Below are positions 1-64,000 of a stretch of 64,000 bases of DNA, one piece after another (the stretch's first letter is position 1; every line of letters begins with the position of its first letter). Below the pieces are notes generated by a model. That model was not told where the DNA came from. It was given only the letters and a program-made list of their open reading frames with translations, and made no database searches. Both the position numbers and the translations under genes were made by a program. This DNA comes from Bifidobacterium moukalabense DSM 27321 (GTDB taxonomy: Bacteria; Actinomycetota; Actinomycetes; Actinomycetales; Bifidobacteriaceae). The DNA lies in assembly GCF_000522505.1 (NCBI RefSeq), contig NZ_AZMV01000007.1:62001-126000 (forward strand), read 5' to 3'.

Positions 1-1
1 C

Positions 2-490
2 GGAACGGGACGGTTGCGGAATGGCATGCGTGCGCCGCGTGTGTACTGCGTGAACGATGATCAGCGGATCGATTACGATTCCGCGGCCTACACACGTGGG
101 TTGCGCATAGGTACCGCACCGTTGCCGGAAATGAAATATCTGTATGAGCCGAATGCGTCGATCATGAAGGCCGGCTGTTTCGATCTGCTCGAGGAGCGGT
201 ATGGCGTGACGCAGATCGGGCCGAGTAGTCACTTGTTCGTGGCCGACGAACCGGTGACGGACTTTCCGGGCCGCGGTTTCGCCGTCGAGGCGATTGGCGG
301 CATGGGCAAAAGGGATGTGCGGCGGTTGCTGGGCGGGGTCCGGCAGGCGAACATCGCCGTGCGTAATTTCCCGCTCACCGCGTCGCAACTGCGCAACAGG
401 CTCAAGCTTGCCGATGGCGGCGATACCTATCTGTTCGGCACCACCACTCAGGAGGGCGGGCATATCCTGCTGCGTACCGTCAAGTTGTGA
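2..490 (+). CDS. THUMP-like domain protein, C-terminal part (5' truncated)
   Basis: The reading frame is open from the first bases of the window, so the start lies upstream and only about 162 C-terminal residues are seen. The tail has a run of the form NFPLTASQLRNRLKL followed by DGGDTYLFGTT and ends HILLRTVKL. This is the pattern I know from the THUMP-like C-terminal domain that follows a SAM-dependent methyltransferase domain in many actinobacteria. The methyltransferase part is not in the window, so the enzymatic role is inferred. A strong hairpin follows the stop, and the next gene converges on it. A TTG at 14 could serve as a start only if the gene were very short, which I think unlikely. 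Confidence 0.6.
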   Translation, partial: GTGRLRNGMRAPRVYCVNDDQRIDYDSAAYTRGLRIGTAPLPEMKYLYEPNASIMKAGCFDLLEERYGVTQIGPSSHLFVADEPVTDFPGRGFAVEAIGGMGKRDVRRLLGGVRQANIAVRNFPLTASQLRNRLKLADGGDTYLFGTTTQEGGHILLRTVKL

Positions 491-556
491 TAGTGCGGCG
501 GGAGGATTCACCCGGCGACTGGAGGAATCGGGACGGGTCTAGGTCCCGGAAACGGC

Positions 557-590
557 GAAATGGCGCCTGGGATTGCCCAGACGCCATTTC
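557..590. terminator. Bidirectional hairpin between convergent genes
   Basis: Arms 557-571 and 576-590 pair over 15 bases with one mismatch around an ATTG loop. The hairpin lies between the ends of two convergent genes, so it can terminate both. It lacks a long T run. Confidence 0.6.
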
Positions 591-604
591 ACGGTGGGTA
601 TTGG

Positions 605-1057
605 CTAACGCCACCACATGGTCATGAGGAATCCGACCATGATGATCGCGACGGCGATGGCCAGATTCCATGCGCCGATGTTCGGAATCGGATAGCTGCC
701 GCTCAAGTAGTAGACCACGGCCCAGATCAGACCGATGATCATCAGCGCGCAGAACAGCGGCACGAACCAACGCGGGTTGGACTTGGTGCCCTTGATGGTC
801 TCCTCGACACGGCGGGTGTTCTCGGCCTGGCGGTTCATCATGCGTTGCATCTGGGGGGTCAGGGAATCCTTGTCGACGGTGGCGTTCAGCACCGCTTCGA
901 CGCGGTCCATCGGGATGTCAAGATCATCATCGTCTTCGGCGGACTCGGCAACAGCGTCGTTGTCGGCGGTCTCTTCCGTGCTTTCCGCAACCTCGGACTG
1001 CCAGTCCTTCTGGTCATCCGCGGTGGTTTCGTGCAGCTCTTCGTCAGCCATCAGCAT
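605..1057 (-). CDS. crgA: Cell division protein CrgA
   Basis: CrgA is a small membrane protein that bridges FtsZ and the septal peptidoglycan machinery in actinobacteria. The 150-residue product has a long acidic N-terminus (E/D-rich, about residues 6-50), a basic stretch ending NPRW just before the membrane, and two membrane segments at about 97-118 and 129-148, ending MTMWWR. That two-helix C-terminus is the CrgA signature; the acidic extension is longer than in mycobacteria. The start at 1057 (MLMADEE) follows AGGAG closely; the ATG at 1051 is an equally reasonable start with better spacing. It is divergent from the DUF881 gene and lies in the conserved crgA-trpG-pknB neighbourhood. A longer upstream frame reaching 1567 runs antisense through the DUF881 gene and is not real. 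Confidence 0.9.
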   Translation of the reverse strand: MLMADEELHETTADDQKDWQSEVAESTEETADNDAVAESAEDDDDLDIPMDRVEAVLNATVDKDSLTPQMQRMMNRQAENTRRVEETIKGTKSNPRWFVPLFCALMIIGLIWAVVYYLSGSYPIPNIGAWNLAIAVAIIMVGFLMTMWWR

Positions 1058-1175
1058 AGTCTCCTTCAATAGGCTAAAAGTCATAATAGTGGGTAGACTC
1101 GAAAGCGGCGAACTCACATCGTAAAACTGCTCAAATTCAGAGCAAACGTTCAGCAATCGATAGGGGAAGGTCCGC

Positions 1176-1973
1176 ATGGCGAAACATACCGGCAGACATA
1201 CCGCAAAACGGTCGAAAGTGGCCGGAATCGCGGTGTTCTTGGTATTGATGCTGTCCGGATTCCTGCTGACGACCAACCTGCGTGTGAACCGTTCCGTGGT
1301 GGTCTCCAACGATACCGCCGAACTGGTGGAGCAACGGGTGAAAAAGGTGAACTCGCTGCGCAAGGAAGTCGACGGCCTCAGCTCAAAGGTGGATGATCTG
1401 AGCAAAACGCTCAACAGCACGGACGGCGATGACGCGCAAGACGGCGAGAGCGCCGGCGCCGGCACCATGCTACCGGCGGTCGAAGGGCCGGGGCTCGTGG
1501 TGACGCTCAACGATTCACCGCTATGGAAGAACATGGTCGACTCATCCGGATCGACCTCCAACATCAACGACTATGTGATACATCAGCAGGACGTCGAGGC
1601 GGTGGTCAACGCATTGTGGGCCGGAGGCGCGGAATCCATGATGATCATGGACCAGCGTGTGCTGTTCAACTCCGCCGTGCGTTGCTCCGGCAACGTACTG
1701 CTGCTGCAGGGCAAGAAATACTCGCCGCCGTTCAAGATCTCCGCGATCGGACCGGTGGACCGCATGCAGCAGGCATTGAACGATTCAAAGGAGATCGCCA
1801 TCTACCGGCAGTATGTGAGCGCGTTCGGCCTGGGATGGAAGGTCGAGAAGAAGGACAAGCTGCATTTCGACGCGACCGACGCATTGCAACAGCCACTGAA
1901 ATATGCGAAAGTCATCGAGAGCGATGACAGCAACGAAGATGCCGAACAGAAGACGGAAGAGGGAAATCAGTAA
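1176..1973 (+). CDS. DUF881 family membrane-anchored protein
   Basis: This 265-residue protein has one N-terminal membrane segment (about residues 15-33), then a coiled-coil-like stretch (about 45-80), a flexible acidic linker, and a DUF881 domain recognisable from PGLVVTLNDSP, INDYVIHQQDVEAVVNALWAGGAESM and a C-terminal YVSAFGLGW. Members sit next to division genes in actinobacteria and in the ylx region of Bacillus, so a role outside the membrane in division or wall assembly is likely, but the biochemical function is unknown. A GGGGAAGG ribosome site precedes the ATG by about 6 bases. Its stop overlaps the start of the sortase (TAATG), so the two are translationally coupled. The last 20 residues are highly charged. 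Confidence 0.85.
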   Translation: MAKHTGRHTAKRSKVAGIAVFLVLMLSGFLLTTNLRVNRSVVVSNDTAELVEQRVKKVNSLRKEVDGLSSKVDDLSKTLNSTDGDDAQDGESAGAGTMLPAVEGPGLVVTLNDSPLWKNMVDSSGSTSNINDYVIHQQDVEAVVNALWAGGAESMMIMDQRVLFNSAVRCSGNVLLLQGKKYSPPFKISAIGPVDRMQQALNDSKEIAIYRQYVSAFGLGWKVEKKDKLHFDATDALQQPLKYAKVIESDDSNEDAEQKTEEGNQ

Positions 1974-3067
1974 TGAAGCACGTCAAGCCGGTTGCGGCAC
2001 GCCGAAGAAGCTTCGTCTGGACGCTGCTGGGGGTGCTCGCCGAAATCATGCTGACGGCGGCGGCCATCTGCGCGCTGTACATCGCATGGCAGATGTGGTG
2101 GACGGGCGTGCAGTCCGAGCACACGCAGATCGAGACCCGTCAATCGGTGTCATGGTCGGATCCGAGCAAGGACGAGAACGTGACCATCGCCCAGGCACAG
2201 GAGGGCGATCCGCCCGTACAGCCGCAGAACGCGCAGGAGGGCGAGCTCATCGCCCAGGTCTACATTCCGCGATTCGGCAGCCAGTGGCAGCGCAACCTCG
2301 TGGAAGGCACGACGCTCACCGAACTCAACAAGCACGGTCTCGGGCACTACAAGGATTCGCAGATGCCCGGCCAAATCGGCAATTTCGCCTTCGCGGGACA
2401 TCGCAACGGCTATGGGCAGCCGCTCGGCGATGTGGACAAACTGCAGGAAGGCGACCCCATCATCATCCGCACGCAGGACTACTGGTACGTGTACCACTAC
2501 ACGAAGAGCGAGATCGTGCTGCCGACCGACGTGGATGTCGTGTCATCCAATCCCGAAGAGCCCGGCACCACGCCGACCAAACGCATGCTGACCATGACCA
2601 CCTGCGAGCCGAAATACTCCACCCCGACCCACCGATGGATCAGCTACGGCGAATTCTCCTACTGGGCCAAAGTCTCCGACGGCATCCCACAGGAGCTCGC
2701 CACCACCGACTCCAATGGCAAAGTCAAATTCATCAACAATGAGAAGGCCTCATTCGCTTCGGGCATAACCACGCTGAAGCCGTGGATCTTCGGCGCGCTC
2801 GCCGCCTACGCGGTTATTTTCATCGCGGCCGCGGTGGCATGGCGTTGGCCGGTGCTGGCGGCCATTCGCGCAGGAGAGCGCAGGAAACCCGATTTCAGCA
2901 TATACGGCGGCCTGTTGCGGTTACAGCCGGGAGTGCTGCCGATTCGGCTGATCCTGCTGTTGCTCCTGCTGTTCGCGGCCGCGGGATCGACGTTCGAATG
3001 GCTGTTCCCCTGGGCGGCTTCGAACATTCCGATGCTGCAGGAGATGTCGAATTACACGGCTGTGTAG
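1973..3067 (+). CDS. Class E-like sortase with C-terminal membrane segments
   Basis: Sortases cleave a C-terminal sorting signal on secreted proteins and attach them to peptidoglycan outside the membrane. This 364-residue protein has an N-terminal membrane helix (about 17-40) and the sortase fold with His143 (in FAGHRNG), Cys211 (in MTTCEPK) and Arg221, the catalytic triad. Two further hydrophobic segments at about 272-290 and 322-345 give it an unusual C-terminal membrane tail. Position beside trpG and the kinase locus matches the housekeeping class E sortase of actinobacteria, which prefers LAxTG-type signals. A possible substrate in this window is the surface protein at 21621-24425, which ends with IASTG, a hydrophobic stretch and RRR. 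Class assignment comes from context and is less sure than the sortase call. Confidence 0.88.
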   Translation: MKHVKPVAARRRSFVWTLLGVLAEIMLTAAAICALYIAWQMWWTGVQSEHTQIETRQSVSWSDPSKDENVTIAQAQEGDPPVQPQNAQEGELIAQVYIPRFGSQWQRNLVEGTTLTELNKHGLGHYKDSQMPGQIGNFAFAGHRNGYGQPLGDVDKLQEGDPIIIRTQDYWYVYHYTKSEIVLPTDVDVVSSNPEEPGTTPTKRMLTMTTCEPKYSTPTHRWISYGEFSYWAKVSDGIPQELATTDSNGKVKFINNEKASFASGITTLKPWIFGALAAYAVIFIAAAVAWRWPVLAAIRAGERRKPDFSIYGGLLRLQPGVLPIRLILLLLLLFAAAGSTFEWLFPWAASNIPMLQEMSNYTAV

Positions 3068-3134
3068 TGAGACGCAGGGGGCGATGCGGCGATTCGCGCA
3101 CGTACACTGCTGTTCAACCGTTGATAGGAGCATT

Positions 3135-3779
3135 ATGACCGATTCCGCACGCATTTTGGTCGTAGATAACTACGATTCCTTCGTCTACACGATTGTCGGC
3201 TATCTTAAGACGCTCGGCGCCACCGTGACCGTGGCGCGCAACGATGCGATCGACCCGGACGCGGCCGGTGCGATTGACGGCTATGATGGCGTGCTGATTT
3301 CCCCCGGACCGGGCACCCCGGCGCAATCCGGTGCCAGCGAGGGCGTGATCCGCCTATGCGCGGCGCAGGGCAAGCCGATGTTTGGCGTGTGTCTGGGCAT
3401 GCAGGCGTTGGCCGAGGTATTCGGCGCGACCGTAAGCCATGCGCCGACCATCATGCACGGCAAAACCAGCCAGGTGGAGCATGTCGACGATGAGATCTTC
3501 GAAGGCGTGGCCAATCCGATGACGGCGACGCGCTACCATTCGCTGGCCGTGGAGCCGGATTCCGTACCGGACACGCTTGTGGTGACCGCCTGGACGCAGG
3601 GTGATCATATCGTGCAGGGCATCAGGCATCGCGATTTGCCGATGTATGCGGTGCAGTTCCATCCGGAATCGGTGATGACGCAGGACGGGTATCGGCTTCT
3701 GGCCAATTGGCTGAAGGTGTGCGGGCAGGATTCGGCCGTGGACAGGTCCATCGGGTTGCAGCCCAAGGTGGCGGGCTGA
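3135..3779 (+). CDS. trpG: Glutamine amidotransferase TrpG/PabA type
   Basis: This class I glutamine amidotransferase (214 residues) hydrolyses glutamine and passes ammonia to a chorismate-using synthase subunit (anthranilate or aminodeoxychorismate). The nucleophile Cys86 lies in FGVCLGMQAL, and His176 and Glu178 lie in QFHPESV. The oxyanion motif SPGPGTP is at about residues 56-62. The start at 3135 follows TAGGAG by 5 bases; an upstream in-frame TTG or GTG is not needed. No synthase subunit lies beside it, as in other actinobacteria, where trpG sits alone next to pknB. Whether it serves tryptophan, folate or both cannot be told from the sequence. Confidence 0.92.
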   Translation: MTDSARILVVDNYDSFVYTIVGYLKTLGATVTVARNDAIDPDAAGAIDGYDGVLISPGPGTPAQSGASEGVIRLCAAQGKPMFGVCLGMQALAEVFGATVSHAPTIMHGKTSQVEHVDDEIFEGVANPMTATRYHSLAVEPDSVPDTLVVTAWTQGDHIVQGIRHRDLPMYAVQFHPESVMTQDGYRLLANWLKVCGQDSAVDRSIGLQPKVAG

Positions 3780-3822
3780 TTTGCCCTGAATCCTTTCGCG
3801 ATTGCCGCGGGAGGGGCTTAAC

Positions 3823-3857
3823 GACAAAAGGAGCGACGTTGAGTCGCTCCTTTTGTC
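3823..3857. terminator. Bidirectional terminator between trpG and pknB
   Basis: Perfect 15-base arms at 3823-3837 and 3843-3857 enclose the loop GTTGA. The T-rich outer ends (TTTTGTC on either strand) fit an intrinsic terminator serving both convergent genes. Confidence 0.85.
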
Positions 3858-3870
3858 ATATCAGGCATCC

Positions 3871-5937
3871 TTAGTGGGTGGCAGAGGACGTGGGCGAGGG
3901 GGACGTGCTGCCCGACGTGGACGGGGACGGCGAGCTGTCGGACTTGGTGGTCAGGGTGATGGTGGCGCCGGAATCGGCCTGTGAGCCACCTTCGGGGCTC
4001 ATGCCGGTGACGATGGCGTCATCGTCGCTCGAACCGTTCACGGTGACCTGGAAGCCGTTGTTGGTAAGCAGACTCCTGGCGCTCGCCAAAGTCATGCCGG
4101 ACACGTCCGGCACGCTGACCTGCTGCTTGCCGAGGGACACCCAGATGGTTACGGACGTGCCGAGTTCGACGGTGCTGCCGGAACCCGGCTCAAGGCGGGT
4201 GACCGAACCGGAGGCGACGGAATCGGAGTATTCGCTCTCCACGTTGACCGTGCCGATACCGGCCTTATTGAGCTGACTGATCACCGAATCCTTGGTCTGA
4301 CCAACCAGATTGTCGGGAATCTTGGTCATACCGGACGAAATGTACAGCGTGATGATCGTGCCCTTGGTCTGCTTGGAATTCGCGGCGGGGTCCGTGCTCA
4401 CCACCTTGTCTTTTTCGATGGTGCCGCTATCGACGGTTTTGACGCTGCCCACCTTGAAACCGGCATTCTCCAGAAGGGTTTTGGCCTCCTCCTGACTCCT
4501 GTTCGACACGTCGGGAACCGTGACGGTCTGCGGTCCGGTGGAGAACCACACGGATACGGTGGAGCCCTTCTCCACCTTGGATCCGCCCTTCGGATTCTGC
4601 TTGGTGACGGTGCCCTTGGTCTGGTCGGATTCCGTGTCTTCGCGGGCATCGAGCTTCAGGCCGAGCGCATTGAGCTTCTCCTCGACCGTGGTCTGCGAGA
4701 TATTCGACATCTCAGTGAAATCCGGCACGTCGACGGTGTCGGCCGTCGAGCTGCCGCGATTGAGCATGTAGACGATACCCAGCACGGCCAGCAACGCCAC
4801 CAGCACGCCCACCACGGAGCCGATGATGATCTGCTTTCTTTTCCTCGCCTTGGCGGCGGCCGCACGCTGCTCGGCGCGGGTTTTCATGGCGACACCGCCG
4901 TTGTTCGCCATCACCTGCTCGAACTGGCCCGTCACCGGGTTGAATGCCTGTGTCGCCGCGGTTTCGCCACTCGTCGGGTTCATCGCCACGGTCGCGGCTT
5001 CCTGCTCGGCCTGCTTGCGTGCCTTCACGTTGGTCAGGTCGGTCAGTGGATTGAATGCGGCGGCGACCGGAACGCCGCCATTCATGAACGTCAGCAGATC
5101 GTTCTTGAACTCGGATGCGGTGGCATACCGGTTCTGGCGGTCCTTCGCCATGGCCTTCGCACAGATCGAATCCCACATCTTCGGCAGTCCGGGTACCACG
5201 GAGCTTGGTGGGGTGGCCACTTCGGAAACATGCTGGTAGGCGATGGCCACCGCGGAATCGCCGGTGAACGGCGGTTTGCCCGTCAACATCTCATACAGCA
5301 CGCAACCGGCGGAATACAGGTCGGAACGCATATCGACGGTTTCACCGCGGGCCTGCTCGGGGGAGAGGTACTGTGCGGTGCCGACCACGCCCTGCGACTG
5401 CGTCATCGTGGCGGCGGAGTCGTCAAGCGCGCGGGCGATGCCGAAATCCATGACCTTCACCACGCCCTGCTCGGAGATCATGATGTTGCCGGGCTTGATG
5501 TCGCGGTGTATCACACCCATGCGATGCGAGTATTCGAGCGCGTTCAGCACGCCCATCATCACCTGTTCGGCATCGCGCTGGCTGAGCGCGCCATTCACCT
5601 TGATGATGTCGCGCAGGGTCTGGCCCTTCACATACTCCATCACCAGATACGGCAGATGCTCGGTCTGGCCGGTCTCGGTGGTCACGACCTCTTCGCCCGA
5701 ATCGTAGATGTTCACGATATTCGGATTGTTCATCTGCGCCACGGAATGCGCCTCGCGACGGAAGCGGGCGAGGAAGATCTGGTCATTGGCGAAATCGGCG
5801 CGCATGATCTTCACGGCCACGGTACGGCCCAGACGCGTATCAAGAGCCACGTGCACTTCGGCCATACCGCCGCGACCGACCAACTGGCCGAGCTGATAAC
5901 GGCCATTCGCCAAAGTGGTAGGCATGTTGTTGCTCAT
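3871..5937 (-). CDS. pknB: Ser/Thr protein kinase PknB with PASTA repeats
   Basis: PknB is a membrane receptor kinase that senses peptidoglycan fragments and phosphorylates division and wall-synthesis proteins. The 688-residue product has a glycine-rich loop (about 20-28), Lys43 (AVKIM), HRD 144-146 and DFG 164-166, then an activation loop with several Thr/Ser. After a juxtamembrane region rich in charged residues there is one membrane helix (about 369-392). Outside are four PASTA domains starting near 401, 472, 541 and 611, each with a V/I-P-D type motif, and a Ser/Pro-rich tail. The start at 5937 overlaps the pknA stop (ATGA) and follows GGAAGGAACAGGG. It is the last gene of the operon, ending at the terminator shared with trpG. 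Confidence 0.96.
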   Translation of the reverse strand: MSNNMPTTLANGRYQLGQLVGRGGMAEVHVALDTRLGRTVAVKIMRADFANDQIFLARFRREAHSVAQMNNPNIVNIYDSGEEVVTTETGQTEHLPYLVMEYVKGQTLRDIIKVNGALSQRDAEQVMMGVLNALEYSHRMGVIHRDIKPGNIMISEQGVVKVMDFGIARALDDSAATMTQSQGVVGTAQYLSPEQARGETVDMRSDLYSAGCVLYEMLTGKPPFTGDSAVAIAYQHVSEVATPPSSVVPGLPKMWDSICAKAMAKDRQNRYATASEFKNDLLTFMNGGVPVAAAFNPLTDLTNVKARKQAEQEAATVAMNPTSGETAATQAFNPVTGQFEQVMANNGGVAMKTRAEQRAAAAKARKRKQIIIGSVVGVLVALLAVLGIVYMLNRGSSTADTVDVPDFTEMSNISQTTVEEKLNALGLKLDAREDTESDQTKGTVTKQNPKGGSKVEKGSTVSVWFSTGPQTVTVPDVSNRSQEEAKTLLENAGFKVGSVKTVDSGTIEKDKVVSTDPAANSKQTKGTIITLYISSGMTKIPDNLVGQTKDSVISQLNKAGIGTVNVESEYSDSVASGSVTRLEPGSGSTVELGTSVTIWVSLGKQQVSVPDVSGMTLASARSLLTNNGFQVTVNGSSDDDAIVTGMSPEGGSQADSGATITLTTKSDSSPSPSTSGSTSPSPTSSATH

Positions 5938-6878
5938 CCCTGTTCCTTCCAATCACTGCTGGGCGAGATATGGGGTCTGCTGACCACACGACGAGGAAGC
6001 CGGCCCCCGGTGGGAACGATCGTCGTATCTGCCAGCTGTGTCTGCTGATCGAGCAGACGGCGTTCTATGCGTGTCAGCATGCGGGATACCGCCAACGCAT
6101 CCTTCGGACGGTCAAGCGGATCCTTGGCGAGCATCGACATCACGAATTCACGCAGTTGCACATCCACGGAGTCAGGCAACGGCGGAACCGGATTGTTCAC
6201 ATGTGCGGCGGCGATATCGACAGGCGTGGTACCGGTGAACGGACGATGCCCGCACAGGCCCTCGTAGGCGACGACACCCAGCGAATAGATGTCGGACTGT
6301 GGCGTGGCCTGATGGCCCTGCGCCTGCTCTGGAGAAATATACTGCGCGGTACCTACGACCATGCCATCCTGTGTGATCTGCTCCTGATTGGTGGAATAGG
6401 AGACGCCGAAATCGGTGATCTTCACCTCGCCGGAATCGGAAACCATGATATTCGCCGGCTTCACGTCGCGATGGATCACGCCATGCGAATGCGCCACGAA
6501 CAGGCCCCGCGCGGTCTGGATGAGAATCGGCAGCAGTTGCGTCGGCTCCATCGGGCCGCCGATTTCATGGAACAGATCGGCCAGCGACTTGCTCGGCACA
6601 TACTCCATAATCAGGAATCCGATGCCGTCATGCTCATAGTATTCGAACAGGGCGGCGATGTTCGGATGCGCCAGATTGGCGGAATTATGGGCTTCCGCTC
6701 GCAGACGAAGCAGCTTCGCCTCCTGGCTGGAGCCCAGATCGCCACGCAAGGCCTTGATGGCCACCGGGCGGCCGAGCTGAATGTCATAGCCCTTCCACAC
6801 TTCACCCATGCCGCCTTGCGCCAGACGGGAATCCAGTCTGTAGCGTCGGTGGATGAGCTGTCCTTCAATCAGTTTCAT
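5934..6878 (-). CDS. pknA: Ser/Thr protein kinase PknA-like
   Basis: A 314-residue kinase with glycine loop LAQGGMGEV, Lys42 (AIKAL), HRD 136-138, DFG 156-158 and the APE-equivalent SPEQ. After the kinase domain (about 1-275) there is only a short basic tail. I see no clear membrane segment, unlike mycobacterial PknA, so it may be cytoplasmic or peripheral. It overlaps pbpA upstream and pknB downstream by ATGA junctions, so all three are probably translated as a unit. By family and synteny it acts with PknB on FHA proteins and division proteins, and is reversed by the PstP phosphatase in the same operon. Confidence 0.93.
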   Translation of the reverse strand: MKLIEGQLIHRRYRLDSRLAQGGMGEVWKGYDIQLGRPVAIKALRGDLGSSQEAKLLRLRAEAHNSANLAHPNIAALFEYYEHDGIGFLIMEYVPSKSLADLFHEIGGPMEPTQLLPILIQTARGLFVAHSHGVIHRDVKPANIMVSDSGEVKITDFGVSYSTNQEQITQDGMVVGTAQYISPEQAQGHQATPQSDIYSLGVVAYEGLCGHRPFTGTTPVDIAAAHVNNPVPPLPDSVDVQLREFVMSMLAKDPLDRPKDALAVSRMLTRIERRLLDQQTQLADTTIVPTGGRLPRRVVSRPHISPSSDWKEQG

Positions 6879-8341
6879 TCTGCCAGCGCCTCCTGCATCA
6901 TTGCTTTCATAATCGGCCCTGCGGCCAATGCGCCGTAGGTGTCCACGTTGTGCACCACCACGGACACCGCGATCTTCGGATTGTCCGCAGGTGCGAATCC
7001 GATGACCCAGGCGTCGACGGATCCATTGTTCTCCCCAATTTGCGCGGTACCGGTCTTCACCGCCACCTGCACGCCGTCGATCGCCAGTTCGGGATCCTCC
7101 TTGGTGACCACGGCCTCCATCATCTGTGTGAGCTTGTCGGCGGTATCGGCGCTGAACGGGCGCGACATCTCCTCCGACTTGGTCTGCGAGACGACCGACA
7201 GATCCGACGATCGTACGCGATCGACCAACGTCGGCTGCATCAGCTTGCCGTCATTGGCGATGGCCGCCGCGATCAAGGCGTTCTGCAGCGGCGTGACCAC
7301 GGTATCGCCCTGCCCGATCGACGCCAGCGCAAGCTTGTCGTCACTTACATCGGTCGGGAATTTCGAAGCCACGGTCATCCACGGGGTGCCGGAGGAACTG
7401 GTGCCGTCCACGGTGATCGAACTGTCGAAGCCGAGCTTCTTGGCCATCGACGAGATCTTCTCGTCGCCCAACGCGACGCCCAACTGCGCAAAGGCGGTGT
7501 TCGACGAATACGCCATCGCGTCTTCCAACGAGATCTTGCCGTCGGAGCCGTCTCCCTGCGAGGTGGCGTTCGTCAGCTGCACCGTGGTACCGGGAAGCGT
7601 ATAGCTGGCGCCGGCGGGAATCTGCGTGTCGGTCTGGTATTGGCCGGTTTCCAGCGCGGTGGCCGCCACCACCGTCTTGAACGTGGAGCCGGGCGGGTAC
7701 AGCTGCGAGGTGGCGCGGTTGAGCATCGGATTCGTCTGGTCGGACGACAACGTGTTGTAGTTCTCGTTCACTTCCGACGTATTGTGGCCGGCCAGCTGGT
7801 TCGGATCGTAGCTGGGCGTGCTCACCATGGCGAGAATACGGCCGGTCTTCGGCTCGATGGCCACTGCCGCACCGTCAAGCGAGCCCAAGGCGTTGTAGGC
7901 GGCCTGCTGGATCTTCGGATCGATGGAGGTCTCGATGGTGGCGCCCTTGTTCTCCTGACCGGTGAACAGCGACTTGAAACGCTGCCAGATCAGCTGATCG
8001 GACTGCCCCGACAACAGTGAACTGCGGGAGGCTTCGATTCCGCTCCACCCGCGCTGGCTAATCGAGAAGAACCCGGTGACCGGCGCATACAGCGGGCCGT
8101 CGGAGTAGGAACGCTGATAGGAGAATGCGTCGTTCGACGGATCGGATTTGGCGATCACGGAACCGTCCGAAGCGAGAATCGAGCCTCGCGGGGCGCCGTA
8201 TTCATGGTAGAGCGCGCGGGTGTTACGCGGATCCTGATTGAGCTGGTTGGCCCGGATGGCGGTGATGATGGTCGTCGACATGCCAAGGATCACGAACAGG
8301 ATGATGACAATGGTGAAAAGCTGACGCAACGATCTATTCAT
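6875..8341 (-). CDS. pbpA: Penicillin-binding transpeptidase PbpA
   Basis: A class B penicillin-binding protein (488 residues) that cross-links peptidoglycan outside the membrane. One membrane anchor lies at about residues 8-28. The transpeptidase domain carries the three active-site motifs: S219-T-F-K222 (in PPGSTFK), S279-S-N281 and K429-T-G431. The non-catalytic pedestal before it is short, as in actinobacterial PbpA. The start overlaps the end of the rodA gene by 8 bases, and the end overlaps pknA. RodA/FtsW-family proteins polymerise glycan and pair with a class B PBP, so these two adjacent genes most likely encode one synthase. Confidence 0.95.
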   Translation of the reverse strand: MNRSLRQLFTIVIILFVILGMSTTIITAIRANQLNQDPRNTRALYHEYGAPRGSILASDGSVIAKSDPSNDAFSYQRSYSDGPLYAPVTGFFSISQRGWSGIEASRSSLLSGQSDQLIWQRFKSLFTGQENKGATIETSIDPKIQQAAYNALGSLDGAAVAIEPKTGRILAMVSTPSYDPNQLAGHNTSEVNENYNTLSSDQTNPMLNRATSQLYPPGSTFKTVVAATALETGQYQTDTQIPAGASYTLPGTTVQLTNATSQGDGSDGKISLEDAMAYSSNTAFAQLGVALGDEKISSMAKKLGFDSSITVDGTSSSGTPWMTVASKFPTDVSDDKLALASIGQGDTVVTPLQNALIAAAIANDGKLMQPTLVDRVRSSDLSVVSQTKSEEMSRPFSADTADKLTQMMEAVVTKEDPELAIDGVQVAVKTGTAQIGENNGSVDAWVIGFAPADNPKIAVSVVVHNVDTYGALAAGPIMKAMMQEALAE

Positions 8342-9758
8342 TCGAACCTCCCGTCACGGTGCGTGCGATCGGTTCGGTGGGCTGCGTGCGGTGCTTCGTC
8401 TCGCGATTGCGCAGCGCCTGCATCGCCTCATATTGGAAGGTGTCGCTGTTCAGGTCGTCCTCCGGTTTGTTTGCGGCGTTCGAAATGATGATCAGCAATG
8501 TGGCCAGCAGATAGTTGGCGATCAGCGACGAGCCGCCGGCGGCCATATACGGCAGGGTCAGACCGGTCAGCGGAATGACCAGCGTGATGCCGCCGACCAC
8601 GGTGAACACCTGGAACGCCATGGTGAACACCAGTCCGGAGGCCAGCAGCTTGCCGAAACCGTCCTTGATCTTCATGGCGGTGATCATGCCGGCGGCGATG
8701 ATCAGCAGATACAGCATCAGCGTTGCCAGCAGGCCGGTCAGGCCGAGCTCCTCGCCGGTCGCCGCATAGATGTAGTCGGAGTTGGCGATCGGCGTGAGCG
8801 ACGGATGCCCCTGGCCCAGGCCGGTGCCCATCATGCCGCCGGAGGCCAAGCCGAAGATGCCGGTGACCAACTGGTACGATCCGCCATACTCCTTGCCATA
8901 CTGCTCCGCACTGAACGGGTGCAGCCAGGCGTCGACGCGCGCGCCGACATGGCTGAAGATGTTCGCCGCCAGGAACGCGCCCGCGGCGAAGGCGATGAAG
9001 CCGATGATAATCCAGCTTTTGCGGCCGGTGGCCACATACAGCATGGAAACGAACATGGCGAAGAACATCAGCGAGGTGCCCAGATCATGCTGGATCACGA
9101 GTACGCCCATGGCCACGATCCACACCACGATGATCGGTCCCATGTCTTTGATTCTCGGAAGCTGCAGGCCGAGCACCTTCCTGCCGCCGACCGCAAGCTG
9201 GTCACGGTGGTCGAACAGGTAGGAGGCGAAGAAGAACGCGAGAAACAGCTTGGCGAATTCGCTTGGCTGGAACGAGCCGAGACCCGGGATCTTCACCCAG
9301 ATCTTCGCACCATACTGTTCGGAGCCGATCACCGGCAGCATCGGGGATAGCAGCAGCACCAGGCCGACGACCATGCTCACGTACGAAAAACGGCGCAGTA
9401 CGCGGTAATCCTTGAGGAAAATCACCAGCAGACCGCTCAGCACGAGCGCTATGACCAACCACATCAGCTGCTTGAACGCGACCGAGGTATTGGTCTCCTG
9501 ATCGATGCGGGCGATCATGGTCACACCGATGCCGGTCAGCAGCATGACACAGCACATGATGGTCTGGTTCGCATACGGCTGGAATCGCAGCAACAGGCCC
9601 CACACGACCAGGAACAGCACGGCGATGAACATGAGCATCCCCATGTAATTGGACGGAAAGCCGCCCGTGGTGCGTTCGAACATCTGGAAGAACGCCACGG
9701 CGCAGATCAGCATGCTGAGCATCAGCAGACCGAACTGTCTCAAGCGGGTAGCGATCAT
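8334..9758 (-). CDS. rodA: FtsW/RodA/SpoVE family glycosyltransferase
   Basis: A SEDS-family peptidoglycan glycan polymerase (474 residues) with about ten hydrophobic helices. Family landmarks include KIWVKIPGLGSFQPSEFAKLF in the middle, the HDLGTSLMFF stretch and, near the end, GLTLPYMAAGGSSLIANYLL. The C-terminal 50 residues are hydrophilic and rich in Thr, Arg and Glu, a possible kinase target. It overlaps pstP (4 bases) and pbpA (8 bases). I use the symbol rodA from synteny with the mycobacterial locus; sequence alone does not separate RodA from FtsW. Confidence 0.93.
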   Translation of the reverse strand: MIATRLRQFGLLMLSMLICAVAFFQMFERTTGGFPSNYMGMLMFIAVLFLVVWGLLLRFQPYANQTIMCCVMLLTGIGVTMIARIDQETNTSVAFKQLMWLVIALVLSGLLVIFLKDYRVLRRFSYVSMVVGLVLLLSPMLPVIGSEQYGAKIWVKIPGLGSFQPSEFAKLFLAFFFASYLFDHRDQLAVGGRKVLGLQLPRIKDMGPIIVVWIVAMGVLVIQHDLGTSLMFFAMFVSMLYVATGRKSWIIIGFIAFAAGAFLAANIFSHVGARVDAWLHPFSAEQYGKEYGGSYQLVTGIFGLASGGMMGTGLGQGHPSLTPIANSDYIYAATGEELGLTGLLATLMLYLLIIAAGMITAMKIKDGFGKLLASGLVFTMAFQVFTVVGGITLVIPLTGLTLPYMAAGGSSLIANYLLATLLIIISNAANKPEDDLNSDTFQYEAMQALRNRETKHRTQPTEPIARTVTGGSNE

Positions 9759-11353
9759 GACTTGTCACCGCCTTGCGGGCTTGAGCTGGCGGACGACGAT
9801 GCGGAGGCGCTCGCGCTGGGGCTGGCCGAAGAGCTGGCGGAAGGCGACGACTTGCCTTCGCTCTTCTTCTTGCTTTCGGCCTGCTGCTGCTTGAGTTGCT
9901 TCTCGATGAGCTTCGTGTGGTTCTCCGCTTCGCTATACGAATCGAAGGAGATGCCCTGCTGCAGTTGCTCCTGCCAGCTTGGCGGCAGATCGGAGGTCTT
10001 CATGCCGGTGGCGGATATGGCGTGGGACAGCTTCAGTCCGAAGATGCTTGTCGGCACGCCTTGGAAGATGGTGACGCTGCCGTTGTCGTTGCCGAGGTAG
10101 TACTTGGTCTGGCTCCAACGATACGTGCCGAAGGCGGCCCCCGCCAACCCCAGCAGCACCAGAAGGGTGACGATGATGCCGATGGTGCGGTTGCGCTTGG
10201 TGTGCGCACGCTTGGTCTTGCGCTGTTGGATCTGTTCGTTGCGGATGGCCTTGGCGACTTCCGGATCGTTCGGGTCGGCGGAGATGCGGCCGTCGTTCTT
10301 GTGTACGACCGGGATTTCGCCGGTGTCCGGATTGGTGCGGTCGCCCGTCTCCTCACGTACGGTGGATGGTTGCGCCACACGCTGTTCGGGCTGTGGTTCG
10401 TTGCCGGTCTCGTCGGGATTCTTGCCGTGGCGCAGGGCCGCCGCGCGTGCGGCCGGCGACTGCTTGCCCTCGCGCAGCAGCGGTGCCGTGGCCACCGGTG
10501 CGTTGATGATGTCGGCGATCGGCTCGAGGCTTGCGCTGGCCGCGCCGGCCACCAGCGGCGTCTGATGCGGCAGATCGAAGGCGTCGGCGTTCAGAGCGAG
10601 CGTCGCATCGGCGATCACCGCGGTGACGTTGTCGGTGCTGCCGGCGCGCAACGCCATGGAAACGAGACGCTGCGCGCACTCCTCCTGATCGGAGCAGGTC
10701 GCAAGCACCTCCTGCAGGGTGGAATCCTCCAGCACGCCACACAGACCGTCGGAGCACAACAGCCAGCGGTCGGCCGGATGCGCCTTGCGTACGGCGATGT
10801 CGGGACGGGGGTCGATATCGAAATCGCCCAGCACACGCATCACGACATTGCGCTGCGGATGGTTGCGCGCCTCGGATTCGCTGATGCGGCCGGTGTCGAG
10901 CAGATGCTGCACATAGCTGTGGTCCGAGGTCATACGGATGAGATGGCCGTCATGCAGCAGGTAGGCTCGGGAATCGCCGATATGCGCGAGCACCCAGTAT
11001 CCCGACACCAAGGCCACGGCGGTGACGGTGGTGCCCATGCCCGCGAGGCGACGTTCGCGCTTGGCCTTGCCGACGATGGCGTCGTGCGCGGCCATGACGG
11101 AGGTCTCCATCATGTGGGCGACGGTCTTCACGTCATCTTGCACATTGTCCCGTTCGATATGTGCCAACGATCGGATGGCGATGGTGGACGCGGTATCGCC
11201 GCCGGCATGGCCTCCCATGCCGTCGCAGATGGCGATCAGACGTTCGCCCGCGAACGCGGAATCCTGGTTGTTGGAACGCACGGTACCCACATCCGAGACG
11301 GTGGTGGAGTACAGGAACAATGGTTGTGAAGCGGCGGAAGTCGTCAAAGTCAC
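9755..11353 (-). CDS. pstP: PP2C-family Ser/Thr phosphatase PstP
   Basis: A metal-dependent phosphatase that removes phosphates placed by PknA/PknB. The 532-residue protein has the PP2C core at about 15-250 with NNQDSAF, ICDGMGGHAGGD, HIGDSRAYLL and the late motif TDNVTAVIAD, covering the usual metal-binding aspartates. A long linker follows, then a membrane helix (around 395-415) and an extracellular part ending in a low-complexity run of Ser and Ala. Both ends overlap neighbours by 4 bases. Cytoplasmic catalysis with a short outside tail matches actinobacterial PstP. Confidence 0.95.
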   Translation of the reverse strand: MTLTTSAASQPLFLYSTTVSDVGTVRSNNQDSAFAGERLIAICDGMGGHAGGDTASTIAIRSLAHIERDNVQDDVKTVAHMMETSVMAAHDAIVGKAKRERRLAGMGTTVTAVALVSGYWVLAHIGDSRAYLLHDGHLIRMTSDHSYVQHLLDTGRISESEARNHPQRNVVMRVLGDFDIDPRPDIAVRKAHPADRWLLCSDGLCGVLEDSTLQEVLATCSDQEECAQRLVSMALRAGSTDNVTAVIADATLALNADAFDLPHQTPLVAGAASASLEPIADIINAPVATAPLLREGKQSPAARAAALRHGKNPDETGNEPQPEQRVAQPSTVREETGDRTNPDTGEIPVVHKNDGRISADPNDPEVAKAIRNEQIQQRKTKRAHTKRNRTIGIIVTLLVLLGLAGAAFGTYRWSQTKYYLGNDNGSVTIFQGVPTSIFGLKLSHAISATGMKTSDLPPSWQEQLQQGISFDSYSEAENHTKLIEKQLKQQQAESKKKSEGKSSPSASSSASPSASASASSSASSSPQGGDKS

Positions 11354-11877
11354 CTCAATTCAAAGGTGGTTGCGCCGATACGCACCGGAACGCGCGAGCC
11401 GAGGATCATCGGGGCGTTCAGGCGCTGCTGGTTGACCACGGTGCCGTTGGTGGAGCCCAGATCCTCGATGGCCCACTGGCCGGTTGCGGGATCGGTATAG
11501 ACGCGTGCATGGTGCGAGGAGACGAATTCGTCATCGAGCACCACGGTATTCGAAGCTGCACGGCCCAGGGTGATGGTGTTGCCGGTCAAAGGGACGGAAC
11601 TGCCGGCAAGCGGGCCATCGATGACGACCAACAGGGTGGGTCTGGCGTTCGAAATCGGCATCTCGTTGGTGGGGACGACGGGTGCGGCCGACGCCACGGG
11701 CGCCGGCGCCTCGACCGCCCTGCGTGCGCGACGCTCCTTACGGCGATGAGCCCGCGACTTGCGCGGGCTGAACGTCTCGATGTCCTTGTACAGCGAACGG
11801 ACCGTACAGGCTACGAAAACCCATAACAGTATGAGGAAACCATACTTGAGGATCGCAAAGGTAAGTTCGGTGAGCAT
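11350..11877 (-). CDS. fhaB: FHA-domain protein FhaB
   Basis: A 175-residue protein with an N-terminal membrane helix (about 4-25), a very basic stretch (SRAHRRKERRARRAV) and a C-terminal forkhead-associated domain (about 80-175) with GRAASNTVVL, SSHHARVY and LGSTNGTVVN, the phosphothreonine-binding signatures. Such proteins recruit kinase-phosphorylated partners to the septum. I place the start at 11877, 8 bases after GGGAG. An upstream GTG at 11907 overlaps the fhaA stop but has a ribosome site too close to use well. The end overlaps pstP. Confidence 0.92.
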   Translation of the reverse strand: MLTELTFAILKYGFLILLWVFVACTVRSLYKDIETFSPRKSRAHRRKERRARRAVEAPAPVASAAPVVPTNEMPISNARPTLLVVIDGPLAGSSVPLTGNTITLGRAASNTVVLDDEFVSSHHARVYTDPATGQWAIEDLGSTNGTVVNQQRLNAPMILGSRVPVRIGATTFELR

Positions 11878-11903
11878 AAAGGCAACTCCCGGGTTGGGGT
11901 TGG

Positions 11904-12605
11904 TCACTCCTGATCCTGCGAAGAAGCCCAGTACAGGATTCGGGTGCGGCCGATGGTGATGGTGTTGCCATCCAGCAGCGTGGCCGCCGGCACCTGATGG
12001 CCTTCGACATACGTGCCGTTGGTGGAACCCAGGTCACGTGCGATTACGTTGTCGCCGTTGATGTCGATCTCCAGATGCTTGCGGGAGATGCCCGGGTCGT
12101 CGATCACGATGTCGCAGTTGGATCCGCGGCCGATGATGGTCTTGTCTTTGGTGAGCAGGTATTGTTTTTCGCCGATTTCCAGCATCGGGCAATCCTCGGT
12201 CTGCGCCTCGGTGGTCACCGGCACCGCATTGCCCTGCACGGACTCGCTGGTGAGCTTGAAATCGCTCTTGTTCAGGTCAAGGTCCTCTTCGAAGATCACC
12301 ACGACCGGTCCGACGAATGCATAATGCTGGCTCTTCGCATACTGCGTGAGATTGTCGGCCAGTTCGTTGGCCAGGGTCTCGGCACCCCACTCCACGATGT
12401 TGTTGAAGTCCGGTGTGCTCAGCTTGAAACGGTATTCGTTCGGGGCTACGGTACGGTCGCGAGTAACGGGCATTGCCTCTTTGTCAATCTCGCGTTCAAG
12501 AGCGCTGGAGAGGTCAACCGGCTGCAGGTCCTTGGACCCGAACTTAGCGAATACTCCGTTGACGGCGCCTTCCACACTCTTCTCAAATCGATCGAGAACG
12601 CTCAT
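11904..12605 (-). CDS. fhaA: FhaA: DUF3662 plus FHA domain
   Basis: First gene of the kinase operon, 233 residues. The N-terminal DUF3662 domain (about 1-125) begins MSVLDRFEKSVEGAVNGVF, typical of FhaA. The C-terminal FHA domain (about 140-233) has GRGSNCDIVI, GISRKHLEI and LGSTNGTYVEG. In mycobacteria FhaA binds phosphorylated PknB substrates including the MviN pseudokinase; the same role is inferred here. AAAGGGAC lies just upstream of the ATG, and a good promoter candidate sits 25-53 bases further up. The linker between domains is shorter than in mycobacteria. Confidence 0.94.
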   Translation of the reverse strand: MSVLDRFEKSVEGAVNGVFAKFGSKDLQPVDLSSALEREIDKEAMPVTRDRTVAPNEYRFKLSTPDFNNIVEWGAETLANELADNLTQYAKSQHYAFVGPVVVIFEEDLDLNKSDFKLTSESVQGNAVPVTTEAQTEDCPMLEIGEKQYLLTKDKTIIGRGSNCDIVIDDPGISRKHLEIDINGDNVIARDLGSTNGTYVEGHQVPAATLLDGNTITIGRTRILYWASSQDQE

Positions 12606-12629
12606 ACTTGTCCCTTTCTATCCTCACCT

Positions 12630-12658
12630 ATCCTACGCGGTAGAGTGCCGAGAGCCAA
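12630..12658 (-). promoter_or_regulatory. Candidate promoter of the fhaA-pknB operon
   Basis: Read on the minus strand, TTGGCT (12658-12653) and TAGGAT (12635-12630) are separated by exactly 17 bases and lie 25 bases before the fhaA start. They match the usual housekeeping -35/-10 boxes well. No other good promoter is seen inside the operon, whose genes overlap or nearly abut. Confidence 0.5.
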
Positions 12659-12750
12659 TTTATAAGACCCATAATTGCAAAAATTCCATGCAAAGTGGGG
12701 CGTGGATGGTGATACGGGCCTGGTTCGACGTCGGTTCCTTGAGCTCGTTT

Positions 12751-12794
12751 CCAAACCACCGACGGTGGGGGTGGTCCGGGCGTCGGTGGTTTGG
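12751..12794. repeat. 14-bp perfect inverted repeat upstream of the S9 peptidase
   Basis: CCAAACCACCGACG at 12751-12764 is the exact reverse complement of 12781-12794, with a G-rich 16-base spacer. It ends 31 bases before the chosen start codon at 12826. It could be an operator or an RNA hairpin in the leader; it has no T run, so a plain terminator is less likely. Confidence 0.6.
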
Positions 12795-12825
12795 GTGGTT
12801 TGGGATGGCCGGTAGTTTGGAATGT

Positions 12826-15312
12826 ATGAATGATGCGATTGATGAGTTTCCTCGATTGAAGGCCCGCACCCTGCGATTCACGTGCGGCGCGCCCCGCTCC
12901 GCCCGCGTGGTCGGCGATGGGTCGCATGCGTTGTTCCTGCGATCCGACGGCCCGGAAGATACCGTCACCTCACTGTGGATGAGCGTGATCGACACGACCG
13001 GCGACGGCGACGATAGGGAGATTCTGCTCGCCGATCCGCGTGAACTGCTGGCCGATGCCGACGCGGAGGACGTTCCGGCCGAGGAACGTGCGCGGCGTGA
13101 GCGTGCTCGCGAAGGCGGCTCCGGAATCGTTGCCTATTCCGTCGATCAGGCCGGACGTCGCGTCGTGTTCACCATCAACGGCCAACTATTCCTGACCGAA
13201 ATCCGGGAGGACGGCACCGGCGCACGCACCCGCCAGCTTGCCTTCGAGGATCCGACCCTCACCACGAGCGGATACGGGCCGGTGCTCAACCCGCGCATCA
13301 GCCCCGACGGCCGCCACGTGATGTACACGACCGGCGAGCACCTGAACCTGATCGACATCGCCGATTGGCCGGCTCCGGGGCAGGCCGCGCGGGAGTCCAT
13401 CACCACGGTGTACGGCGTATGCGACGGCAACGGAGACGATCAGGCGCCCCATACGGTGAAGATCGGCCTGGCGGAATTCGCCGCCGGTGAGGAGATGGAC
13501 CGGTACGACGGCTTCTGGTGGTCGCCGGATTCCCGATACGTGCTGTTCGAGACCTTCGACGCCTCGGACGAACCGGTATGGCATATCTGCGATCCGGCGA
13601 ATCCGACCACGCCCACGGCCGTCCGCCACTATCCGCAGGCGCTGACGGCCAACGCCGACGTGCGTCTGACGTTGCTGGAACTCGGTTTCGATGCCGACGG
13701 CTGCTGCTACGGCGAAGTGCCGCATGCAGTGGAATGGGACCGGGAATCCTACGAATATCTGGCTTCCGTGAACTGGACGGAAGGTCACGATCCGATCATC
13801 GAAGTGCAGGATCGGCTGCAACGCAACGATCAGGTGCTGGCCATCCATGTCGGCGAACCGATCATGCCGGTCATCGCACCGGAAACCGAATTCATCGACG
13901 AGAACGGCGACGAGGTCGAGACCTTCTCCTTTGCGATTCCCGAGTATGCGCAGGGCGAGGAGCCCGGCACGACCCATGTGCTCGAAGAGCGTCACAATGA
14001 CCGCTGGCTTGACCTGATGCACGGGACGCCCGCCTACACGCCGGACGGACGCCTGATCTGCGCGGTCAACGACATGGACGCCGACACGAATCGCCTGAGC
14101 GTGGATGGATATGCGTTCACGCCGGTCGGCCTGCAGGTGCGTGAAGTGCTTGACGTCACCGACGACGATGTGCTGTGCGTGGTGCAGCGCACGCCGGAAC
14201 TGCTGCCGGAATCCGAACTGCCGTATCTGTGGCGGGCGAACGCTGCCGATCATGATGCGCGCAGCTTCGACGTGGTGTCGCTGCGTTTCGATGGCGGCTG
14301 GGAGCCGCTCACCTACACGCCCGGCCAATGGACGATGTCACGTGCCGGCAACGGATGCGTGATGGCCGGACGCGGCATGGACGATGCGCGGATCCAGATG
14401 CAGCATTGCATGAACGTCGCAACGGTCGGCGAAGACGGTGTGGAGACGCTGTCCATGGTGGTCGCGCCGATCGAGAACCACGCCGCCGAACCCGGATTCA
14501 CGCCGAATGTACGATTCGTGCGATCGGGGGAACGTGCGCTGCATACGGCGATCGTTCTGCCGTCCGAAGGCAGCCGGTACGCCCATGCCGACAGGTTGCC
14601 GGTGCTCATGAAGCCGTACGGCGGCCCGGGATTCCAACAGGTCGTCGCAAGCCAGTCATTCCACTGGGACGCACAGTGGTGGGCCGATCAGGGATACATC
14701 GTCGTGACGGCCGACGGTCGCGGCACCACCGGCCGCGGGCCGAGGTGGGACCGCGCGATCTACGAGAACATGAAGGCCGTGACGCTTGAGGATCAGGTCG
14801 ATGCCGTGCGTGCGTTGCCGGAAATCCTGAACGAATTGCGGGCGGAACAGGCCGGATCCGCGACGGACGGCTCCATTCCCGAACCCGATCTGGATCGCGT
14901 GGCGATGATCGGCTGGTCGTATGGCGGATTCCTTTCCGCGCTCGCCGTGCTGGAAGCGCCCGAAGTGTTCGCAGCCGCCTGCGCCGGCGCCCCGCCGACC
15001 GACTGGACGCTCTACGACACGCACTACACCGAACGGTATCTGGGACTCGACCCGGCCGTATACGAGCGCAATGGCATCATTGCGGACGCTCCGAAACTCA
15101 CCCGTCCGCTCATGCTCATCCACGGGTTCGCCGACGACAACGTGACCATCGCGCACAGCCTGCGACTCAGCCAGGCGCTGATGGCCGCCGGCCGGGAGCA
15201 CACGTTCCTGCCGCTGACCGGCATCACGCATATGACCAACGACGAGACCGTCGCCGAAAACCTGCTGATCCTCCAACGCGACTTCCTCGCAAACGCGCTA
15301 CACAAGGCGTGA
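12826..15312 (+). CDS. S9 prolyl oligopeptidase / dipeptidyl peptidase IV family
   Basis: A serine peptidase of about 828 residues that removes dipeptides from proline-containing peptides. The N-terminal two thirds form a propeller-type domain (with repeats such as SPDGRHVMY and WWSPDSRYVLF). The C-terminal alpha/beta hydrolase has Ser698 in GWSYGG, Asp770 or Asp771 in GFADDNV and His802 in GITHM, the catalytic triad in the right order. There is no signal peptide, so it is probably cytoplasmic and processes imported peptides. The start at 12826 gives MNDAIDEFPRL, which resembles relatives; ATG 12805 is possible. No strong ribosome site precedes either one. The open frame continues upstream to 12346 antisense through fhaA, which I reject. 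Confidence 0.9.
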   Translation: MNDAIDEFPRLKARTLRFTCGAPRSARVVGDGSHALFLRSDGPEDTVTSLWMSVIDTTGDGDDREILLADPRELLADADAEDVPAEERARRERAREGGSGIVAYSVDQAGRRVVFTINGQLFLTEIREDGTGARTRQLAFEDPTLTTSGYGPVLNPRISPDGRHVMYTTGEHLNLIDIADWPAPGQAARESITTVYGVCDGNGDDQAPHTVKIGLAEFAAGEEMDRYDGFWWSPDSRYVLFETFDASDEPVWHICDPANPTTPTAVRHYPQALTANADVRLTLLELGFDADGCCYGEVPHAVEWDRESYEYLASVNWTEGHDPIIEVQDRLQRNDQVLAIHVGEPIMPVIAPETEFIDENGDEVETFSFAIPEYAQGEEPGTTHVLEERHNDRWLDLMHGTPAYTPDGRLICAVNDMDADTNRLSVDGYAFTPVGLQVREVLDVTDDDVLCVVQRTPELLPESELPYLWRANAADHDARSFDVVSLRFDGGWEPLTYTPGQWTMSRAGNGCVMAGRGMDDARIQMQHCMNVATVGEDGVETLSMVVAPIENHAAEPGFTPNVRFVRSGERALHTAIVLPSEGSRYAHADRLPVLMKPYGGPGFQQVVASQSFHWDAQWWADQGYIVVTADGRGTTGRGPRWDRAIYENMKAVTLEDQVDAVRALPEILNELRAEQAGSATDGSIPEPDLDRVAMIGWSYGGFLSALAVLEAPEVFAAACAGAPPTDWTLYDTHYTERYLGLDPAVYERNGIIADAPKLTRPLMLIHGFADDNVTIAHSLRLSQALMAAGREHTFLPLTGITHMTNDETVAENLLILQRDFLANALHKA

Positions 15313-15358
15313 CGCCCTCCGCCGGTCGCGGTGCGGACGATGCGGAGCGTGTTGCGGA

Positions 15359-15415
15359 CCTCGCGAGAAGAATCCCACGGGAATTTTACGGGGGGGGGGG
15401 TTGGATTCCGCGAGG
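15359..15415. other. Hairpin with an 11-base G run in its loop
   Basis: CCTCGCG (15359-15365) pairs with CGCGAGG (15409-15415), with further pairing of AATCC and GGATT inside. The loop holds an uninterrupted run of 11 G at 15390-15400, the longest homopolymer I noticed in the window. It lies 47 bases after the S9 peptidase stop and about 155 before the Pip gene, so it may end the first transcript. The G run may also be unstable in length. Confidence 0.5.
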
Positions 15416-15555
15416 CCGATGCCGCCGGCCGGCATCGTTATTCGCCAAGCGCGTTATCCGCATCGCAGCCGGTCAAGGTCGGATTATAGTGCTCACGGGC
15501 CGGTATATCAGTATGCGACCTGATAGCTGAGTGTTCGACCTGCCGGAGGAAAGAT

Positions 15556-18033
15556 ATGCGAACGATTCTCGCCATTTTCGCGCGCGATCTCATACGTATC
15601 GTGAAGAGTCCCGTGGCGTTGGTCGTGACCCTCGGCGTGGCCCTGATCCCGTCGCTGTACGCATGGTGCAACATCCTCGCCAACTGGAACCCCTACGCCA
15701 ACACCGGCAACATCCAGGTGGCCGTGGCCAACGAGGATCTCGGCACCGATTCCACCCTCATCGGGCATCTCGACGCGGGCGCGCAGACCGTCCGCAAACT
15801 CAAAACCAATCATCAGCTCGGCTGGCGTTTCGTCAGCAAGTCGGATGCCATCAACGGCGTGGAATCCGGCGAATACTATGCGGCGATCGTATTGCCGAGC
15901 GATTTCAGCAAAACCCTGATCGGATCCGTCACCGGCACCACCAAACGGCCGCACATCACGTACTACGTCAACGAGAAGGAAAATGCGATCGCGCCGAAAA
16001 TCACCGACACCGGCGCGACGGAGATCGACGAAGAGATCAACTCCACCTTCGTGACCTCCGTCGCCGCCGCCGTGGCCACGGAGGTCAAGCGATCCGCGCG
16101 GGACACCACACAATCGCTCGACGGTGCGCAGAGTGATGTCATCGCCGACCTCAACACCACCATCGACCAGCTGAACGGCGTGCGTGACGAACTGACGAAT
16201 ATGTCGACCTCGCTCGGCGACGCCGAAACCACCATCGCCAAGGCGCAGGATACCAACAAGCAAATCAGCGCGGACCTCACCACCGCCACGGGCACCGCCA
16301 ACACCACCATCGGACTGCTCAACGACACACAGACCGCAGCGCAACGGTTCTCGACGACGCTCTCCAAGGCGCTTGACAACGGCAGCGTGCAATTGTCGGG
16401 CCTGCAGATCGGCGTCAACACCGCCACCGGCCAGATCGTCAGCGGCCTCAACACCACGAAAAGCGCCGTGAACGCCGTCAGCCAGGCAATGCAGAAAACC
16501 TGCGATAAAACCGATGAATTCATCGACGGTCTCGACCGCGTGCTCGCCTCCAGCGGCCTTGACCACAACAGCAAGGAATACCAGGCGCTCGCGCAGCAGA
16601 TCACCGATGCGCGCACCCAGCTCAAACAGGAACAGCAGCTGCTCGACACCTTCGGCACCAACGCCGACGACCTGATCGGCGACAGCACGACCACCGCGAC
16701 CACGCTCGGCAACACCGTCGCCGGGCTCGCCGCCGACGGGGCGAACAAACTGATCAACGCACGTGGCACACTGACCGGCACCATCATGCCATCGCTCGAC
16801 GGCTCACTCACCTCGCTCAGCGCCACCAGCGGCTCCCTGATCGGCACACTCGACGCACTCGGCAACCTGATCGGACAAAGCGACGGCCTGCTGAACCAGC
16901 TCGACGACACCTTGCGGCAGACACGCACCACGCTCGACTCCACCGTCGGCGAACTGGGCGACCTCGAAGGCAACCTCGACACCACGCGCACCGACGTGGC
17001 CGCACTCTCCAGCTCGCAGACCTACGAGCAGATCACCAAACTGCTGGGTCTCAACGCGACGAGTATCGGCGACTTCATGGGCAACCCCGTGCACCTGAGC
17101 GAAATCGTCGTATACCCGACCGACAACTACGGATCCGCCGTCACGCCGTTCTACACCAACCTCGCGCTGTGGGTCGGAGGCTTCGTACTCGTGGCCATCT
17201 ACAAGCTCGAAGTGGACCGCGACGAGCGCATCCGCAACTACACGCCGACACAGGGCTATCTCGGCCGGTGGCTGCTGTTCATGACGGTCGGCTTCATGCA
17301 GGCGATCATCGCCACCGTGGGCGATATCGCGCTCGGCATCCAATGCGAGCATCCGTTGCTGTTCATTCTCGCAGGGCTGCTCGAATCGTTCGTATACGTG
17401 AACATCATCTATGCGCTTGCCGTCACCTTCCGGCACATCGGCAAGGCGGTGGCCGTGGTTCTCGTGATCGTGCAGATTCCGGGCGCCTCCGGCCTGTACC
17501 CGATTGAGATGATGCCGGAATTCTTCCAGCGGCTCAAGCCGTTCCTGCCGTTCACCTACGGCATTCAGGCCATGCGTGGGCCGATTGCGGGACTGTACAA
17601 AATGCATTACTGGGACTACATGTTCCACCTGCTGTGGTACCTGCCGGTCGCGCTGTTCATCGGACTGGTGGTGCGCCGGCTCGCCATGAACCTCAACGCC
17701 CTGTTCGACGAGCGGCTGGCCGACACCGACCTGATGATCACCGAACGCAACGCCGGCGTCGACAGCCAACTGCACTTCGTGAGCAGGGCGCGCGAATTCG
17801 CCGAACGGTATCCGCAAATCGCGCACGACAGGGCCGAACGATTCCTTGGCATATATCCGAAGCTGGTGCGGTGGGGCTTCATCGCATTGGCGGTGCTGCC
17901 GTTCGCCTTGCTGGTCCTGCTGTTCATCATCCAACAGAAAACCGTGATGCTCACGCTGTGGATCGTGTCGATCATCGTGATCGACACCTACCTGATCGTG
18001 GTCGAATACCTGAAGGAAAGGTACGCGCAGTGA
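15556..18033 (+). CDS. YhgE/Pip family membrane protein (first of a pair)
   Basis: An 825-residue protein with one N-terminal membrane helix (about 18-38; LIPSLYAWCNILANWNPY is the Pip N-terminal signature), a large extracellular domain with long Thr/Asn/Leu-rich helical repeats (about 180-510), and a C-terminal group of five or six membrane helices like ABC-2 transporter permeases. The family includes the lactococcal phage infection protein Pip and is related to EsaA of type VII secretion; the biochemical role is not settled. The ribosome site GGAGGAAAG lies 4 bases before the ATG. Its end overlaps the next paralogue (GTGA), so the two are co-translated and may form a heteromer. Confidence 0.85.
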   Translation: MRTILAIFARDLIRIVKSPVALVVTLGVALIPSLYAWCNILANWNPYANTGNIQVAVANEDLGTDSTLIGHLDAGAQTVRKLKTNHQLGWRFVSKSDAINGVESGEYYAAIVLPSDFSKTLIGSVTGTTKRPHITYYVNEKENAIAPKITDTGATEIDEEINSTFVTSVAAAVATEVKRSARDTTQSLDGAQSDVIADLNTTIDQLNGVRDELTNMSTSLGDAETTIAKAQDTNKQISADLTTATGTANTTIGLLNDTQTAAQRFSTTLSKALDNGSVQLSGLQIGVNTATGQIVSGLNTTKSAVNAVSQAMQKTCDKTDEFIDGLDRVLASSGLDHNSKEYQALAQQITDARTQLKQEQQLLDTFGTNADDLIGDSTTTATTLGNTVAGLAADGANKLINARGTLTGTIMPSLDGSLTSLSATSGSLIGTLDALGNLIGQSDGLLNQLDDTLRQTRTTLDSTVGELGDLEGNLDTTRTDVAALSSSQTYEQITKLLGLNATSIGDFMGNPVHLSEIVVYPTDNYGSAVTPFYTNLALWVGGFVLVAIYKLEVDRDERIRNYTPTQGYLGRWLLFMTVGFMQAIIATVGDIALGIQCEHPLLFILAGLLESFVYVNIIYALAVTFRHIGKAVAVVLVIVQIPGASGLYPIEMMPEFFQRLKPFLPFTYGIQAMRGPIAGLYKMHYWDYMFHLLWYLPVALFIGLVVRRLAMNLNALFDERLADTDLMITERNAGVDSQLHFVSRAREFAERYPQIAHDRAERFLGIYPKLVRWGFIALAVLPFALLVLLFIIQQKTVMLTLWIVSIIVIDTYLIVVEYLKERYAQ

Positions 18034-20306
18034 AATATCTCTGGGGTATCTTCAGGCGTGACATGCGCCATGCCACGAGCAATGTGATCGCCCTGATCGT
18101 ATCGATGGGGCTGGTGATCGTACCGGCGTTGTACGCATGGTTCAACATCGCCGCCAGCTGGGATCCGTACGACAACACGAAATCGCTGAAAGTGGCGGTC
18201 GCGAACGTGGACTCCGGATACAAGTCGAAGCTGATCCCGGTGCGCATCAACGTGGGGGAGACGGTACTGAGCGCACTGCGCGCCAACCATCAGCTCGACT
18301 GGCAGTTCGTGGACAGCGCCAAGGCGGTCGACGGCGTGAAATCCGGTGAATACTATGCGGCGATCGTCATTCCGAAATCCTTCAGCGCCGACATGATGAC
18401 GCTGTTCTCACCCACCGTCAGGCATGCGACGCTGAAATACTACCTCAACGAGAAAATCAATCCGATCGCCCCGCATATCACTGACGAAGGCGCGTCCACC
18501 GTGGCGAACACCATCGACAAGACCTTCGCGAAAACGATGGCGCAGGTCGGACTCGACCTCGCCGCGAACATGGTGCAGTATTCGCAAAGCCCGCAGATGA
18601 CGCAGTACATGACGAATCTGGTGTCGAACATTGATGGCATGGCATCCACCATCTCCGCCGCGCAGGCGCAGGTGGACGCCTATTCGGCGTTGCTCGGCTC
18701 GGCCGACAGTGTGATCGCCTCCACGGACAAACTGCTCGCCTCGACGCGCAAGGCCGGCAAACAGGCGCGCAAGACCTTGAAGCAGAGCGGGTCCAGCGCT
18801 TCGACACTCACCGATGCCTGCACCGATGTGACCGATTCCGTCAATCAGGCACTGCAGCAGGCGGTCTCGTCGCTGGACGGCATCGCGAACAAGGTCGGCA
18901 CCGCCTTCGACCGGCTCGGCAAGGATGCGGATGGCGCCGCGAAGACGCTGCAGGATCTGTCATCGCAGGTATCGAGCGGTGCGAACGTGTACGGCAACTA
19001 CATCGCGCAGCTTGAGAAGATGCGTTCGGCTGTCGAGGGATTGCCGGACGGCGACTCGAAACAGGCGTTGCTGAACGCCATCGACAAGCAGATCGCAGCA
19101 CTGCAGGCGGCGCAGCAGGATACGCAGGATCTGGCCACGGCGCTCGACGCCGCCTCGAAGCAGGTCGCCGCCGACAGCGGCGACATTCAGCAGGATCGCC
19201 AGCAGATCCTCGATCGGATCACGGCGGCGAAACAGTCGATCACCACCGTGCAGGACGACTATGAGAAGAACGTCAAACCCAAACTGGACGACCTATCGAC
19301 ATCGGTGCAAACGCTCGTTGCGCAGACCGGCACCGTGATCAGCGGACTGGATGACGTCACCGGTGACATCGGATCGATGTCCGGCGGTATCGGCGCCAAC
19401 GTGACGGCCGTGCGCAAGACGCTCGGCAGCGTATCGGCATCGTTGGGCAAATCGGCCGGCAAACTGTCCGACCTGAGCGCGAAGCTCAAGCAAGCCGAAC
19501 AGACCGGAGACAGCAGTGCGATCGCCTCGCTGGCATCGGACGACACCAACACCCTCGCGACGCTGCTGTCCGCACCGGTGGCGCTCGATCGTGTGCCGAT
19601 CTACCCGATCGCCAATTACGGGTCGGCCATGGCGCCGTTCTACACGGTGCTGTCCATCTGGGTGGGGGCCATCATTCTGGTGGCCATCGTGAAGGTGGCC
19701 GTATCCGACCGCGAGAAGGCGCATGTGCTTGGACTGGACCGCGACTCGTTGCCGATTCGTGCCCGCAACCGTGAGATGCCGGGCAATGCGGCGAAGTTCG
19801 GACTGCGATTGCATCATGAATATTTCGGACGACTGGGGATTTTCGCATTGCTGGCGCTGCTGCAAGGCACCATCGTATGCCTGGGAGACATGTATTTCCT
19901 AGGCGTGCAGGCCGAACATGCACTGCAGTTCCTGGCCGTGGGATGGCTGTGCGCGGTGGTCTTCTCGAACATCGTGTACACATTGACCGTGTCGTTCGGC
20001 GACATCGGCAAGGCATTGGCCGTGGTGCTGCTGGTGATGCAGGTGGCCGGCTCGGGCGGCACGTTCCCGATACAGACGCTGCCGAAGTTCTTCCAGGTCT
20101 GCTACCCGTTCCTGCCGTTCCCTCACGCCATCGACGCGATGCATGCGGCCATGGCCGGTTCATATGGTTTCGAGTATTGGATCGATCTTGGCGCGCTCGC
20201 GCTGTTCCTGCTGCCGTCGCTGCTGCTCGGGCTGGTGCTGCGGCGGCCGGTAATCCGCCTCAACAACTGGGTGCTGCGGCGTCTTGAGTCCACGCACGTG
20301 ATGTAG
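18030..20306 (+). CDS. YhgE/Pip family membrane protein (second of a pair)
   Basis: A 758-residue paralogue of the preceding gene with the same plan: N-terminal helix with IVPALYAWFNIAASWDPY, a long helical extracellular region rich in Ala, Ser, Asp and Gln (about 170-510), then a C-terminal membrane domain. The start is the GTG at 18030 overlapping the previous stop, preceded by GAAGGAAAGG; the frame is open far upstream, but only antisense or out of phase with the first gene. Sequence conservation between the two is clearest at the N-terminus and in PIYPIANYGSAMAPFYT just before the membrane domain. Confidence 0.85.
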   Translation: MKYLWGIFRRDMRHATSNVIALIVSMGLVIVPALYAWFNIAASWDPYDNTKSLKVAVANVDSGYKSKLIPVRINVGETVLSALRANHQLDWQFVDSAKAVDGVKSGEYYAAIVIPKSFSADMMTLFSPTVRHATLKYYLNEKINPIAPHITDEGASTVANTIDKTFAKTMAQVGLDLAANMVQYSQSPQMTQYMTNLVSNIDGMASTISAAQAQVDAYSALLGSADSVIASTDKLLASTRKAGKQARKTLKQSGSSASTLTDACTDVTDSVNQALQQAVSSLDGIANKVGTAFDRLGKDADGAAKTLQDLSSQVSSGANVYGNYIAQLEKMRSAVEGLPDGDSKQALLNAIDKQIAALQAAQQDTQDLATALDAASKQVAADSGDIQQDRQQILDRITAAKQSITTVQDDYEKNVKPKLDDLSTSVQTLVAQTGTVISGLDDVTGDIGSMSGGIGANVTAVRKTLGSVSASLGKSAGKLSDLSAKLKQAEQTGDSSAIASLASDDTNTLATLLSAPVALDRVPIYPIANYGSAMAPFYTVLSIWVGAIILVAIVKVAVSDREKAHVLGLDRDSLPIRARNREMPGNAAKFGLRLHHEYFGRLGIFALLALLQGTIVCLGDMYFLGVQAEHALQFLAVGWLCAVVFSNIVYTLTVSFGDIGKALAVVLLVMQVAGSGGTFPIQTLPKFFQVCYPFLPFPHAIDAMHAAMAGSYGFEYWIDLGALALFLLPSLLLGLVLRRPVIRLNNWVLRRLESTHVM

Positions 20307-20362
20307 CGGCTCGGTTGGCTCTTGGCGATGGTCTGCATGCAATGACGTGAGTCATTGGCCGT

Positions 20363-21442
20363 ATGATGGGTGACATGACTATCACACTCATCGACGAGGC
20401 GCAGTACGACGCCGAAATGGACGGTAAGGTACTGCCGGCACTACAGGCCTGCCTGACGGAGGGGTGGATGGAGCCGGCGACGCACGACAGCGACGGCAAC
20501 GCGCTTCCCACGCTCGACAATCCCGGCAAACTGCACTATTGCTGCTATGACGCCCGAAAATTCGACGAACTGCGCGAAGACGGCGCGGCGGGTTCGTTCC
20601 GTGGCACGATCGTCATCTCCCATGGTTTCACCGAATTCGGCCGCAAATACAGCGAGATGGTGTGGTACTTCCTGCTTGCCGGCTACTCCGTGTGCGTGTT
20701 CGAGCATCGCGGTCACGGCCATTCCGTGCACGACATGAGCAATCCGAGCTTGGTCTGGATCGATGATTGGCGCCGATATGTGGCCGATTTCGCGAAGTTC
20801 GCCAGTACCGTCGGGCGTGAGTGCGCGGCGGATCGCCCGCTCAACCTGTACTGCCATTCCATGGGTGGCGGCATCGGCGCGGCGGTGTTGGAACGCTATC
20901 CGAGTCTGTTTGACAAGGCGGTGCTTTCCGCGCCGATGATCGCTCCGGTGGTCGGCATGCCGACGTGGATTGCGCGCATCGTCGTCGGCGGCATCTGCGC
21001 ACTGGGGTTCGGCAGAAGCCGGGTGTTCGGTCATGCCGACTTCTCCGACGATCTCAATCTGGATGATTATCGCGGTGCCTCCGAGGCGCGTGTTCGCTGG
21101 TTCCACAAGCAACGGCTTGCCGACGAGTCCTATCAGACCAATGCGGCGACCTTCGAATGGGCGAGGCAGGCCATGGCATTGTCCCGCGCGGTGCTCAAAC
21201 CCGACATGTGCGGCGCCATCGAGACGCCGACGCTGCTCTTCCAGGCCGGGCTTGACGTGTGGGTGCTCAACGGTCCGCAGGATGAGTTCATCGAACGCGT
21301 GCGCGAAGGCGGCGGCTCCATCGAGAAGGTGCGCTACGACAGGTCGTTGCACGAAATCTTCTCCATGCCGAACGACGTACTTGGCCCGTATCTGGAGCGA
21401 ATTCTCGACTTTCTGCAGGTGCCCGCACCGGGTCTGCGGTAG
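20363..21442 (+). CDS. Alpha/beta hydrolase, lysophospholipase/monoacylglycerol lipase-like
   Basis: A 359-residue serine hydrolase. The HGFTEFGRKYSEMVWYFLLAGYSVCVFEHRGHGHS stretch is that of PldB/monoglyceride lipase relatives; the nucleophile is Ser166 in CHSMGGG, and a late His lies in RSLHEIF. It has no signal peptide, so it is probably cytoplasmic or membrane-associated and acts on lysophospholipids or monoacylglycerols. The first ATG (20363) and the ATG at 20375 (MTITLIDEAQ) are both possible; neither has a clear ribosome site. It stands alone between the Pip pair and the surface protein. Confidence 0.8.
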   Translation: MMGDMTITLIDEAQYDAEMDGKVLPALQACLTEGWMEPATHDSDGNALPTLDNPGKLHYCCYDARKFDELREDGAAGSFRGTIVISHGFTEFGRKYSEMVWYFLLAGYSVCVFEHRGHGHSVHDMSNPSLVWIDDWRRYVADFAKFASTVGRECAADRPLNLYCHSMGGGIGAAVLERYPSLFDKAVLSAPMIAPVVGMPTWIARIVVGGICALGFGRSRVFGHADFSDDLNLDDYRGASEARVRWFHKQRLADESYQTNAATFEWARQAMALSRAVLKPDMCGAIETPTLLFQAGLDVWVLNGPQDEFIERVREGGGSIEKVRYDRSLHEIFSMPNDVLGPYLERILDFLQVPAPGLR

Positions 21443-21620
21443 CGGTGGCGTGCGAATCTTGGCGATTGGAAAATAATCCGGTTTGTCTCGAACGAGACGG
21501 ATGTATTTTTCAGAGGTGACAATCGGGGGATTTTCTGTCTTCTATTTTCGGTAGTTTAGGGGTGGCGCAGAGCATGAGTGCGTCACTTCGAACCCCCCTT
21601 CGAGCGAAGAGAGAGAATTC

Positions 21621-24425
21621 ATGAAACCAATGCATGTCAAGATTCGCAGAGCCGCGATTGCGGCCGTTGCAGCGTGTTCGATGCTGCTGCCGGTCGGTGT
21701 TACCTCCGCGACAGAGACCCCCGGATTGACGGTGAATCAAGGGGCCGGTTACACTGCGACAAAGATCTCGCATCCGAACGCCGACCTCGGTGAGAACGAT
21801 GGCATTGTCAATGTGGACGCCAATGGCACCTCGACCGTTGCCGACGGCGATGCCGATCGCGGACAAAACTACTCCTGGGCCTCCGTCGGATACGGGGATT
21901 GGATGTATGTGGGCACCTGCTATTCCGCGATGGGAAGCACCCTCAAACTCATGGCCAATACCATGGGAACCACCTACAAGAAGCTCAAGGCCGCGCTCGA
22001 TGTGGCGTTCAACGGCGAGATGTTCCTCGACAACGGCGAGAACCACAGCCTGCTGTTGAAGATCAACACGAAGACCGGCAAGGTCAAAATCGTCGTCGAT
22101 CCGATTCAGAAGGCCACCGGCGCCGACCTCAATGTGAACGGCTACCGCGCGGCCATCGAATTCCATGACAAGCTGTACTTCGCGGCCGCCGCGCAAGGCA
22201 GCCCATACCTGCTGGAGGTCGATCCGACCACCGACAAGACCCAGATCGTCTACCAGGCCACCGGCGTCGCCTCGGGAATCTCCGTCGGCATCCGCGGTCT
22301 GGCCGTACTGAACGGCCAACTGATCGCCAGCATGATCGGCACGGAAGGCGCCTACATCGTGTCTTCCTCGAATCCGTCCGCAGGAGCCGACTCGTTCACC
22401 ACCATCGCAACGCAGCAGGATCTGCTGGACTATCCGGCATACCACTACACCGACAATATTTTCGGCGGTGCGATCTGGGATATGGTCGCGTTCAACGGCA
22501 AGCTGTATATCACCGTAGTCACCGGCAAGGGCAGCAACAAACAGTCCTTCGCACTGTTCCGTGGCGAACAGAACGCCGACGAAAGCTGGACGTACACTCC
22601 GCTGGTCGGCGATCCGAAAGACGGCGCGCACTATGAATACGGCTTCGGGGCGGATCGCTCCGGCGCGGCCAATCTGGTGGTATACAAGGACCATCTGTAC
22701 ATCGGCGGCTACAACGATCCGATGGTGGCATTGCCGGACGCGCTCGAATTCAACTTCGAAAGCCTGTACGATGACCTGTCCAGCCCCGTCAACCTGTGGC
22801 GTATGGACGCCGACGAGAACTTCGAGCTTGTAGCGGGCGAAAGCAACAACAAGTACTTCGGCGAGCCGGTCGGCACCATCGACGGCGAGACCATGCGCGC
22901 CGGCCTGGGCTCCGACAGCGACATGAGCCGCCATCTCAACCAGTATGTGTGGCGCATGCAGGCGTACGACGGCAAAATGTACGCCGGAACCTTCGACATC
23001 AGCGATCTGGCCTACCCGGTCACGCAATTCGCCAACGGTGACGTGCTCAAGCGCACGCCGGAACAGTGGAAGAAGCAGATCGAGTACATCAAGGAATTCC
23101 TCAAGCTGCTCAAAGCCGACGGGAATGGTTCCTCCACCACTGCGGAATCCTCCTCGCTTGAGGCGACCAAGCCGGAAGACGGCAACGTCGACGGCGATGC
23201 GGACGCGACGGCAGGCGATGATGCGGAAGACGGCGCGGCGGCGCAGTCGCAGGACAATGCCGCCGACGAGCAGCGTATGGCCGACAACATCGCATCGGAA
23301 GGCAAGACGTCCGAGGTGATCGCCAATCTGACCGAAATGCGCAAGCTGCTGGACAACATGCGCAACGATCTGGAATCCAAGCAGACCGATGTGGACATCG
23401 ATGAGGCCTCGGCGCAGTCCGACGACTACACCCTCGACGACCGCTTCCAGTTCCAGCGCTGGCTGAACAAGCTGCTTGCGCTCTACAACAGCAACAAGCA
23501 GTACCTGCCGGAATCCATCACCGCCGAGCTCGACAAGTGGCTCACGCAGGACAACGTCGACAACTTCACCTATTTCGTGGGCGTGTGCAACTATCTGCAT
23601 TACGCCACCAGCGACAAGCGCGGCTGCGATCTCGTCGTGACATCCGATGGCCTGAACTTCCAGACCATCACGCGTAACGGCTTCGGGGACAACAACAACC
23701 ACGGACTGCGTGTATTCGCGGTCACCAACTCCGGCCTGAGCATCGGCACCGCGAACCCCTACCATGGCACTCAGATCTGGAAATTGGATGACGGCAAGGG
23801 CGACGCGGTGAACGCCGAACTGGCAGACGGAGACGCCTACACGTACGACAAGTACGACACGCAGGCCAAAGCAGCCAACCAGCAGGGCCTGAGCGTCGGC
23901 ATCACGTTCAACGGCAACACCGTGGAGGATGTGCAGTACGACTATGCATCGCTCAAGGCCGGCGAAGACTACGTGGTGAACGAAGACGGTTCCGGCATCA
24001 CCTTGACCAGTGCGTTCCTGAATGCCAAGGAGACCGGCAGCACCGGTTCCGTGGTGGTGTTCTTCAACCGCGGTGCCCGCGCACGCTTCACGGTTGAGAT
24101 CAAGGATGGTACGCCGGGCGCTTCTCAGCCGGCCAAGCCGTCCGAGTCCACCACCAAGCCTGCCGACCAGGCCAAGCCCAGCGACCAGACCAAGCCTGCC
24201 GACCGGACCGAGTCCGCTGAGTCCACCGCCAAGCCGTCCGAGTCCGCCAAGCCGTCCGAGTCCGCCAAGACCGCTGGCCAGACCACGCAGAGCGCCGCAA
24301 AGTCCGCGGCAAACGTCGCCAACACCATTGCCAGCACCGGCTCCAACGTATGGGGCATGGTTCTGGCCGTGGCCGTGCTGGCGCTTGCCGGCGGAGTGAT
24401 GCTGGTGCTACGCCGACGCGGCTGA
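21621..24425 (+). CDS. Secreted, wall-anchored surface protein with sorting signal
   Basis: A 934-residue protein with a signal peptide (MKPMHVKIRRAAIAAVAAC..., cleavage near residue 31 after TSA). The body resembles a beta-propeller surface protein, with repeated strands such as GDWMYVGTCYS, HDKLYFAAAAQ, NGKLYITVV and DHLYIGGYND, interrupted by an acidic low-complexity insert (about 500-560). A Lys-Pro-Ser-rich wall-spanning stretch (about 835-890) precedes the C-terminal IASTG, a hydrophobic helix and RRRG, a cell-wall sorting signal of the LAxTG kind. The ligand is unknown; adhesion or sugar binding is a guess. The ribosome site is AGAGAGAA. No second structural subunit lies nearby. Confidence 0.8.
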   Translation: MKPMHVKIRRAAIAAVAACSMLLPVGVTSATETPGLTVNQGAGYTATKISHPNADLGENDGIVNVDANGTSTVADGDADRGQNYSWASVGYGDWMYVGTCYSAMGSTLKLMANTMGTTYKKLKAALDVAFNGEMFLDNGENHSLLLKINTKTGKVKIVVDPIQKATGADLNVNGYRAAIEFHDKLYFAAAAQGSPYLLEVDPTTDKTQIVYQATGVASGISVGIRGLAVLNGQLIASMIGTEGAYIVSSSNPSAGADSFTTIATQQDLLDYPAYHYTDNIFGGAIWDMVAFNGKLYITVVTGKGSNKQSFALFRGEQNADESWTYTPLVGDPKDGAHYEYGFGADRSGAANLVVYKDHLYIGGYNDPMVALPDALEFNFESLYDDLSSPVNLWRMDADENFELVAGESNNKYFGEPVGTIDGETMRAGLGSDSDMSRHLNQYVWRMQAYDGKMYAGTFDISDLAYPVTQFANGDVLKRTPEQWKKQIEYIKEFLKLLKADGNGSSTTAESSSLEATKPEDGNVDGDADATAGDDAEDGAAAQSQDNAADEQRMADNIASEGKTSEVIANLTEMRKLLDNMRNDLESKQTDVDIDEASAQSDDYTLDDRFQFQRWLNKLLALYNSNKQYLPESITAELDKWLTQDNVDNFTYFVGVCNYLHYATSDKRGCDLVVTSDGLNFQTITRNGFGDNNNHGLRVFAVTNSGLSIGTANPYHGTQIWKLDDGKGDAVNAELADGDAYTYDKYDTQAKAANQQGLSVGITFNGNTVEDVQYDYASLKAGEDYVVNEDGSGITLTSAFLNAKETGSTGSVVVFFNRGARARFTVEIKDGTPGASQPAKPSESTTKPADQAKPSDQTKPADRTESAESTAKPSESAKPSESAKTAGQTTQSAAKSAANVANTIASTGSNVWGMVLAVAVLALAGGVMLVLRRRG

Positions 24426-24491
24426 ACGTGCGGCATACCGGTGTGGTGCCTGAGGTGAATCACCACATCTGACATGCCATACCCGACAGAC

Positions 24492-24545
24492 AGTGGCGCG
24501 GATCGCGGAAGCCCCCGATATGGAGTTTTCCGCAATCCGCGCCAC
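24492..24545. terminator. Long hairpin between convergent genes
   Basis: AGTGGCGCGGAT (24492-24503) pairs exactly with 24534-24545, and GCGGAA with TTCCGC inside. It lies between the surface protein and the convergent PatB-type gene and can terminate both. Confidence 0.75.
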
Positions 24546-24571
24546 TTGCATTATGCCGAACATCGGGGCCT

Positions 24572-25780
24572 TCAGGCGTTGAACACGTATCGGTCGAGTC
24601 GCTCGAACGCCTCCTTGACCCGGCTCAACGGCAACGCGAGATTCACGCGAATCGAGTATGGCTGATTGAACCTCGCGCCATCCTGCCAGCACACGCCCAC
24701 GTCCCAGCCGCGCTTTTCGAGTTCCTGCAACGAAACGCCGTGCGCCTGGCACCATTCGGAGCAATCGAGGAACAGCATGTACGTGCCCTCCGGCTTGGTG
24801 CACGAGACCCCCTTGAAATGATCGGCGATGAAATCGCACGCATAATCCACGTTGCCGGTCAGTACGCCGCGCAACTCGTCAAGCCACGCATGGCCTTCGG
24901 GCTGGTACGCACCGATCAGCGCGTGCATCGACAGCACGTTCATCTCGTTGTAGTACGACTTTGAACTCTTCGCGCCGATGCGGTCGCGCAGATACTGGTT
25001 GTAGATGATGTGATAGCTGCCGATCAGTCCCGCCAGATTGAAGGTCTTGCTCGGCGCATAGAAAGCCACGGTGCGGTTGCGTGCGTCGTCGCTGACCGAT
25101 TGCGTCGGGATGTGCCTGTGGTCGGCGAGCGTCAGGTCGGACCAGATTTCATCGGAAATGATCAGGCAGTCGTTGCGACGGTAGACCTCCATTGCCTGCT
25201 CGATCTCCCATCGTTCCCACACACGGCCGCACGGGTTGTGCGGGCTGCAGAACACGGCGACATGGATGTTGTTCTCCTTGATTTTGCGGTCCATGTCGTC
25301 GAAGTCCATGCGCCAGATGCCGTCTTCGTCGCGTTTGAGCGGGCTGTGCACGATGCGGTAGCCGTTGTTCTCTATGCTCATTGTGAAACCGATGTAGGTC
25401 GGGCTGTGCAGCAGAACCGCATCACCCGGCGCAGCGAAGGAGGTGATTGCGGAGATCACGCCTCCCAGCACGCCGTTCTCATAGCCGATGGCCTCGCGGG
25501 TCAGCCCCGTCACGCCGTTGCGCGTGGACTGCCAGCGGATGATTGAATCGTAGTATTCGTCGGTCGGACTGAAATAGCCGTATGCCGGATGCTTGGCACG
25601 TTCGATGATCGCCTTCGGGATGGTCGGTACGGTAGGGAAGTTCATGTCGGCGATCCACATCGGAATCACGTCGAACCCTTCTTTCGGAGGTTCCGGTGCG
25701 AAACCGGGCTGGCCCAGCCCGTCGACCGCAATCGAATCCTTGCCGTGGCGATCCATGATGGATGTGAAATCGTAAGTCAT
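24572..25780 (-). CDS. PLP-dependent C-S lyase / aminotransferase, MalY/PatB type
   Basis: A 402-residue fold-type I PLP enzyme. The N-terminus has VIPMWIADMNFPTVPTI, the signature of the cystathionine beta-lyase PatB/MalY branch, and the PLP lysine is Lys245 in APSKTFNLAG. The N-Pro-C-G motif (CSPHNPCGRVW) is also present. The likely reaction is cleavage of cystathionine or cysteine conjugates to pyruvate, ammonia and a thiol in the cytoplasm; aminotransfer is the alternative. The start at 25780 is chosen because GAAAGG lies 6 bases upstream; the frame extends 21 codons further without a good ribosome site. It is divergent from the EamA transporter. Confidence 0.85.
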   Translation of the reverse strand: MTYDFTSIMDRHGKDSIAVDGLGQPGFAPEPPKEGFDVIPMWIADMNFPTVPTIPKAIIERAKHPAYGYFSPTDEYYDSIIRWQSTRNGVTGLTREAIGYENGVLGGVISAITSFAAPGDAVLLHSPTYIGFTMSIENNGYRIVHSPLKRDEDGIWRMDFDDMDRKIKENNIHVAVFCSPHNPCGRVWERWEIEQAMEVYRRNDCLIISDEIWSDLTLADHRHIPTQSVSDDARNRTVAFYAPSKTFNLAGLIGSYHIIYNQYLRDRIGAKSSKSYYNEMNVLSMHALIGAYQPEGHAWLDELRGVLTGNVDYACDFIADHFKGVSCTKPEGTYMLFLDCSEWCQAHGVSLQELEKRGWDVGVCWQDGARFNQPYSIRVNLALPLSRVKEAFERLDRYVFNA

Positions 25781-25906
25781 ACCATGCCTTTCGAGAACAT
25801 TGTCGGAGGGGGAGACCTTCATCCTAGTATGGTCACGTTTCATCGCTTGGTCCAGCAGACAGCGCGGTAGAATCGGGCCGGAATGTTTCGAAGATGGGAG
25901 TGGCTT

Positions 25907-26809
25907 ATGTCTGGACGAACCTTCGAGCTGACCCCTCGGAAACTGGTCGTCGGTACGATCATGACCGTAACCGGAGCCGTGCTATGGGGCGTCAACGGCA
26001 CCGTGTCGAAGATGCTCATGGATTCATACAGCGTCGATCCCATGTGGGTGGCGTGCGTGCGTGAAATCGCGGCCGGCCTGCTGTTTCTCGCCTGTGCGGG
26101 CATCACCACACCGAAACTGCTTACCGGTATGCTGCGCGAACGCAGGAACTATCCGAAGCTGGTCATCGTGGCGCTGTCGAGCGTGCTGGTGATCCAAGTG
26201 GGCTATCTGCAGGCGATCCACTGGACGAATGCCGGCACCGCAACCGTACTGCAAAGCTTGAGCCTGCTGTTCGTGCTGCTGTACGTATGCGTGCATGGCA
26301 GGCGGTTGCCGACCGTCATCGAGGCGATCGGCGTGGTGCTCGCGGTAATCGGCACCGTGCTGATCGCCACCGGAGGCAATCTATCGTCGATCTCCCTGCC
26401 GTTGCCCGGCTTGGCTTGGGGACTGGCCAATGCGCTCGGCAATGCGGCGATGGCGATCATCCCGCTTGCGCTGATTGCGCGTTGGGGCGCTTTTTCGGTG
26501 AATGGCGTGGCTTTTCTGATTTCCGGATTCGTGCTGATGCCGTTCGTGCAGCCGTGGGCCCACATGCCGCAGTTGGATGCGCGTGGCTGGCTGATGCTGG
26601 GCTTTCTGGTGGTGGTCGGCACATTTGCCGCCTGCGGCCTGTACATGGGCGGTGTCGCGATCATCGGTTCGATGCGTGGCATTCTCATCGGCACCGTAGA
26701 GCCGGTGGTGGCCACGATCACCGCCGTGCTGTGGACCGGCACGGTGTTCTCGCCCACCGATCTGGTCGGCCTGGTGCTGATCATCCTCATGGTGTTTTTG
26801 GTGCGGTAG
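25907..26809 (+). CDS. EamA/DMT family transporter
   Basis: A 300-residue membrane protein with ten hydrophobic helices in two EamA halves, the second starting near GLAWGLANALGN. Substrates of this family are usually amino acids or other small metabolites, generally exported. The substrate cannot be told from sequence; divergence from a C-S lyase weakly suggests sulfur amino acids. The start at 25907 follows GGGAG by 7 bases; an in-frame ATG at 25883 lacks one. The gene ends 17 bases before a palindromic repeat cluster and converges on the sirtuin. Confidence 0.85.
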   Translation: MSGRTFELTPRKLVVGTIMTVTGAVLWGVNGTVSKMLMDSYSVDPMWVACVREIAAGLLFLACAGITTPKLLTGMLRERRNYPKLVIVALSSVLVIQVGYLQAIHWTNAGTATVLQSLSLLFVLLYVCVHGRRLPTVIEAIGVVLAVIGTVLIATGGNLSSISLPLPGLAWGLANALGNAAMAIIPLALIARWGAFSVNGVAFLISGFVLMPFVQPWAHMPQLDARGWLMLGFLVVVGTFAACGLYMGGVAIIGSMRGILIGTVEPVVATITAVLWTGTVFSPTDLVGLVLIILMVFLVR

Positions 26810-26825
26810 CCCCTCGCGTCCTTCC

Positions 26826-26907
26826 GTTTGTCCGATTCTGGTGAATCGGACAAACAGAGTGCGAAAGCACCTTCACAGATGTCCGATTCTGGTGAATCAG
26901 TCGACAA
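26826..26907. repeat. GTCCGATTC palindrome cluster 1 (two units)
   Basis: Unit 1 (26826-26855) is a perfect palindrome with 13-base arms around TGGT. Unit 2 (26880-26907) keeps GATTC-TGGT-GAATC but its right side degenerates to CAGTCGACA; it overlaps the last codons of the sirtuin gene. The cluster lies between two convergent genes and could act as a terminator for either. Confidence 0.85.
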
Positions 26908-27844
26908 AGGGCGAGTGAAGGGTCTCAGCCAAGTCGGTCAGCGTGGCATCGATATCGGCGTTGATGCAGATGGACCGATCATGAATCTGCCGGGGTGCCA
27001 CGGCTTCGCCCAGATTCAGGCAAGCGTACGTGGCCTGCGGATTGCCGTCCGTCAATTGCCAGAACGGGTATTTGATGATTCCCGGCGTATTGCCGCCAAC
27101 GCCCAGTTCTAACAGCAGAATCCGCGAATCCTTGCGCTTCGTGACATAATCGCTGTAGCGGCGGGCCGCATCATGCCAGCCGGCATCCTCGACAAACGTG
27201 CCATCGGCCCGCAGGTTCATCGTCATCGGACGGCCGCATCGCGGGCAATGCGGAATCAGCTCGCTGGGAATGCGCATATCCGACTGCTCCGCCAGCATCC
27301 TGCGCACCGTCTCCTCGTTGTCGTAGGTGATCTGGCTGCACGGCAGGGAACATTGCCACAGTCCGTAGTCGCCCTGCGTGTAGAAGAGGCGGGATTTATC
27401 GAAGCCGGCATGCTGGAAGCAGTGATCGACATTGGTGGTTAATACGAAGTAGTCCTTGGCGGCGGCCGCATCGCCGAATCTGCGAAGCATATCGAGCAGA
27501 CGCTCATGCACCGGCTTGGGCGCGGGAATATAGCGGTTGTAGTAAATTTCGCGGCTCCACCAGGCCCAGTATTCCTCAAGTGTGCCGAAGGGATGGAATC
27601 CGCCGGAATACATGTCGGTGATGCCGTAGCGTGCCTTGAAATCGGCGAACAGGCAGTCGAATCGTTCGCCGGAATATGTGTAGCCGGCCGATGTGGACAG
27701 GCCCGATCCGGCACCGATGAGAATGCAGTCGGCCGCCTTCCATGCCTGCGCGAGAGCGGTGACTTCGTTGCTCGGGCGGCCGTTTTCGGGCTTATTCGGC
27801 GAGTATGCGTTCATAGAGTTGCCGGTCGCGATCGGAGAAGACAT
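26897..27844 (-). CDS. Class M sirtuin (SirTM-like), probable protein ADP-ribosyltransferase
   Basis: A Sir2-family protein of 315 residues. It has the NAD-binding GAGSGLSTSAG (44-54), TTNVDH (136-141) and a four-cysteine zinc site (Cys165, Cys169, Cys200, Cys203). The usual catalytic histidine is replaced by Gln157 in YTQGDYG. That replacement, and the 19-residue spacing Asn138-Gln157, are what I know for class M sirtuins, which ADP-ribosylate proteins rather than deacetylate them. It overlaps the upstream macrodomain gene by 53 bases and is probably coupled to it. The start at 27844 follows AAAGGTGA; ATG 27814 lacks a clear ribosome site. No lipoate-ligase or GcvH-like gene, which accompany it in some Firmicutes, is next to it here. 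Confidence 0.85.
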   Translation of the reverse strand: MSSPIATGNSMNAYSPNKPENGRPSNEVTALAQAWKAADCILIGAGSGLSTSAGYTYSGERFDCLFADFKARYGITDMYSGGFHPFGTLEEYWAWWSREIYYNRYIPAPKPVHERLLDMLRRFGDAAAAKDYFVLTTNVDHCFQHAGFDKSRLFYTQGDYGLWQCSLPCSQITYDNEETVRRMLAEQSDMRIPSELIPHCPRCGRPMTMNLRADGTFVEDAGWHDAARRYSDYVTKRKDSRILLLELGVGGNTPGIIKYPFWQLTDGNPQATYACLNLGEAVAPRQIHDRSICINADIDATLTDLAETLHSPFVD

Positions 27845-28721
27845 CGAAAATCACCTTTCTGATGGAAATCGGGCTGATGGTGTCATTGCCGCCGGTGTGA
27901 AGGAACTCGCGCACCGTACGCACTGCGATCCGTGCCGCCAGTTCGGCCGGGAAACGGAATTCCCCCGTCGATATGCAGCAGAACGCAATGGATTCGAGAC
28001 GATTCGCCGCCGCCAACCGAAGGCAGGCACGATAACAGTCGGCAAGTTGCGCCTGCTCCTCGGCTGTCGGATTGCCGGAGGGAATCATCGGACCGACGGT
28101 GTGTAGCACATATTGCGACGGCAGGTTAAAGGCCGGTGTGATTTTCGCCTGTCCGACAGGTTCCGGCCGCCGCTGTCGATCCATGAGTTCCGCGCAGGCC
28201 AGCCGCAGCTGCACGCCGGCCGCCGAATGAATCGCATTGTCGATGCAACGATGATTCGGCGCATAACAGCCGGTCAGTCCACTGTTCGCCGCATTGACGA
28301 TCGCATCGCAGCGTAGGGTGGTGATGTCGCCCTGCCAGACGGCAAGGGTCGTGGTGTGACTTTTGTTGCCGGTGGCGTTCGCGGTGGTGTTGGCGTTCGC
28401 GGGCGTGCCGATTCCATTTGTTGTGTTGCCGGTGGCGGTGCCATCGAAAGATTCGTCGGCATCTGCCGTCGCCATGGGTGGAATCGCATTCGCGTCGGTA
28501 ATCGTATGATGCTTGAGCTCGGTCTGCAGATACTCGTCCTGGATGTGCAGGAACCGCGTGCTTATCGGCGTGGGAGGGCGCACGTTCAACAGGGTGCGCA
28601 GCAGCAGGCGCTGCTCGTTCTCATCGCGTGGGATTGTCGGAATCGCGGCGTTCGACTGGTAATCCGGATGCTCCTCGAGCAGATATCTGATAAGCCATGT
28701 TCGTCGTTGCCGCTGATTCAT
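27792..28721 (-). CDS. Zinc-dependent macrodomain ADP-ribosyl hydrolase
   Basis: A 309-residue macrodomain protein. The core begins WQGDITTLRCDAIVNAANS (about 129-147), followed by Cys152, His157 and Cys159 in GCYAPNHRC and then DNAIHSAAGVQLR, the pattern of zinc-containing macrodomains paired with class M sirtuins, which remove ADP-ribose from aspartate. The N-terminal helices (LIRYLLEEHPDY and onward) also fit that family. Residues about 75-122 form a Thr/Asn/Ala-rich low-complexity insert before the core, unusual to my knowledge. The start at 28721 follows GAGG. The frame stays open upstream to 28871 through the repeat cluster and would add SDSxESD-type sequence, but that extension is probably untranslated. 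Confidence 0.85.
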   Translation of the reverse strand: MNQRQRRTWLIRYLLEEHPDYQSNAAIPTIPRDENEQRLLLRTLLNVRPPTPISTRFLHIQDEYLQTELKHHTITDANAIPPMATADADESFDGTATGNTTNGIGTPANANTTANATGNKSHTTTLAVWQGDITTLRCDAIVNAANSGLTGCYAPNHRCIDNAIHSAAGVQLRLACAELMDRQRRPEPVGQAKITPAFNLPSQYVLHTVGPMIPSGNPTAEEQAQLADCYRACLRLAAANRLESIAFCCISTGEFRFPAELAARIAVRTVREFLHTGGNDTISPISIRKVIFDVFSDRDRQLYERILAE

Positions 28722-28739
28722 CGTGCCTCGATTCGTGTC

Positions 28740-28870
28740 ATGGTTGTCCGATTCTGGAGAATCGGACAACCATGGGGTGTCATGCGTATCTTGGTTGTCC
28801 GTTTTTCCCGAATCGGACGACCAAAGGATCTGATTCATGCTTCCAATGTCCGATTCACCAGAATCGGCCA
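28740..28870. repeat. GTCCGATTC palindrome cluster 2 (three units)
   Basis: Unit 1 at 28740-28773 has perfect 15-base arms around TGGA. Unit 2 (28791-28824) has the arm changed to GTCCGTTTT against CGAATCGGAC. Unit 3 (28847-28870) has ACCA as its loop. The cluster separates the oxidoreductase from the downstream macrodomain gene; both are on the minus strand. Confidence 0.85.
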
Positions 28871-28907
28871 ATCGGCATGGAAGGGCGGAGCCCTACACGG
28901 TTATGCC

Positions 28908-29537
28908 CTACTTGGTGTAGACGGAGATGCGCTCGCCGACATGCTTGCCGGATTCCGCTTCGTCCACCACGGCGATGGCGTAATCGGCATAGCTGATGAA
29001 GCTCTTGCCCTCGGCATTGGTGGTGAACTCCTCGCCGGCCAGCCCGTAGGAGCCGGTACGTTCACCTTCGGCCTGGAAGTCGGCGGCCGGGCTGACGTAG
29101 GTCCACTTCACGTCGTTGCGGTTGCGCAGCAGCTTGAGGGCGGCGACATGTGCTGCGGAAACCGGTTTGTAGGCGTCGACGAACTCCGGGGTGTCCTCGA
29201 GGGCCATGGTGTGTTCCTTGTTCACAAACAGGCTGCCGGCGCCTCCGACAACGATCAGGCGGGTATCGGTACCGGAAAGCAGATCGGCGAGATGGCCGGC
29301 GGCCTGCGCGATCTGCGGCAACGTATCCGGAGTCCAGGTGCCGAAGGCGTCGACGACCACGTCGAATCCGGCAAGATCTGCGGTGGTCAGGTCGAATGCA
29401 TTCTTGACGATGGCGTTCGGTGCCGTGGTTCGGTTTTCGCCGCGCACGACAGCGGTCACATCATGGCCGCGATTCACGGCTTCCTTGACGATGAGCTGGC
29501 CGGCTTTGCCGTTTGCTGCGACTACTGCGATCTTCAT
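28908..29537 (-). CDS. NmrA-like NAD(P)-binding oxidoreductase
   Basis: A 209-residue Rossmann protein beginning MKIAVVAANGKAGQLIVKEA, the glycine-rich nucleotide site, and with VVDAFGTW and LIVVGGAGSLFV further on, as in atypical short-chain dehydrogenases of the NmrA/YwnB type. The reaction is unknown; relatives respond to quinone or redox stress. The start at 29537 has AAAGGA 7 bases upstream; the frame is open further but without support. It is divergent from an HxlR regulator, which probably controls it. Confidence 0.82.
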   Translation of the reverse strand: MKIAVVAANGKAGQLIVKEAVNRGHDVTAVVRGENRTTAPNAIVKNAFDLTTADLAGFDVVVDAFGTWTPDTLPQIAQAAGHLADLLSGTDTRLIVVGGAGSLFVNKEHTMALEDTPEFVDAYKPVSAAHVAALKLLRNRNDVKWTYVSPAADFQAEGERTGSYGLAGEEFTTNAEGKSFISYADYAIAVVDEAESGKHVGERISVYTK

Positions 29538-29700
29538 GATGATTCCTTTCATGTTTGCGCCTATCCAGGGGGAGGCGTCCGCCGACCATCCGATCAGCTG
29601 GGAAGATTCCTGACTGTTGTTTCCGGTGGAAATCTTCCGATTTTCGATTACATGATGTACCATATTTCCATACAGAAAATAATGGAAGAAGGCACAATTT

Positions 29701-29726
29701 AGTTCTGTAGTTACCTACAGGGAACT
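29701..29726. promoter_or_regulatory. Dyad in the divergent HxlR/oxidoreductase region
   Basis: CTGTAG-TTAC-CTACAG (29705-29720) is a perfect inverted repeat, flanked by AGTTC on the left and GAACT on the right. It lies between the two divergent genes and is a natural HxlR operator candidate. Confidence 0.45.
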
Positions 29727-29768
29727 TTTATTGCGATCACTGGATTTTTGAGAAAGAAAGATTTTCAG

Positions 29769-30092
29769 ATGGAACGTGAATTACCGGCGTGTCCTGTTGA
29801 AACGACGTTGTTGATGATTTCCGATAAATGGAAGGTGCTGATTCTGCGTGATCTGCTTGATGGAACCAAACGATTCAGCGAGTTGCGCCGTTCGGTCGGC
29901 AATGTTTCGCAGAAGGTGCTTACCGCGAATCTACGGCAGATGGAGCGGGATGGACTGGTGCACCGTGAGGTCTATCCTGAGGTGCCGCCACGTGTGGAGT
30001 ATTCGCTGACCGAAACGGGGCTAAGTCTCGAGCCGGTCATCAAGGCCATGAAGGATTGGGGCATTCACTACAAGGCTGCATGCGAAGAGTGA
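29769..30092 (+). CDS. HxlR/YodB-type winged-helix regulator
   Basis: A 107-residue DNA-binding protein. CPVETTLLMISDKWKVLILRDLLDGTKRFSELRR is the HxlR N-terminal signature, and VSQKVLTANLRQMERDGLVHREV is the recognition helix and wing. Cys6 (in PACPVE) is conserved in relatives that sense thiol-reactive compounds. The ATG at 29769 is preceded by AAGAAAG; an in-frame TTG at 29748 is possible but gives an atypical leader. It probably regulates the divergent oxidoreductase and itself. Confidence 0.88.
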   Translation: MERELPACPVETTLLMISDKWKVLILRDLLDGTKRFSELRRSVGNVSQKVLTANLRQMERDGLVHREVYPEVPPRVEYSLTETGLSLEPVIKAMKDWGIHYKAACEE

Positions 30093-30112
30093 GTTTGTCG
30101 GATGAGCGAGTT

Positions 30113-30136
30113 TGTCCGATTCTGCCGAATCGGACA
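30113..30136. repeat. GTCCGATTC palindrome, single unit
   Basis: Perfect 10-base arms TGTCCGATTC/GAATCGGACA around TGCC, 20 bases after the HxlR stop. The following 160 bases up to the next hairpin hold no gene I can support on either strand. Confidence 0.8.
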
Positions 30137-30300
30137 TTTCCGGAGTAACTTCCTCGGTGACCTCGAAGACTTGATCAGCGACGTATGGCGCTTCATATCG
30201 TCCAGCGTGAACGGGGATGACCACTATGTTCGGCTGGATGAAGCAGGCGACTTCAAATGTTGTCAAAATGTCGCCAAAGACGGACGTTTGAGGGCAAAGC

Positions 30301-30334
30301 AAAAGGGCTGGAATCGTTGGATTCCAGCCCTTTT
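30301..30334. terminator. Strong terminator downstream of tRNA-Leu
   Basis: Perfect 15-base arms at 30301-30315 and 30320-30334 with loop GTTG and a terminal run of four T on either strand. It lies 7 bases past the tRNA-Leu 3' end and can also stop transcription from the HxlR side. Confidence 0.88.
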
Positions 30335-30341
30335 CGAATCG

Positions 30342-30424
30342 TGCGAGCGGGGGGAGTTGAACCCCCACGAGCATACACTCACTGCCACCTGAAGACAGCG
30401 CGTCTACCATTCCGCCACGCTCGC
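30342..30424 (-). tRNA. tRNA-Leu (CAG)
   Basis: On the minus strand the 83 bases fold as a class II tRNA: acceptor GCGAGCG pairing with CGCTCGC and discriminator A, D-loop with GGTAGACGC, anticodon loop TTCAGGT giving CAG, a long variable arm, and GGTTCAACTCC in the T arm. CCA is not encoded. It has a good promoter upstream and a terminator directly downstream. Confidence 0.93.
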
Positions 30425-30436
30425 AGACAATCGACT

Positions 30437-30465
30437 AATTTACACCCGTATCGGCATTTGTCCAA
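30437..30465 (-). promoter_or_regulatory. Promoter of tRNA-Leu
   Basis: Read on the minus strand, TTGGAC (30465-30460) and TAAATT (30442-30437) are 17 bases apart. The -10 box ends 12 bases before the mature tRNA 5' end. Confidence 0.6.
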
Positions 30466-30512
30466 TGCCGGCGTGTCGCATTGTCCTGATTGGAAACCGA
30501 AGGTTCATCGGC

Positions 30513-31829
30513 TTAACCCTTCGAGCCGTTCGCGTAGAACTTCGCCAGGGTCTCGTCGCGGAACTCGTCGAAATAGCCGCCGTCGATCGAGGATCGGATG
30601 TCATCAAGCAGCTTCACGAAGAAATGCTCGTTATGAATCGTGGCCAGTGTGAATCCGTTGAATTCGCGGGCGCGCAGGGCATGATCCACGTAGGCGCGCG
30701 AGTAATGCGTGCAGGTGTAGCAGGTGCAACCCTCCTCGAGCGGCCCGAAATCGTGCTTGAACTGCGCCCGTTTGATGTTGTAGCGTCCCGAACGCGTGAA
30801 AATCGCGCCATTGCGGCCGCAGCGCGCCGGTGCCACGCAGTCGAAGGTGTCACCGCCGTTCTCCACGCAGGCGAAGATGTCGTCGACCGCGGCGATGCCG
30901 AGCACATGGCGCGGCCTGCTTTCCGGCATCGCGTCGCAGATCCATGCGCAGGTATCGCCGATGATGCGCTTTTCGATCGCGCCGCCGATGCCGACGCCAT
31001 CGAAATCAAGCGAGGCGATCTGCTCGGCCGCATGCCGGCGCAGATCCTCATAATTCGCGCCCTGCACCACGCCGTACAGTGCCTGATACGGCTTGCCGAG
31101 ACGCTCCTCGGTAAGCCTTTGGTGCTCGGCTACGCAACGTTGCGCCCAACGGTAGGTGCGCTCCACGGAACGTTCTTGGTATCCGCGTGTATTCATCAGC
31201 GTGGTCAGTTCGTCAAAGGCAAACATGATGTCGGCGCCGATCTTGTGCTGGATGCCCATGGAGATCTCGGCGGAAAAGCGGTGCAGGGAGCCGTTGAGCG
31301 GTGACTTGAACGTCACACCGTCCTCGTCCACGAATGCGAGACGCTCCTTGCCTTCGGCGATCACCTCATCGGATTTCATGCCGGTCACGTCCATGGCGAG
31401 GGTTTTCTTGAATCCCGCGCCGAGCGACAGCACCTGGAAGCCGCCGGAATCGGTGAAGGTCGGGCCGTTCCAGTTCATGAACTTCGCGAGCCCTCCGGCC
31501 TCGTCAAGCACCTGCTCGCCTGGCCGCTCATATAGGTGAAATGCGTTCGACAGCAAGCATTGCGCGCCCAGATCCTTCATGGTCTCCGGCAGCACGGCCT
31601 TCATTGCGGCCTGCGTGGCCACCGGTACGAATGCCGGCGTGTGGATGTCGCCATGCGGGGTGTGGATGATGCCGGTGCGCCCGTAGCGTGCACCGCCGCG
31701 GCCTTTGCCGTCGGCCGCGTCGGGTAGTCGTGTGGTCTGTTCGAAGGAGAATGCGCGGCGGTCGCCGGGCTTGCCGGGTTCGGCTCCGCGCGGATGCTCG
31801 ACGAGATTCGGTTCGGTAAGGCTTGTCAT
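30513..31829 (-). CDS. tgt: Queuine/preQ1 tRNA-ribosyltransferase
   Basis: Tgt exchanges guanine 34 for a queuosine precursor in tRNAs with GUN anticodons. The 438-residue protein has TFTDSGGFQVLSL, the substrate-binding loop, GVVQGANYEDLRR and a C-terminal zinc site C-x-C-x2-C with a later His (CTCYTCTHYSRAYV ... NEHFF). The start at 31829 gives MTSLTEPNL, with AAGTGA upstream; the open frame extends 60 codons further through a region with no coding character. No other queuosine gene is adjacent, so the base is presumably salvaged or made elsewhere. Confidence 0.93.
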   Translation of the reverse strand: MTSLTEPNLVEHPRGAEPGKPGDRRAFSFEQTTRLPDAADGKGRGGARYGRTGIIHTPHGDIHTPAFVPVATQAAMKAVLPETMKDLGAQCLLSNAFHLYERPGEQVLDEAGGLAKFMNWNGPTFTDSGGFQVLSLGAGFKKTLAMDVTGMKSDEVIAEGKERLAFVDEDGVTFKSPLNGSLHRFSAEISMGIQHKIGADIMFAFDELTTLMNTRGYQERSVERTYRWAQRCVAEHQRLTEERLGKPYQALYGVVQGANYEDLRRHAAEQIASLDFDGVGIGGAIEKRIIGDTCAWICDAMPESRPRHVLGIAAVDDIFACVENGGDTFDCVAPARCGRNGAIFTRSGRYNIKRAQFKHDFGPLEEGCTCYTCTHYSRAYVDHALRAREFNGFTLATIHNEHFFVKLLDDIRSSIDGGYFDEFRDETLAKFYANGSKG

Positions 31830-32109
31830 GCGTTTCACTTTAGGCGATAGCGCCGATTGCGCCGGATGGAGGAATTTCATGACCGAAAGACAGATTGCGC
31901 AGGAAGCGAAAATCTGCCGCATAGAAGCGGGATGAGGTTGTTTTGTAAGGCTGGGAGCGGCCGTCCGCAAAGATTGCCAATCAATTCGAGTGGTACTTTC
32001 AACAAACATTCAGGAAATTTCCAGAGCGGGTATCTTTACTCTTAGATAGCAGTTCGAGCGGCACGATTGCTGAACATGTGAAATGCCGCGAGACGAATAA
32101 GGAGCAAGA

Positions 32110-33894
32110 ATGGCTGAAGATAACAGCGACCAGAATGTCGCGCAGCCGCAGAATGATGCGCAACAGGCCGTCCCGACGCAGCCGGCCGACACTGCGACCG
32201 ACAATGCCGAGACTTCCGTGACCGAACCGATTGCAATGCATGACGCCGGCGAGCAGCCGACCACCGCCTTGCCTTCAGTGAATGCCACCGATTCGGGAAA
32301 CACCCTGGACCATGCGTCCGCCGCCGGCACCTCCGCGCAACCGCAGTATCGTCCGGCACCGGAATACGGTGCCTATGGAACGGGACCGACGCAGCCGGCG
32401 AACGGCTCGAACGCCGCGCAGCCGCAGTACGGCCAGCCTGCGCATAGTGCGCAGACGTCGCAGATGCCGCCGCAGAACAATCACGGTCCTTTCTTCGGCA
32501 ATCCGTATGCGCAGCCGCAGAATGAACAGCATGGTTCGCACAACGGCAATCCGTTCACCGCTCCGCAAGGAGGCGCGAACGTTCCGCCGAATACCCCGAA
32601 TAACGGCAATCCGCTCAATCCGTTCGGCAATGCGGGCAATCCGCAGAACCCGGCGGTCAAGAACCGATCGAAGACGGCCAGCAACGTGATCGTGGCCGTG
32701 GTCGCCGCACTGGTCGCCGCAGCGCTGTGCCTCGGCATCGGTTTCGCGGCCATCACCAACGGTTGGGTGCAGGTGCCTACATCAAGCTCGATGACCAGCA
32801 TCAGCTCCAACCAGTCCGGTTCCGGCTCGGCCAAGGCCAAGAGCGGCGAGGCCGTTGATTGGACGGCGGTAGCCAAGGAAGTGTCCAACTCCGTGGTCTC
32901 CATTCAGACCGTGACCAGCGAGGGCACCGCCAAGGGTTCCGGCGCGATCGTCAGCGACAAGGGCTATATCGTCACCAACAACCATGTGATTTCCGGCGCG
33001 CAGCAGATTCAGGTGACGCTCGCCAACGGCACCATCTATTCCGCGCAGGTCGTCGGCACCGATACCACCACCGATTTGGCGGTCATCAAGCTCGACAATC
33101 CGCCGAGCGACCTCAAGCCCGTGGAATTCGCCAATTCCGACAAGCTGGCCGTTGGTGAAGCCGTGATGGCCATCGGCAACCCGCTTGGTTATGACGACAC
33201 CGCCACCACCGGTATCGTCTCCGCGCTCAACCGCCCGGTGACCGTGACCGATGACAACAACAACGCCGTCGTCACCAACGCCGTGCAGATCGACGCCGCA
33301 ATCAACCCGGGCAACTCCGGTGGCCCGACCTTCAATGCGGCCGGCCAGGTGATCGGTATCAACTCGTCCATCGCCTCCACCGCAAGCTCCTCCAGCACGG
33401 CGGGCTCCATCGGCATCGGCTTCGCGATTCCGTCGAACCTCGTCAAGCGTGTGGCCAATGAGATCATCGAGAACGGCTCCGTGCAGCATGTGGCGCTCGG
33501 CGTCACCATCAAGAGCTCCACGGTCGAAGCCGACGGCGTGACCCGCGGCTGCGCCCAGGTGCAGTCCGTGGTCGACGGCGGCCCGGCATCCAAGGCCGGC
33601 GTGAAGGCGGGCGACTCCATCGTGGCCTTCAACGGCAAGGCGGTGAACAACAACTACTCGCTGCTCGGTTACGTGCGTGCCGCCGCCATGAACGACAAGG
33701 TGACGCTGACCGTCGTGCGGGACGGCCACACCATGGATCTCGATGTGACGCTGGACCAGAAGGAGTCCAGCACCAACTCCTCCAACAAGCAGGAGCAGAA
33801 CGAGCAGAACAATGGCAACAACGGCAACAACGGGCAGGGCGACAGCCAGGACGGTGACGGTGGCGGATTCACCGATCCGTTCGGCATGTGGTAA
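32110..33894 (+). CDS. htrA: HtrA/DegP-like trypsin-PDZ protease
   Basis: A membrane-anchored serine protease (594 residues) for quality control of secreted proteins. The N-terminal ~185 residues are cytoplasmic and low-complexity (Gln, Pro, Asn, Ala), a common actinobacterial feature, followed by a membrane helix (about 190-217). The protease domain has His292 (NNHVISG), Asp322 (TTDLAVI) and Ser403 (GNSGGP). A single PDZ domain follows (about 455-545), then an Asn/Gln/Gly tail. The ribosome site AAGGAGCAAG lies 2 bases before the ATG. The 280 bases upstream hold no gene I can support. Confidence 0.93.
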   Translation: MAEDNSDQNVAQPQNDAQQAVPTQPADTATDNAETSVTEPIAMHDAGEQPTTALPSVNATDSGNTLDHASAAGTSAQPQYRPAPEYGAYGTGPTQPANGSNAAQPQYGQPAHSAQTSQMPPQNNHGPFFGNPYAQPQNEQHGSHNGNPFTAPQGGANVPPNTPNNGNPLNPFGNAGNPQNPAVKNRSKTASNVIVAVVAALVAAALCLGIGFAAITNGWVQVPTSSSMTSISSNQSGSGSAKAKSGEAVDWTAVAKEVSNSVVSIQTVTSEGTAKGSGAIVSDKGYIVTNNHVISGAQQIQVTLANGTIYSAQVVGTDTTTDLAVIKLDNPPSDLKPVEFANSDKLAVGEAVMAIGNPLGYDDTATTGIVSALNRPVTVTDDNNNAVVTNAVQIDAAINPGNSGGPTFNAAGQVIGINSSIASTASSSSTAGSIGIGFAIPSNLVKRVANEIIENGSVQHVALGVTIKSSTVEADGVTRGCAQVQSVVDGGPASKAGVKAGDSIVAFNGKAVNNNYSLLGYVRAAAMNDKVTLTVVRDGHTMDLDVTLDQKESSTNSSNKQEQNEQNNGNNGNNGQGDSQDGDGGGFTDPFGMW

Positions 33895-33978
33895 ACCGAA
33901 CGCCGCTGAGCCAGGTGGCAACACCCCAATAGGCCCAAGGTGAACATGATGATCATCGGAAAAGCCTTGTGATGCCAA

Positions 33979-34020
33979 GCGAAACGGGACTGTGTGAGCA
34001 ATCGCACGGTCCCGTTTCGC
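33979..34020 (+). terminator. Terminator of htrA
   Basis: GCGAAACGGGAC (33979-33990) pairs exactly with GTCCCGTTTCGC (34009-34020), and TGTG with CGCA partly inside. There is no long T run. Confidence 0.7.
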
Positions 34021-34247
34021 GTGCCGTGCGGACGAATCCCCCTACAGACCTGTTACTCTTGGACCAGAGACCGTTGTGACGGTCGGATAATCGAATATCT
34101 CATAATTGAATATTTCAGCAAATCTTTTTACGCCGTGTATCGAGGCATTCCGCTTTCAGGCAGTGCCGCCGATGGGTTAACAAGGCGTGAATGCACGAGT
34201 CCCGAACCTACGGGTTCCCGACTGGTATACGAGCGTAAGGAGATTCG
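34021..34247 (+). other. Leader region of the P-type ATPase
   Basis: No gene is supported here. An AT-rich patch at about 34092-34116 contains AATAT and ATATT as an imperfect dyad and two copies of GAATAT, the sort of site used by ArsR-type metal sensors, but no such regulator is adjacent. The ribosome site TAAGGAGATTCG precedes the ATPase start. Confidence 0.3.
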
Positions 34248-36653
<2,406 letters not shown>

Positions 36654-36766
36654 GCCTATTGCCGGCAGAGACCGATCTTGCGTCTCTCCAAGATTGAGGG
36701 ATTGGATGCGATGATAGACCGCGCACGATTAAGTGATGCGGCCCTACGGCCCTGTAGCCCTATGCC

Positions 36767-37777
36767 CTATAGCGAACTGGGCGAGATCTCGCCGGCGATG
36801 GAACGCCCCATCCACTCGCCGAAGTCCGCGCCGGTCACCTCCTGAGACAGCAGGAACATGATTTTCGCATATGCGGCTTCCAGCGTCATGTCGCCCGATC
36901 CGATGGCCCCGGCGCGGGCGATCGCGTCACCCGTCTCGTAGTGGCCGAGCAGCACCTCCGCCTGCTGGCATTGCGATGCGATAACGACCGGCACGCCATC
37001 GGCGAGCACACTGGCGATCACATCGGTCAGGCCCGGCTCGTCACTCGGCACATTGCCCACGCCGTACGCGCGCAGCAGCACCGCCTCCGGTCGTGGTGTG
37101 AGCATGGCTTCCAATCGTGTTGCGGAAATGCCCGGCGCCATGTCGATTACGGCCACATCATGGCGTTCGTATGGTTTCGGCGACTCCCAACCGCATCCGG
37201 CCGATGCGGAATCGTCCGCATACCAATGCCAAGGCGTGCCGGTACGTGCCAACGGTCCGGTGGACGGTGCCGAAAATCCTTCGAACGCCCAGCTTGACGA
37301 CTTGTTCACCCGATTGCCGGCGAACAGATGATGCCCGAAGAACAGTCCCACGCCATGGAATCGTCCGCTCATGGCCGCATTCAGCGCACCGGTCACATTG
37401 GCGGTGGCATCCGACTCGATCTTGCCGAGCGGATGCTGCGAACCCGTGAAGATCACCGGCTTGCCGAATCCGGTCAGCGCATACGACAGGGCTGCGCTGG
37501 AATAGCTCATCGTATCGGTGCCGTGCAGTACCACGAACGCGTCGGCATCGTCGGCATGCGTGTGCAGATCGTCGATCATCGTCTGCCAATTGTCAGGCGT
37601 CGCATTCGACGAATCGATCAGCGGGTCAAGTTCGGTGAACGAAAACAGGCTGGAGTCCATATGCGCATCCTCGAGCAGACGGAACAGCCATCCTCGGGTG
37701 TCGGCGCCCGGAATCAGGCCATTCGGCGAGTCGATCATGCCGATTGTGCCACCGGTGTACGTGATGTGAATGCGCAT
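36767..37777 (-). CDS. L-asparaginase
   Basis: A 336-residue asparaginase that hydrolyses asparagine to aspartate and ammonia. The N-terminal motif YTGGTIG carries the nucleophile Thr11, and VLHGTDTMSYSS carries the second Thr-Asp pair. No signal peptide is seen, which suggests the cytoplasmic type. The start at 37777 follows GAGGAGGAAGG. The amino-acid permease upstream is transcribed the same way, 90 bases away, so uptake and hydrolysis of asparagine are probably linked. Confidence 0.9.
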   Translation of the reverse strand: MRIHITYTGGTIGMIDSPNGLIPGADTRGWLFRLLEDAHMDSSLFSFTELDPLIDSSNATPDNWQTMIDDLHTHADDADAFVVLHGTDTMSYSSAALSYALTGFGKPVIFTGSQHPLGKIESDATANVTGALNAAMSGRFHGVGLFFGHHLFAGNRVNKSSSWAFEGFSAPSTGPLARTGTPWHWYADDSASAGCGWESPKPYERHDVAVIDMAPGISATRLEAMLTPRPEAVLLRAYGVGNVPSDEPGLTDVIASVLADGVPVVIASQCQQAEVLLGHYETGDAIARAGAIGSGDMTLEAAYAKIMFLLSQEVTGADFGEWMGRSIAGEISPSSL

Positions 37778-37867
37778 TGCCTTCCTCCTCATCGAAATTT
37801 TGGTTCGCCAAGTGGGCGGCCGTATGACCTGCCGCCCACTTTACCGTCTGCCGGCTGCCGTGAGCGA

Positions 37868-39379
37868 CTACTTGCCCGGCATTTCCGTGGTCTCCAGCAC
37901 GTCGGCCACGCCGTTGTCGTTATCGTCGAGCATCTCGTCCATCAGATCGCCGTTGATGCGGCCTCGCACGTAGAACCAACCCGCCACCATGGCGATGACG
38001 ACCACCACAAACATGGCGAGCGTCCAACGGCCGGCTTCGCTGGTGAGATTCGATAGCACGACCACCGCGAAGAACAGCAGGGAGATGTAGTTGGTGTACG
38101 GCGCGCCCGGCATGCGGTATTCCGGCCGCATCTCCTCGCCGGCCTTCGCCTTCTTGAGGAATGCGAGATGCGTCACGAGAATCGCCGACCACGTGCCGGC
38201 GATGCCGATGCCCGCCAGATTCATGACGATTTCGAACGCGTCGGATGGCAGCACCGCGTTGAGCACCACGCCGACCAGTCCCAGCGTGGAGGTGATGATG
38301 ATGCCGCCATACGGCACATGATGCTTGTTCATGCGTGCCGCGAACTTCGGGCCGGATCCGGCCACGGCCAGCGAACGCAGGGTGCGTCCGGTGGAATACA
38401 GGCCGGCGTTGAGCGAGGAGAGCGCGGCGGTCAGGACCACGACCTGAATCACGTCGCCGGCATGCGGAATGCCGATGCCGGAGAAGAACGTGACGAACGG
38501 CGATTCGTTGGAGGAGTAGGCGGTATACGGCAGCACGAGCGCCATGAGCACCACGGAACCCACGTAGAACACGAAGATGCGGATGATCATCGAATTGATG
38601 GCCTTCGGCAGCACTTTCTCGGCGTCCTTGGCTTCGCCGGCGGCCACGCCGACCATTTCGGTGCCGCCGAATGCGAACACGACGCCCAAGGTCAGGGCGA
38701 ACACCGGTGCGATGCCCATCGGGAACAGGCCGCCGTTGTCGGTGATATTGGCGATGCCGGCATGGGTGTCGCCCACCGGAGCGCCCGTCACGATGGCCCA
38801 GATGGCGATGACCATGAACGCGACGATGGTGGCCACCTTGATGGCCGCGAACCAGAATTCCGCTTCGCCGAACATCTTCACGCTCAACATGTTCAGCACG
38901 AACACCAGCGCCAGTGCGATCAGTGCCAGCAGCCATTGCGGCACGCCCTGGAAGGCCTTCCAATAGTGGAAGTACACGGCCACGGCGGTGATGTCGGCCA
39001 TGACGGTCACGGACCAGTCCAGGAAGAACAGCCAGCCGGTCACGTACGCGCCCTTCTCGCCGAGGAATTCGCGCGCATAGGAGACGAATGCGCCGGATGA
39101 CGGGCGGCGGATTGCCAGCTCACCCAACGCGCGCACCATCAGGAACGCGAAGATGCCGCACACGGCGTAGGCGATCGCCAGTCCCGCGCCGCCCTGCGAC
39201 AGTCGGCCGCCCGCGCCCAGAAACAGACCGGTGCCGATGGATCCGCCGATGGCGATCATCTGGATATGGCGGGGCTTCAGGTCCTTGGCGTACCCGGAGT
39301 CGCTTTTGTCCTGCCTGACGGTCGTTTTCTTCACGGCCGACTGTGTCGGCTTGGAAGGTGAAGTGTTGGAATCACTCAT
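37868..39379 (-). CDS. Amino-acid permease, APC superfamily
   Basis: A 503-residue transporter with twelve predicted helices. KPRHIQMIAIGGSIGTGLFLGAG is the amino-acid permease entry signature, and GALGE-like and ELAIRRPSSGAFVSYA stretches follow. It resembles the AnsP/CycA/GabP group. The neighbouring asparaginase makes asparagine the best substrate guess, but other amino acids are possible. The N-terminus is Ser/Thr/Lys-rich. The C-terminal 25 residues are acidic. The 230 bases to the divergent reductase hold no gene I can support. Confidence 0.85.
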   Translation of the reverse strand: MSDSNTSPSKPTQSAVKKTTVRQDKSDSGYAKDLKPRHIQMIAIGGSIGTGLFLGAGGRLSQGGAGLAIAYAVCGIFAFLMVRALGELAIRRPSSGAFVSYAREFLGEKGAYVTGWLFFLDWSVTVMADITAVAVYFHYWKAFQGVPQWLLALIALALVFVLNMLSVKMFGEAEFWFAAIKVATIVAFMVIAIWAIVTGAPVGDTHAGIANITDNGGLFPMGIAPVFALTLGVVFAFGGTEMVGVAAGEAKDAEKVLPKAINSMIIRIFVFYVGSVVLMALVLPYTAYSSNESPFVTFFSGIGIPHAGDVIQVVVLTAALSSLNAGLYSTGRTLRSLAVAGSGPKFAARMNKHHVPYGGIIITSTLGLVGVVLNAVLPSDAFEIVMNLAGIGIAGTWSAILVTHLAFLKKAKAGEEMRPEYRMPGAPYTNYISLLFFAVVVLSNLTSEAGRWTLAMFVVVVIAMVAGWFYVRGRINGDLMDEMLDDNDNGVADVLETTEMPGK

Positions 39380-39611
39380 GATTGTCGTTCTTTTCTCTTA
39401 TCCGATTGACCGCAGCGTCGCAATGTTCCCGACGGCAACGAATCGCGGCGCCGGCATCATCGCTATTCCTGCACGAATGCCGCACATATTATATGAATCG
39501 CCCGCTACCTGCGGACGGACTGCGGACTCCGTCTGCGACAGGCGCACGATCATAGGCGAATCGTAGATCGGACCTTGTCGCAAATGCAGGGAATGCATTA
39601 GGCTGGAGCGC

Positions 39612-41066
39612 GTGACTGAATCTCAAGAACTTCGTATTGCCGTTATCGGCGCCGGTCCTGCCGGCGTCTACTCCTCCGACATCTTCCTGCGCCAGCTGGC
39701 CAAGCTCGGCGACGAACTGGGACTGGGCACCAAGGCCCGCATCGACCTGTTCGAAAAGCTGCCCGTGCCGTTCGGCCTGGTGCGTTATGGCGTGGCCCCC
39801 GATCATCCTTCCATCAAGTTCATCGCCAGCGCGCTCGAAAAGACGCTCGACAATCCGGACATCCACCTGTACTGCGATGTGGAATTCGGCAAGGACGTGA
39901 CGCTCGACGAACTGCTCGAACGCTACGACGCCGTGCTGTTCGCCACCGGTGCCGTGGAAGACAAGCCGCTCGGACTGCCGGGCGCCGACCTTGACGGCGT
40001 GTACGGCGCCGCCAAGTTCGTGGAATGGTATGACGGCTATCCGACCGGCGCACGCGAATGGCCGCTCGAAGCCGAGGAAGTCGCCGTGATCGGCGGTGGC
40101 AACGTGGCCATGGACGTGGCGCGCGAGCTCATGCGCAACGCCGACGATCTGAAGGAACGCACCGATATTCCGGACAACGTGTATGAAGGCATCAAGGGCA
40201 ACAAGGCCAAGGTGCTGCACCTGTTCATCCGCCGTGGCGTGGCCCAGGCCAAGTTCTCCGTGCAGGAGCTGCGCGAGATGGAGAAGCTGCCGGGCGTGCA
40301 GCTGATCATCAACGAGGACGACTTCGATCTGGATGACGACACCATCGAGGAAGCCGGCAAGGATAAGCTCACCCGCCAGATGGTCGAGGAGCTGTTCACC
40401 ATCCGTGAGATGGCTGAAGACATGGAAGACGACGGCGACACCGACTTCGAGGGCAATCCGGCCGATCGTAAGTACTATGTGCACTTCAACTCCGCGCCGG
40501 TCGAAGTGCTGGGCGAGGACGGCAAGGTCGTCGGCATCCGCGTGGAGAAGACCGAGACCTCCGCAGATGGCAGGATGAGCCGTACCGGCGAATTCGAGGA
40601 GTACCCGGTGCAGGCCGTGTACCATGCGATCGGCTACAAGCCGGCCACCGCGCCGGGCATTGCCTATGACGAACGCCGTGCGCACCTGGCCAATGCCCAT
40701 GGCGATGGCCGCATCACCACGGCCGCCGAAGCCGGCGAGGACGTTGAGGTGCGTGAGCGCCTGTACGCCACCGGTTGGGCTAAGCGTGGCCCGGTGGGCC
40801 TGATCGGCTCCACCAAGTCCGACGCGCTGCTGATCGTCACCAACATGCTTGAGGATCTGTCAAAGGCCGCCGAGGGTGGGCGCGTGGCCGCCGACCGTGA
40901 TCCGGAATCCATCGACCGCCTGCTCTCTGAGCGTGGCGTCAAGCCGATCGACTTCGCCGGCTGGAAGAAGGTCGACGCCTTCGAACGTGCCGAAGGTGCG
41001 AAGGAAGGCCGCGAGCACAAGAAGGTCATCGAACCCGAGCAGATGCGCACACTGGCCCACGCCTGA
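39612..41066 (+). CDS. FprA-like ferredoxin/flavodoxin-NADP reductase
   Basis: A 484-residue flavoprotein of the adrenodoxin-reductase group. FAD binds IGAGPAGVYSS (12-22), followed by LPVPFGLVRYGVAPDHPSIK, diagnostic of this group, and NADP binds VIGGGNVAMDVARE (about 158-171). It would move electrons between NADPH and ferredoxin or flavodoxin in the cytoplasm. The start is GTG at 39612 after GGAG. Its stop codon is the TGA that begins a partial GTCCGATTC palindrome, so the repeat may have supplied the gene's present end. Confidence 0.88.
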   Translation: MTESQELRIAVIGAGPAGVYSSDIFLRQLAKLGDELGLGTKARIDLFEKLPVPFGLVRYGVAPDHPSIKFIASALEKTLDNPDIHLYCDVEFGKDVTLDELLERYDAVLFATGAVEDKPLGLPGADLDGVYGAAKFVEWYDGYPTGAREWPLEAEEVAVIGGGNVAMDVARELMRNADDLKERTDIPDNVYEGIKGNKAKVLHLFIRRGVAQAKFSVQELREMEKLPGVQLIINEDDFDLDDDTIEEAGKDKLTRQMVEELFTIREMAEDMEDDGDTDFEGNPADRKYYVHFNSAPVEVLGEDGKVVGIRVEKTETSADGRMSRTGEFEEYPVQAVYHAIGYKPATAPGIAYDERRAHLANAHGDGRITTAAEAGEDVEVRERLYATGWAKRGPVGLIGSTKSDALLIVTNMLEDLSKAAEGGRVAADRDPESIDRLLSERGVKPIDFAGWKKVDAFERAEGAKEGREHKKVIEPEQMRTLAHA

Positions 41067-41082
41067 TTCTCCGGAATCGGAC
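41063..41082. repeat. Partial GTCCGATTC palindrome overlapping a stop codon
   Basis: TGATTC-TCCG-GAATCGGACA matches the right-hand half unit (left arm CTGATTC) seen at the ends of larger clusters. Its first three bases are the FprA stop codon. Confidence 0.6.
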
Positions 41083-41118
41083 ATCTGCGGGGCGGCTTGC
41101 CCATGCCCGTAGGATTCC

Positions 41119-41150
41119 AACGGCCCCCGAACGTGAGGTTCGGGGTCGTT
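41119..41150 (+). terminator. Probable terminator of the FprA gene
   Basis: The arms 41119-41132 and 41138-41150 pair (GAAC with GTTC, CCCC with GGGG, AACG with CGTT) with one mismatch and one bulge around GTGAG. There is no T run. The remaining 160 bases up to the next gene show nothing I can support. Confidence 0.5.
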
Positions 41151-41314
41151 CGCATGAGAAGCTGCAGGGCGCTTGTGCGGTGGCCTGCCTGCGTGGCGGT
41201 GCCTTCAGAAAGTGACTGTGCTTTCAGAAAAATCCAAGGTATGCATAAGGCCATGGCAACTTTTTTGGCCCTAGCGTTACGTGCGGCGGAGAAATCGTAC
41301 GAAAACGGGGTGTC

Positions 41315-42376
41315 ATGGGATTCGGCGGCCACGGGAATCATGTGTGGAAAACAGGTCGGACATATGTACGTAGGCGCATCGTCGTAGCTGCAGCCGGCAT
41401 CACGGTGGCGGTCGTGCTGGGTGTCGGGCTCGGCAACGGTGTGGCCGATCTGCAGGGTTTTGGCGCAACGACAGCCGAAGAGGGCAAGAAAAGCGCCTCC
41501 TCCGACGCGAAGGCTTCCTCCACGCCGCAATCCGATGCATCCTCCGAGACGTCCGCGGATCCAACGCAGTCCGCAATGAACGGCATCAACGCACTCGACG
41601 GCAGCGCAACGATCTCAACCTCCGGCTTCACGCTCGACACCGATGCGCAACTGACCATCGAAGCGCAGGTATCCAACTTCGAATCCGCAGGGTATACCGC
41701 ATCCTTCGTGCTGGCCGACATCAATACCGGCCGTGCGATCGCCTACAATGCGGACGCGCAAGTCTATTCGGCATCCGCAATCAAAGCGCCGTTCATCATG
41801 GCGCTCGCATCGACGGGCACCATCGATCTGAACGCGGTGTATCAGGCGGGCGATACGCAGAATGCGACGACGAAGCAGAACATCGACCAGGTGCTGACCG
41901 TCTCAGACAATACCGCTTACAGATGGCTGGTCGACACCTATGGCACCGACGCCTTCGATTCATGGGCCTCGCAGGCCGGCACTGCCATTCAGATGGCCGG
42001 TCACGGTTACGTGACCACCTGCGCACGGGACATGGCGAAGCTGTGGACGCAAGGCTATGGATTCCTGTTCGCGCAGCAGACGTCGGGCGCCGCAGATGTT
42101 TCCGACGAGGCGTTGCAGTGGTTGTCGGGCGATATGACGGACTCGCTCAACTCCAATATTCATCGGGCACTTGGCGACTCGACCACGGTGTATACGAAAG
42201 CCGGATGGATCAGCGGCGAAGGCGACCTGTATGCGCTGAACGACGGCGGAATCGTGGCTTCGTCGTCCGGCACGTACGTGCTTACCGTGATGACGGACGC
42301 GTGCGGACGCAACGATCTGCTCACCGAACTGGTCGATGCTTTGGATTCGGTGCATTCCGGCGCCATGTTGGCGTAG
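41315..42376 (+). CDS. Secreted beta-lactamase-like serine hydrolase
   Basis: A 353-residue protein with an N-terminal membrane or signal segment (about 26-48) followed by a Ser/Ala-rich linker and a class A beta-lactamase-like domain. The active-site pattern is Ser154-A-I-Lys157, Ser197-Asp-Asn199 and Lys295-Ala-Gly (KAG instead of KTG). That last change and the low overall likeness to true lactamases make a penicillin-interactive or peptidase role as likely as drug resistance. The start at 41315 has no strong ribosome site; GTG at 41342 is an alternative. Confidence 0.75.
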   Translation: MGFGGHGNHVWKTGRTYVRRRIVVAAAGITVAVVLGVGLGNGVADLQGFGATTAEEGKKSASSDAKASSTPQSDASSETSADPTQSAMNGINALDGSATISTSGFTLDTDAQLTIEAQVSNFESAGYTASFVLADINTGRAIAYNADAQVYSASAIKAPFIMALASTGTIDLNAVYQAGDTQNATTKQNIDQVLTVSDNTAYRWLVDTYGTDAFDSWASQAGTAIQMAGHGYVTTCARDMAKLWTQGYGFLFAQQTSGAADVSDEALQWLSGDMTDSLNSNIHRALGDSTTVYTKAGWISGEGDLYALNDGGIVASSSGTYVLTVMTDACGRNDLLTELVDALDSVHSGAMLA

Positions 42377-42503
42377 GGCCGTTCGCGAGTCGCGCCTTGT
42401 GCACCCCCTAGCATGTCGGCCTTCATAGGTGCGATTCAAGACCGATAAGGCGTCCAGCATGCACCCAGCAAAATACCAGACTGCGTCTTTACTCTTGAGC
42501 CCT

Positions 42504-43511
42504 ATGAACGGCAAATTGCGGGTGCATGGCCATTGCAATGGTTTGAAGACAACGCTGCTTTTCGCGTTGATGTGGGGCGTCATCATGCTCATCTGGTGGG
42601 CCACCGGCGGCAGCCAGCGCACGCTCGGCATCTATATTCTCATCGGTCTCGGTTCGACCTTCGTCTCCTACTGGTTCTCCGACAAACTCGCCATCGCGTC
42701 GATGGGTGCGCGGGCCGTCAGCGAGCAGGAGGCGCCGATGCTGTACAAAATCGTGCGCGAACTGTCCGCGAAGGCCGGCAAGCCGATGCCGCGCATCTAT
42801 ATCGCGCCGACCATGAGTCCCAATGCCTTCGCGACCGGCCGTAACGAACGGCATGCGGCCGTCTGCTGCACGCAGGGCATTCTGCAGATGCTCAACGAGC
42901 GCGAGATTCGCGGCGTGCTCGGCCACGAGCTCATGCATGTGTACAATCACGATATTCTGACTTCCGCGGTCGCCTCCGCCATGGCCACGGTGATTTCGTA
43001 TCTCGGCTATTCGCTCATGTATTTCGGAGGCGGCTCGTCACGAGACGACCGCGACGGCTCTTCCGGCAGCGGACTCGGACTGCTCGGCGTGCTGCTGAGT
43101 GCGATTCTTGCGCCGATCGCAGCCTCGCTGATTCAGATGGCGATTTCCCGTACGCGCGAATACGACGCCGATGAAGACGGTTCGATGCTGACCGGCGATC
43201 CCGAAGCGCTCGCCTCCGCGTTGAATAAGATTTCGTACGGTGCCGAGGCTGCGCCGATGCGTAAGACCGCGGGCACGCAGTCGGTGGCTGCGATGATGAT
43301 CGCCAATCCGTTCTCTGCGGAAGGCTTCTCGCGCCTGTTCTCCACGCATCCACCGACCGCCGACCGCATCTCGCGACTCATGCAGATGAGCCGGGAGATG
43401 AAGGCGCAGGGCGTGCAGTCCGGGTATGCGACTGACGGCTACGTGCAGTCCGGGTATGCACAGGGAGGCTACGTGCAGGGCGGGTATTCGCAAGGGCCGT
43501 TCCGTAACTGA
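42504..43511 (+). CDS. htpX: HtpX-like membrane zinc metalloprotease
   Basis: A 335-residue M48 peptidase for membrane-protein quality control. Two membrane helices lie at about 16-34 and 36-56, and the zinc motif is His141-Glu-Leu-Met-His145 with a downstream glutamate in EYDADEDGS. MSPNAFATGR is the family substrate-groove motif. The C-terminus has four repeats of the form SGYA/QGGYV. The start at 42504 (MNGKLRVHGHCNG) matches relatives; the frame is open to a GTG at 42429 with unlikely sequence. No clear ribosome site precedes it. Confidence 0.9.
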   Translation: MNGKLRVHGHCNGLKTTLLFALMWGVIMLIWWATGGSQRTLGIYILIGLGSTFVSYWFSDKLAIASMGARAVSEQEAPMLYKIVRELSAKAGKPMPRIYIAPTMSPNAFATGRNERHAAVCCTQGILQMLNEREIRGVLGHELMHVYNHDILTSAVASAMATVISYLGYSLMYFGGGSSRDDRDGSSGSGLGLLGVLLSAILAPIAASLIQMAISRTREYDADEDGSMLTGDPEALASALNKISYGAEAAPMRKTAGTQSVAAMMIANPFSAEGFSRLFSTHPPTADRISRLMQMSREMKAQGVQSGYATDGYVQSGYAQGGYVQGGYSQGPFRN

Positions 43512-43615
43512 TCGATGGCTTTGATCGGCGTCCGGTCATGCGGTGCGGGCTTGATGATCCGCATATCGGGAACCGTGTCTGCGGAGTCGCGAGCGGCGTG
43601 CTAAACTTGGCATCC

Positions 43616-43636
43616 GTGCCCAAAAGGCACATTTTT
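43616..43636 (+). other. Hairpin with T run directly before tRNA-Gly
   Basis: GTGCC-CAAAA-GGCAC followed by ATTTTT abuts the mature tRNA 5' end. A possible -10 box (TAAACT, 43602-43607) lies just upstream, so the hairpin could be in the tRNA leader; otherwise it ends htpX transcription. Confidence 0.4.
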
Positions 43637-43710
43637 GCGGATGTAGTTCATCGGTAGAACGAAAGCTTCCCAAGCTTTAAAGGCGGGTTCGACTCCCGTC
43701 ATCCGCTCCA
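43637..43710 (+). tRNA. tRNA-Gly (CCC), integration site
   Basis: Acceptor GCGGATG pairs with CATCCGC, D arm GTTC/GAAC, anticodon stem AAAGC/GCTTT with loop TTCCCAA (anticodon CCC), T arm GCGGG/CCCGT, and an encoded CCA end. Its last 26 bases form the left 27-bp attachment repeat, so the integrated element leaves the tRNA intact. Confidence 0.95.
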
Positions 43711-43711
43711 C
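43685..43711 (+). repeat. attL: 27-bp direct repeat in tRNA-Gly
   Basis: Starts GGGTTCGACTCCC in the T arm and ends one base past the CCA of tRNA-Gly. Identical to 51351-51377. Confidence 0.93.
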
Positions 43712-43769
43712 TCAAAACCCTTGAAATTCCAGTCTTTTCAGCCGATTTTAGACATTCCCACAACCCTGC

Positions 43770-43852
43770 GAGGTAACTCTGAGGTAACAACTTCTGGGGA
43801 ATGTCGTTCTTGCAATGGACTGAAATGACTGGCTGTTACCTTCCGTTACCTC
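43770..43852. promoter_or_regulatory. Left-end GAGGTAAC motifs (candidate integrase arm sites)
   Basis: GAGGTAAC occurs at 43770 and 43781, 11 bases apart. The reverse orientation follows as GTTACC at 43835 and GTTACCTC at 43845, 10 bases apart. The last one overlaps the end of the Xre repressor gene. The same direct pair recurs at the right end. Confidence 0.6.
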
Positions 43853-44127
43853 GCGCGCAGATCGGGCCATGGTGTCGGCAGCAGTTCGTCGATGGACACG
43901 TCGAGTACCGTGGCCAAGGCGATGAGCGTTTTGGCCGTGGGATTCGCTGGACGGTCTTTTGATGAGCCGCCGCCCTCGAGCCGCTGGTATTGCAATCGTG
44001 ACATTCCGGCGTCGTAGGCTACGCGCTCCTGACTGTAGCCGCGTTGCGCGCGGATGCGCCGGAGGTTCATTTCGAACTCACGGGTGTACTGAGTCCAATC
44101 CATGTCTGCGTTAATGCGTTCAGCCAT
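43846..44127 (-). CDS. Xre-family repressor of the integrated element
   Basis: A small (about 93 residues) helix-turn-helix protein with RAQRGYSQERVAYDAGMSRLQYQRLE as the Cro/CI-type motif and a trailing LIALATVLDVSIDELLP. It probably represses the divergent operon through the palindromes at 44147-44176. The start is uncertain: ATG 44127, TTG 44142 and ATG 44103 all keep the domain and none has a good ribosome site. It may be read from a leaderless mRNA. Confidence 0.8.
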   Translation of the reverse strand: MAERINADMDWTQYTREFEMNLRRIRAQRGYSQERVAYDAGMSRLQYQRLEGGGSSKDRPANPTAKTLIALATVLDVSIDELLPTPWPDLRAR

Positions 44128-44146
44128 GGTTTCAGCCAACAACTGT

Positions 44147-44176
44147 GCTACATTTATGTGGCTACATATATGTAGC
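44147..44176. promoter_or_regulatory. Tandem palindromic operators
   Basis: GCTACATATATGTAGC (44161-44176) is a perfect 16-base palindrome. Immediately to its left and overlapping by two bases, 44147-44162 is a related imperfect copy, with centres 14 bases apart. They lie between the Xre repressor and the divergent gene, just upstream of a possible -10 box TAGAAT at 44191-44196. Confidence 0.7.
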
Positions 44177-44255
44177 TGTATGATTTGGGGTAGAATACGA
44201 GGGGTAGTAAAGGGGAGAGAGATGACCGAAGAGGAAAAGAAAGTTCCTGCCGCGG

Positions 44256-45215
44256 GTGAAAAAAGACAGCAGGAAGCGTACTGTCGTGATTGCCGCTGCT
44301 ATCGCCGCGATCGTCGTCCTTGGTGGTGCTGGCGGCGGCTATGCTTACGCCGCGAATAAGGCGTATGAGTCTTATGAGGCTCAGGTCGAGTCCGCGAAGA
44401 CCATCGACGCGAAACTCGTCAAGAAAATTGAAGACGCTCAGAATCTTGCCAAGGCGACGAAGGATACGGACGTGCTCGACAAGACCCTGCTGGATTCCCT
44501 GAACGCAAGTGTCAAGTCCGGCGAGGCTCAGAAGGGTAGTCCGAAAGCCGAAGATGTCAACAAGTGGGCACTTTGGGACGTGAGCAAGGCGAAGACCACG
44601 GTTGCCGATGATATCAGCGCGGCAACCAAGGCCATCAGTTCCATCGACGCCGCCATGGGCAAGGTTGAATCCTCCAAGACTGCCAAGCAGGTCAAGGACG
44701 CGAAGGACGCGCTCAACAAGACCGTCAGTGATGCGGAAACCCTGTACAAGGATTCCGAAGGCAAAGTGCAGGATGATAAGACGCGTGAAAGCCTGAAAAC
44801 AGCCATCGACACGGCAAAGAAAACCTCCGATGATAAGAAGGCGGATGTGAAAGCCCTGAACGCGCAGAAAGACGCCGTATCCAACGCCGTCAAAAACGTA
44901 AACGACTCCAAGAGCGCGAAGGAACAAGCCGACGCGGAAGCCAAGGCCAAGGCCGAAGCCGAGGAGGCCGCACGCCAAGCCGCACAACAGCAGGCGACAC
45001 AGTCCCAGACCCAAAGCTACTCGAACACGAGCAGTCATGCTAACAGTGGCACCAGCACCTATAGCGCTCCGACTCAACAGTCCCAGACACAACAGTCCAC
45101 GCCACAGCAGAGCCAGACGCAGAATAATAGCTCTTCTAGTTCTAGTGGATATGCCAATTTCTGTGGCACGGTGGATACAAGTGGAAATGAATCAACCTTA
45201 ACTCCATGTGATTAA
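44256..45215 (+). CDS. Membrane-anchored coiled-coil protein of the element, with possible frameshift
   Basis: As read, the frame begins at GTG 44256, has no ribosome site, and gives 319 residues: a basic start, a membrane helix (about 10-33), a long Lys/Ala/Asp-rich coiled coil (about 36-235), then a Gln/Ser/Thr tail ending ESTLTPCD. A much better start, ATG 44222 after AAAGGGGAGAGAG, lies in another frame and encodes MTEEEKKVPAAGE before meeting the main frame at a run of six A (44259-44264). Removing one A would fuse the two. So the intact gene probably starts at 44222 and is frameshifted, slipped, or misread at the A run. Function is unknown; surface display or mating-pair contact is possible. 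Confidence 0.65.
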   Translation: MKKDSRKRTVVIAAAIAAIVVLGGAGGGYAYAANKAYESYEAQVESAKTIDAKLVKKIEDAQNLAKATKDTDVLDKTLLDSLNASVKSGEAQKGSPKAEDVNKWALWDVSKAKTTVADDISAATKAISSIDAAMGKVESSKTAKQVKDAKDALNKTVSDAETLYKDSEGKVQDDKTRESLKTAIDTAKKTSDDKKADVKALNAQKDAVSNAVKNVNDSKSAKEQADAEAKAKAEAEEAARQAAQQQATQSQTQSYSNTSSHANSGTSTYSAPTQQSQTQQSTPQQSQTQNNSSSSSSGYANFCGTVDTSGNESTLTPCD

Positions 45216-45234
45216 CACATCATTTGCGGGGCGT

Positions 45235-45275
45235 CTCTGACGATGGAAAGCACTTCATGCTCTCCATCGTCAGAG
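45235..45275. terminator. Terminator between convergent element genes
   Basis: CTCTGACGATGGA (45235-45247) pairs exactly with 45263-45275 around a 15-base loop, between the coiled-coil gene and the convergent rep gene. Confidence 0.75.
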
Positions 45276-45317
45276 TAAGCGGCTAACACCATTTCCGGGG
45301 CTAATTTAACTCGATAA

Positions 45318-45341
45318 ATAACTAAATAGATAACTAAATAG
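45318..45341. repeat. 12-bp perfect tandem repeat near the rep 3' end
   Basis: ATAACTAAATAG occurs twice head to tail in an AT-rich patch 16 bases past the rep stop. It might be part of a replication origin or only a simple repeat. Confidence 0.5.
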
Positions 45342-45356
45342 ACTTATTCGTCCTTT

Positions 45357-46649
45357 TCAGATATGTGCGTCAGCGCGGACAGTGCGAATGATGTTCTCGG
45401 GATGATTGGCGTAATTGGTCATCCACTCGCTGGGGGAGATGTAGCCGATGACTTCGCCGACGCCTGTTCGTTTGCTGACGGTGTCGGCGTCGTTGGTCTC
45501 GAGGCCGTGGCTGTTGCGCAGGAATGCCGACCATGCGCGATCGAGCTGCGAGTCTTGCGTACGTGGCTTGTTACTGACGCGATACGGTCGCATTCCTTTC
45601 ATGACGGCTTCCAGCTCGTGAATGACCCGCCATAGTTGGTTTTTCCCGTACATGGACCGTTCGGCGATGATTTCGCCTGTGGTCTGATTGCTTACGATGA
45701 GATGGTTGGGTCTGTCCCATGTGACGATCTCGCCTTTGCGTAGCGGGAACCATTGCTTGTTGGTTGATGCGTCCGTGCATAGGGCAGTGAGAAGTTCGAA
45801 ATAGCTCCAGCTGCGTTTGGTGTGCCCGGTTTTCCGGGTTTCCATGGTCATTTCTTTGGCTACGTTCCAAGGCGCGGTTTTGTTGAGATATTGCGACAAA
45901 AGCACTTGCGAGGCATCGTCGAAATCGTCCACTGGTCTGATGTCGCTTTGCCGGATGTCGGCCTCAACGCCCTCTTTGGCGAGGGCTTTCTGCCAACGAT
46001 GATGGAATCGTGCCTGTAAATTGACCAAATCGGATGCGGTGAGCGGCCTATCGATCATGAGCAGCAGGTGCAGATGGAAATGGTAGCCATGCCGTTGACT
46101 CCACGTCACTTCGATTCGGCTGATGATTCCCGCGATTTGGAAGTTATACCGGTCGCCTCTTTTCCGGTCGCGGTACTCTCCGCCGGTGGTCAGGGCCGTG
46201 CGGGCTTTTGAAATGGCGTGGGCGAGTTTTTCGGCGCTATCGGCGGGATTATGACCCATGGTCAAGGTCATGAAGGCTATGCCTCGATTTTGGCCTTGTT
46301 CATTGTTGGAAGACAGCCAGTATTGGATACCTTGCTCCATTTGTTTTGCGCGGCGGATGGCGAGAATCTGCGAGCAGCGGGGGCATTGTCCGGATTTGCA
46401 ACGGTGCAGACCTCCGAATTGGAGTTTGCGGCTTCCGTTCTGTTGCGGGATTGCCCGCAATACGGCCATTCCACCGTATACGATGTTCCCGCTCACGAAT
46501 TTGGAACATGATCTGATGGAAGATTGTGATGACATGCGCCATGTGACTCGCTGTAATTGCCATAGCAGTTCCGGAAATGCCATGTACGGGATGTGAAAAT
46601 CCGATTTGGTGAAAGTCGGTGTCGGCGTCTTTTTTCTTGCGGATGGCAT
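45357..46649 (-). CDS. Rolling-circle replication initiator (HUH, Rep_1-like)
   Basis: A 430-residue initiator that nicks the element's origin and starts rolling-circle replication. A zinc-type cluster C84-x4-C89-x2-C92 (CKSGQCPRC) is followed by the HUH metal motif H190-F-H192-L-H194, then the nicking tyrosine Tyr254 in YLNK, the YxxK form. This order matches pC194/pSAM2-type Rep proteins. It lies at the promoter-distal end of the minus-strand operon, downstream of the translocase. The 52-base gap to the translocase gene suggests co-transcription. Confidence 0.88.
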   Translation of the reverse strand: MPSARKKTPTPTFTKSDFHIPYMAFPELLWQLQRVTWRMSSQSSIRSCSKFVSGNIVYGGMAVLRAIPQQNGSRKLQFGGLHRCKSGQCPRCSQILAIRRAKQMEQGIQYWLSSNNEQGQNRGIAFMTLTMGHNPADSAEKLAHAISKARTALTTGGEYRDRKRGDRYNFQIAGIISRIEVTWSQRHGYHFHLHLLLMIDRPLTASDLVNLQARFHHRWQKALAKEGVEADIRQSDIRPVDDFDDASQVLLSQYLNKTAPWNVAKEMTMETRKTGHTKRSWSYFELLTALCTDASTNKQWFPLRKGEIVTWDRPNHLIVSNQTTGEIIAERSMYGKNQLWRVIHELEAVMKGMRPYRVSNKPRTQDSQLDRAWSAFLRNSHGLETNDADTVSKRTGVGEVIGYISPSEWMTNYANHPENIIRTVRADAHI

Positions 46650-46701
46650 GGGGTTCCTTTCTTTCTGTCGCCTTGGTGGGTTTTGATGGATTTTGCGGGA
46701 T

Positions 46702-47538
46702 TTATGGTTGGTTTTCTTTGTCTTGCTGGTGGGTGAAAGGCTTCAGAATGCCGGACATGATATGGATTTCATCCGCTTGCATCGGTGGAACCTGAAAGCG
46801 GATTGCCTCGTGCTTGAGGTCGTCGTAATACCATCCGCGACCTGGCGTTGAATGCGAGATGAGCCATGGCGCGGCACCTCGGGAGACGGCTTCGTCTCCT
46901 AGCGCCATCTTCGCTTCATCCTTGGAATTGAGCGCTAGGGCTATGCGTTCCGGGTAGTGATCGCGGGATTTGAAAAACTCCTTGCGGGGGTCCTGCACGG
47001 CGGCGATGACCATGATTCCTGCACTGCGCCCGGTCAGCAACAGGGTATCCAGAGCTTCTTGTGCCTGAGCTTGTAGCTTCTTCTGTTCGGGGCTGGTAGC
47101 TCCATATAGCTGGAGCGCTTCGTCGATGAGCATGACGATGAGCGGGGTCTGCACGGACCATCTGATTTCCGTCTCATGCCTTGATCTGAGCCATGCGTTG
47201 CGCTGTTTTACCAGCTCGACGGTTTCATGAAGCAGGTTTACGGCTTCCGGCAGAGTGGAAGCGATCTTTGTGTAGAATCCGGCGTATGCGTTGGCACTTA
47301 CGCCATCCTTGAGGTCGATCGCCAGAAGTCGGACGCTGCCCTCGCGGAGGAATTCGTCGAGGGCCAGAAGAATATTCGCCAGCAACGTGGTCTTGCCGCT
47401 GCCGGTGGTGCCGGCAATGAGCAGATGTAGGCCGAGCGGAAGGTGGAAATCATCTTCACTTAGTTGGTTGGGAATGGCAAGAGCCGGTCGGCTGGTCGTA
47501 GCTTTCCGGCTCTTGTGTCTGATGGGGAATGGCATCAT
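46702..47538 (-). CDS. FtsK/SpoIIIE-like DNA translocase (Tra)
   Basis: A 278-residue ATPase with Walker A GTTGSGKT (43-50), Walker B LIVMLIDEA (133-141) and the later AAVQDPRKEF. It has no membrane segment of its own, unlike chromosomal FtsK, but the small membrane protein just upstream could anchor it. In actinomycete elements such a protein alone moves double-stranded plasmid DNA between hyphae or cells. The start overlaps the previous stop (ATGA). Confidence 0.87.
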   Translation of the reverse strand: MMPFPIRHKSRKATTSRPALAIPNQLSEDDFHLPLGLHLLIAGTTGSGKTTLLANILLALDEFLREGSVRLLAIDLKDGVSANAYAGFYTKIASTLPEAVNLLHETVELVKQRNAWLRSRHETEIRWSVQTPLIVMLIDEALQLYGATSPEQKKLQAQAQEALDTLLLTGRSAGIMVIAAVQDPRKEFFKSRDHYPERIALALNSKDEAKMALGDEAVSRGAAPWLISHSTPGRGWYYDDLKHEAIRFQVPPMQADEIHIMSGILKPFTHQQDKENQP

Positions 47539-47906
47539 CGGGTGAACTTCCAGCTCCAGATACGTCGGTGTAGTGTCGGTGGCTCGGCGTCATCCATCTC
47601 CAGAACGTCCATGAGCTGCCCGGCCACGTCGGTGGCATCCTCAAAATTCCTAATTGTCGGAACTGTGCGCACGGGTACGCGGACGGACATGGCTACAGTG
47701 GCGGGCATCCAGAACGGGAACGGTCCCCACGTGATCCGGATGTCGTTGATGTCGGACTCGCTGACATGGAGAATGGCAGCGACAGTCTTAACGGTATCGC
47801 GTGTTTCATGGGTTATGACGCCGATAAGGGTCGCGAGGACGGCTATGAGTAGGCCAATGGCCGGGAGTAGGATGCCCGGCCATTGCAGAATCCATGGAAG
47901 ACTCAT
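47535..47906 (-). CDS. Small membrane protein of the transfer operon
   Basis: A 123-residue protein with an N-terminal hydrophobic region (about 9-32) and a soluble C-terminus rich in Asp, Val and Arg. I recognise no family. Its stop overlaps the start of the translocase, and it begins 5 bases after the previous gene, so it belongs to the same transfer operon and may anchor the translocase. Confidence 0.7.
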   Translation of the reverse strand: MSLPWILQWPGILLPAIGLLIAVLATLIGVITHETRDTVKTVAAILHVSESDINDIRITWGPFPFWMPATVAMSVRVPVRTVPTIRNFEDATDVAGQLMDVLEMDDAEPPTLHRRIWSWKFTR

Positions 47907-47911
47907 TTTGG

Positions 47912-48313
47912 CTACTCTCCCGGTTTTGCCGGAATCGCGTTGCCGACGATGCGCATGCCGGAGGCTTGGAAAACGACGCTGGAGCCGCCTTCGCGACGGG
48001 TGTGCAGCACGGCGGCGAAATCATCGTCGAAACGAACCTGCGTACCGAGCTTGACGCGTTCCAACTCCGGACATTCAGGAATCTGGACGGTGAAGCATTC
48101 GGTGCTCACGCGGCCGAAACGCTCGTAATCGGTCAGGACTTCGACGGTGTGGAGAATCTTGCCGTCCTCGGTGCGCTGCTCCGGTGCCAGCTGGCCGGGG
48201 GCGAGTTTGGCACGCTCCTCGTCGGTGAGGTACTGGCGTACGATGTCGGTATGGCCGGTCAGAATCTGCGGCTTCGTCGACATGTCATGGAAATTGAATA
48301 TGCCGTTTACCAT
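47912..48313 (-). CDS. Conserved-looking protein of the transfer operon, unknown function
   Basis: A 133-residue soluble protein (MVNGIFNFHDMSTKPQIL...), acidic, with no motif I recognise. I chose ATG 48313 because AGAAAGGAAAA precedes it by 4 bases; the frame continues upstream to 48358. It lies 5 bases before the next gene. Confidence 0.65.
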   Translation of the reverse strand: MVNGIFNFHDMSTKPQILTGHTDIVRQYLTDEERAKLAPGQLAPEQRTEDGKILHTVEVLTDYERFGRVSTECFTVQIPECPELERVKLGTQVRFDDDFAAVLHTRREGGSSVVFQASGMRIVGNAIPAKPGE

Positions 48314-48443
48314 GGCTTTTCCTTTCTGCATGTTGCTCTCACAACAAGAGTGCGGCATACCGGAGTGGTGAAAAATGGGCGGAAAAATGCAATGCCGGAA
48401 CTGCGATGCAGTACCGGCAACGAATGTTGAAAGCAGGTGGGGT

Positions 48444-49178
48444 TTATCGTTTTTGAAAACGCCGGTCCAGTTCGTCGATGCGATAGAGGCGGTGCCGGCC
48501 TAAGGTCATGGTCGTTAGGGGTCTTCCACATGTGGGTTGTGCGTGATCGTACAGTCCGTGCTCGCTGATGCGGTAAGTGAGGGTGGCTTGGGCCTTTGGC
48601 ATCCAGCAGGTTTCCGGCATGGTCGAGCATTCCATGAACTCATCCCAAAAACGGTAGGGTATCCACGCGGCCCCAAACGTTTCGCCTTGTGTGTGGCCAG
48701 CTGGGATATCATTCAGCTCGGGGTCGGTCCACTCGAGCTCGTCCGCGATCTCATACAACTTAACGAGTTCGTCGATTGCGTCGGCTGGTAGGCCGCGGGA
48801 TTCCAGATAGTGTTTGCGATCTGCCGAGGCGTTTGCTCTGATGAAGGCGGCGTCGTGGGATGGAAGCCGTTCGGCGAGGGCCTGCACGCAACCGTTGATG
48901 TTGGAATAAATGCGTTTCTGGAGGCAGTCGAGACGGCTGTAGCGGCGGACGCTGTCTTGGGAAACGCCGAGATAGCGTGCGATGTAGGAGTATCGCAGCG
49001 GGTGGCCATGAGAGCTTCGCGTGGTGCCGCCGTCACTCTCGATGAAGTCGGCGGACTCGTACGGGTCGAGGAACGGATTGAACGGGTCCCGTGATTGCGG
49101 ATTGCCCGTGAGTCCGTCGCGCAGCGGAAGCGGAGCGACGGACTCAAAACTGGGGGTGTGCCGTAGAGGTCTGCTCAT
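48444..49178 (-). CDS. Element protein with a helix-turn-helix-like segment
   Basis: About 244 residues. YIARYLGVSQDSVRRYSRLDCL (about 64-85) looks like a helix-turn-helix; the rest shows acidic and aromatic stretches and an R-H-R-L-Y-R-I-D-E-L end. No family is recognised; a replication or transfer regulator is plausible. It overlaps the excisionase gene by 35 bases from this start (ATG 49178). An upstream ATG at 49202, 3 bases after AAGGG, is the alternative. The gap to the next gene is 130 bases. Confidence 0.6.
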   Translation of the reverse strand: MSRPLRHTPSFESVAPLPLRDGLTGNPQSRDPFNPFLDPYESADFIESDGGTTRSSHGHPLRYSYIARYLGVSQDSVRRYSRLDCLQKRIYSNINGCVQALAERLPSHDAAFIRANASADRKHYLESRGLPADAIDELVKLYEIADELEWTDPELNDIPAGHTQGETFGAAWIPYRFWDEFMECSTMPETCWMPKAQATLTYRISEHGLYDHAQPTCGRPLTTMTLGRHRLYRIDELDRRFQKR

Positions 49179-49413
49179 TGGCGTCCATCCAATCGTCCAC
49201 ATCACCCTTGCGATACAGCACGGTGCGTGCCGTCGGCTTCAGGAATTTCGGGCCTTTTCCGGTGTATCGCAATTGTGCGAGAGCTTGCTTACTGATATTG
49301 CAGTATGCCGAGGTCTCTGCGATTGACATGTGAATCTGGCTTGGGTTCGGTGAGGCGATGACTTTGCGCATGAGGTTCTCGTACAGTGCCGTGGGGTCTC
49401 CCAATTGCTTCAT
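49144..49413 (-). CDS. Excisionase-like helix-turn-helix protein
   Basis: A basic 89-residue protein with the HTH_17/MerR-type fold: SIAETSAYCNISKQALAQLRYTGKGPKFLKPTARTVLYRKGDVDDWMDA, in which the conserved wing (Y-R-K-G-D-V-D-D-W) is clear. In AICEs this is Xis, which bends DNA so the integrase can excise the element. It is first in the minus-strand operon and divergent from the second Xre gene. AAAGGATG precedes the start. Confidence 0.85.
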   Translation of the reverse strand: MKQLGDPTALYENLMRKVIASPNPSQIHMSIAETSAYCNISKQALAQLRYTGKGPKFLKPTARTVLYRKGDVDDWMDANEQTSTAHPQF

Positions 49414-49416
49414 CCT

Positions 49417-49513
49417 TTCAAATCGTAACTGTATGTTCTGATTTCAGATGATAACGGTCGGCGCAATGAATGCAAATCAAATCACAACGGCGTGTTTCGA
49501 TTCAAATGATTAT
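49417..49513. repeat. Direct TTCAAAT-type repeats between xis and the second Xre gene
   Basis: Copies of TTCA-[AG]-AT-N2-TAAC begin at 49417 and 49443, 26 bases apart, and a third partial copy begins at 49501. They fill the divergent gap and are candidate binding sites for the Xre or Xis protein. Confidence 0.45.
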
Positions 49514-49516
49514 AAT
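49511..49516 (+). promoter_or_regulatory. Consensus -10 box TATAAT, probably leaderless
   Basis: A perfect TATAAT ends 7 bases before the ATG at 49524 with no ribosome site between. Transcription would start at or next to the start codon. No consensus -35 box is seen. Confidence 0.55.
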
Positions 49517-49523
49517 TCTAACT

Positions 49524-50036
49524 ATGAGTTCCATTGATGATAAGATGATTGGCAGAAACGTAAGGAATCTCCGTGGAAACATGACCATGGAGATGTTGGC
49601 CGCGAAGATGCGTGATTTGGGCCATAAGTGGACGAAGATCACCGTTCACAACATCGAAACCGGTGATCGCCAGCTGCGTATGAAAGAGGCCGTGGACCTT
49701 GCCGAATGCGTCGGGGCCGACGCGGCTTCGGTCGTGAGTAATCTCGTGGTTTCCCAGAACGCCGTTGCGATGAACCGCGCGCTTACGGAGGCCGTGCGGG
49801 CCAGACGCACTTTCCTGCAGGGGAGCCGTATACTGCTCAATGCCAACGAGAAGTTACGCAAGGTCGGGACCGAATGCGATGCCATGGATGAGAACGAGAA
49901 GATCATCGGGCAACGGTGCGAAGATGAATTGCAGCTTGAAAAACAACTGGTCGAAATCGCCGAGAAGCTGGACGAACTGGCGAAGGCCCTCCGTATCGAT
50001 GAGGAATCGGACACTCTGGCATTCAACCCATTCTGA
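49524..50036 (+). CDS. Second Xre-type regulator of the element
   Basis: A 170-residue protein with an Xre-like N-terminal domain (RNVRNLRGNMTMEMLAAKMRDLGHKWTKITVHNIETGDRQL) and a helical C-terminus rich in Glu, Lys and Leu (about 95-160), probably for dimerisation. It lies just upstream of the integrase, 34 bases away and co-directional, and could activate it or regulate excision. The start at 49524 is chosen for its promoter position; the frame continues to 49470. Confidence 0.75.
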   Translation: MSSIDDKMIGRNVRNLRGNMTMEMLAAKMRDLGHKWTKITVHNIETGDRQLRMKEAVDLAECVGADAASVVSNLVVSQNAVAMNRALTEAVRARRTFLQGSRILLNANEKLRKVGTECDAMDENEKIIGQRCEDELQLEKQLVEIAEKLDELAKALRIDEESDTLAFNPF

Positions 50037-50070
50037 TTTTTGCCATTAACGGTTAGACGAAAGGAGATCT

Positions 50071-51234
50071 ATGGCATCGATTCACAAGAGGACATTGAAA
50101 GACGGGTCCGTGAGATACTACGTGATGTGGCGAGACCCGGCGCACAAACAGAGGAAATTCGGCAACTGGCGGCGGAAAAGCGAGGCGGCCGCCTACAAAA
50201 TCCAAGTCGAACAAGGCCTGCACACGGGAACCTACGTGGACCCCAAAGCGGGAGAGATCACGGTGGACGAACTCGCCTCGACATGGCTCACAGGTAAGGC
50301 CGGAACCGTGAAACGTAAGTATTACATGGACTTGCAGACTGCATACCGGCTCCATGTGCAACCGGCATGGGGGTTACGGCCGATTAACGGCATCCGCCAT
50401 TCCGAAGTCCAAACGTGGGTCTCGCAGATGAGCCAAGGTGATACGGCCGCCATGAATAATGCGAAGTCGGCGTCTGAGAAATGCAAGTTCAAGCCCAAAA
50501 GCGCTTCCGTCGTACAGCGCGCGTTCGGAGTCCTCAAAGGCATCCTCGAAATGGCCCGGGACGACGGCCTGATCGTCAGACTCCCCACGGAGAAGATCAT
50601 GCTTCCCCGGAAGGTTCCCAAAAAACGCACATACTTAACGGCTGAGCAGTTGGTGGCCCTTTCCAAAGTGTCCGGCCGTCACGGGGCGCTGGTCTTAACG
50701 CTCGGGTTTTGCGGCCTGCGGTGGGGAGAGGCCGCCGCACTTCGCGTCGAGGACGTTTCCGTCGACGAACGAAGACTGCGGATTCGGCGCAACTGGGTTC
50801 GCGCGGGCCGGGAAATGATCGAAACGGAGCCAAAGACATGGGAACGGCGTGATGTGCCGGTGCCGGAATACGTAATGGCCGCAATCCAAAAAGAGATACA
50901 GGGGAAAGGGCCGGACGATCTGGTCTTCACGGATGCCGGTGGAGGTCGCATCCATGAGCAATCCGCCTCCGTGCATCCGAAGGACGCGGATGCCCAGCAG
51001 TGGTTTGGCAATGAGTTGCGCGATGCTGGTGTACCGGTCCTGACGTGTCATGATCTAAGGCACACGGCGGCAAGCATCGCGGTGCATTCGGGAGCCAACG
51101 TGAAGGCTCTCCAGCGGATGCTCGGGCATAAGAGTGCGGCGATGACCCTCGACCGATACGCCGATCTCTTCGACAAAGATTTGGACACCGTTTCCGACGC
51201 TGTCGGACGGGAAATCGCCAAAGCTCTGAGGTAA
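50071..51234 (+). CDS. int: Tyrosine recombinase (integrase)
   Basis: A 387-residue phage-type integrase that joins the element to the tRNA-Gly site. An N-terminal AP2-like arm-binding domain (about 1-60: KRTLKDGSVRYYVMWRDP) and a core-binding domain precede the catalytic domain with Arg217 (GLRWGE), His327-x2-Arg330 (HDLRHTAAS), His353 (LGHKS) and Tyr363 (DRYADL). All catalytic residues are present, so it is probably active. AAGGAGATCT precedes the ATG. Its stop lies inside the right-end GAGGTAAC pair, and the right attachment repeat is 117 bases further on. Confidence 0.93.
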   Translation: MASIHKRTLKDGSVRYYVMWRDPAHKQRKFGNWRRKSEAAAYKIQVEQGLHTGTYVDPKAGEITVDELASTWLTGKAGTVKRKYYMDLQTAYRLHVQPAWGLRPINGIRHSEVQTWVSQMSQGDTAAMNNAKSASEKCKFKPKSASVVQRAFGVLKGILEMARDDGLIVRLPTEKIMLPRKVPKKRTYLTAEQLVALSKVSGRHGALVLTLGFCGLRWGEAAALRVEDVSVDERRLRIRRNWVRAGREMIETEPKTWERRDVPVPEYVMAAIQKEIQGKGPDDLVFTDAGGGRIHEQSASVHPKDADAQQWFGNELRDAGVPVLTCHDLRHTAASIAVHSGANVKALQRMLGHKSAAMTLDRYADLFDKDLDTVSDAVGREIAKALR

Positions 51235-51246
51235 CACTGAGGTAAC
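51228..51246 (+). promoter_or_regulatory. Right-end GAGGTAAC pair (candidate integrase arm sites)
   Basis: GAGGTAAC at 51228 and 51239, 11 bases apart, the same spacing as the left-end pair at 43770 and 43781. The first copy includes the integrase stop codon. Confidence 0.6.
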
Positions 51247-51350
51247 ACCTTCAGAAAAACAACATGATCGAAGCCTTCTTCGATGACCGTAAAAGGCTGG
51301 AATTTCAAGCTTTCTGGTATTGAAGGCGCATGGTGCCAAGGGGGAGTATA

Positions 51351-51377
51351 GGGTTCGACTCCCGTCATCCGCTCCAC
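51351..51377 (+). repeat. attR: 27-bp direct repeat
   Basis: Identical to 43685-43711 and marks the right border of the element. Nothing tRNA-like precedes it. Confidence 0.93.
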
Positions 51378-51440
51378 GATTTCTCCAACTTTAAGATTAT
51401 TCCAACAGCGTAGCCATGGAAGCCGGTCAAAAGCTAAGGT

Positions 51441-52124
51441 ATGAGCATGGATATGCTTGAAGCGATGCGTTCGCGGCACACCGTACGTGCCTACACCGAC
51501 AAATCGATACCCAACGACATCGTATCGTTGCTTACCATGCGCATTGCGCATGACAATCAGAAGTATGACACGGCCATCACCCTGCGAACCGAAGACACAA
51601 CCGCGTTTGGTCTCATCTTCAAGCTGACGCGCGCCAAGGGCGTGCGCAATTTCCTCATCATGTCCGCGGATCTGCATGAGGGGGAGGATCCGCGGGAATT
51701 GGACGAACGGTTGGGATGCGCGGGAGCCGATCTCATGCTGTACGCGCAGACCCTGGGCCTCAATACCTGGTGGGCGGGCGGCACCTACAGTCGTGCGACC
51801 GTGGCCAAAATGGCGAAGGGCAACCGGACCATCGCCGTCATCGCCATCGGATACGGGGCGGAGCAAGGCGAGCCGCACCAATCCAAGTCCGTTTCCGAAG
51901 TCTGCAAATATGACGGTGAGGCCCCCGCATGGTTCACGGACGGTGTGAAAGCGGTACTGCTTGCACCGACGGCGTTCAACAGACAGGACTTTTTCATCGA
52001 AGGGCATGGGCGGACCGTGTCTATCCGCCTGACCAACGAGACGTCATACTCCGGAGCCGATCTGGGTCTGGTCAAATATCATTTCTCTCTGGGCGCGGGA
52101 GCCGACAATTTCGACTGGGCCTGA
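51441..52124 (+). CDS. Nitroreductase-family protein
   Basis: A 227-residue flavin-fold protein beginning MLEAMRSRHTVRAYTDKSI, the FMN-binding start of nitroreductases, with GLNTWWAGGTYSR in the middle and no typical second half; it resembles the TM1586-type branch. It probably reduces small electrophiles with NAD(P)H, exact substrate unknown. It is the first chromosomal gene after the integrated element and is followed by a palindrome cluster. Confidence 0.82.
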   Translation: MSMDMLEAMRSRHTVRAYTDKSIPNDIVSLLTMRIAHDNQKYDTAITLRTEDTTAFGLIFKLTRAKGVRNFLIMSADLHEGEDPRELDERLGCAGADLMLYAQTLGLNTWWAGGTYSRATVAKMAKGNRTIAVIAIGYGAEQGEPHQSKSVSEVCKYDGEAPAWFTDGVKAVLLAPTAFNRQDFFIEGHGRTVSIRLTNETSYSGADLGLVKYHFSLGAGADNFDWA

Positions 52125-52160
52125 GTCCGACGGGCTCTCGTGGGTGTAGGCCGTTTCAGG

Positions 52161-52301
52161 CCCCGGTTTGTCCGATTCTCCCGAATCAGCCACGTAGAGG
52201 CCAAAAGTATGGGCCTGTTTGTCCGATTCTGGTGAATCGGACACCAAGGGTGTGGCGAAACGTACGTGGATGGCTGATTCACCAGAATCGGACAAACCGG
52301 G
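52161..52301. repeat. GTCCGATTC palindrome cluster (three units)
   Basis: Units at 52164-52192, 52216-52243 and 52272-52300 with loops TCCC, TGGT and ACCA. The left unit has its imperfect arm (GAATCAGCCA) inward and the right unit has TGGCTGATTC inward, so the outer parts CCCCGGTTTGTCCGATTC and its complement form a large inverted repeat around the central unit. Confidence 0.88.
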
Positions 52302-52318
52302 GGAGGAAATGTGGTCCG

Positions 52319-52390
52319 CCGCAACCGCCGGTTGCGGGAGAAATCTGGTTGCACCACGCCCATGCAACCGCAAGATGGTGGCACGCAACC
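52319..52390. promoter_or_regulatory. Cluster of five GCAACC/GGTTGC motifs
   Basis: GCAACC at 52321, 52364 and 52385 and GGTTGC at 52330 and 52347. The first pair forms a hairpin (CCGCAACC/GGTTGCGG). They lie 115-190 bases before the Xre membrane regulator and could be its operators. The rest of the gap shows nothing else. Confidence 0.35.
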
Positions 52391-52505
52391 GAAGCCGTGT
52401 GACAATCTGCAATCATCAATCACAAGCACGTCCCGCAATCTCACGGGCAGGCCGATCGTCAGTCGCTGGTGAGACGACGGGACTAATCGCAACAAAGGAG
52501 CGAAG

Positions 52506-53726
52506 ATGAGCTTCAGGGAGAATCTGCAGTACCTGCGCGGCACCCGCAACATGACGCAGGAGCAGCTGGCGATGCTGCTCGGCGTCTCACGGCAGGCCAT
52601 CTCGAAATGGGAGTCCGAAAAAGCATATCCGGAAATGGACAAACTCCTGATGATCTGCGATTTGTTCGACGTAACGCTCGACGATCTGGTGATGGGCGAC
52701 GTTCGCAGACCGCGTTCGGGAATGCGTGGATCGACTGCCGGCATGTCCGCGATTTCCGGAACGACCAAGACCGGCGTAGCGGTCCCGCAACCGGCCGGTT
52801 TTGCGGTATCCTCGTCGTCGCCACGGAATCAGACGGAATCATCGGCTTCGGCGGAAGACGCGCCGACCATGCTGCATGCGGATACTCCCGCCGCGACACG
52901 GCATTCCGCAGTGCCGCAGCATTCCGCAGTGCCGCAGGACATGGTCGGCTATGACAGGCATATGAAAATTCATGCATGGCTGGTTGCGCTCGGTGTCGCC
53001 GCGATCATTCTCGGCGTTGCGGCCAGTCTGCTGTTCGATTCCGAAAACTCAATCATCGGGCACAGTCCGATGAACGGATTCCTGACCGCCGCAATGGTTA
53101 TGCTCGGCGTAATCGTGGGCTGTGCGTTGCTGATTCCCGCCGGTGTCATGCATGGCGATTTCCAGCGGCGCCATCCATATATTCAGGATTTCTATACGGA
53201 TGATGACAAGTCGCGCGCAGCCATCGAAAATGGCATCGGTACGGCTGCGGGCGTGGGTCTGATCATGGTCGGCGTGGGCGTGACGGTGTACTGCAACGAA
53301 ATGCTCGGCATCAACGACGGATGGCCGATCAGCATAATGCTGGCGCTGGCGGCCGTAGCCGTGTTCTGCTTCATTTTCACCAGCATGCGGCTTAACCGCA
53401 CAAAACTCGCCAAATACAATCGCGAAAGCGAGGAGCGCAATGCGGAGGATGATTCCGAGAACTCACCGCAGTCCACGCAGTCTACGAACGCGACCGACAA
53501 GTACTACGACAAACTCGCCGGGGCGGTGTGCGGCATCATCATGCTGACCGCAACGGTGGTGGCACTGCTCATGCTGTTCGTAGGCGTCAATGTGAATGCC
53601 GCGCACGGCGGTAATCCAGGTTTCTGGGGAGCTATTTTCTGGATTCCCTGGCCGATTGGCGGCGTTTTGTGCGGCATTGCGAGCACGGTCATCCAGCTGC
53701 TGAAGATTCGCGCCGGTCGGCGGTAG
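52506..53726 (+). CDS. Xre-family regulator fused to a membrane domain
   Basis: A 406-residue protein. The N-terminal helix-turn-helix (MTQEQLAMLLGVSRQAISKWESEKAYPEMDKLLMICDLFDVTLDDLV, about 16-62) is the class often fused to membrane parts in Gram-positive bacteria. A Ser/Ala/Pro linker (about 70-150) contains two copies of HSAVPQ from an 18-bp tandem DNA repeat. Four hydrophobic segments follow (about 158-178, 195-218, 240-262 and 275-298), and another pair near the C-terminus. It is probably a membrane-bound regulator of envelope or stress genes; targets are unknown. AAAGGAGCGAAG precedes the ATG. Confidence 0.8.
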   Translation: MSFRENLQYLRGTRNMTQEQLAMLLGVSRQAISKWESEKAYPEMDKLLMICDLFDVTLDDLVMGDVRRPRSGMRGSTAGMSAISGTTKTGVAVPQPAGFAVSSSSPRNQTESSASAEDAPTMLHADTPAATRHSAVPQHSAVPQDMVGYDRHMKIHAWLVALGVAAIILGVAASLLFDSENSIIGHSPMNGFLTAAMVMLGVIVGCALLIPAGVMHGDFQRRHPYIQDFYTDDDKSRAAIENGIGTAAGVGLIMVGVGVTVYCNEMLGINDGWPISIMLALAAVAVFCFIFTSMRLNRTKLAKYNRESEERNAEDDSENSPQSTQSTNATDKYYDKLAGAVCGIIMLTATVVALLMLFVGVNVNAAHGGNPGFWGAIFWIPWPIGGVLCGIASTVIQLLKIRAGRR

Positions 53727-53812
53727 GGCGAGTGCTGGAATGGGGGCGGTGGGCTGTGACTCTGGAGTGCTGCGGTGTGTGGGTGCCGTAGGCGGTTTCT
53801 TCGCAGAACCCT

Positions 53813-53995
53813 ATGTGTCCGATTCTGGCGAATCGGACATTCACGCCCCGTCTCATGTATCCCATGTGTCCGTTTCTCCAGAATCGGACACATATGGTGC
53901 AATTTGATGGCATTGAGTGACTGATTCTGGCGAATCGGACATCTAGGCACCTGATATTGGAACCTGGTTGGCTGATTCTCCAGAATCGGACAACC
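53813..53995. repeat. GTCCGATTC palindrome cluster (four units)
   Basis: Units at 53813-53840, 53864-53893, 53918-53942 and 53966-53995. The interval around the second and third units (CCGTCTC...TATCCCA, ATATGGTG...GGCATTGA) is clearly related to the same interval in the cluster at 54971-55157. Confidence 0.88.
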
Positions 53996-54014
53996 GTTGG
54001 GCGGGTGAAGTAGC

Positions 54015-54963
54015 ATGGTGCGCGTGAAAACAGACGAGAGGAAGACCACGCGCAATCCGCTACTCGGACATGCGATTTCACATCGGGGCACGATCGTCGG
54101 ACTGTGCGCGATCGTGCTGTGGGGATTCATGGCCGGACTGGTGCGTCTCGTCGCCGATGCATTCGGTGCGACGCTCGGATCCGCGTTGATATACACCGTC
54201 GGCGGTGTAACGCTGATGGTCGTACGTCGGCCGGCGCCGATTCGTAAGGCACCACGCAAGTATCTGATTATCGGCGGTGTCACATTCATCGCATATGAGG
54301 CGTCGATCTCGTTGTCAATCGGACTTGCCTCGACGGCTGCGCAATCCGTGGAAGTCAGCCTCGTCAACTATCTGTGGCCTACATTGCTGGTACTCATGAC
54401 TGCCGCGGTCTCGCATAAACGTGGTGCGGTCTGGAAGGCGTTGCCTGGCGCGATCGTGGCGACGATCGGTGTGGCGATGGCCGTCGGAGGTGAAAGTCTC
54501 GACGTGCATGAGGCCATACGCAACATCGCTTCGAATCCACTGCCGTATGTTCTGGCGCTCGCGGGAGCGTTCATATGGTCGGTGTATGCAACCGTGACAC
54601 CTGCGATATCCGACGGCTATGACGGTACGACGATTTTCTTCTGCTGTGTGGCTGTGGTGCTGTGGGTGATTCATTTTGTATCCGGTCAGGGTTGGCCGAC
54701 GTCCATGCCACCGGTAAGCGGATATGTGGCGCTGGTGGCCTGTGCGCTGTCGATTGCCGGCGGATACGCCTGCTGGGGGGTATGGCATGTTGCATGGGAA
54801 CATGGAGACACTGGCCGTCAGCTCATATGCCACTCCCGTATTCTCCACCGCATCCAGCATGGTGCTGCTCGGCGTGGCTTTGGGTGCGCCGTTCTGGATC
54901 GGCGTGGTGCTGGTGGTGGCGGGCTCGCTGATTAATCTGTGGTTCGCGAGGTGCACCCGCTAG
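54015..54963 (+). pseudogene. YddG-like DMT exporter broken at a G6 run
   Basis: The frame from 54015 encodes a DMT transporter with eight or nine hydrophobic helices (for example GFMAGLVRLVADAFGA, VEVSLVNYLWPTLLVLM). At GCC TGC TGG GGG (six G, 54775-54780) the frame leaves the family and ends at 54935 in basic, non-membrane sequence. The next frame continues correctly with YGMLHGNMETLAVSSYATPVFSTASSMVLLG and one more membrane helix to a stop at 54963. Removing one G gives an intact protein of about 315 residues of the aromatic amino-acid/RhaT-type exporter kind. It may be a mutation, a phase-variable tract or a sequencing error. Confidence 0.8.
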
Positions 54964-54970
54964 CTCCCTC

Positions 54971-55157
54971 CTACGTGTCCGATTCTCCCGAATCAGACAC
55001 GTAGACCGGTCCGTACGTTGCGTGAGTGTCCGATTCTGGTGAATCAGTCACATGCATTCCGTCTCCTATATCCCAGTTGTCCGATTCTCCCGAATCAGAC
55101 ATATACGGTGTGATATGGCGGCATTGAATGACTGATTCACCAGAATCGGACAAACTG
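54971..55157. repeat. GTCCGATTC palindrome cluster (four units)
   Basis: Units at 54971-55004 (15-base arms, one mismatch), 55027-55050, 55074-55102 and 55129-55157. The first three have GAATCAG as the right arm and the last has CTGATTC as the left arm. The next 160 bases up to the start at 55323 show nothing I can support. Confidence 0.88.
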
Positions 55158-55322
55158 GGGGACGGAGGAAAAGGACTCCCGCCGTTTCGGACGAAGCGGA
55201 TGCCCCGGACCGGGCCACCCGACCGCCTCGCGACACGCCCGAAGCTGTGGATAACTCCCGTCCTCCGACCACAACCCCTGATTTTGCGGCGCACCAGCCT
55301 AAAAATCCCCTATCTTGTGCGC

Positions 55323-56357
55323 ATGAACATGCACAAGCATCCCCTTGCAAGAGTGACGAAAGCTCAGCGACGCCTGGACGCGATGCTTCATCAAGCCCAT
55401 GCGCGGCGTCGTCTTGCGGTACCCGACCAGCCCAGGGACCGCCGCGCCTTCCAGCGCCGTATGCGCACCGGCATGATCATCATGCCGAAGAAAGGCTGCT
55501 ATATCAGCGCGCAGCAATGGAATGCGCTTTCTTATGCCAATCGCATCATATGGACGCTCCGAACGGTCTGCCACCAACATCCGGACTGGGTGCTGTGCGG
55601 GCCATCCGCCGCTGGTGCGTATGGCTACTCGACCACTTTGCAACTGCAGCGGTATGTGCACATTGCAGTAACGGAACGTTCCAAGGCGGGCCGTCACGGC
55701 TTCGTAATCGCACATTTTTACAAGGATCCTCCGCCGACGAAAGTCGTGGATGGCATGCGGGTCACTGGGGAAATCCAGACCATGGCGGACTGTGCGCGGA
55801 TGCTGGATTTCGAGCATGCGATGATCGTATGCTGTACTGGCTTGCGTAAGGGCAATCTCACGAAAGAGAAACTGCGGGAGTTCGTCGACAACAAGAGAAA
55901 AATCGGTGGCATCATCCGTGCACGTTATGTTGCGGAGCGTGTGGAGCCGGCGTGCGAGAATGGCGGCGAGGTGGCCGCGTTCGCTGCGATGCTGGAATTG
56001 GGGTTCGCGCAGCCGAAGGTGCAGGTTACTTACGTGAGTCCGCTGGACGAGCGTGATATCAGACCTGATTTTTCATGGAAACGTGATGATGGCAGCATTG
56101 TGGTCGGTGAGCTGGACGGTCGGCAGAAGTACGTGGATCCGTCCATGACGGTCGACGGCGACACGATTGGTGTGATTCTACGCGAGAAGGACCGTGAAAG
56201 CGAACTGAATATGCTGAAGATTGACGTCGTGAGATTCCAGATGGAACATGTCCGGGCCCGGGAACCGCTACGACAGCGGCTGGATGCGGCTCGGGTGCCG
56301 CGTAATCCGCTCGCCCGTGTCTCGCCATTTGCGGGATTCCGCAGCGCCGCCTACTAG
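55323..56357 (+). CDS. AbiEi-like / DUF559-type nuclease-fold protein, unknown function
   Basis: A 344-residue cytoplasmic protein. The first half (about 55-220) has the plan of AbiEi-like antitoxin/DUF proteins (GCYISAQQWNALSYANRI, DWVLCGPSAAGAYGY, VTGEIQTMADCARML). The second half has PDFSWKRDDGSIVVGELDGRQKY, the D...ExD/K arrangement of PD-(D/E)xK nuclease folds. A partner toxin gene is not adjacent, so an active toxin-antitoxin system is not shown. The start at 55323 has no ribosome site, but TATCTT lies 10 bases upstream, so it may be leaderless; the frame is open to 55128 through the repeat cluster. Confidence 0.55.
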   Translation: MNMHKHPLARVTKAQRRLDAMLHQAHARRRLAVPDQPRDRRAFQRRMRTGMIIMPKKGCYISAQQWNALSYANRIIWTLRTVCHQHPDWVLCGPSAAGAYGYSTTLQLQRYVHIAVTERSKAGRHGFVIAHFYKDPPPTKVVDGMRVTGEIQTMADCARMLDFEHAMIVCCTGLRKGNLTKEKLREFVDNKRKIGGIIRARYVAERVEPACENGGEVAAFAAMLELGFAQPKVQVTYVSPLDERDIRPDFSWKRDDGSIVVGELDGRQKYVDPSMTVDGDTIGVILREKDRESELNMLKIDVVRFQMEHVRAREPLRQRLDAARVPRNPLARVSPFAGFRSAAY

Positions 56358-56519
56358 AATCCTCCGCTCTTCGTTCCCGAATCCTGTCCGTATCCGAATT
56401 TTTGCCGTATTGCTCCCGCCGGGTGATCCGGTCCTTTGGCATGCCCGGTTCGTGAGATGTGCGAGCCGTGAGATACGTGAGCCGATCCGGCAGGCGCACG
56501 ACCTTGGCCGAGTCTCCCA

Positions 56520-56652
56520 CATGTCCGATTCTGGTGAATCAGCCACAACGGAAGGGTAATTGCCATGTTGTGTGTCCGATTCACCAGAATCGGACACACA
56601 ACATGGGATCAGGGGTGTGCGGATGGCTGATTCACCAGAATCGGACACATGG
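56520..56652. repeat. GTCCGATTC palindrome cluster with a 19-base-arm unit
   Basis: Three units at 56520-56546, 56564-56605 and 56623-56652. The middle one has perfect 19-base arms around ACCA, the longest palindrome of the family here. The cluster lies between two convergent genes, 22 bases past the aldolase stop on its strand. The first 160 bases of this gap show nothing else. Confidence 0.88.
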
Positions 56653-56674
56653 AGGGGAGGGACGTGCGGAGGAA

Positions 56675-57763
56675 CTACTTCAGCGCGCGGCCTGCGGAAC
56701 CCAGCTGCTTACAGGCCTCGACCACACGTGCGGCCATCGCGGATTCGGCCTCTCGACCCCACGAGCGTGGGTCGTAGAACTTCTTGTTGCCGACTTCTCC
56801 ATCGATCTTCAGCACGGAATCGTAATTGCGGAACATGTGTCCGGCAATCGCGCGGGAGAACGCATACTGCGTATCCGTGTCGATGTTCATCTTGACCACG
56901 CCGTAGCTGACTGCCTCCGCAATCTCGGCCGCCGACGATCCGGAACCACCGTGGAACACCAGCGGGAACGGCTTGCCTTCCGGCATATCCGGCAGTGCGC
57001 AAGCCGAAACGTGTGCGGCGTCAACGCTTCCAAGACGCCCGTCATGCGCGGCCTCCCACACCTCGGCCTGAATGTCGTGCAGCAATCGTGGGCGCAGCTG
57101 CACCACGCCCGGCTTGTACGCGCCATGCACGTTGCCGAACGTGAACGCGGCCATGTAGCGGCCATGCTCGCCCAATCCCAATCGTTCCGCCACACGCACG
57201 CCGTCGGCCGGCGTGGAATACAGCTTTTCGTTGATTTCCGCGGAATGGCCGTCCTCCTCGCCGCCGACCGCGCCGATTTCAATCTCGAGCACGGTGTGCG
57301 CCTTCACGGACTTTTCCAGCAGCTCCTCGGCGATATCAAGATTCTCTTCCAGCGGAACCGTCGAACCGTCCCACATGTGCGACTGGAACGTCGGCTCCTC
57401 GCCGCGCCTGACCTGCTCCGCCTCGTGCGCGAGCAGAGGGCGGACCCATTCGTCCAAATATTGCTTGGCGCAATGGTCGGTATGCAGCGCCACCGTGATG
57501 TTCGGATAGTGCGCTGCCACCTCATGCGCGAATGCGGCGAATGCGAGCGATCCGACCACACGATCGTTGATCGACTGCCCGGAGAAATATGCGGAACCGC
57601 CCACCGACACCTGGATGATGCCGTCGGATTCCGCCTCGGCGAATCCCTGCAGTGCCGCGTTCAGCGTCTGCGTGCTGGTCACATTGATTGCAGGATATGC
57701 GTAGCCGCCACGGCGTGCGGCATCCAGCATCTCGGCATAACGTTCAGGAGTTGCGATAGTCAT
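56675..57763 (-). CDS. fba: Class II fructose-bisphosphate aldolase
   Basis: A zinc-dependent aldolase (362 residues) splitting fructose-1,6-bisphosphate. Asp96 and the zinc ligand His97 lie in HTDHCAK; the second zinc-binding histidine lies in FGNVHGAY, the third in FHGGSG, and Asn in KMNIDTDTQ completes the site. EIGAVGGEEDG is the class IIA signature. In organisms using the phosphoketolase pathway it mostly links the lower glycolytic steps to hexose formation. The start at 57763 follows GGAGAC; a CATAAT box lies just upstream, so the leader is very short. Confidence 0.95.
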   Translation of the reverse strand: MTIATPERYAEMLDAARRGGYAYPAINVTSTQTLNAALQGFAEAESDGIIQVSVGGSAYFSGQSINDRVVGSLAFAAFAHEVAAHYPNITVALHTDHCAKQYLDEWVRPLLAHEAEQVRRGEEPTFQSHMWDGSTVPLEENLDIAEELLEKSVKAHTVLEIEIGAVGGEEDGHSAEINEKLYSTPADGVRVAERLGLGEHGRYMAAFTFGNVHGAYKPGVVQLRPRLLHDIQAEVWEAAHDGRLGSVDAAHVSACALPDMPEGKPFPLVFHGGSGSSAAEIAEAVSYGVVKMNIDTDTQYAFSRAIAGHMFRNYDSVLKIDGEVGNKKFYDPRSWGREAESAMAARVVEACKQLGSAGRALK

Positions 57764-57914
57764 GTCTCCATTATGTCTCGTTTTGTGACACTTTGCTTTC
57801 CACATCGTGACTCCGGGGGCGTTTGCCGACCGGATCGTTTGCCGATGCGGCAACGTCGCCTACAATTGCGGTAATCCCGATACGATTACGGAAATGGCGG
57901 CGAAAGAAACCAGC

Positions 57915-59111
57915 ATGACTTTGGAAGACGATATCGAAGAGCTGTCTTTTGAGGATAGCGTCCGTCCGCCGCGCAAACGTCGCACCTGGCTGCGCGTCAT
58001 ACTTGCGATGCTGCTGGCCGTACTGACCGTCGGCAGTGCGACGGGTGGCTGGTATCTGTGGAACTATCATCTGCGCCGCATTCCGATTACCGTCAATCGC
58101 GTCAACCGGCTCGTTCGCGTCGACAGCACGATCGCGACCCTGCTGCGTGACAACGATGATTTCAACACCAAGCCCGGCCGGTTGCTGGACATCACCGGTA
58201 AGGTGCTCGACAAACGCGGCGGCGGGGCGATCGTCGTGAAACGTAACGGCGCCGTCGTGGCGACCTCGCGGCTTGACGGCACGCACATGGCCGACAACGA
58301 CGTGATCACCGTGGAATCCGGCAAGGACCGGACCGAAGCGCACACCGTACGCTACGACACAGTCAAATATGGTACCGACATCGATCTCAACAATGGGCCA
58401 TTGCAGGAAGTCAAACAGCTTGGTAAAGACGGCAAAAAGGAGATCTGGGTCGGACGGAGATCCAAGAAGGAAGTCGACAAAGGGTTCTCGCAAAAACCGC
58501 AGAACCTGGTCGTGCAGTCGCGCTCGCCGCGACCGGCCGGACGCAAGGTGATCGCACTGACATTCGATGACGGCCCAAGCCAATACAGCGACAAGATCCT
58601 GGACATACTCAAGGAGAAGGGCGCGAAGGCGACGTTCTTCGACGTCGGCGAGAGCGCCGCGCAATACCCGAAGCAGGAGAAGCGCATGCTTACGGAAGGG
58701 CATCAGGTGGCGAGCCACAGCAACACGCATCCGTACATGCCGAAGATGGGCCGCGACGAGCTACGTGCGGAGATCAAGGCCGGATTCGACAATCTGAAGC
58801 AGGCGTCCGGATTGGAGACGCGGGTGATGCGTTCGCCATACGGTGCGTTCGGCGTGGAGCAGTGGAAGCAGTGCGCCGACCTGCTCGACATGAACGTGCT
58901 GTGGGATATCGATACGGAGGACTGGAAGATGCCGGGAGCGCAGGCCATTCATGATGCGGTGCTGAACAATGCGCATAACGGTGCGGTGGTGCTGATGCAT
59001 GACGGTGGCGGCGACCGGTCGCAGGACGTGGAGGCGCTGCCGGGGATCATCGACGATCTGAAGAAGCAGGGGTATGAGTTCGTGACCGTGGCACAGCTGA
59101 GCAGAATGTAG
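57915..59111 (+). CDS. Membrane-anchored polysaccharide (peptidoglycan) deacetylase
   Basis: A 398-residue NodB-fold protein. An N-terminal membrane helix (about 29-47) is followed by a ubiquitin-like or G5-type module (about 55-145), and the deacetylase domain has TFDDGPS (motif 1), ASHSNTHP (motif 2, the zinc histidines), RSPYGAFG (motif 3) and VVLMHDGGG (motif 5). It should remove acetyl groups from GlcNAc or MurNAc in the wall. The start at 57915 has a weak GAAAG; ATG 57894 is the alternative. It is divergent from fba. Confidence 0.87.
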   Translation: MTLEDDIEELSFEDSVRPPRKRRTWLRVILAMLLAVLTVGSATGGWYLWNYHLRRIPITVNRVNRLVRVDSTIATLLRDNDDFNTKPGRLLDITGKVLDKRGGGAIVVKRNGAVVATSRLDGTHMADNDVITVESGKDRTEAHTVRYDTVKYGTDIDLNNGPLQEVKQLGKDGKKEIWVGRRSKKEVDKGFSQKPQNLVVQSRSPRPAGRKVIALTFDDGPSQYSDKILDILKEKGAKATFFDVGESAAQYPKQEKRMLTEGHQVASHSNTHPYMPKMGRDELRAEIKAGFDNLKQASGLETRVMRSPYGAFGVEQWKQCADLLDMNVLWDIDTEDWKMPGAQAIHDAVLNNAHNGAVVLMHDGGGDRSQDVEALPGIIDDLKKQGYEFVTVAQLSRM

Positions 59112-59160
59112 GCGCGGGATGGATGGTGAGGGCCGATGCCCGGGGAACGCCGGATTCCCA

Positions 59161-59290
59161 TTTGTCCGATTCTGGTGAATCAGACAGACGGAGCGCCTCG
59201 GCGTATGCCCGAATGACCGATTCTGGAGAATCGGACAAATAAGGGGTGAAAGGTGGGCGTGCATGGCTGATTCTCCAGAATCGGACGAAC
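59161..59290. repeat. GTCCGATTC palindrome cluster (three units)
   Basis: Units at 59161-59186, 59212-59240 and 59262-59290 with loops TGGT, TGGA and TCCA. The first has an inward GAATCAGACA arm and the last an inward GGCTGATTC arm. It lies between the deacetylase and purA. Confidence 0.88.
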
Positions 59291-59366
59291 GGAATCGGCG
59301 GTACTCAGTAGAGGGCTCAAGGTACGCTGTTTTCGGCGGAATAAGGCGACAGCGTGGAGGTGCGTT

Positions 59367-60653
59367 ATGCCGGGTATCGTGTTGATTGGCGCTCAATGGG
59401 GCGACGAAGGTAAAGGCAAGGCCACCGATTTGATCGGCACCAAGGTCGATTACGTTGCGCGCTTCAACGGCGGCAACAACGCAGGCCATACCGTGGTGGT
59501 CGGCGACGAATCCTACGCACTGCATCTGCTGCCGTCCGGCATCATCAGCCCGACTGCCACGCCGGTCATCGGCAACGGCGTCGTAGTGGATCCGGAAGTG
59601 CTGCTTGAAGAGATCGATGGCCTCGAAAGCCGCGGTGTGGACTGCTCCCGTCTGCTGCTGAGCGAAAGCGCGCATATCATCGCGCCGTATCATCGCGTGC
59701 TCGACAAGGTGACCGAGCGCTTCCTCGGCAAGCATAAGATCGGCACCACCGGCCGCGGTATCGGCCCCGCCTACGCCGACAAGATCAATCGCGTCGGCAT
59801 CCGGGTGCACGACTTGTTCAACGCGGAACATCTGCATGACAAGGTCGAGGCAAGCCTGCATCAGAAGAATCAGATGCTGGTCAAACTGTACAACCGTCGT
59901 CCGATCGACGTGGACCAGACCACCGATGAGCTGCTGAAGCTTGGTGAACGCCTGAAGCCTTACGTTGCCAATACCTCCTTGGTGCTGAACAAGGCGCTTG
60001 ACGAGGGCAAGACCGTATTGTTCGAGGGTGGCCAGGCCACCATGCTTGACGTGGATCATGGCACCTACCCGTTCGTGACCTCCTCCAACCCGACCGCCGG
60101 CGGCGCGTGCACCGGTACCGGTGTCGGCCCGACCAAGATCACCCGCGTGATCGGCGTCTCCAAAGCGTATGTGACCCGTGTCGGCGAAGGTCCGTTCCCA
60201 ACCGAACTGTTTGGTGAGGATGGCGAGTGGCTGCGCGCCCAAGGTCACGAATACGGTGTGACCACCGGTCGCCCGCGCCGCTGTGGCTGGTTCGACGCGG
60301 TCGTGAATCGTTACGCCTCGCAGGTCAACGGACTGACCGATATCGTGCTCACCAAGCTTGATGTGCTTACCGGTTTGAAGGAGATTCCGATCTGCGTGGC
60401 CTACAGCGTGAACGGCGAACGTCACGATGATATGCCGACCGATCAGGCTGAATTCGCTGCGGCCAAGCCGATTTACGAGACGATGCCGGGTTGGACCGAG
60501 GACATTTCGCAGGTGCATGCTTTTGAGGACCTGCCGCAGACCTGCCAGGATTATGTCAAGCGTCTTGAAGAACTGTCCGGATGCCGTATTTCCGTGATCG
60601 GCACCGGCCCGCAGCGCGATCACATCATCCAGATTAACTCGCTCATCGACTGA
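59367..60653 (+). CDS. purA: Adenylosuccinate synthetase
   Basis: The 428-residue enzyme joins IMP and aspartate using GTP, the first step from IMP to [14 protein letters not shown] (about 7-17) and NGGNNAGHT are the IMP/GTP motifs, and [13 protein letters not shown] the aspartate loop. Length and motifs are normal. The ribosome site is GGAGGTG. A palindrome cluster and a possible promoter lie upstream, and a terminator lies directly downstream. Confidence 0.97.
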
Positions 60654-60689
60654 TTTCCGCTACGCATCATTGGCGGCATACGTATGATT

Positions 60690-60724
60690 GGTGTCGGCAG
60701 GTGTATGCCTGGCCGGCACCTTTT
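60690..60724 (+). terminator. Terminator of purA
   Basis: GGTGTCGGCAGG pairs with CCTGGCCGGCACC (one bulge and one G-T pair) around TGTATG, followed by TTTT. Confidence 0.8.
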
Positions 60725-60734
60725 GCTATCCGTT

Positions 60735-60916
60735 TGTTTGTCCGAATCTCCCGAATCAGACAACCAACGGGTAACCTGACGCTCCTATTTGTCCGATTCT
60801 GGTGAATCGGACATTCGAGGGCTGGTTTGGATACGGTGAGTGTCCGATTCTGGAGATTCGGACACGTGCGGACCGATGGTGAGGCCGTGGATGACTGATT
60901 CACCAGAATCGGACAT
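60735..60916. repeat. GTCCGATTC palindrome cluster (four units)
   Basis: Units at 60735-60764, 60787-60813, 60839-60865 and 60891-60916. The first has the arm changed to GTCCGAATC, and the third has GAGATTC in the right arm; both keep most pairing. The first unit follows the purA terminator by ten bases. Confidence 0.85.
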
Positions 60917-60960
60917 TCGGGGTGCAGGCATAATGGACAGGAAGACAGGAGCGCAATGCG

Positions 60961-62532
60961 ATGAGTTCGATTCCGACCATCGACAGGCTGATTCCACGAT
61001 TCGACCATCTGAAGTGGAAGATGGCCGCGGCCGGTGTCGCTGTCGGCTTGCTTTCCGGTCTGCTGGTGGTCGTCTACCGGCTTGGCATCGAATATGGCAC
61101 GGATTGCGCACGTTGGATGTACGCGCAGATTCGGAACCAGCCATGGCTGCTTGCGCCGTGGGCGGCTGCGGCCGTCATCAGCGCCCTGCTCATCGTCTGG
61201 ATGGTCGGCAAGGAGCCGATGGCCGGCGGCAGTGGCATTCCTCAAACCAATGGCGTGGTGATCAACGGTCTGAGGATGCGCTGGCAAAGCATTCTGCCGG
61301 TCCGTTTCGTCGGCGGCCTGCTGGGCTCGCTGTTCGGCCTGTCGCTTGGCCGCGAGGGGCCGTCCATCCAAATAGGCGCATCCGGGGCGCAGTTTCTGTC
61401 GCATCGTCTGCGTGGCCGACGCCGTGAGGACGCGCAGGAGCATTATCTGGTGTCCGCCGGTGCCGCCGCTGGCCTTTCCGCTGCGTTCAGCGCCCCGCTT
61501 TCCGGCATGATGTTCGCGCTCGAAGGCATTCATCGCAGTTTTTCGCCCGCTATTCTGATGGGTGCGACGGCTGCCTCACTGACCGCCGATTTCGTTTCGA
61601 AGTATTGTTTCGGATTGCGTCCCGTGCTGGATTTCGGCGTGATCGAGCAACTGCCTCTTACCGAATACGTCTGGCTGATTCCGCTTGGGATCGTCGCAGG
61701 TTTGGTCGGTACGCTGATGAACCGTTCCCTGCTCGGACTGCAGACGTTATATGGCAGGCTTCCGGCGTGGAGTCGCCCGATGATCGCCATCGCGATCGCT
61801 CTGCCGGTCGGCGTCTGGTTGCCGGATGTGCTCGGAGGCGGGTCGAACCTCATCGCATTGTCCGAAAAGGCCGAAACAGGCATCGGTATGCTGTGCCTAT
61901 TGTTCGTGGCGAAGATGATCTTCACCGGTACCAGTTTTGGTTCCGGCACGCCAGGCGGTATTTTCATGCCGATTTTGGCGGTCGGTTCGTTGGCTGGCGG
62001 CATCTGCGGTGAGGCCGCACGTCAGTTCGTCGGATTGCAGGCGCAGTCCGTGGCCGTATTTGCGGTCTGTGTGATGACGGGCACGTTGGCGGCCTCCGTG
62101 AAGACGCCGATTACTTCGATCTTGTTGGCCGTTGAGATGTCGGGTACGTTGACGCACATGCTGCCGATTGCGGCGGTGGCCTTCATCGCGCTTCTTGTCT
62201 CCGACTTGCTGCGCACCAAGCCGATCTACGGTGAGTTGTTGGCGCGGTATATGAAGGCGCAAGGCATGGAGTCGAATATACCGGGCCATGTTGGCAGCGG
62301 GGTGATGGAACTTCCGTTGGAGATGGGTGCCGAAGCGGATGGCAAGCGGGTACGTGACGTGGCATGGCCGTCAGGTTGCCTGATTATCGGACTGCGTCGC
62401 GGCGAACGCGAGACCGTGCCGCGCGGGGATACCACATTGCGTGCCGGTGACTATCTGGTGGTGTTGTTCAGCGGCGAGGAGGAGCGTGAGGTGCGTCTCG
62501 CCATGCATCGGCTGTGTGATGTCGGCCTGTGA
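60961..62532 (+). CDS. ClC-family chloride/proton antiporter with RCK C domain
   Basis: A 523-residue membrane protein with about eleven hydrophobic segments and the ClC selectivity motifs GSGIPQ, GREGPS and GSGTPGGIF. The C-terminal ~80 residues (GVMELPLEMGAEADGKRV...) form a TrkA-C/RCK-C-like domain, which may sense ligands. In bacteria such proteins exchange chloride or fluoride for protons; the neighbouring FluC pair makes fluoride one possibility, but the sequence lacks a motif I can use to decide. No good ribosome site is seen at the ATG. Confidence 0.88.
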   Translation: MSSIPTIDRLIPRFDHLKWKMAAAGVAVGLLSGLLVVVYRLGIEYGTDCARWMYAQIRNQPWLLAPWAAAAVISALLIVWMVGKEPMAGGSGIPQTNGVVINGLRMRWQSILPVRFVGGLLGSLFGLSLGREGPSIQIGASGAQFLSHRLRGRRREDAQEHYLVSAGAAAGLSAAFSAPLSGMMFALEGIHRSFSPAILMGATAASLTADFVSKYCFGLRPVLDFGVIEQLPLTEYVWLIPLGIVAGLVGTLMNRSLLGLQTLYGRLPAWSRPMIAIAIALPVGVWLPDVLGGGSNLIALSEKAETGIGMLCLLFVAKMIFTGTSFGSGTPGGIFMPILAVGSLAGGICGEAARQFVGLQAQSVAVFAVCVMTGTLAASVKTPITSILLAVEMSGTLTHMLPIAAVAFIALLVSDLLRTKPIYGELLARYMKAQGMESNIPGHVGSGVMELPLEMGAEADGKRVRDVAWPSGCLIIGLRRGERETVPRGDTTLRAGDYLVVLFSGEEEREVRLAMHRLCDVGL

Positions 62533-62542
62533 GCGCCGTTTG

Positions 62543-62570
62543 CATGTCTGATTCTGGAGATTCGGACATG
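62543..62570. repeat. GTCCGATTC-type palindrome, single variant unit
   Basis: CATGTCTGATTC-TGGA-GATTCGGACATG: the loop side is changed, but CATGTC/GACATG outer bases stay paired. It lies 10 bases after the ClC stop. The remaining gap shows nothing else. Confidence 0.7.
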
Positions 62571-62722
62571 TGGTCGGATTGCGACATGGCAGCGTGTACA
62601 CTCGTGCAATGTCAGAAAGACGGCATCTGCGGCCGGCGCATCGTTGTATGGCCCAGTCGCGAGAACGGTGTGGTTCGTGAGATCGTCTGAAAGCTTTGTG
62701 GACAATAGGAAATGGGAGCGGT

Positions 62723-63763
62723 ATGGAATCGCAGACACGGGGCCCGTTGCATGGCGGACAAGCGGATGGCGAGTCCGAACCGCCCAAGCCGGTGAATGCA
62801 GGGGAGGATCCGAATCCGGCGACGCAGTCGATCAGTGTGACCGAGGCGGCCAATGCGGACGCCCGGCCGCAAGGTGCGGCTGCGGCTCCCAATCCTCCCC
62901 GGATTCCTCTCGCCCCGTTGAAGCGCGTGCAGGCGCGGTTCAATCCTCTGGCCGACGGGCTGATGTATCTGGTGGTGTTCGTCGGCGGTTTCGTCGGTGT
63001 GGGGCTTCGTCGCGTGCTTGATGTGATGATGCCGGCAGCCGAAGGGCAGCCGTTCGTGCCGGGTACATTCGTGTCGAACATGCTGGCCTGCCTTTTGTTC
63101 GCCATGCTGGTCGAATATATGACGGTCGCCTCATGGCTGCCCCGTCGCATACGCCAGATCACCAGCCGTGGCCTCGGTCTGGGATTGCTCGGGGGACTTT
63201 CCACCATGTCCGGTCTCATGCTGGAAGCCATGGAGGGAATGAGAACGCATCATGTGGCGGGTGCGTTGCTGTATCTTGCGATCAGTTTCATCGGAGGCGT
63301 GATTGCATCCGCGATGAGTGTCGGGCTTATGCAGTTGCTGCTTGCGCGGCGCACGCGCAGAACCGTACGTGAGGCATTGCAGGTGTCCGATTCTCCAGAA
63401 TCGGACACTCAGGAGGCCGGCAGACGCTCACGGTTGTCCGATTCTGGCGAATCGGACAAATTGGCGGCGCAGGACGCCCCGCCCGAGGGGTATATGCAGG
63501 TGAAAGTGGCCGATGCGGCGCATTCCGCCGCGCAGGCCGCGTTGGAAGCGGCTGCGGCGGCGCAGGCGGCGGCGACCACCGCGGCACAGGCCGCACAGTC
63601 CGAATCCTTGGAATCGCAAGAATCCCCGGTGCTGGCGGAGCTTGCCGGCGTGACGCGGCGGGACAATCCTGCGCCTTCCGAGGATTTGCCGAGTTTCGAG
63701 CCCAAGCCGGTCACTGCGGAGATTCCGTTGGTCGCCGATCCGACCACGGGGGAGGTACGTTGA
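62723..63763 (+). CDS. CrcB/FluC-like protein with a repeat-containing C-terminal tail
   Basis: A 346-residue protein. The CrcB-like core lies at about 70-215 (LMYLVVFVGGFVGVGLRRVLD, VSNMLACLLFAML, GLLGGLSTMSG), so the characteristic Asn and the glycine-rich third helix are recognisable, though GGLSTMSG departs from the usual GGxTTFST. The long soluble tail contains SDSPESD and SDSGESD from two in-frame palindromes, then Ala/Gln-rich and acidic stretches. The N-terminal ~65 residues are also an extension. FluC channels export fluoride as dimers. The start at 62723 follows GGGAGCGGT; the frame is open to TTG 62696. Its stop overlaps the next start (TGATG). Confidence 0.8.
   Translation: MESQTRGPLHGGQADGESEPPKPVNAGEDPNPATQSISVTEAANADARPQGAAAAPNPPRIPLAPLKRVQARFNPLADGLMYLVVFVGGFVGVGLRRVLDVMMPAAEGQPFVPGTFVSNMLACLLFAMLVEYMTVASWLPRRIRQITSRGLGLGLLGGLSTMSGLMLEAMEGMRTHHVAGALLYLAISFIGGVIASAMSVGLMQLLLARRTRRTVREALQVSDSPESDTQEAGRRSRLSDSGESDKLAAQDAPPEGYMQVKVADAAHSAAQAALEAAAAAQAAATTAAQAAQSESLESQESPVLAELAGVTRRDNPAPSEDLPSFEPKPVTAEIPLVADPTTGEVR
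63383..63459. repeat. Two GTCCGATTC palindromes inside the FluC-like gene
   Basis: Perfect units at 63383-63408 (loop TCCA) and 63434-63459 (loop TGGC), both read in the TCC-GAT-TC frame as SDSPESD and SDSGESD. Confidence 0.9.
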
Positions 63764-64000
63764 TGATCTGGATGCTCTGTTTCTTCGGCGGTATCGGGGC
63801 CATGGCACGTTATGTGCTTGACGTGTCGATTCAGCGCAGCTGGAATCGTTCCTTTCCGTTGTCGACGCTGGTGATCAACGGCGTCGCCTCGTTGTGTGCG
63901 GGCGTTGCGATGATGTCGTATTATGCGCAGTCGGTGGATTCCGACACCGTCATGCTGTTTTTGGTTGGCTTCCTAGGCGGTTTTTCCACGTTTTCGACGG
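63763..64000 (+). CDS. crcB: CrcB/FluC fluoride channel subunit (3' truncated by the window)
   Basis: The visible 79 residues begin MIWMLCFFGGIGAMARYVLD and include LVINGVASLCAGV and GFLGGFSTFST, the canonical FluC helix motifs with the central phenylalanines. The protein should be a dual-topology or heterodimeric fluoride exporter. It overlaps the preceding FluC-like gene, so the two probably form the pair seen in many Gram-positive bacteria, in which one subunit is degenerate. The gene continues beyond the window. Confidence 0.9.
   Translation, partial: MIWMLCFFGGIGAMARYVLDVSIQRSWNRSFPLSTLVINGVASLCAGVAMMSYYAQSVDSDTVMLFLVGFLGGFSTFST

Follow-up and report, generated by a model that had tools for sequence, protein, structure and literature searches.

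The matS/MatP and Noc sites are palindromes that bind proteins and are confined to a single region of the chromosome; sopC and similar plasmid centromeres consist of ~43-bp tandem repeats, each with a palindrome. Other described repeat systems resemble the bifidobacterial arrays analyzed here in different respects. BOX elements of Streptococcus pneumoniae likewise have end modules around tandem internal modules whose number varies, and a predicted stem-loop, and their unit number differs between genomes as it does in the bifidobacterial arrays, which hold 1 to 6 units and differ by multiples of 51 bp; in BOX, however, the ends boxA and boxC are distinct modules of ~50 nt, whereas the ends and middle of a bifidobacterial array are the same palindrome (PMC3049150). 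Rickettsia palindromic elements (RPEs) likewise lie in frame in unrelated genes as well as in intergenic DNA, but they are ~150 bp long and fall into ten families, whereas the bifidobacterial block measures 51 bp, contains a 24-bp palindrome and occurs in clusters near the origin (PMC10969869). The REP/BIME/REPIN elements with RAYT are also short palindromes, often in opposed pairs (PMC3733652, PMC3116915). The subject of this analysis is a 64,000-nucleotide window (C7:62001-126000) of the Bifidobacterium moukalabense DSM 27321 genome (2.5 Mb, 12 contigs), in which a 24-bp palindromic unit, TGTCCGATTC-NNNN-GAATCGGACA, recurs with a start-to-start step of 51 bp. Our literature search found printed mention of the unit in one place, Table 1 of PMC4521832, where 'Undetermined' CRISPRs are entered for B. 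dentium (24 bp, 8 repeats) and B. ruminantium (25 bp, 16 repeats), both marked 'N' for associated cas genes; the repeats entered in that table are this palindromic unit.

The window contains 34 units (≤3 mismatches) compared to none in 100 shuffles, and these are grouped into 13 clusters. The three-unit cluster at 52161-52302 (units 52169-52192, 52220-52243 and 52271-52294) has edges that form a perfect 18-bp inverted repeat, 52161-52178 with 52285-52302. A preliminary description of the window had assigned to five clusters of three or four units an ordered architecture in which each end unit has a perfect outer arm and a modified inner arm. This order fits in full at 52169 in the cluster just described, at 54976-55152, a four-unit cluster with identical unit order in the nearest relative (G028), and at 56522-56647, a three-unit cluster that is inverted relative to its orthologous cluster and has end units that are exact reverse complements. 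The other two named clusters depart from it by one outer-arm mismatch each, on the right in the three-unit cluster at 59163-59287, where one step is 50 bp, and on the left in the four-unit cluster at 60739-60915. Beyond the named five, the rule is not fully followed in the three-unit cluster at 28745-28870, where the outer arm of the last unit is modified, in the three-unit cluster at 35809-35934, or in the four-unit cluster at 53816-53992, where the left arms of the two right-hand units are modified, and the two-unit cluster at 26829-26903 (51-bp step) has an altered right outer arm. Single units lie at 30113-30136 and at 62545-62568 downstream of the gene at 60961-62532, a single degenerate unit lies at a gene end (41060-41083), and a two-unit cluster is found at 63384-63458. 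The relatedness of spacers noted earlier between the 53816 and 54976 clusters was confirmed (19/27 and 16/27). The ORF at 55128-56357 has a possible ATG start inside the last unit of the 54976 cluster, and an in-frame ATG at 55323 is an equally likely start. Rfam at the gathering threshold returned two tRNAs and nothing else. The interval 43637-51234, perhaps a tRNA-borne island, runs from a tRNA gene at 43637 to a tyrosine integrase at 50071-51234, and the three ORFs scanned in between have no Pfam match.

In eight of nine unit-bearing regions this palindrome ranks first among the inverted-repeat families; among five unit-free regions of 80 kb each, taken at 40-120 kb, four have no inverted-repeat family of at least three copies and one has an unrelated family (G074:C1:40001-120000; arm GCTCCCCT, 5-base loop, six copies in 80 kb). 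Nine genome regions together hold 323 units in 159 clusters of 1 to 6 units, and 142 of 157 neighbor steps are exactly 51 bp when only units with ≤3 mismatches, called independently of spacing, are counted. The half-site consensus carries a weak outward extension, GGACA-[AC]AC[AG]GG, with the flank part derived from 194 outer flanks. The 27-bp spacers, whose orientation is mixed within arrays, carry a common directional consensus (837 bits versus 682 ± 8 for 20 shuffled-middle controls, using 113 of 149 spacers after removal of near-duplicates), which rules out mutually unrelated spacers. Because the spacers are related, the clusters read as a 51-bp tandem repeat that has decayed except in its palindromes, and the arrays probably descend from one such repeat. 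Degenerate distant units with G+C-rich cores also occur in 51-bp pairs, at C1:486995/487046, C1:495917/495968 and C6:23933/23984.

These properties bear on the printed label. Repeats of 24 bp with 27-bp spacers, together with the 'Undetermined' CRISPR entries in Table 1 of PMC4521832, speak for Cas-less CRISPR arrays in the two species listed there, but we regard this explanation as very improbable. The spacers share one directional consensus, each of eight well-stocked regions carries 9 to 30 clusters of 1 to 6 units, several of them located within genes, many loci and spacers are common to several species, where CRISPR spacers would be unrelated and acquired, and the two clusters searched had no phage match. 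The label 'undetermined CRISPR' misfits these arrays whichever reading holds.

The unit (≤1 mismatch) was detected in 16 of 112 Bifidobacterium genomes, and its absence from the other 96, which include most related species, indicates that the genus does not require it. In named genomes, exact matches fell in B. ruminantium, B. merycicum, B. catenulatum subsp. kashiwanohense, B. erythrocebi, B. pongonis and Bifidobacterium sp. N4G05, in a scan that is incomplete in that some unit-bearing species are absent from its matches; two isolated exact matches in other taxa, one in a Bradyrhizobiaceae MAG and one in a Hyphomicrobiaceae MAG, are probably chance. A phage or plasmid origin was rejected because viral contigs contain no exact unit, plasmids contain no match for 54960-55170, and phages contain none for the two clusters searched. 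Six complete genomes together carry 158 units, and 146 of these fall within 300 kb of dnaA, counted on either side with chromosomes taken as circular and dnaA near base 500 (with ≤1 mismatch, 8/8 in G001, 20/22 in G006, 3/3 in G015, 22/24 in G019 and 26/28 in G020; with ≤2 mismatches, 67/73 in the 2.6-Mb genome of the nearest relative, where 66 of the 67 stand on the right-hand side of dnaA). The G006 block lies on the opposite side of dnaA in reversed order. In B. moukalabense, 51 of 57 distinct units occupy C7:40-240 kb, with dnaA at C7:30356, and the other six lie on C1 (three), C5, C6 and at C7:410 kb. Within each genome, most units share one side of the origin, a one-sidedness that fits spread within a gene block as well as it fits an origin domain.

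Confinement of sites to one region is a matS-like property, seen here in the 146 of 158 units near dnaA. The bifidobacterial sites differ from matS, Noc and sopC in standing in 51-bp phased arrays, mostly on one origin side, and in having other sequences. They are also distinct from parS, whose consensus we take to be TGTTTCACGTGAAACA and which differs from the unit; the presumed canonical parS sites lie apart from the units, at C7:22105 and 27698. Membership in the REP/RAYT system was rejected on three grounds. The GTAG or CGTC tag of those elements (PMC3733652) is absent, and 194 outer flanks show the consensus [AC]AC[AG]GG. The Y1 transposase domain (PF01797) has no match in B. moukalabense and is found in seven of 112 genus genomes, four of them unit-bearing. 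REP elements are extragenic and dispersed, whereas 10 of 23 placed B. moukalabense clusters lie in genes and 66 of 73 units of the nearest relative fall in the first 300 kb.

The gene context of the clusters is unrelated from locus to locus. Two of the 25 B. moukalabense clusters lie outside the gene map, and the 23 that were placed comprise ten in accepted genes, nine that are intergenic, in convergent, tandem and divergent gaps, and four in short doubtful ORFs. After the four clusters in these last, likely spurious ORFs were set aside (30113, 53816, 56522 and 62545, three of them in another frame), all ten clusters in accepted genes read as xSDS[G/P]ESDx in one frame. Since 24, 27 and 51 are multiples of three, a change in unit number keeps the reading frame. 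Host genes include an FtsX-like permease, a P-type ATPase (34248-36653, PF00122), which contains the 35809-35934 cluster in frame, and a CrcB-family protein (62696-63763, PF02537), in which the 63384-63458 cluster is read in frame as the peptide VSDSPESD...LSDSGESD.

Order within clusters is observed well beyond the window, in a weaker form than the rule originally put forward. Among 93 multi-unit clusters in nine regions, 36 of 186 outer arms are imperfect versus 167 of 328 inner arms (permutation p 0.0001), and outer arms are cleaner than inner arms in all nine regions, with single-region p values from 0.0001 to 0.60 that exceed 0.1 in three (adol, kash and brev). Clusters of at least three units in six regions have 56 end units, 37 of which combine a perfect outer arm with a modified inner arm and one of which shows the reverse. 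Arms of single-unit clusters are imperfect in 57 of 132 cases, so outermost position alone is insufficient for a clean arm. The further proposal that end units are inverted copies of each other applies to B. moukalabense and its nearest relative, whose end-unit inner arms show 22 mismatches to complementarity versus 38.7 by permutation (0/5000), or 18 versus 25.5 in clusters of at least three units (127/5000). It fails in catenulatum-type genomes (49 versus 47.8) and angulatum-type genomes (21 versus 17.6), where these arms have no complementarity above chance; eight genomes pooled give 103 versus 115.3 (60/5000). Universal inverted end units were therefore rejected, complementarity being clearly above chance in the one pair of genomes only. 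A bounding inverted repeat is likewise present as the 18 bp at 52161-52302, but outer flanks beyond the arms have no complementarity above chance (460 versus 466.4), and the CCCCGG extension seen at 52161 therefore does not hold generally.

End-to-end complementarity in these two genomes is also what would be expected if transcribed clusters formed long hairpins affecting termination, mRNA stability or translation. The RNA fold suggested by the preliminary description agrees with this for the one cluster folded, in which 52155-52306 reaches −82.1 kcal/mol, well below the energies of shuffled sequences (z −7.8), and the two end units pair together; yet a perfect palindrome folds well by construction. 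Further evidence against an RNA-level role comes from the catenulatum-type and angulatum-type genomes and from the placement of clusters in coding genes and in gaps of all three orientations. Changes within units tell against it as well: 327 arm changes are one-sided and nine are identical in both arms, versus 11.5 expected under independence. Arm changes are thus not compensatory, which indicates that sequence is kept and not pairing within the unit, and overall we judge an RNA-level function improbable. A hairpin formed by each unit was rejected for the same lack of compensation and because flank complementarity is 150 versus 142.8 ± 9.4, with 488 of 2000 permutations as high.

We compared rates of change between B. 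moukalabense and its nearest relative at five intergenic clusters. Arms differ at 12 of 340 positions (outer 3/100, inner 9/240), spacers at 90 of 270 and flanks at 105 of 436, the flanks with 24 gap openings, or 1.49 per 27 bp, under lenient gap costs and using nine of ten flanks after one short flank was dropped. Spacer length differs in two of 12 spacers, a milder measure that records net length only. With 9 of 240 positions different, inner arms and their variants are conserved between orthologous loci, and cores are as free to change as spacers (29/84 versus 92/297 in eight pairs from the two genomes). The contrast is weak in catenulatum-type genomes (arms 29/820, spacers 41/324, flanks 127/3468), a comparison in which many flanks are coding and several clusters enter more than one pair. 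As arms there change about as much as mostly coding flanks, the rate argument rests mainly on one pair of genomes and five intergenic loci. The slow change of arms suggests protein-binding sites rather than idle repeats, and taken with the spacing it points to selection on protein half-sites and on their phasing.

Between species the arrays change in unit number, orientation and location. Many loci and their spacers are common to several species, and orthologous clusters often differ by multiples of 51 bp: by 51 bp at 121335, 123018 and 35809 in comparison with the nearest relative and at G041 81485, 82592 and 90178 in comparison with G020, by 102 bp at 67840, and by 153 bp at G060 34843 versus G020. 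At G001 127580 one 51-bp block is cleanly absent. Other orthologous clusters are equal or differ by other amounts (69 at 77980, 155 at 176577). Two clusters are observed to be inverted. Aligned to the nearest relative in flipped orientation, the 56522 cluster differs at 0 of 12 core and 21 of 54 spacer positions (4/12 and 40/54 unflipped), and the spacer at 76825 differs at 8 of 27 (17/27 unflipped). The idea of one composite element holds insofar as clusters are ordered and whole clusters can act as units, but they have no fixed length; unit numbers of 1 to 6 and species differences of 51, 102 and 153 bp identify the building block as the 51-bp repeat. A 5.9-kb segment between two similar unit clusters in the nearest relative (12340-18163 of piece L099 of G028:C1) is missing in B. 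moukalabense, where a single unit at window −19951 (C7:42049) joins its flanks; deletions or insertions may thus take place at units.

Such behavior raises the possibility of a small mobile palindromic repeat of the MITE, BOX or RPE kind with no host role, copied by a trans-acting transposase or by template switching and found near the origin because spread began from one founder there. Copies are indeed found nearby: 76825 and 77980, 1.2 kb apart, are exact reverse-complement copies over 75 bp (spacer 27/27), the nearest relative has a 24/27 spacer copy 5.9 kb away, and five of eight within-genome spacer pairs at ≥19/27 identity, some of which share clusters, lie within 6.5 kb, versus 243 of 1736 other pairs. 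In-frame presence in genes as in Rickettsia, variable unit number as in BOX, and the one-sided distribution agree with mobility, and as in MITEs terminal inverted repeats are present, 150 of 186 outer arms being perfect. One-sidedness and near copies together indicate that spread within the block also shaped the pattern. In G060, the clusters at 34843, 87148, 105598, 108157 and 111015 share spacers (17-21/27) at distances of 50-76 kb, which shows that copying is not restricted to near neighbors. Dead copies, however, should lose their arms as they lose their spacers, in contrast to the 12/340 and 90/270 differences above, and Y1 transposases are missing from 12 of 16 unit-bearing genomes, B. 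moukalabense included. BOX makes target duplications (PMC3049150), whereas none is seen at 67840, the sole clean empty site, where one species has no unit, another a one-unit 51-bp block and B. moukalabense three units. We consider a purely mobile repeat rather unlikely.

We favor, with a probability of about one half, the reading that the clusters are arrays of double-stranded DNA sites for a putative dimeric protein, held in a 51-bp register. Each 10-bp arm would be a half-site and the palindrome one site for a dimer, with the fixed register allowing neighboring dimers to touch. Spacers of the ancestral 51-bp tandem repeat would be free in substitution and much less so in length, and the outward-facing half-sites of an array would be held nearest consensus. 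Arrays would shrink, and perhaps grow, by one 51-bp unit at a time or several, invert through exchange between inverted arms, and occasionally be copied to another locus in the same region. Protein binding, its oligomerization and a chromosomal role are the parts of this model that we infer; the sequence, spacing and distribution of the units, the differences in rate, the absence of compensation between arms, the in-frame placement, the 51-bp changes and the inversions are observed directly. The cognate protein was not found among the ParB homologs and Pfam-scanned ORFs examined. A ParB paralog was rejected as the binder because match counts do not track the units (0 to 3 in unit-bearing genomes and 0 to 4 in others, a count in which the B. 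moukalabense chromosomal ParB appears as two matches), and the 26 ORFs scanned with Pfam include one HTH protein adjoining the arrays, at 52506-53726, which was detected in the regions of only three of eight relatives.

Because nearly all units are found no more than 300 kb from dnaA, both within and between unrelated genes, organizing or marking a region is a likelier role for such sites than regulation of a gene set. We tentatively extend the protein-site reading to a proposal that is itself doubtful, in which a group of Bifidobacterium species would possess, besides parS, another site system marking the origin-proximal arm, and a putative lineage-specific oligomerizing protein organizes or segregates this region. 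If a protein binds these sites, they would constitute an origin-proximal chromosomal site system outside ParB-parS in human gut bacteria. If no protein binds, the arrays would provide an unusual test of how a palindromic repeat can retain arms and 51-bp register as the spacers decay, invert at its locus and come to lie in frame within genes.
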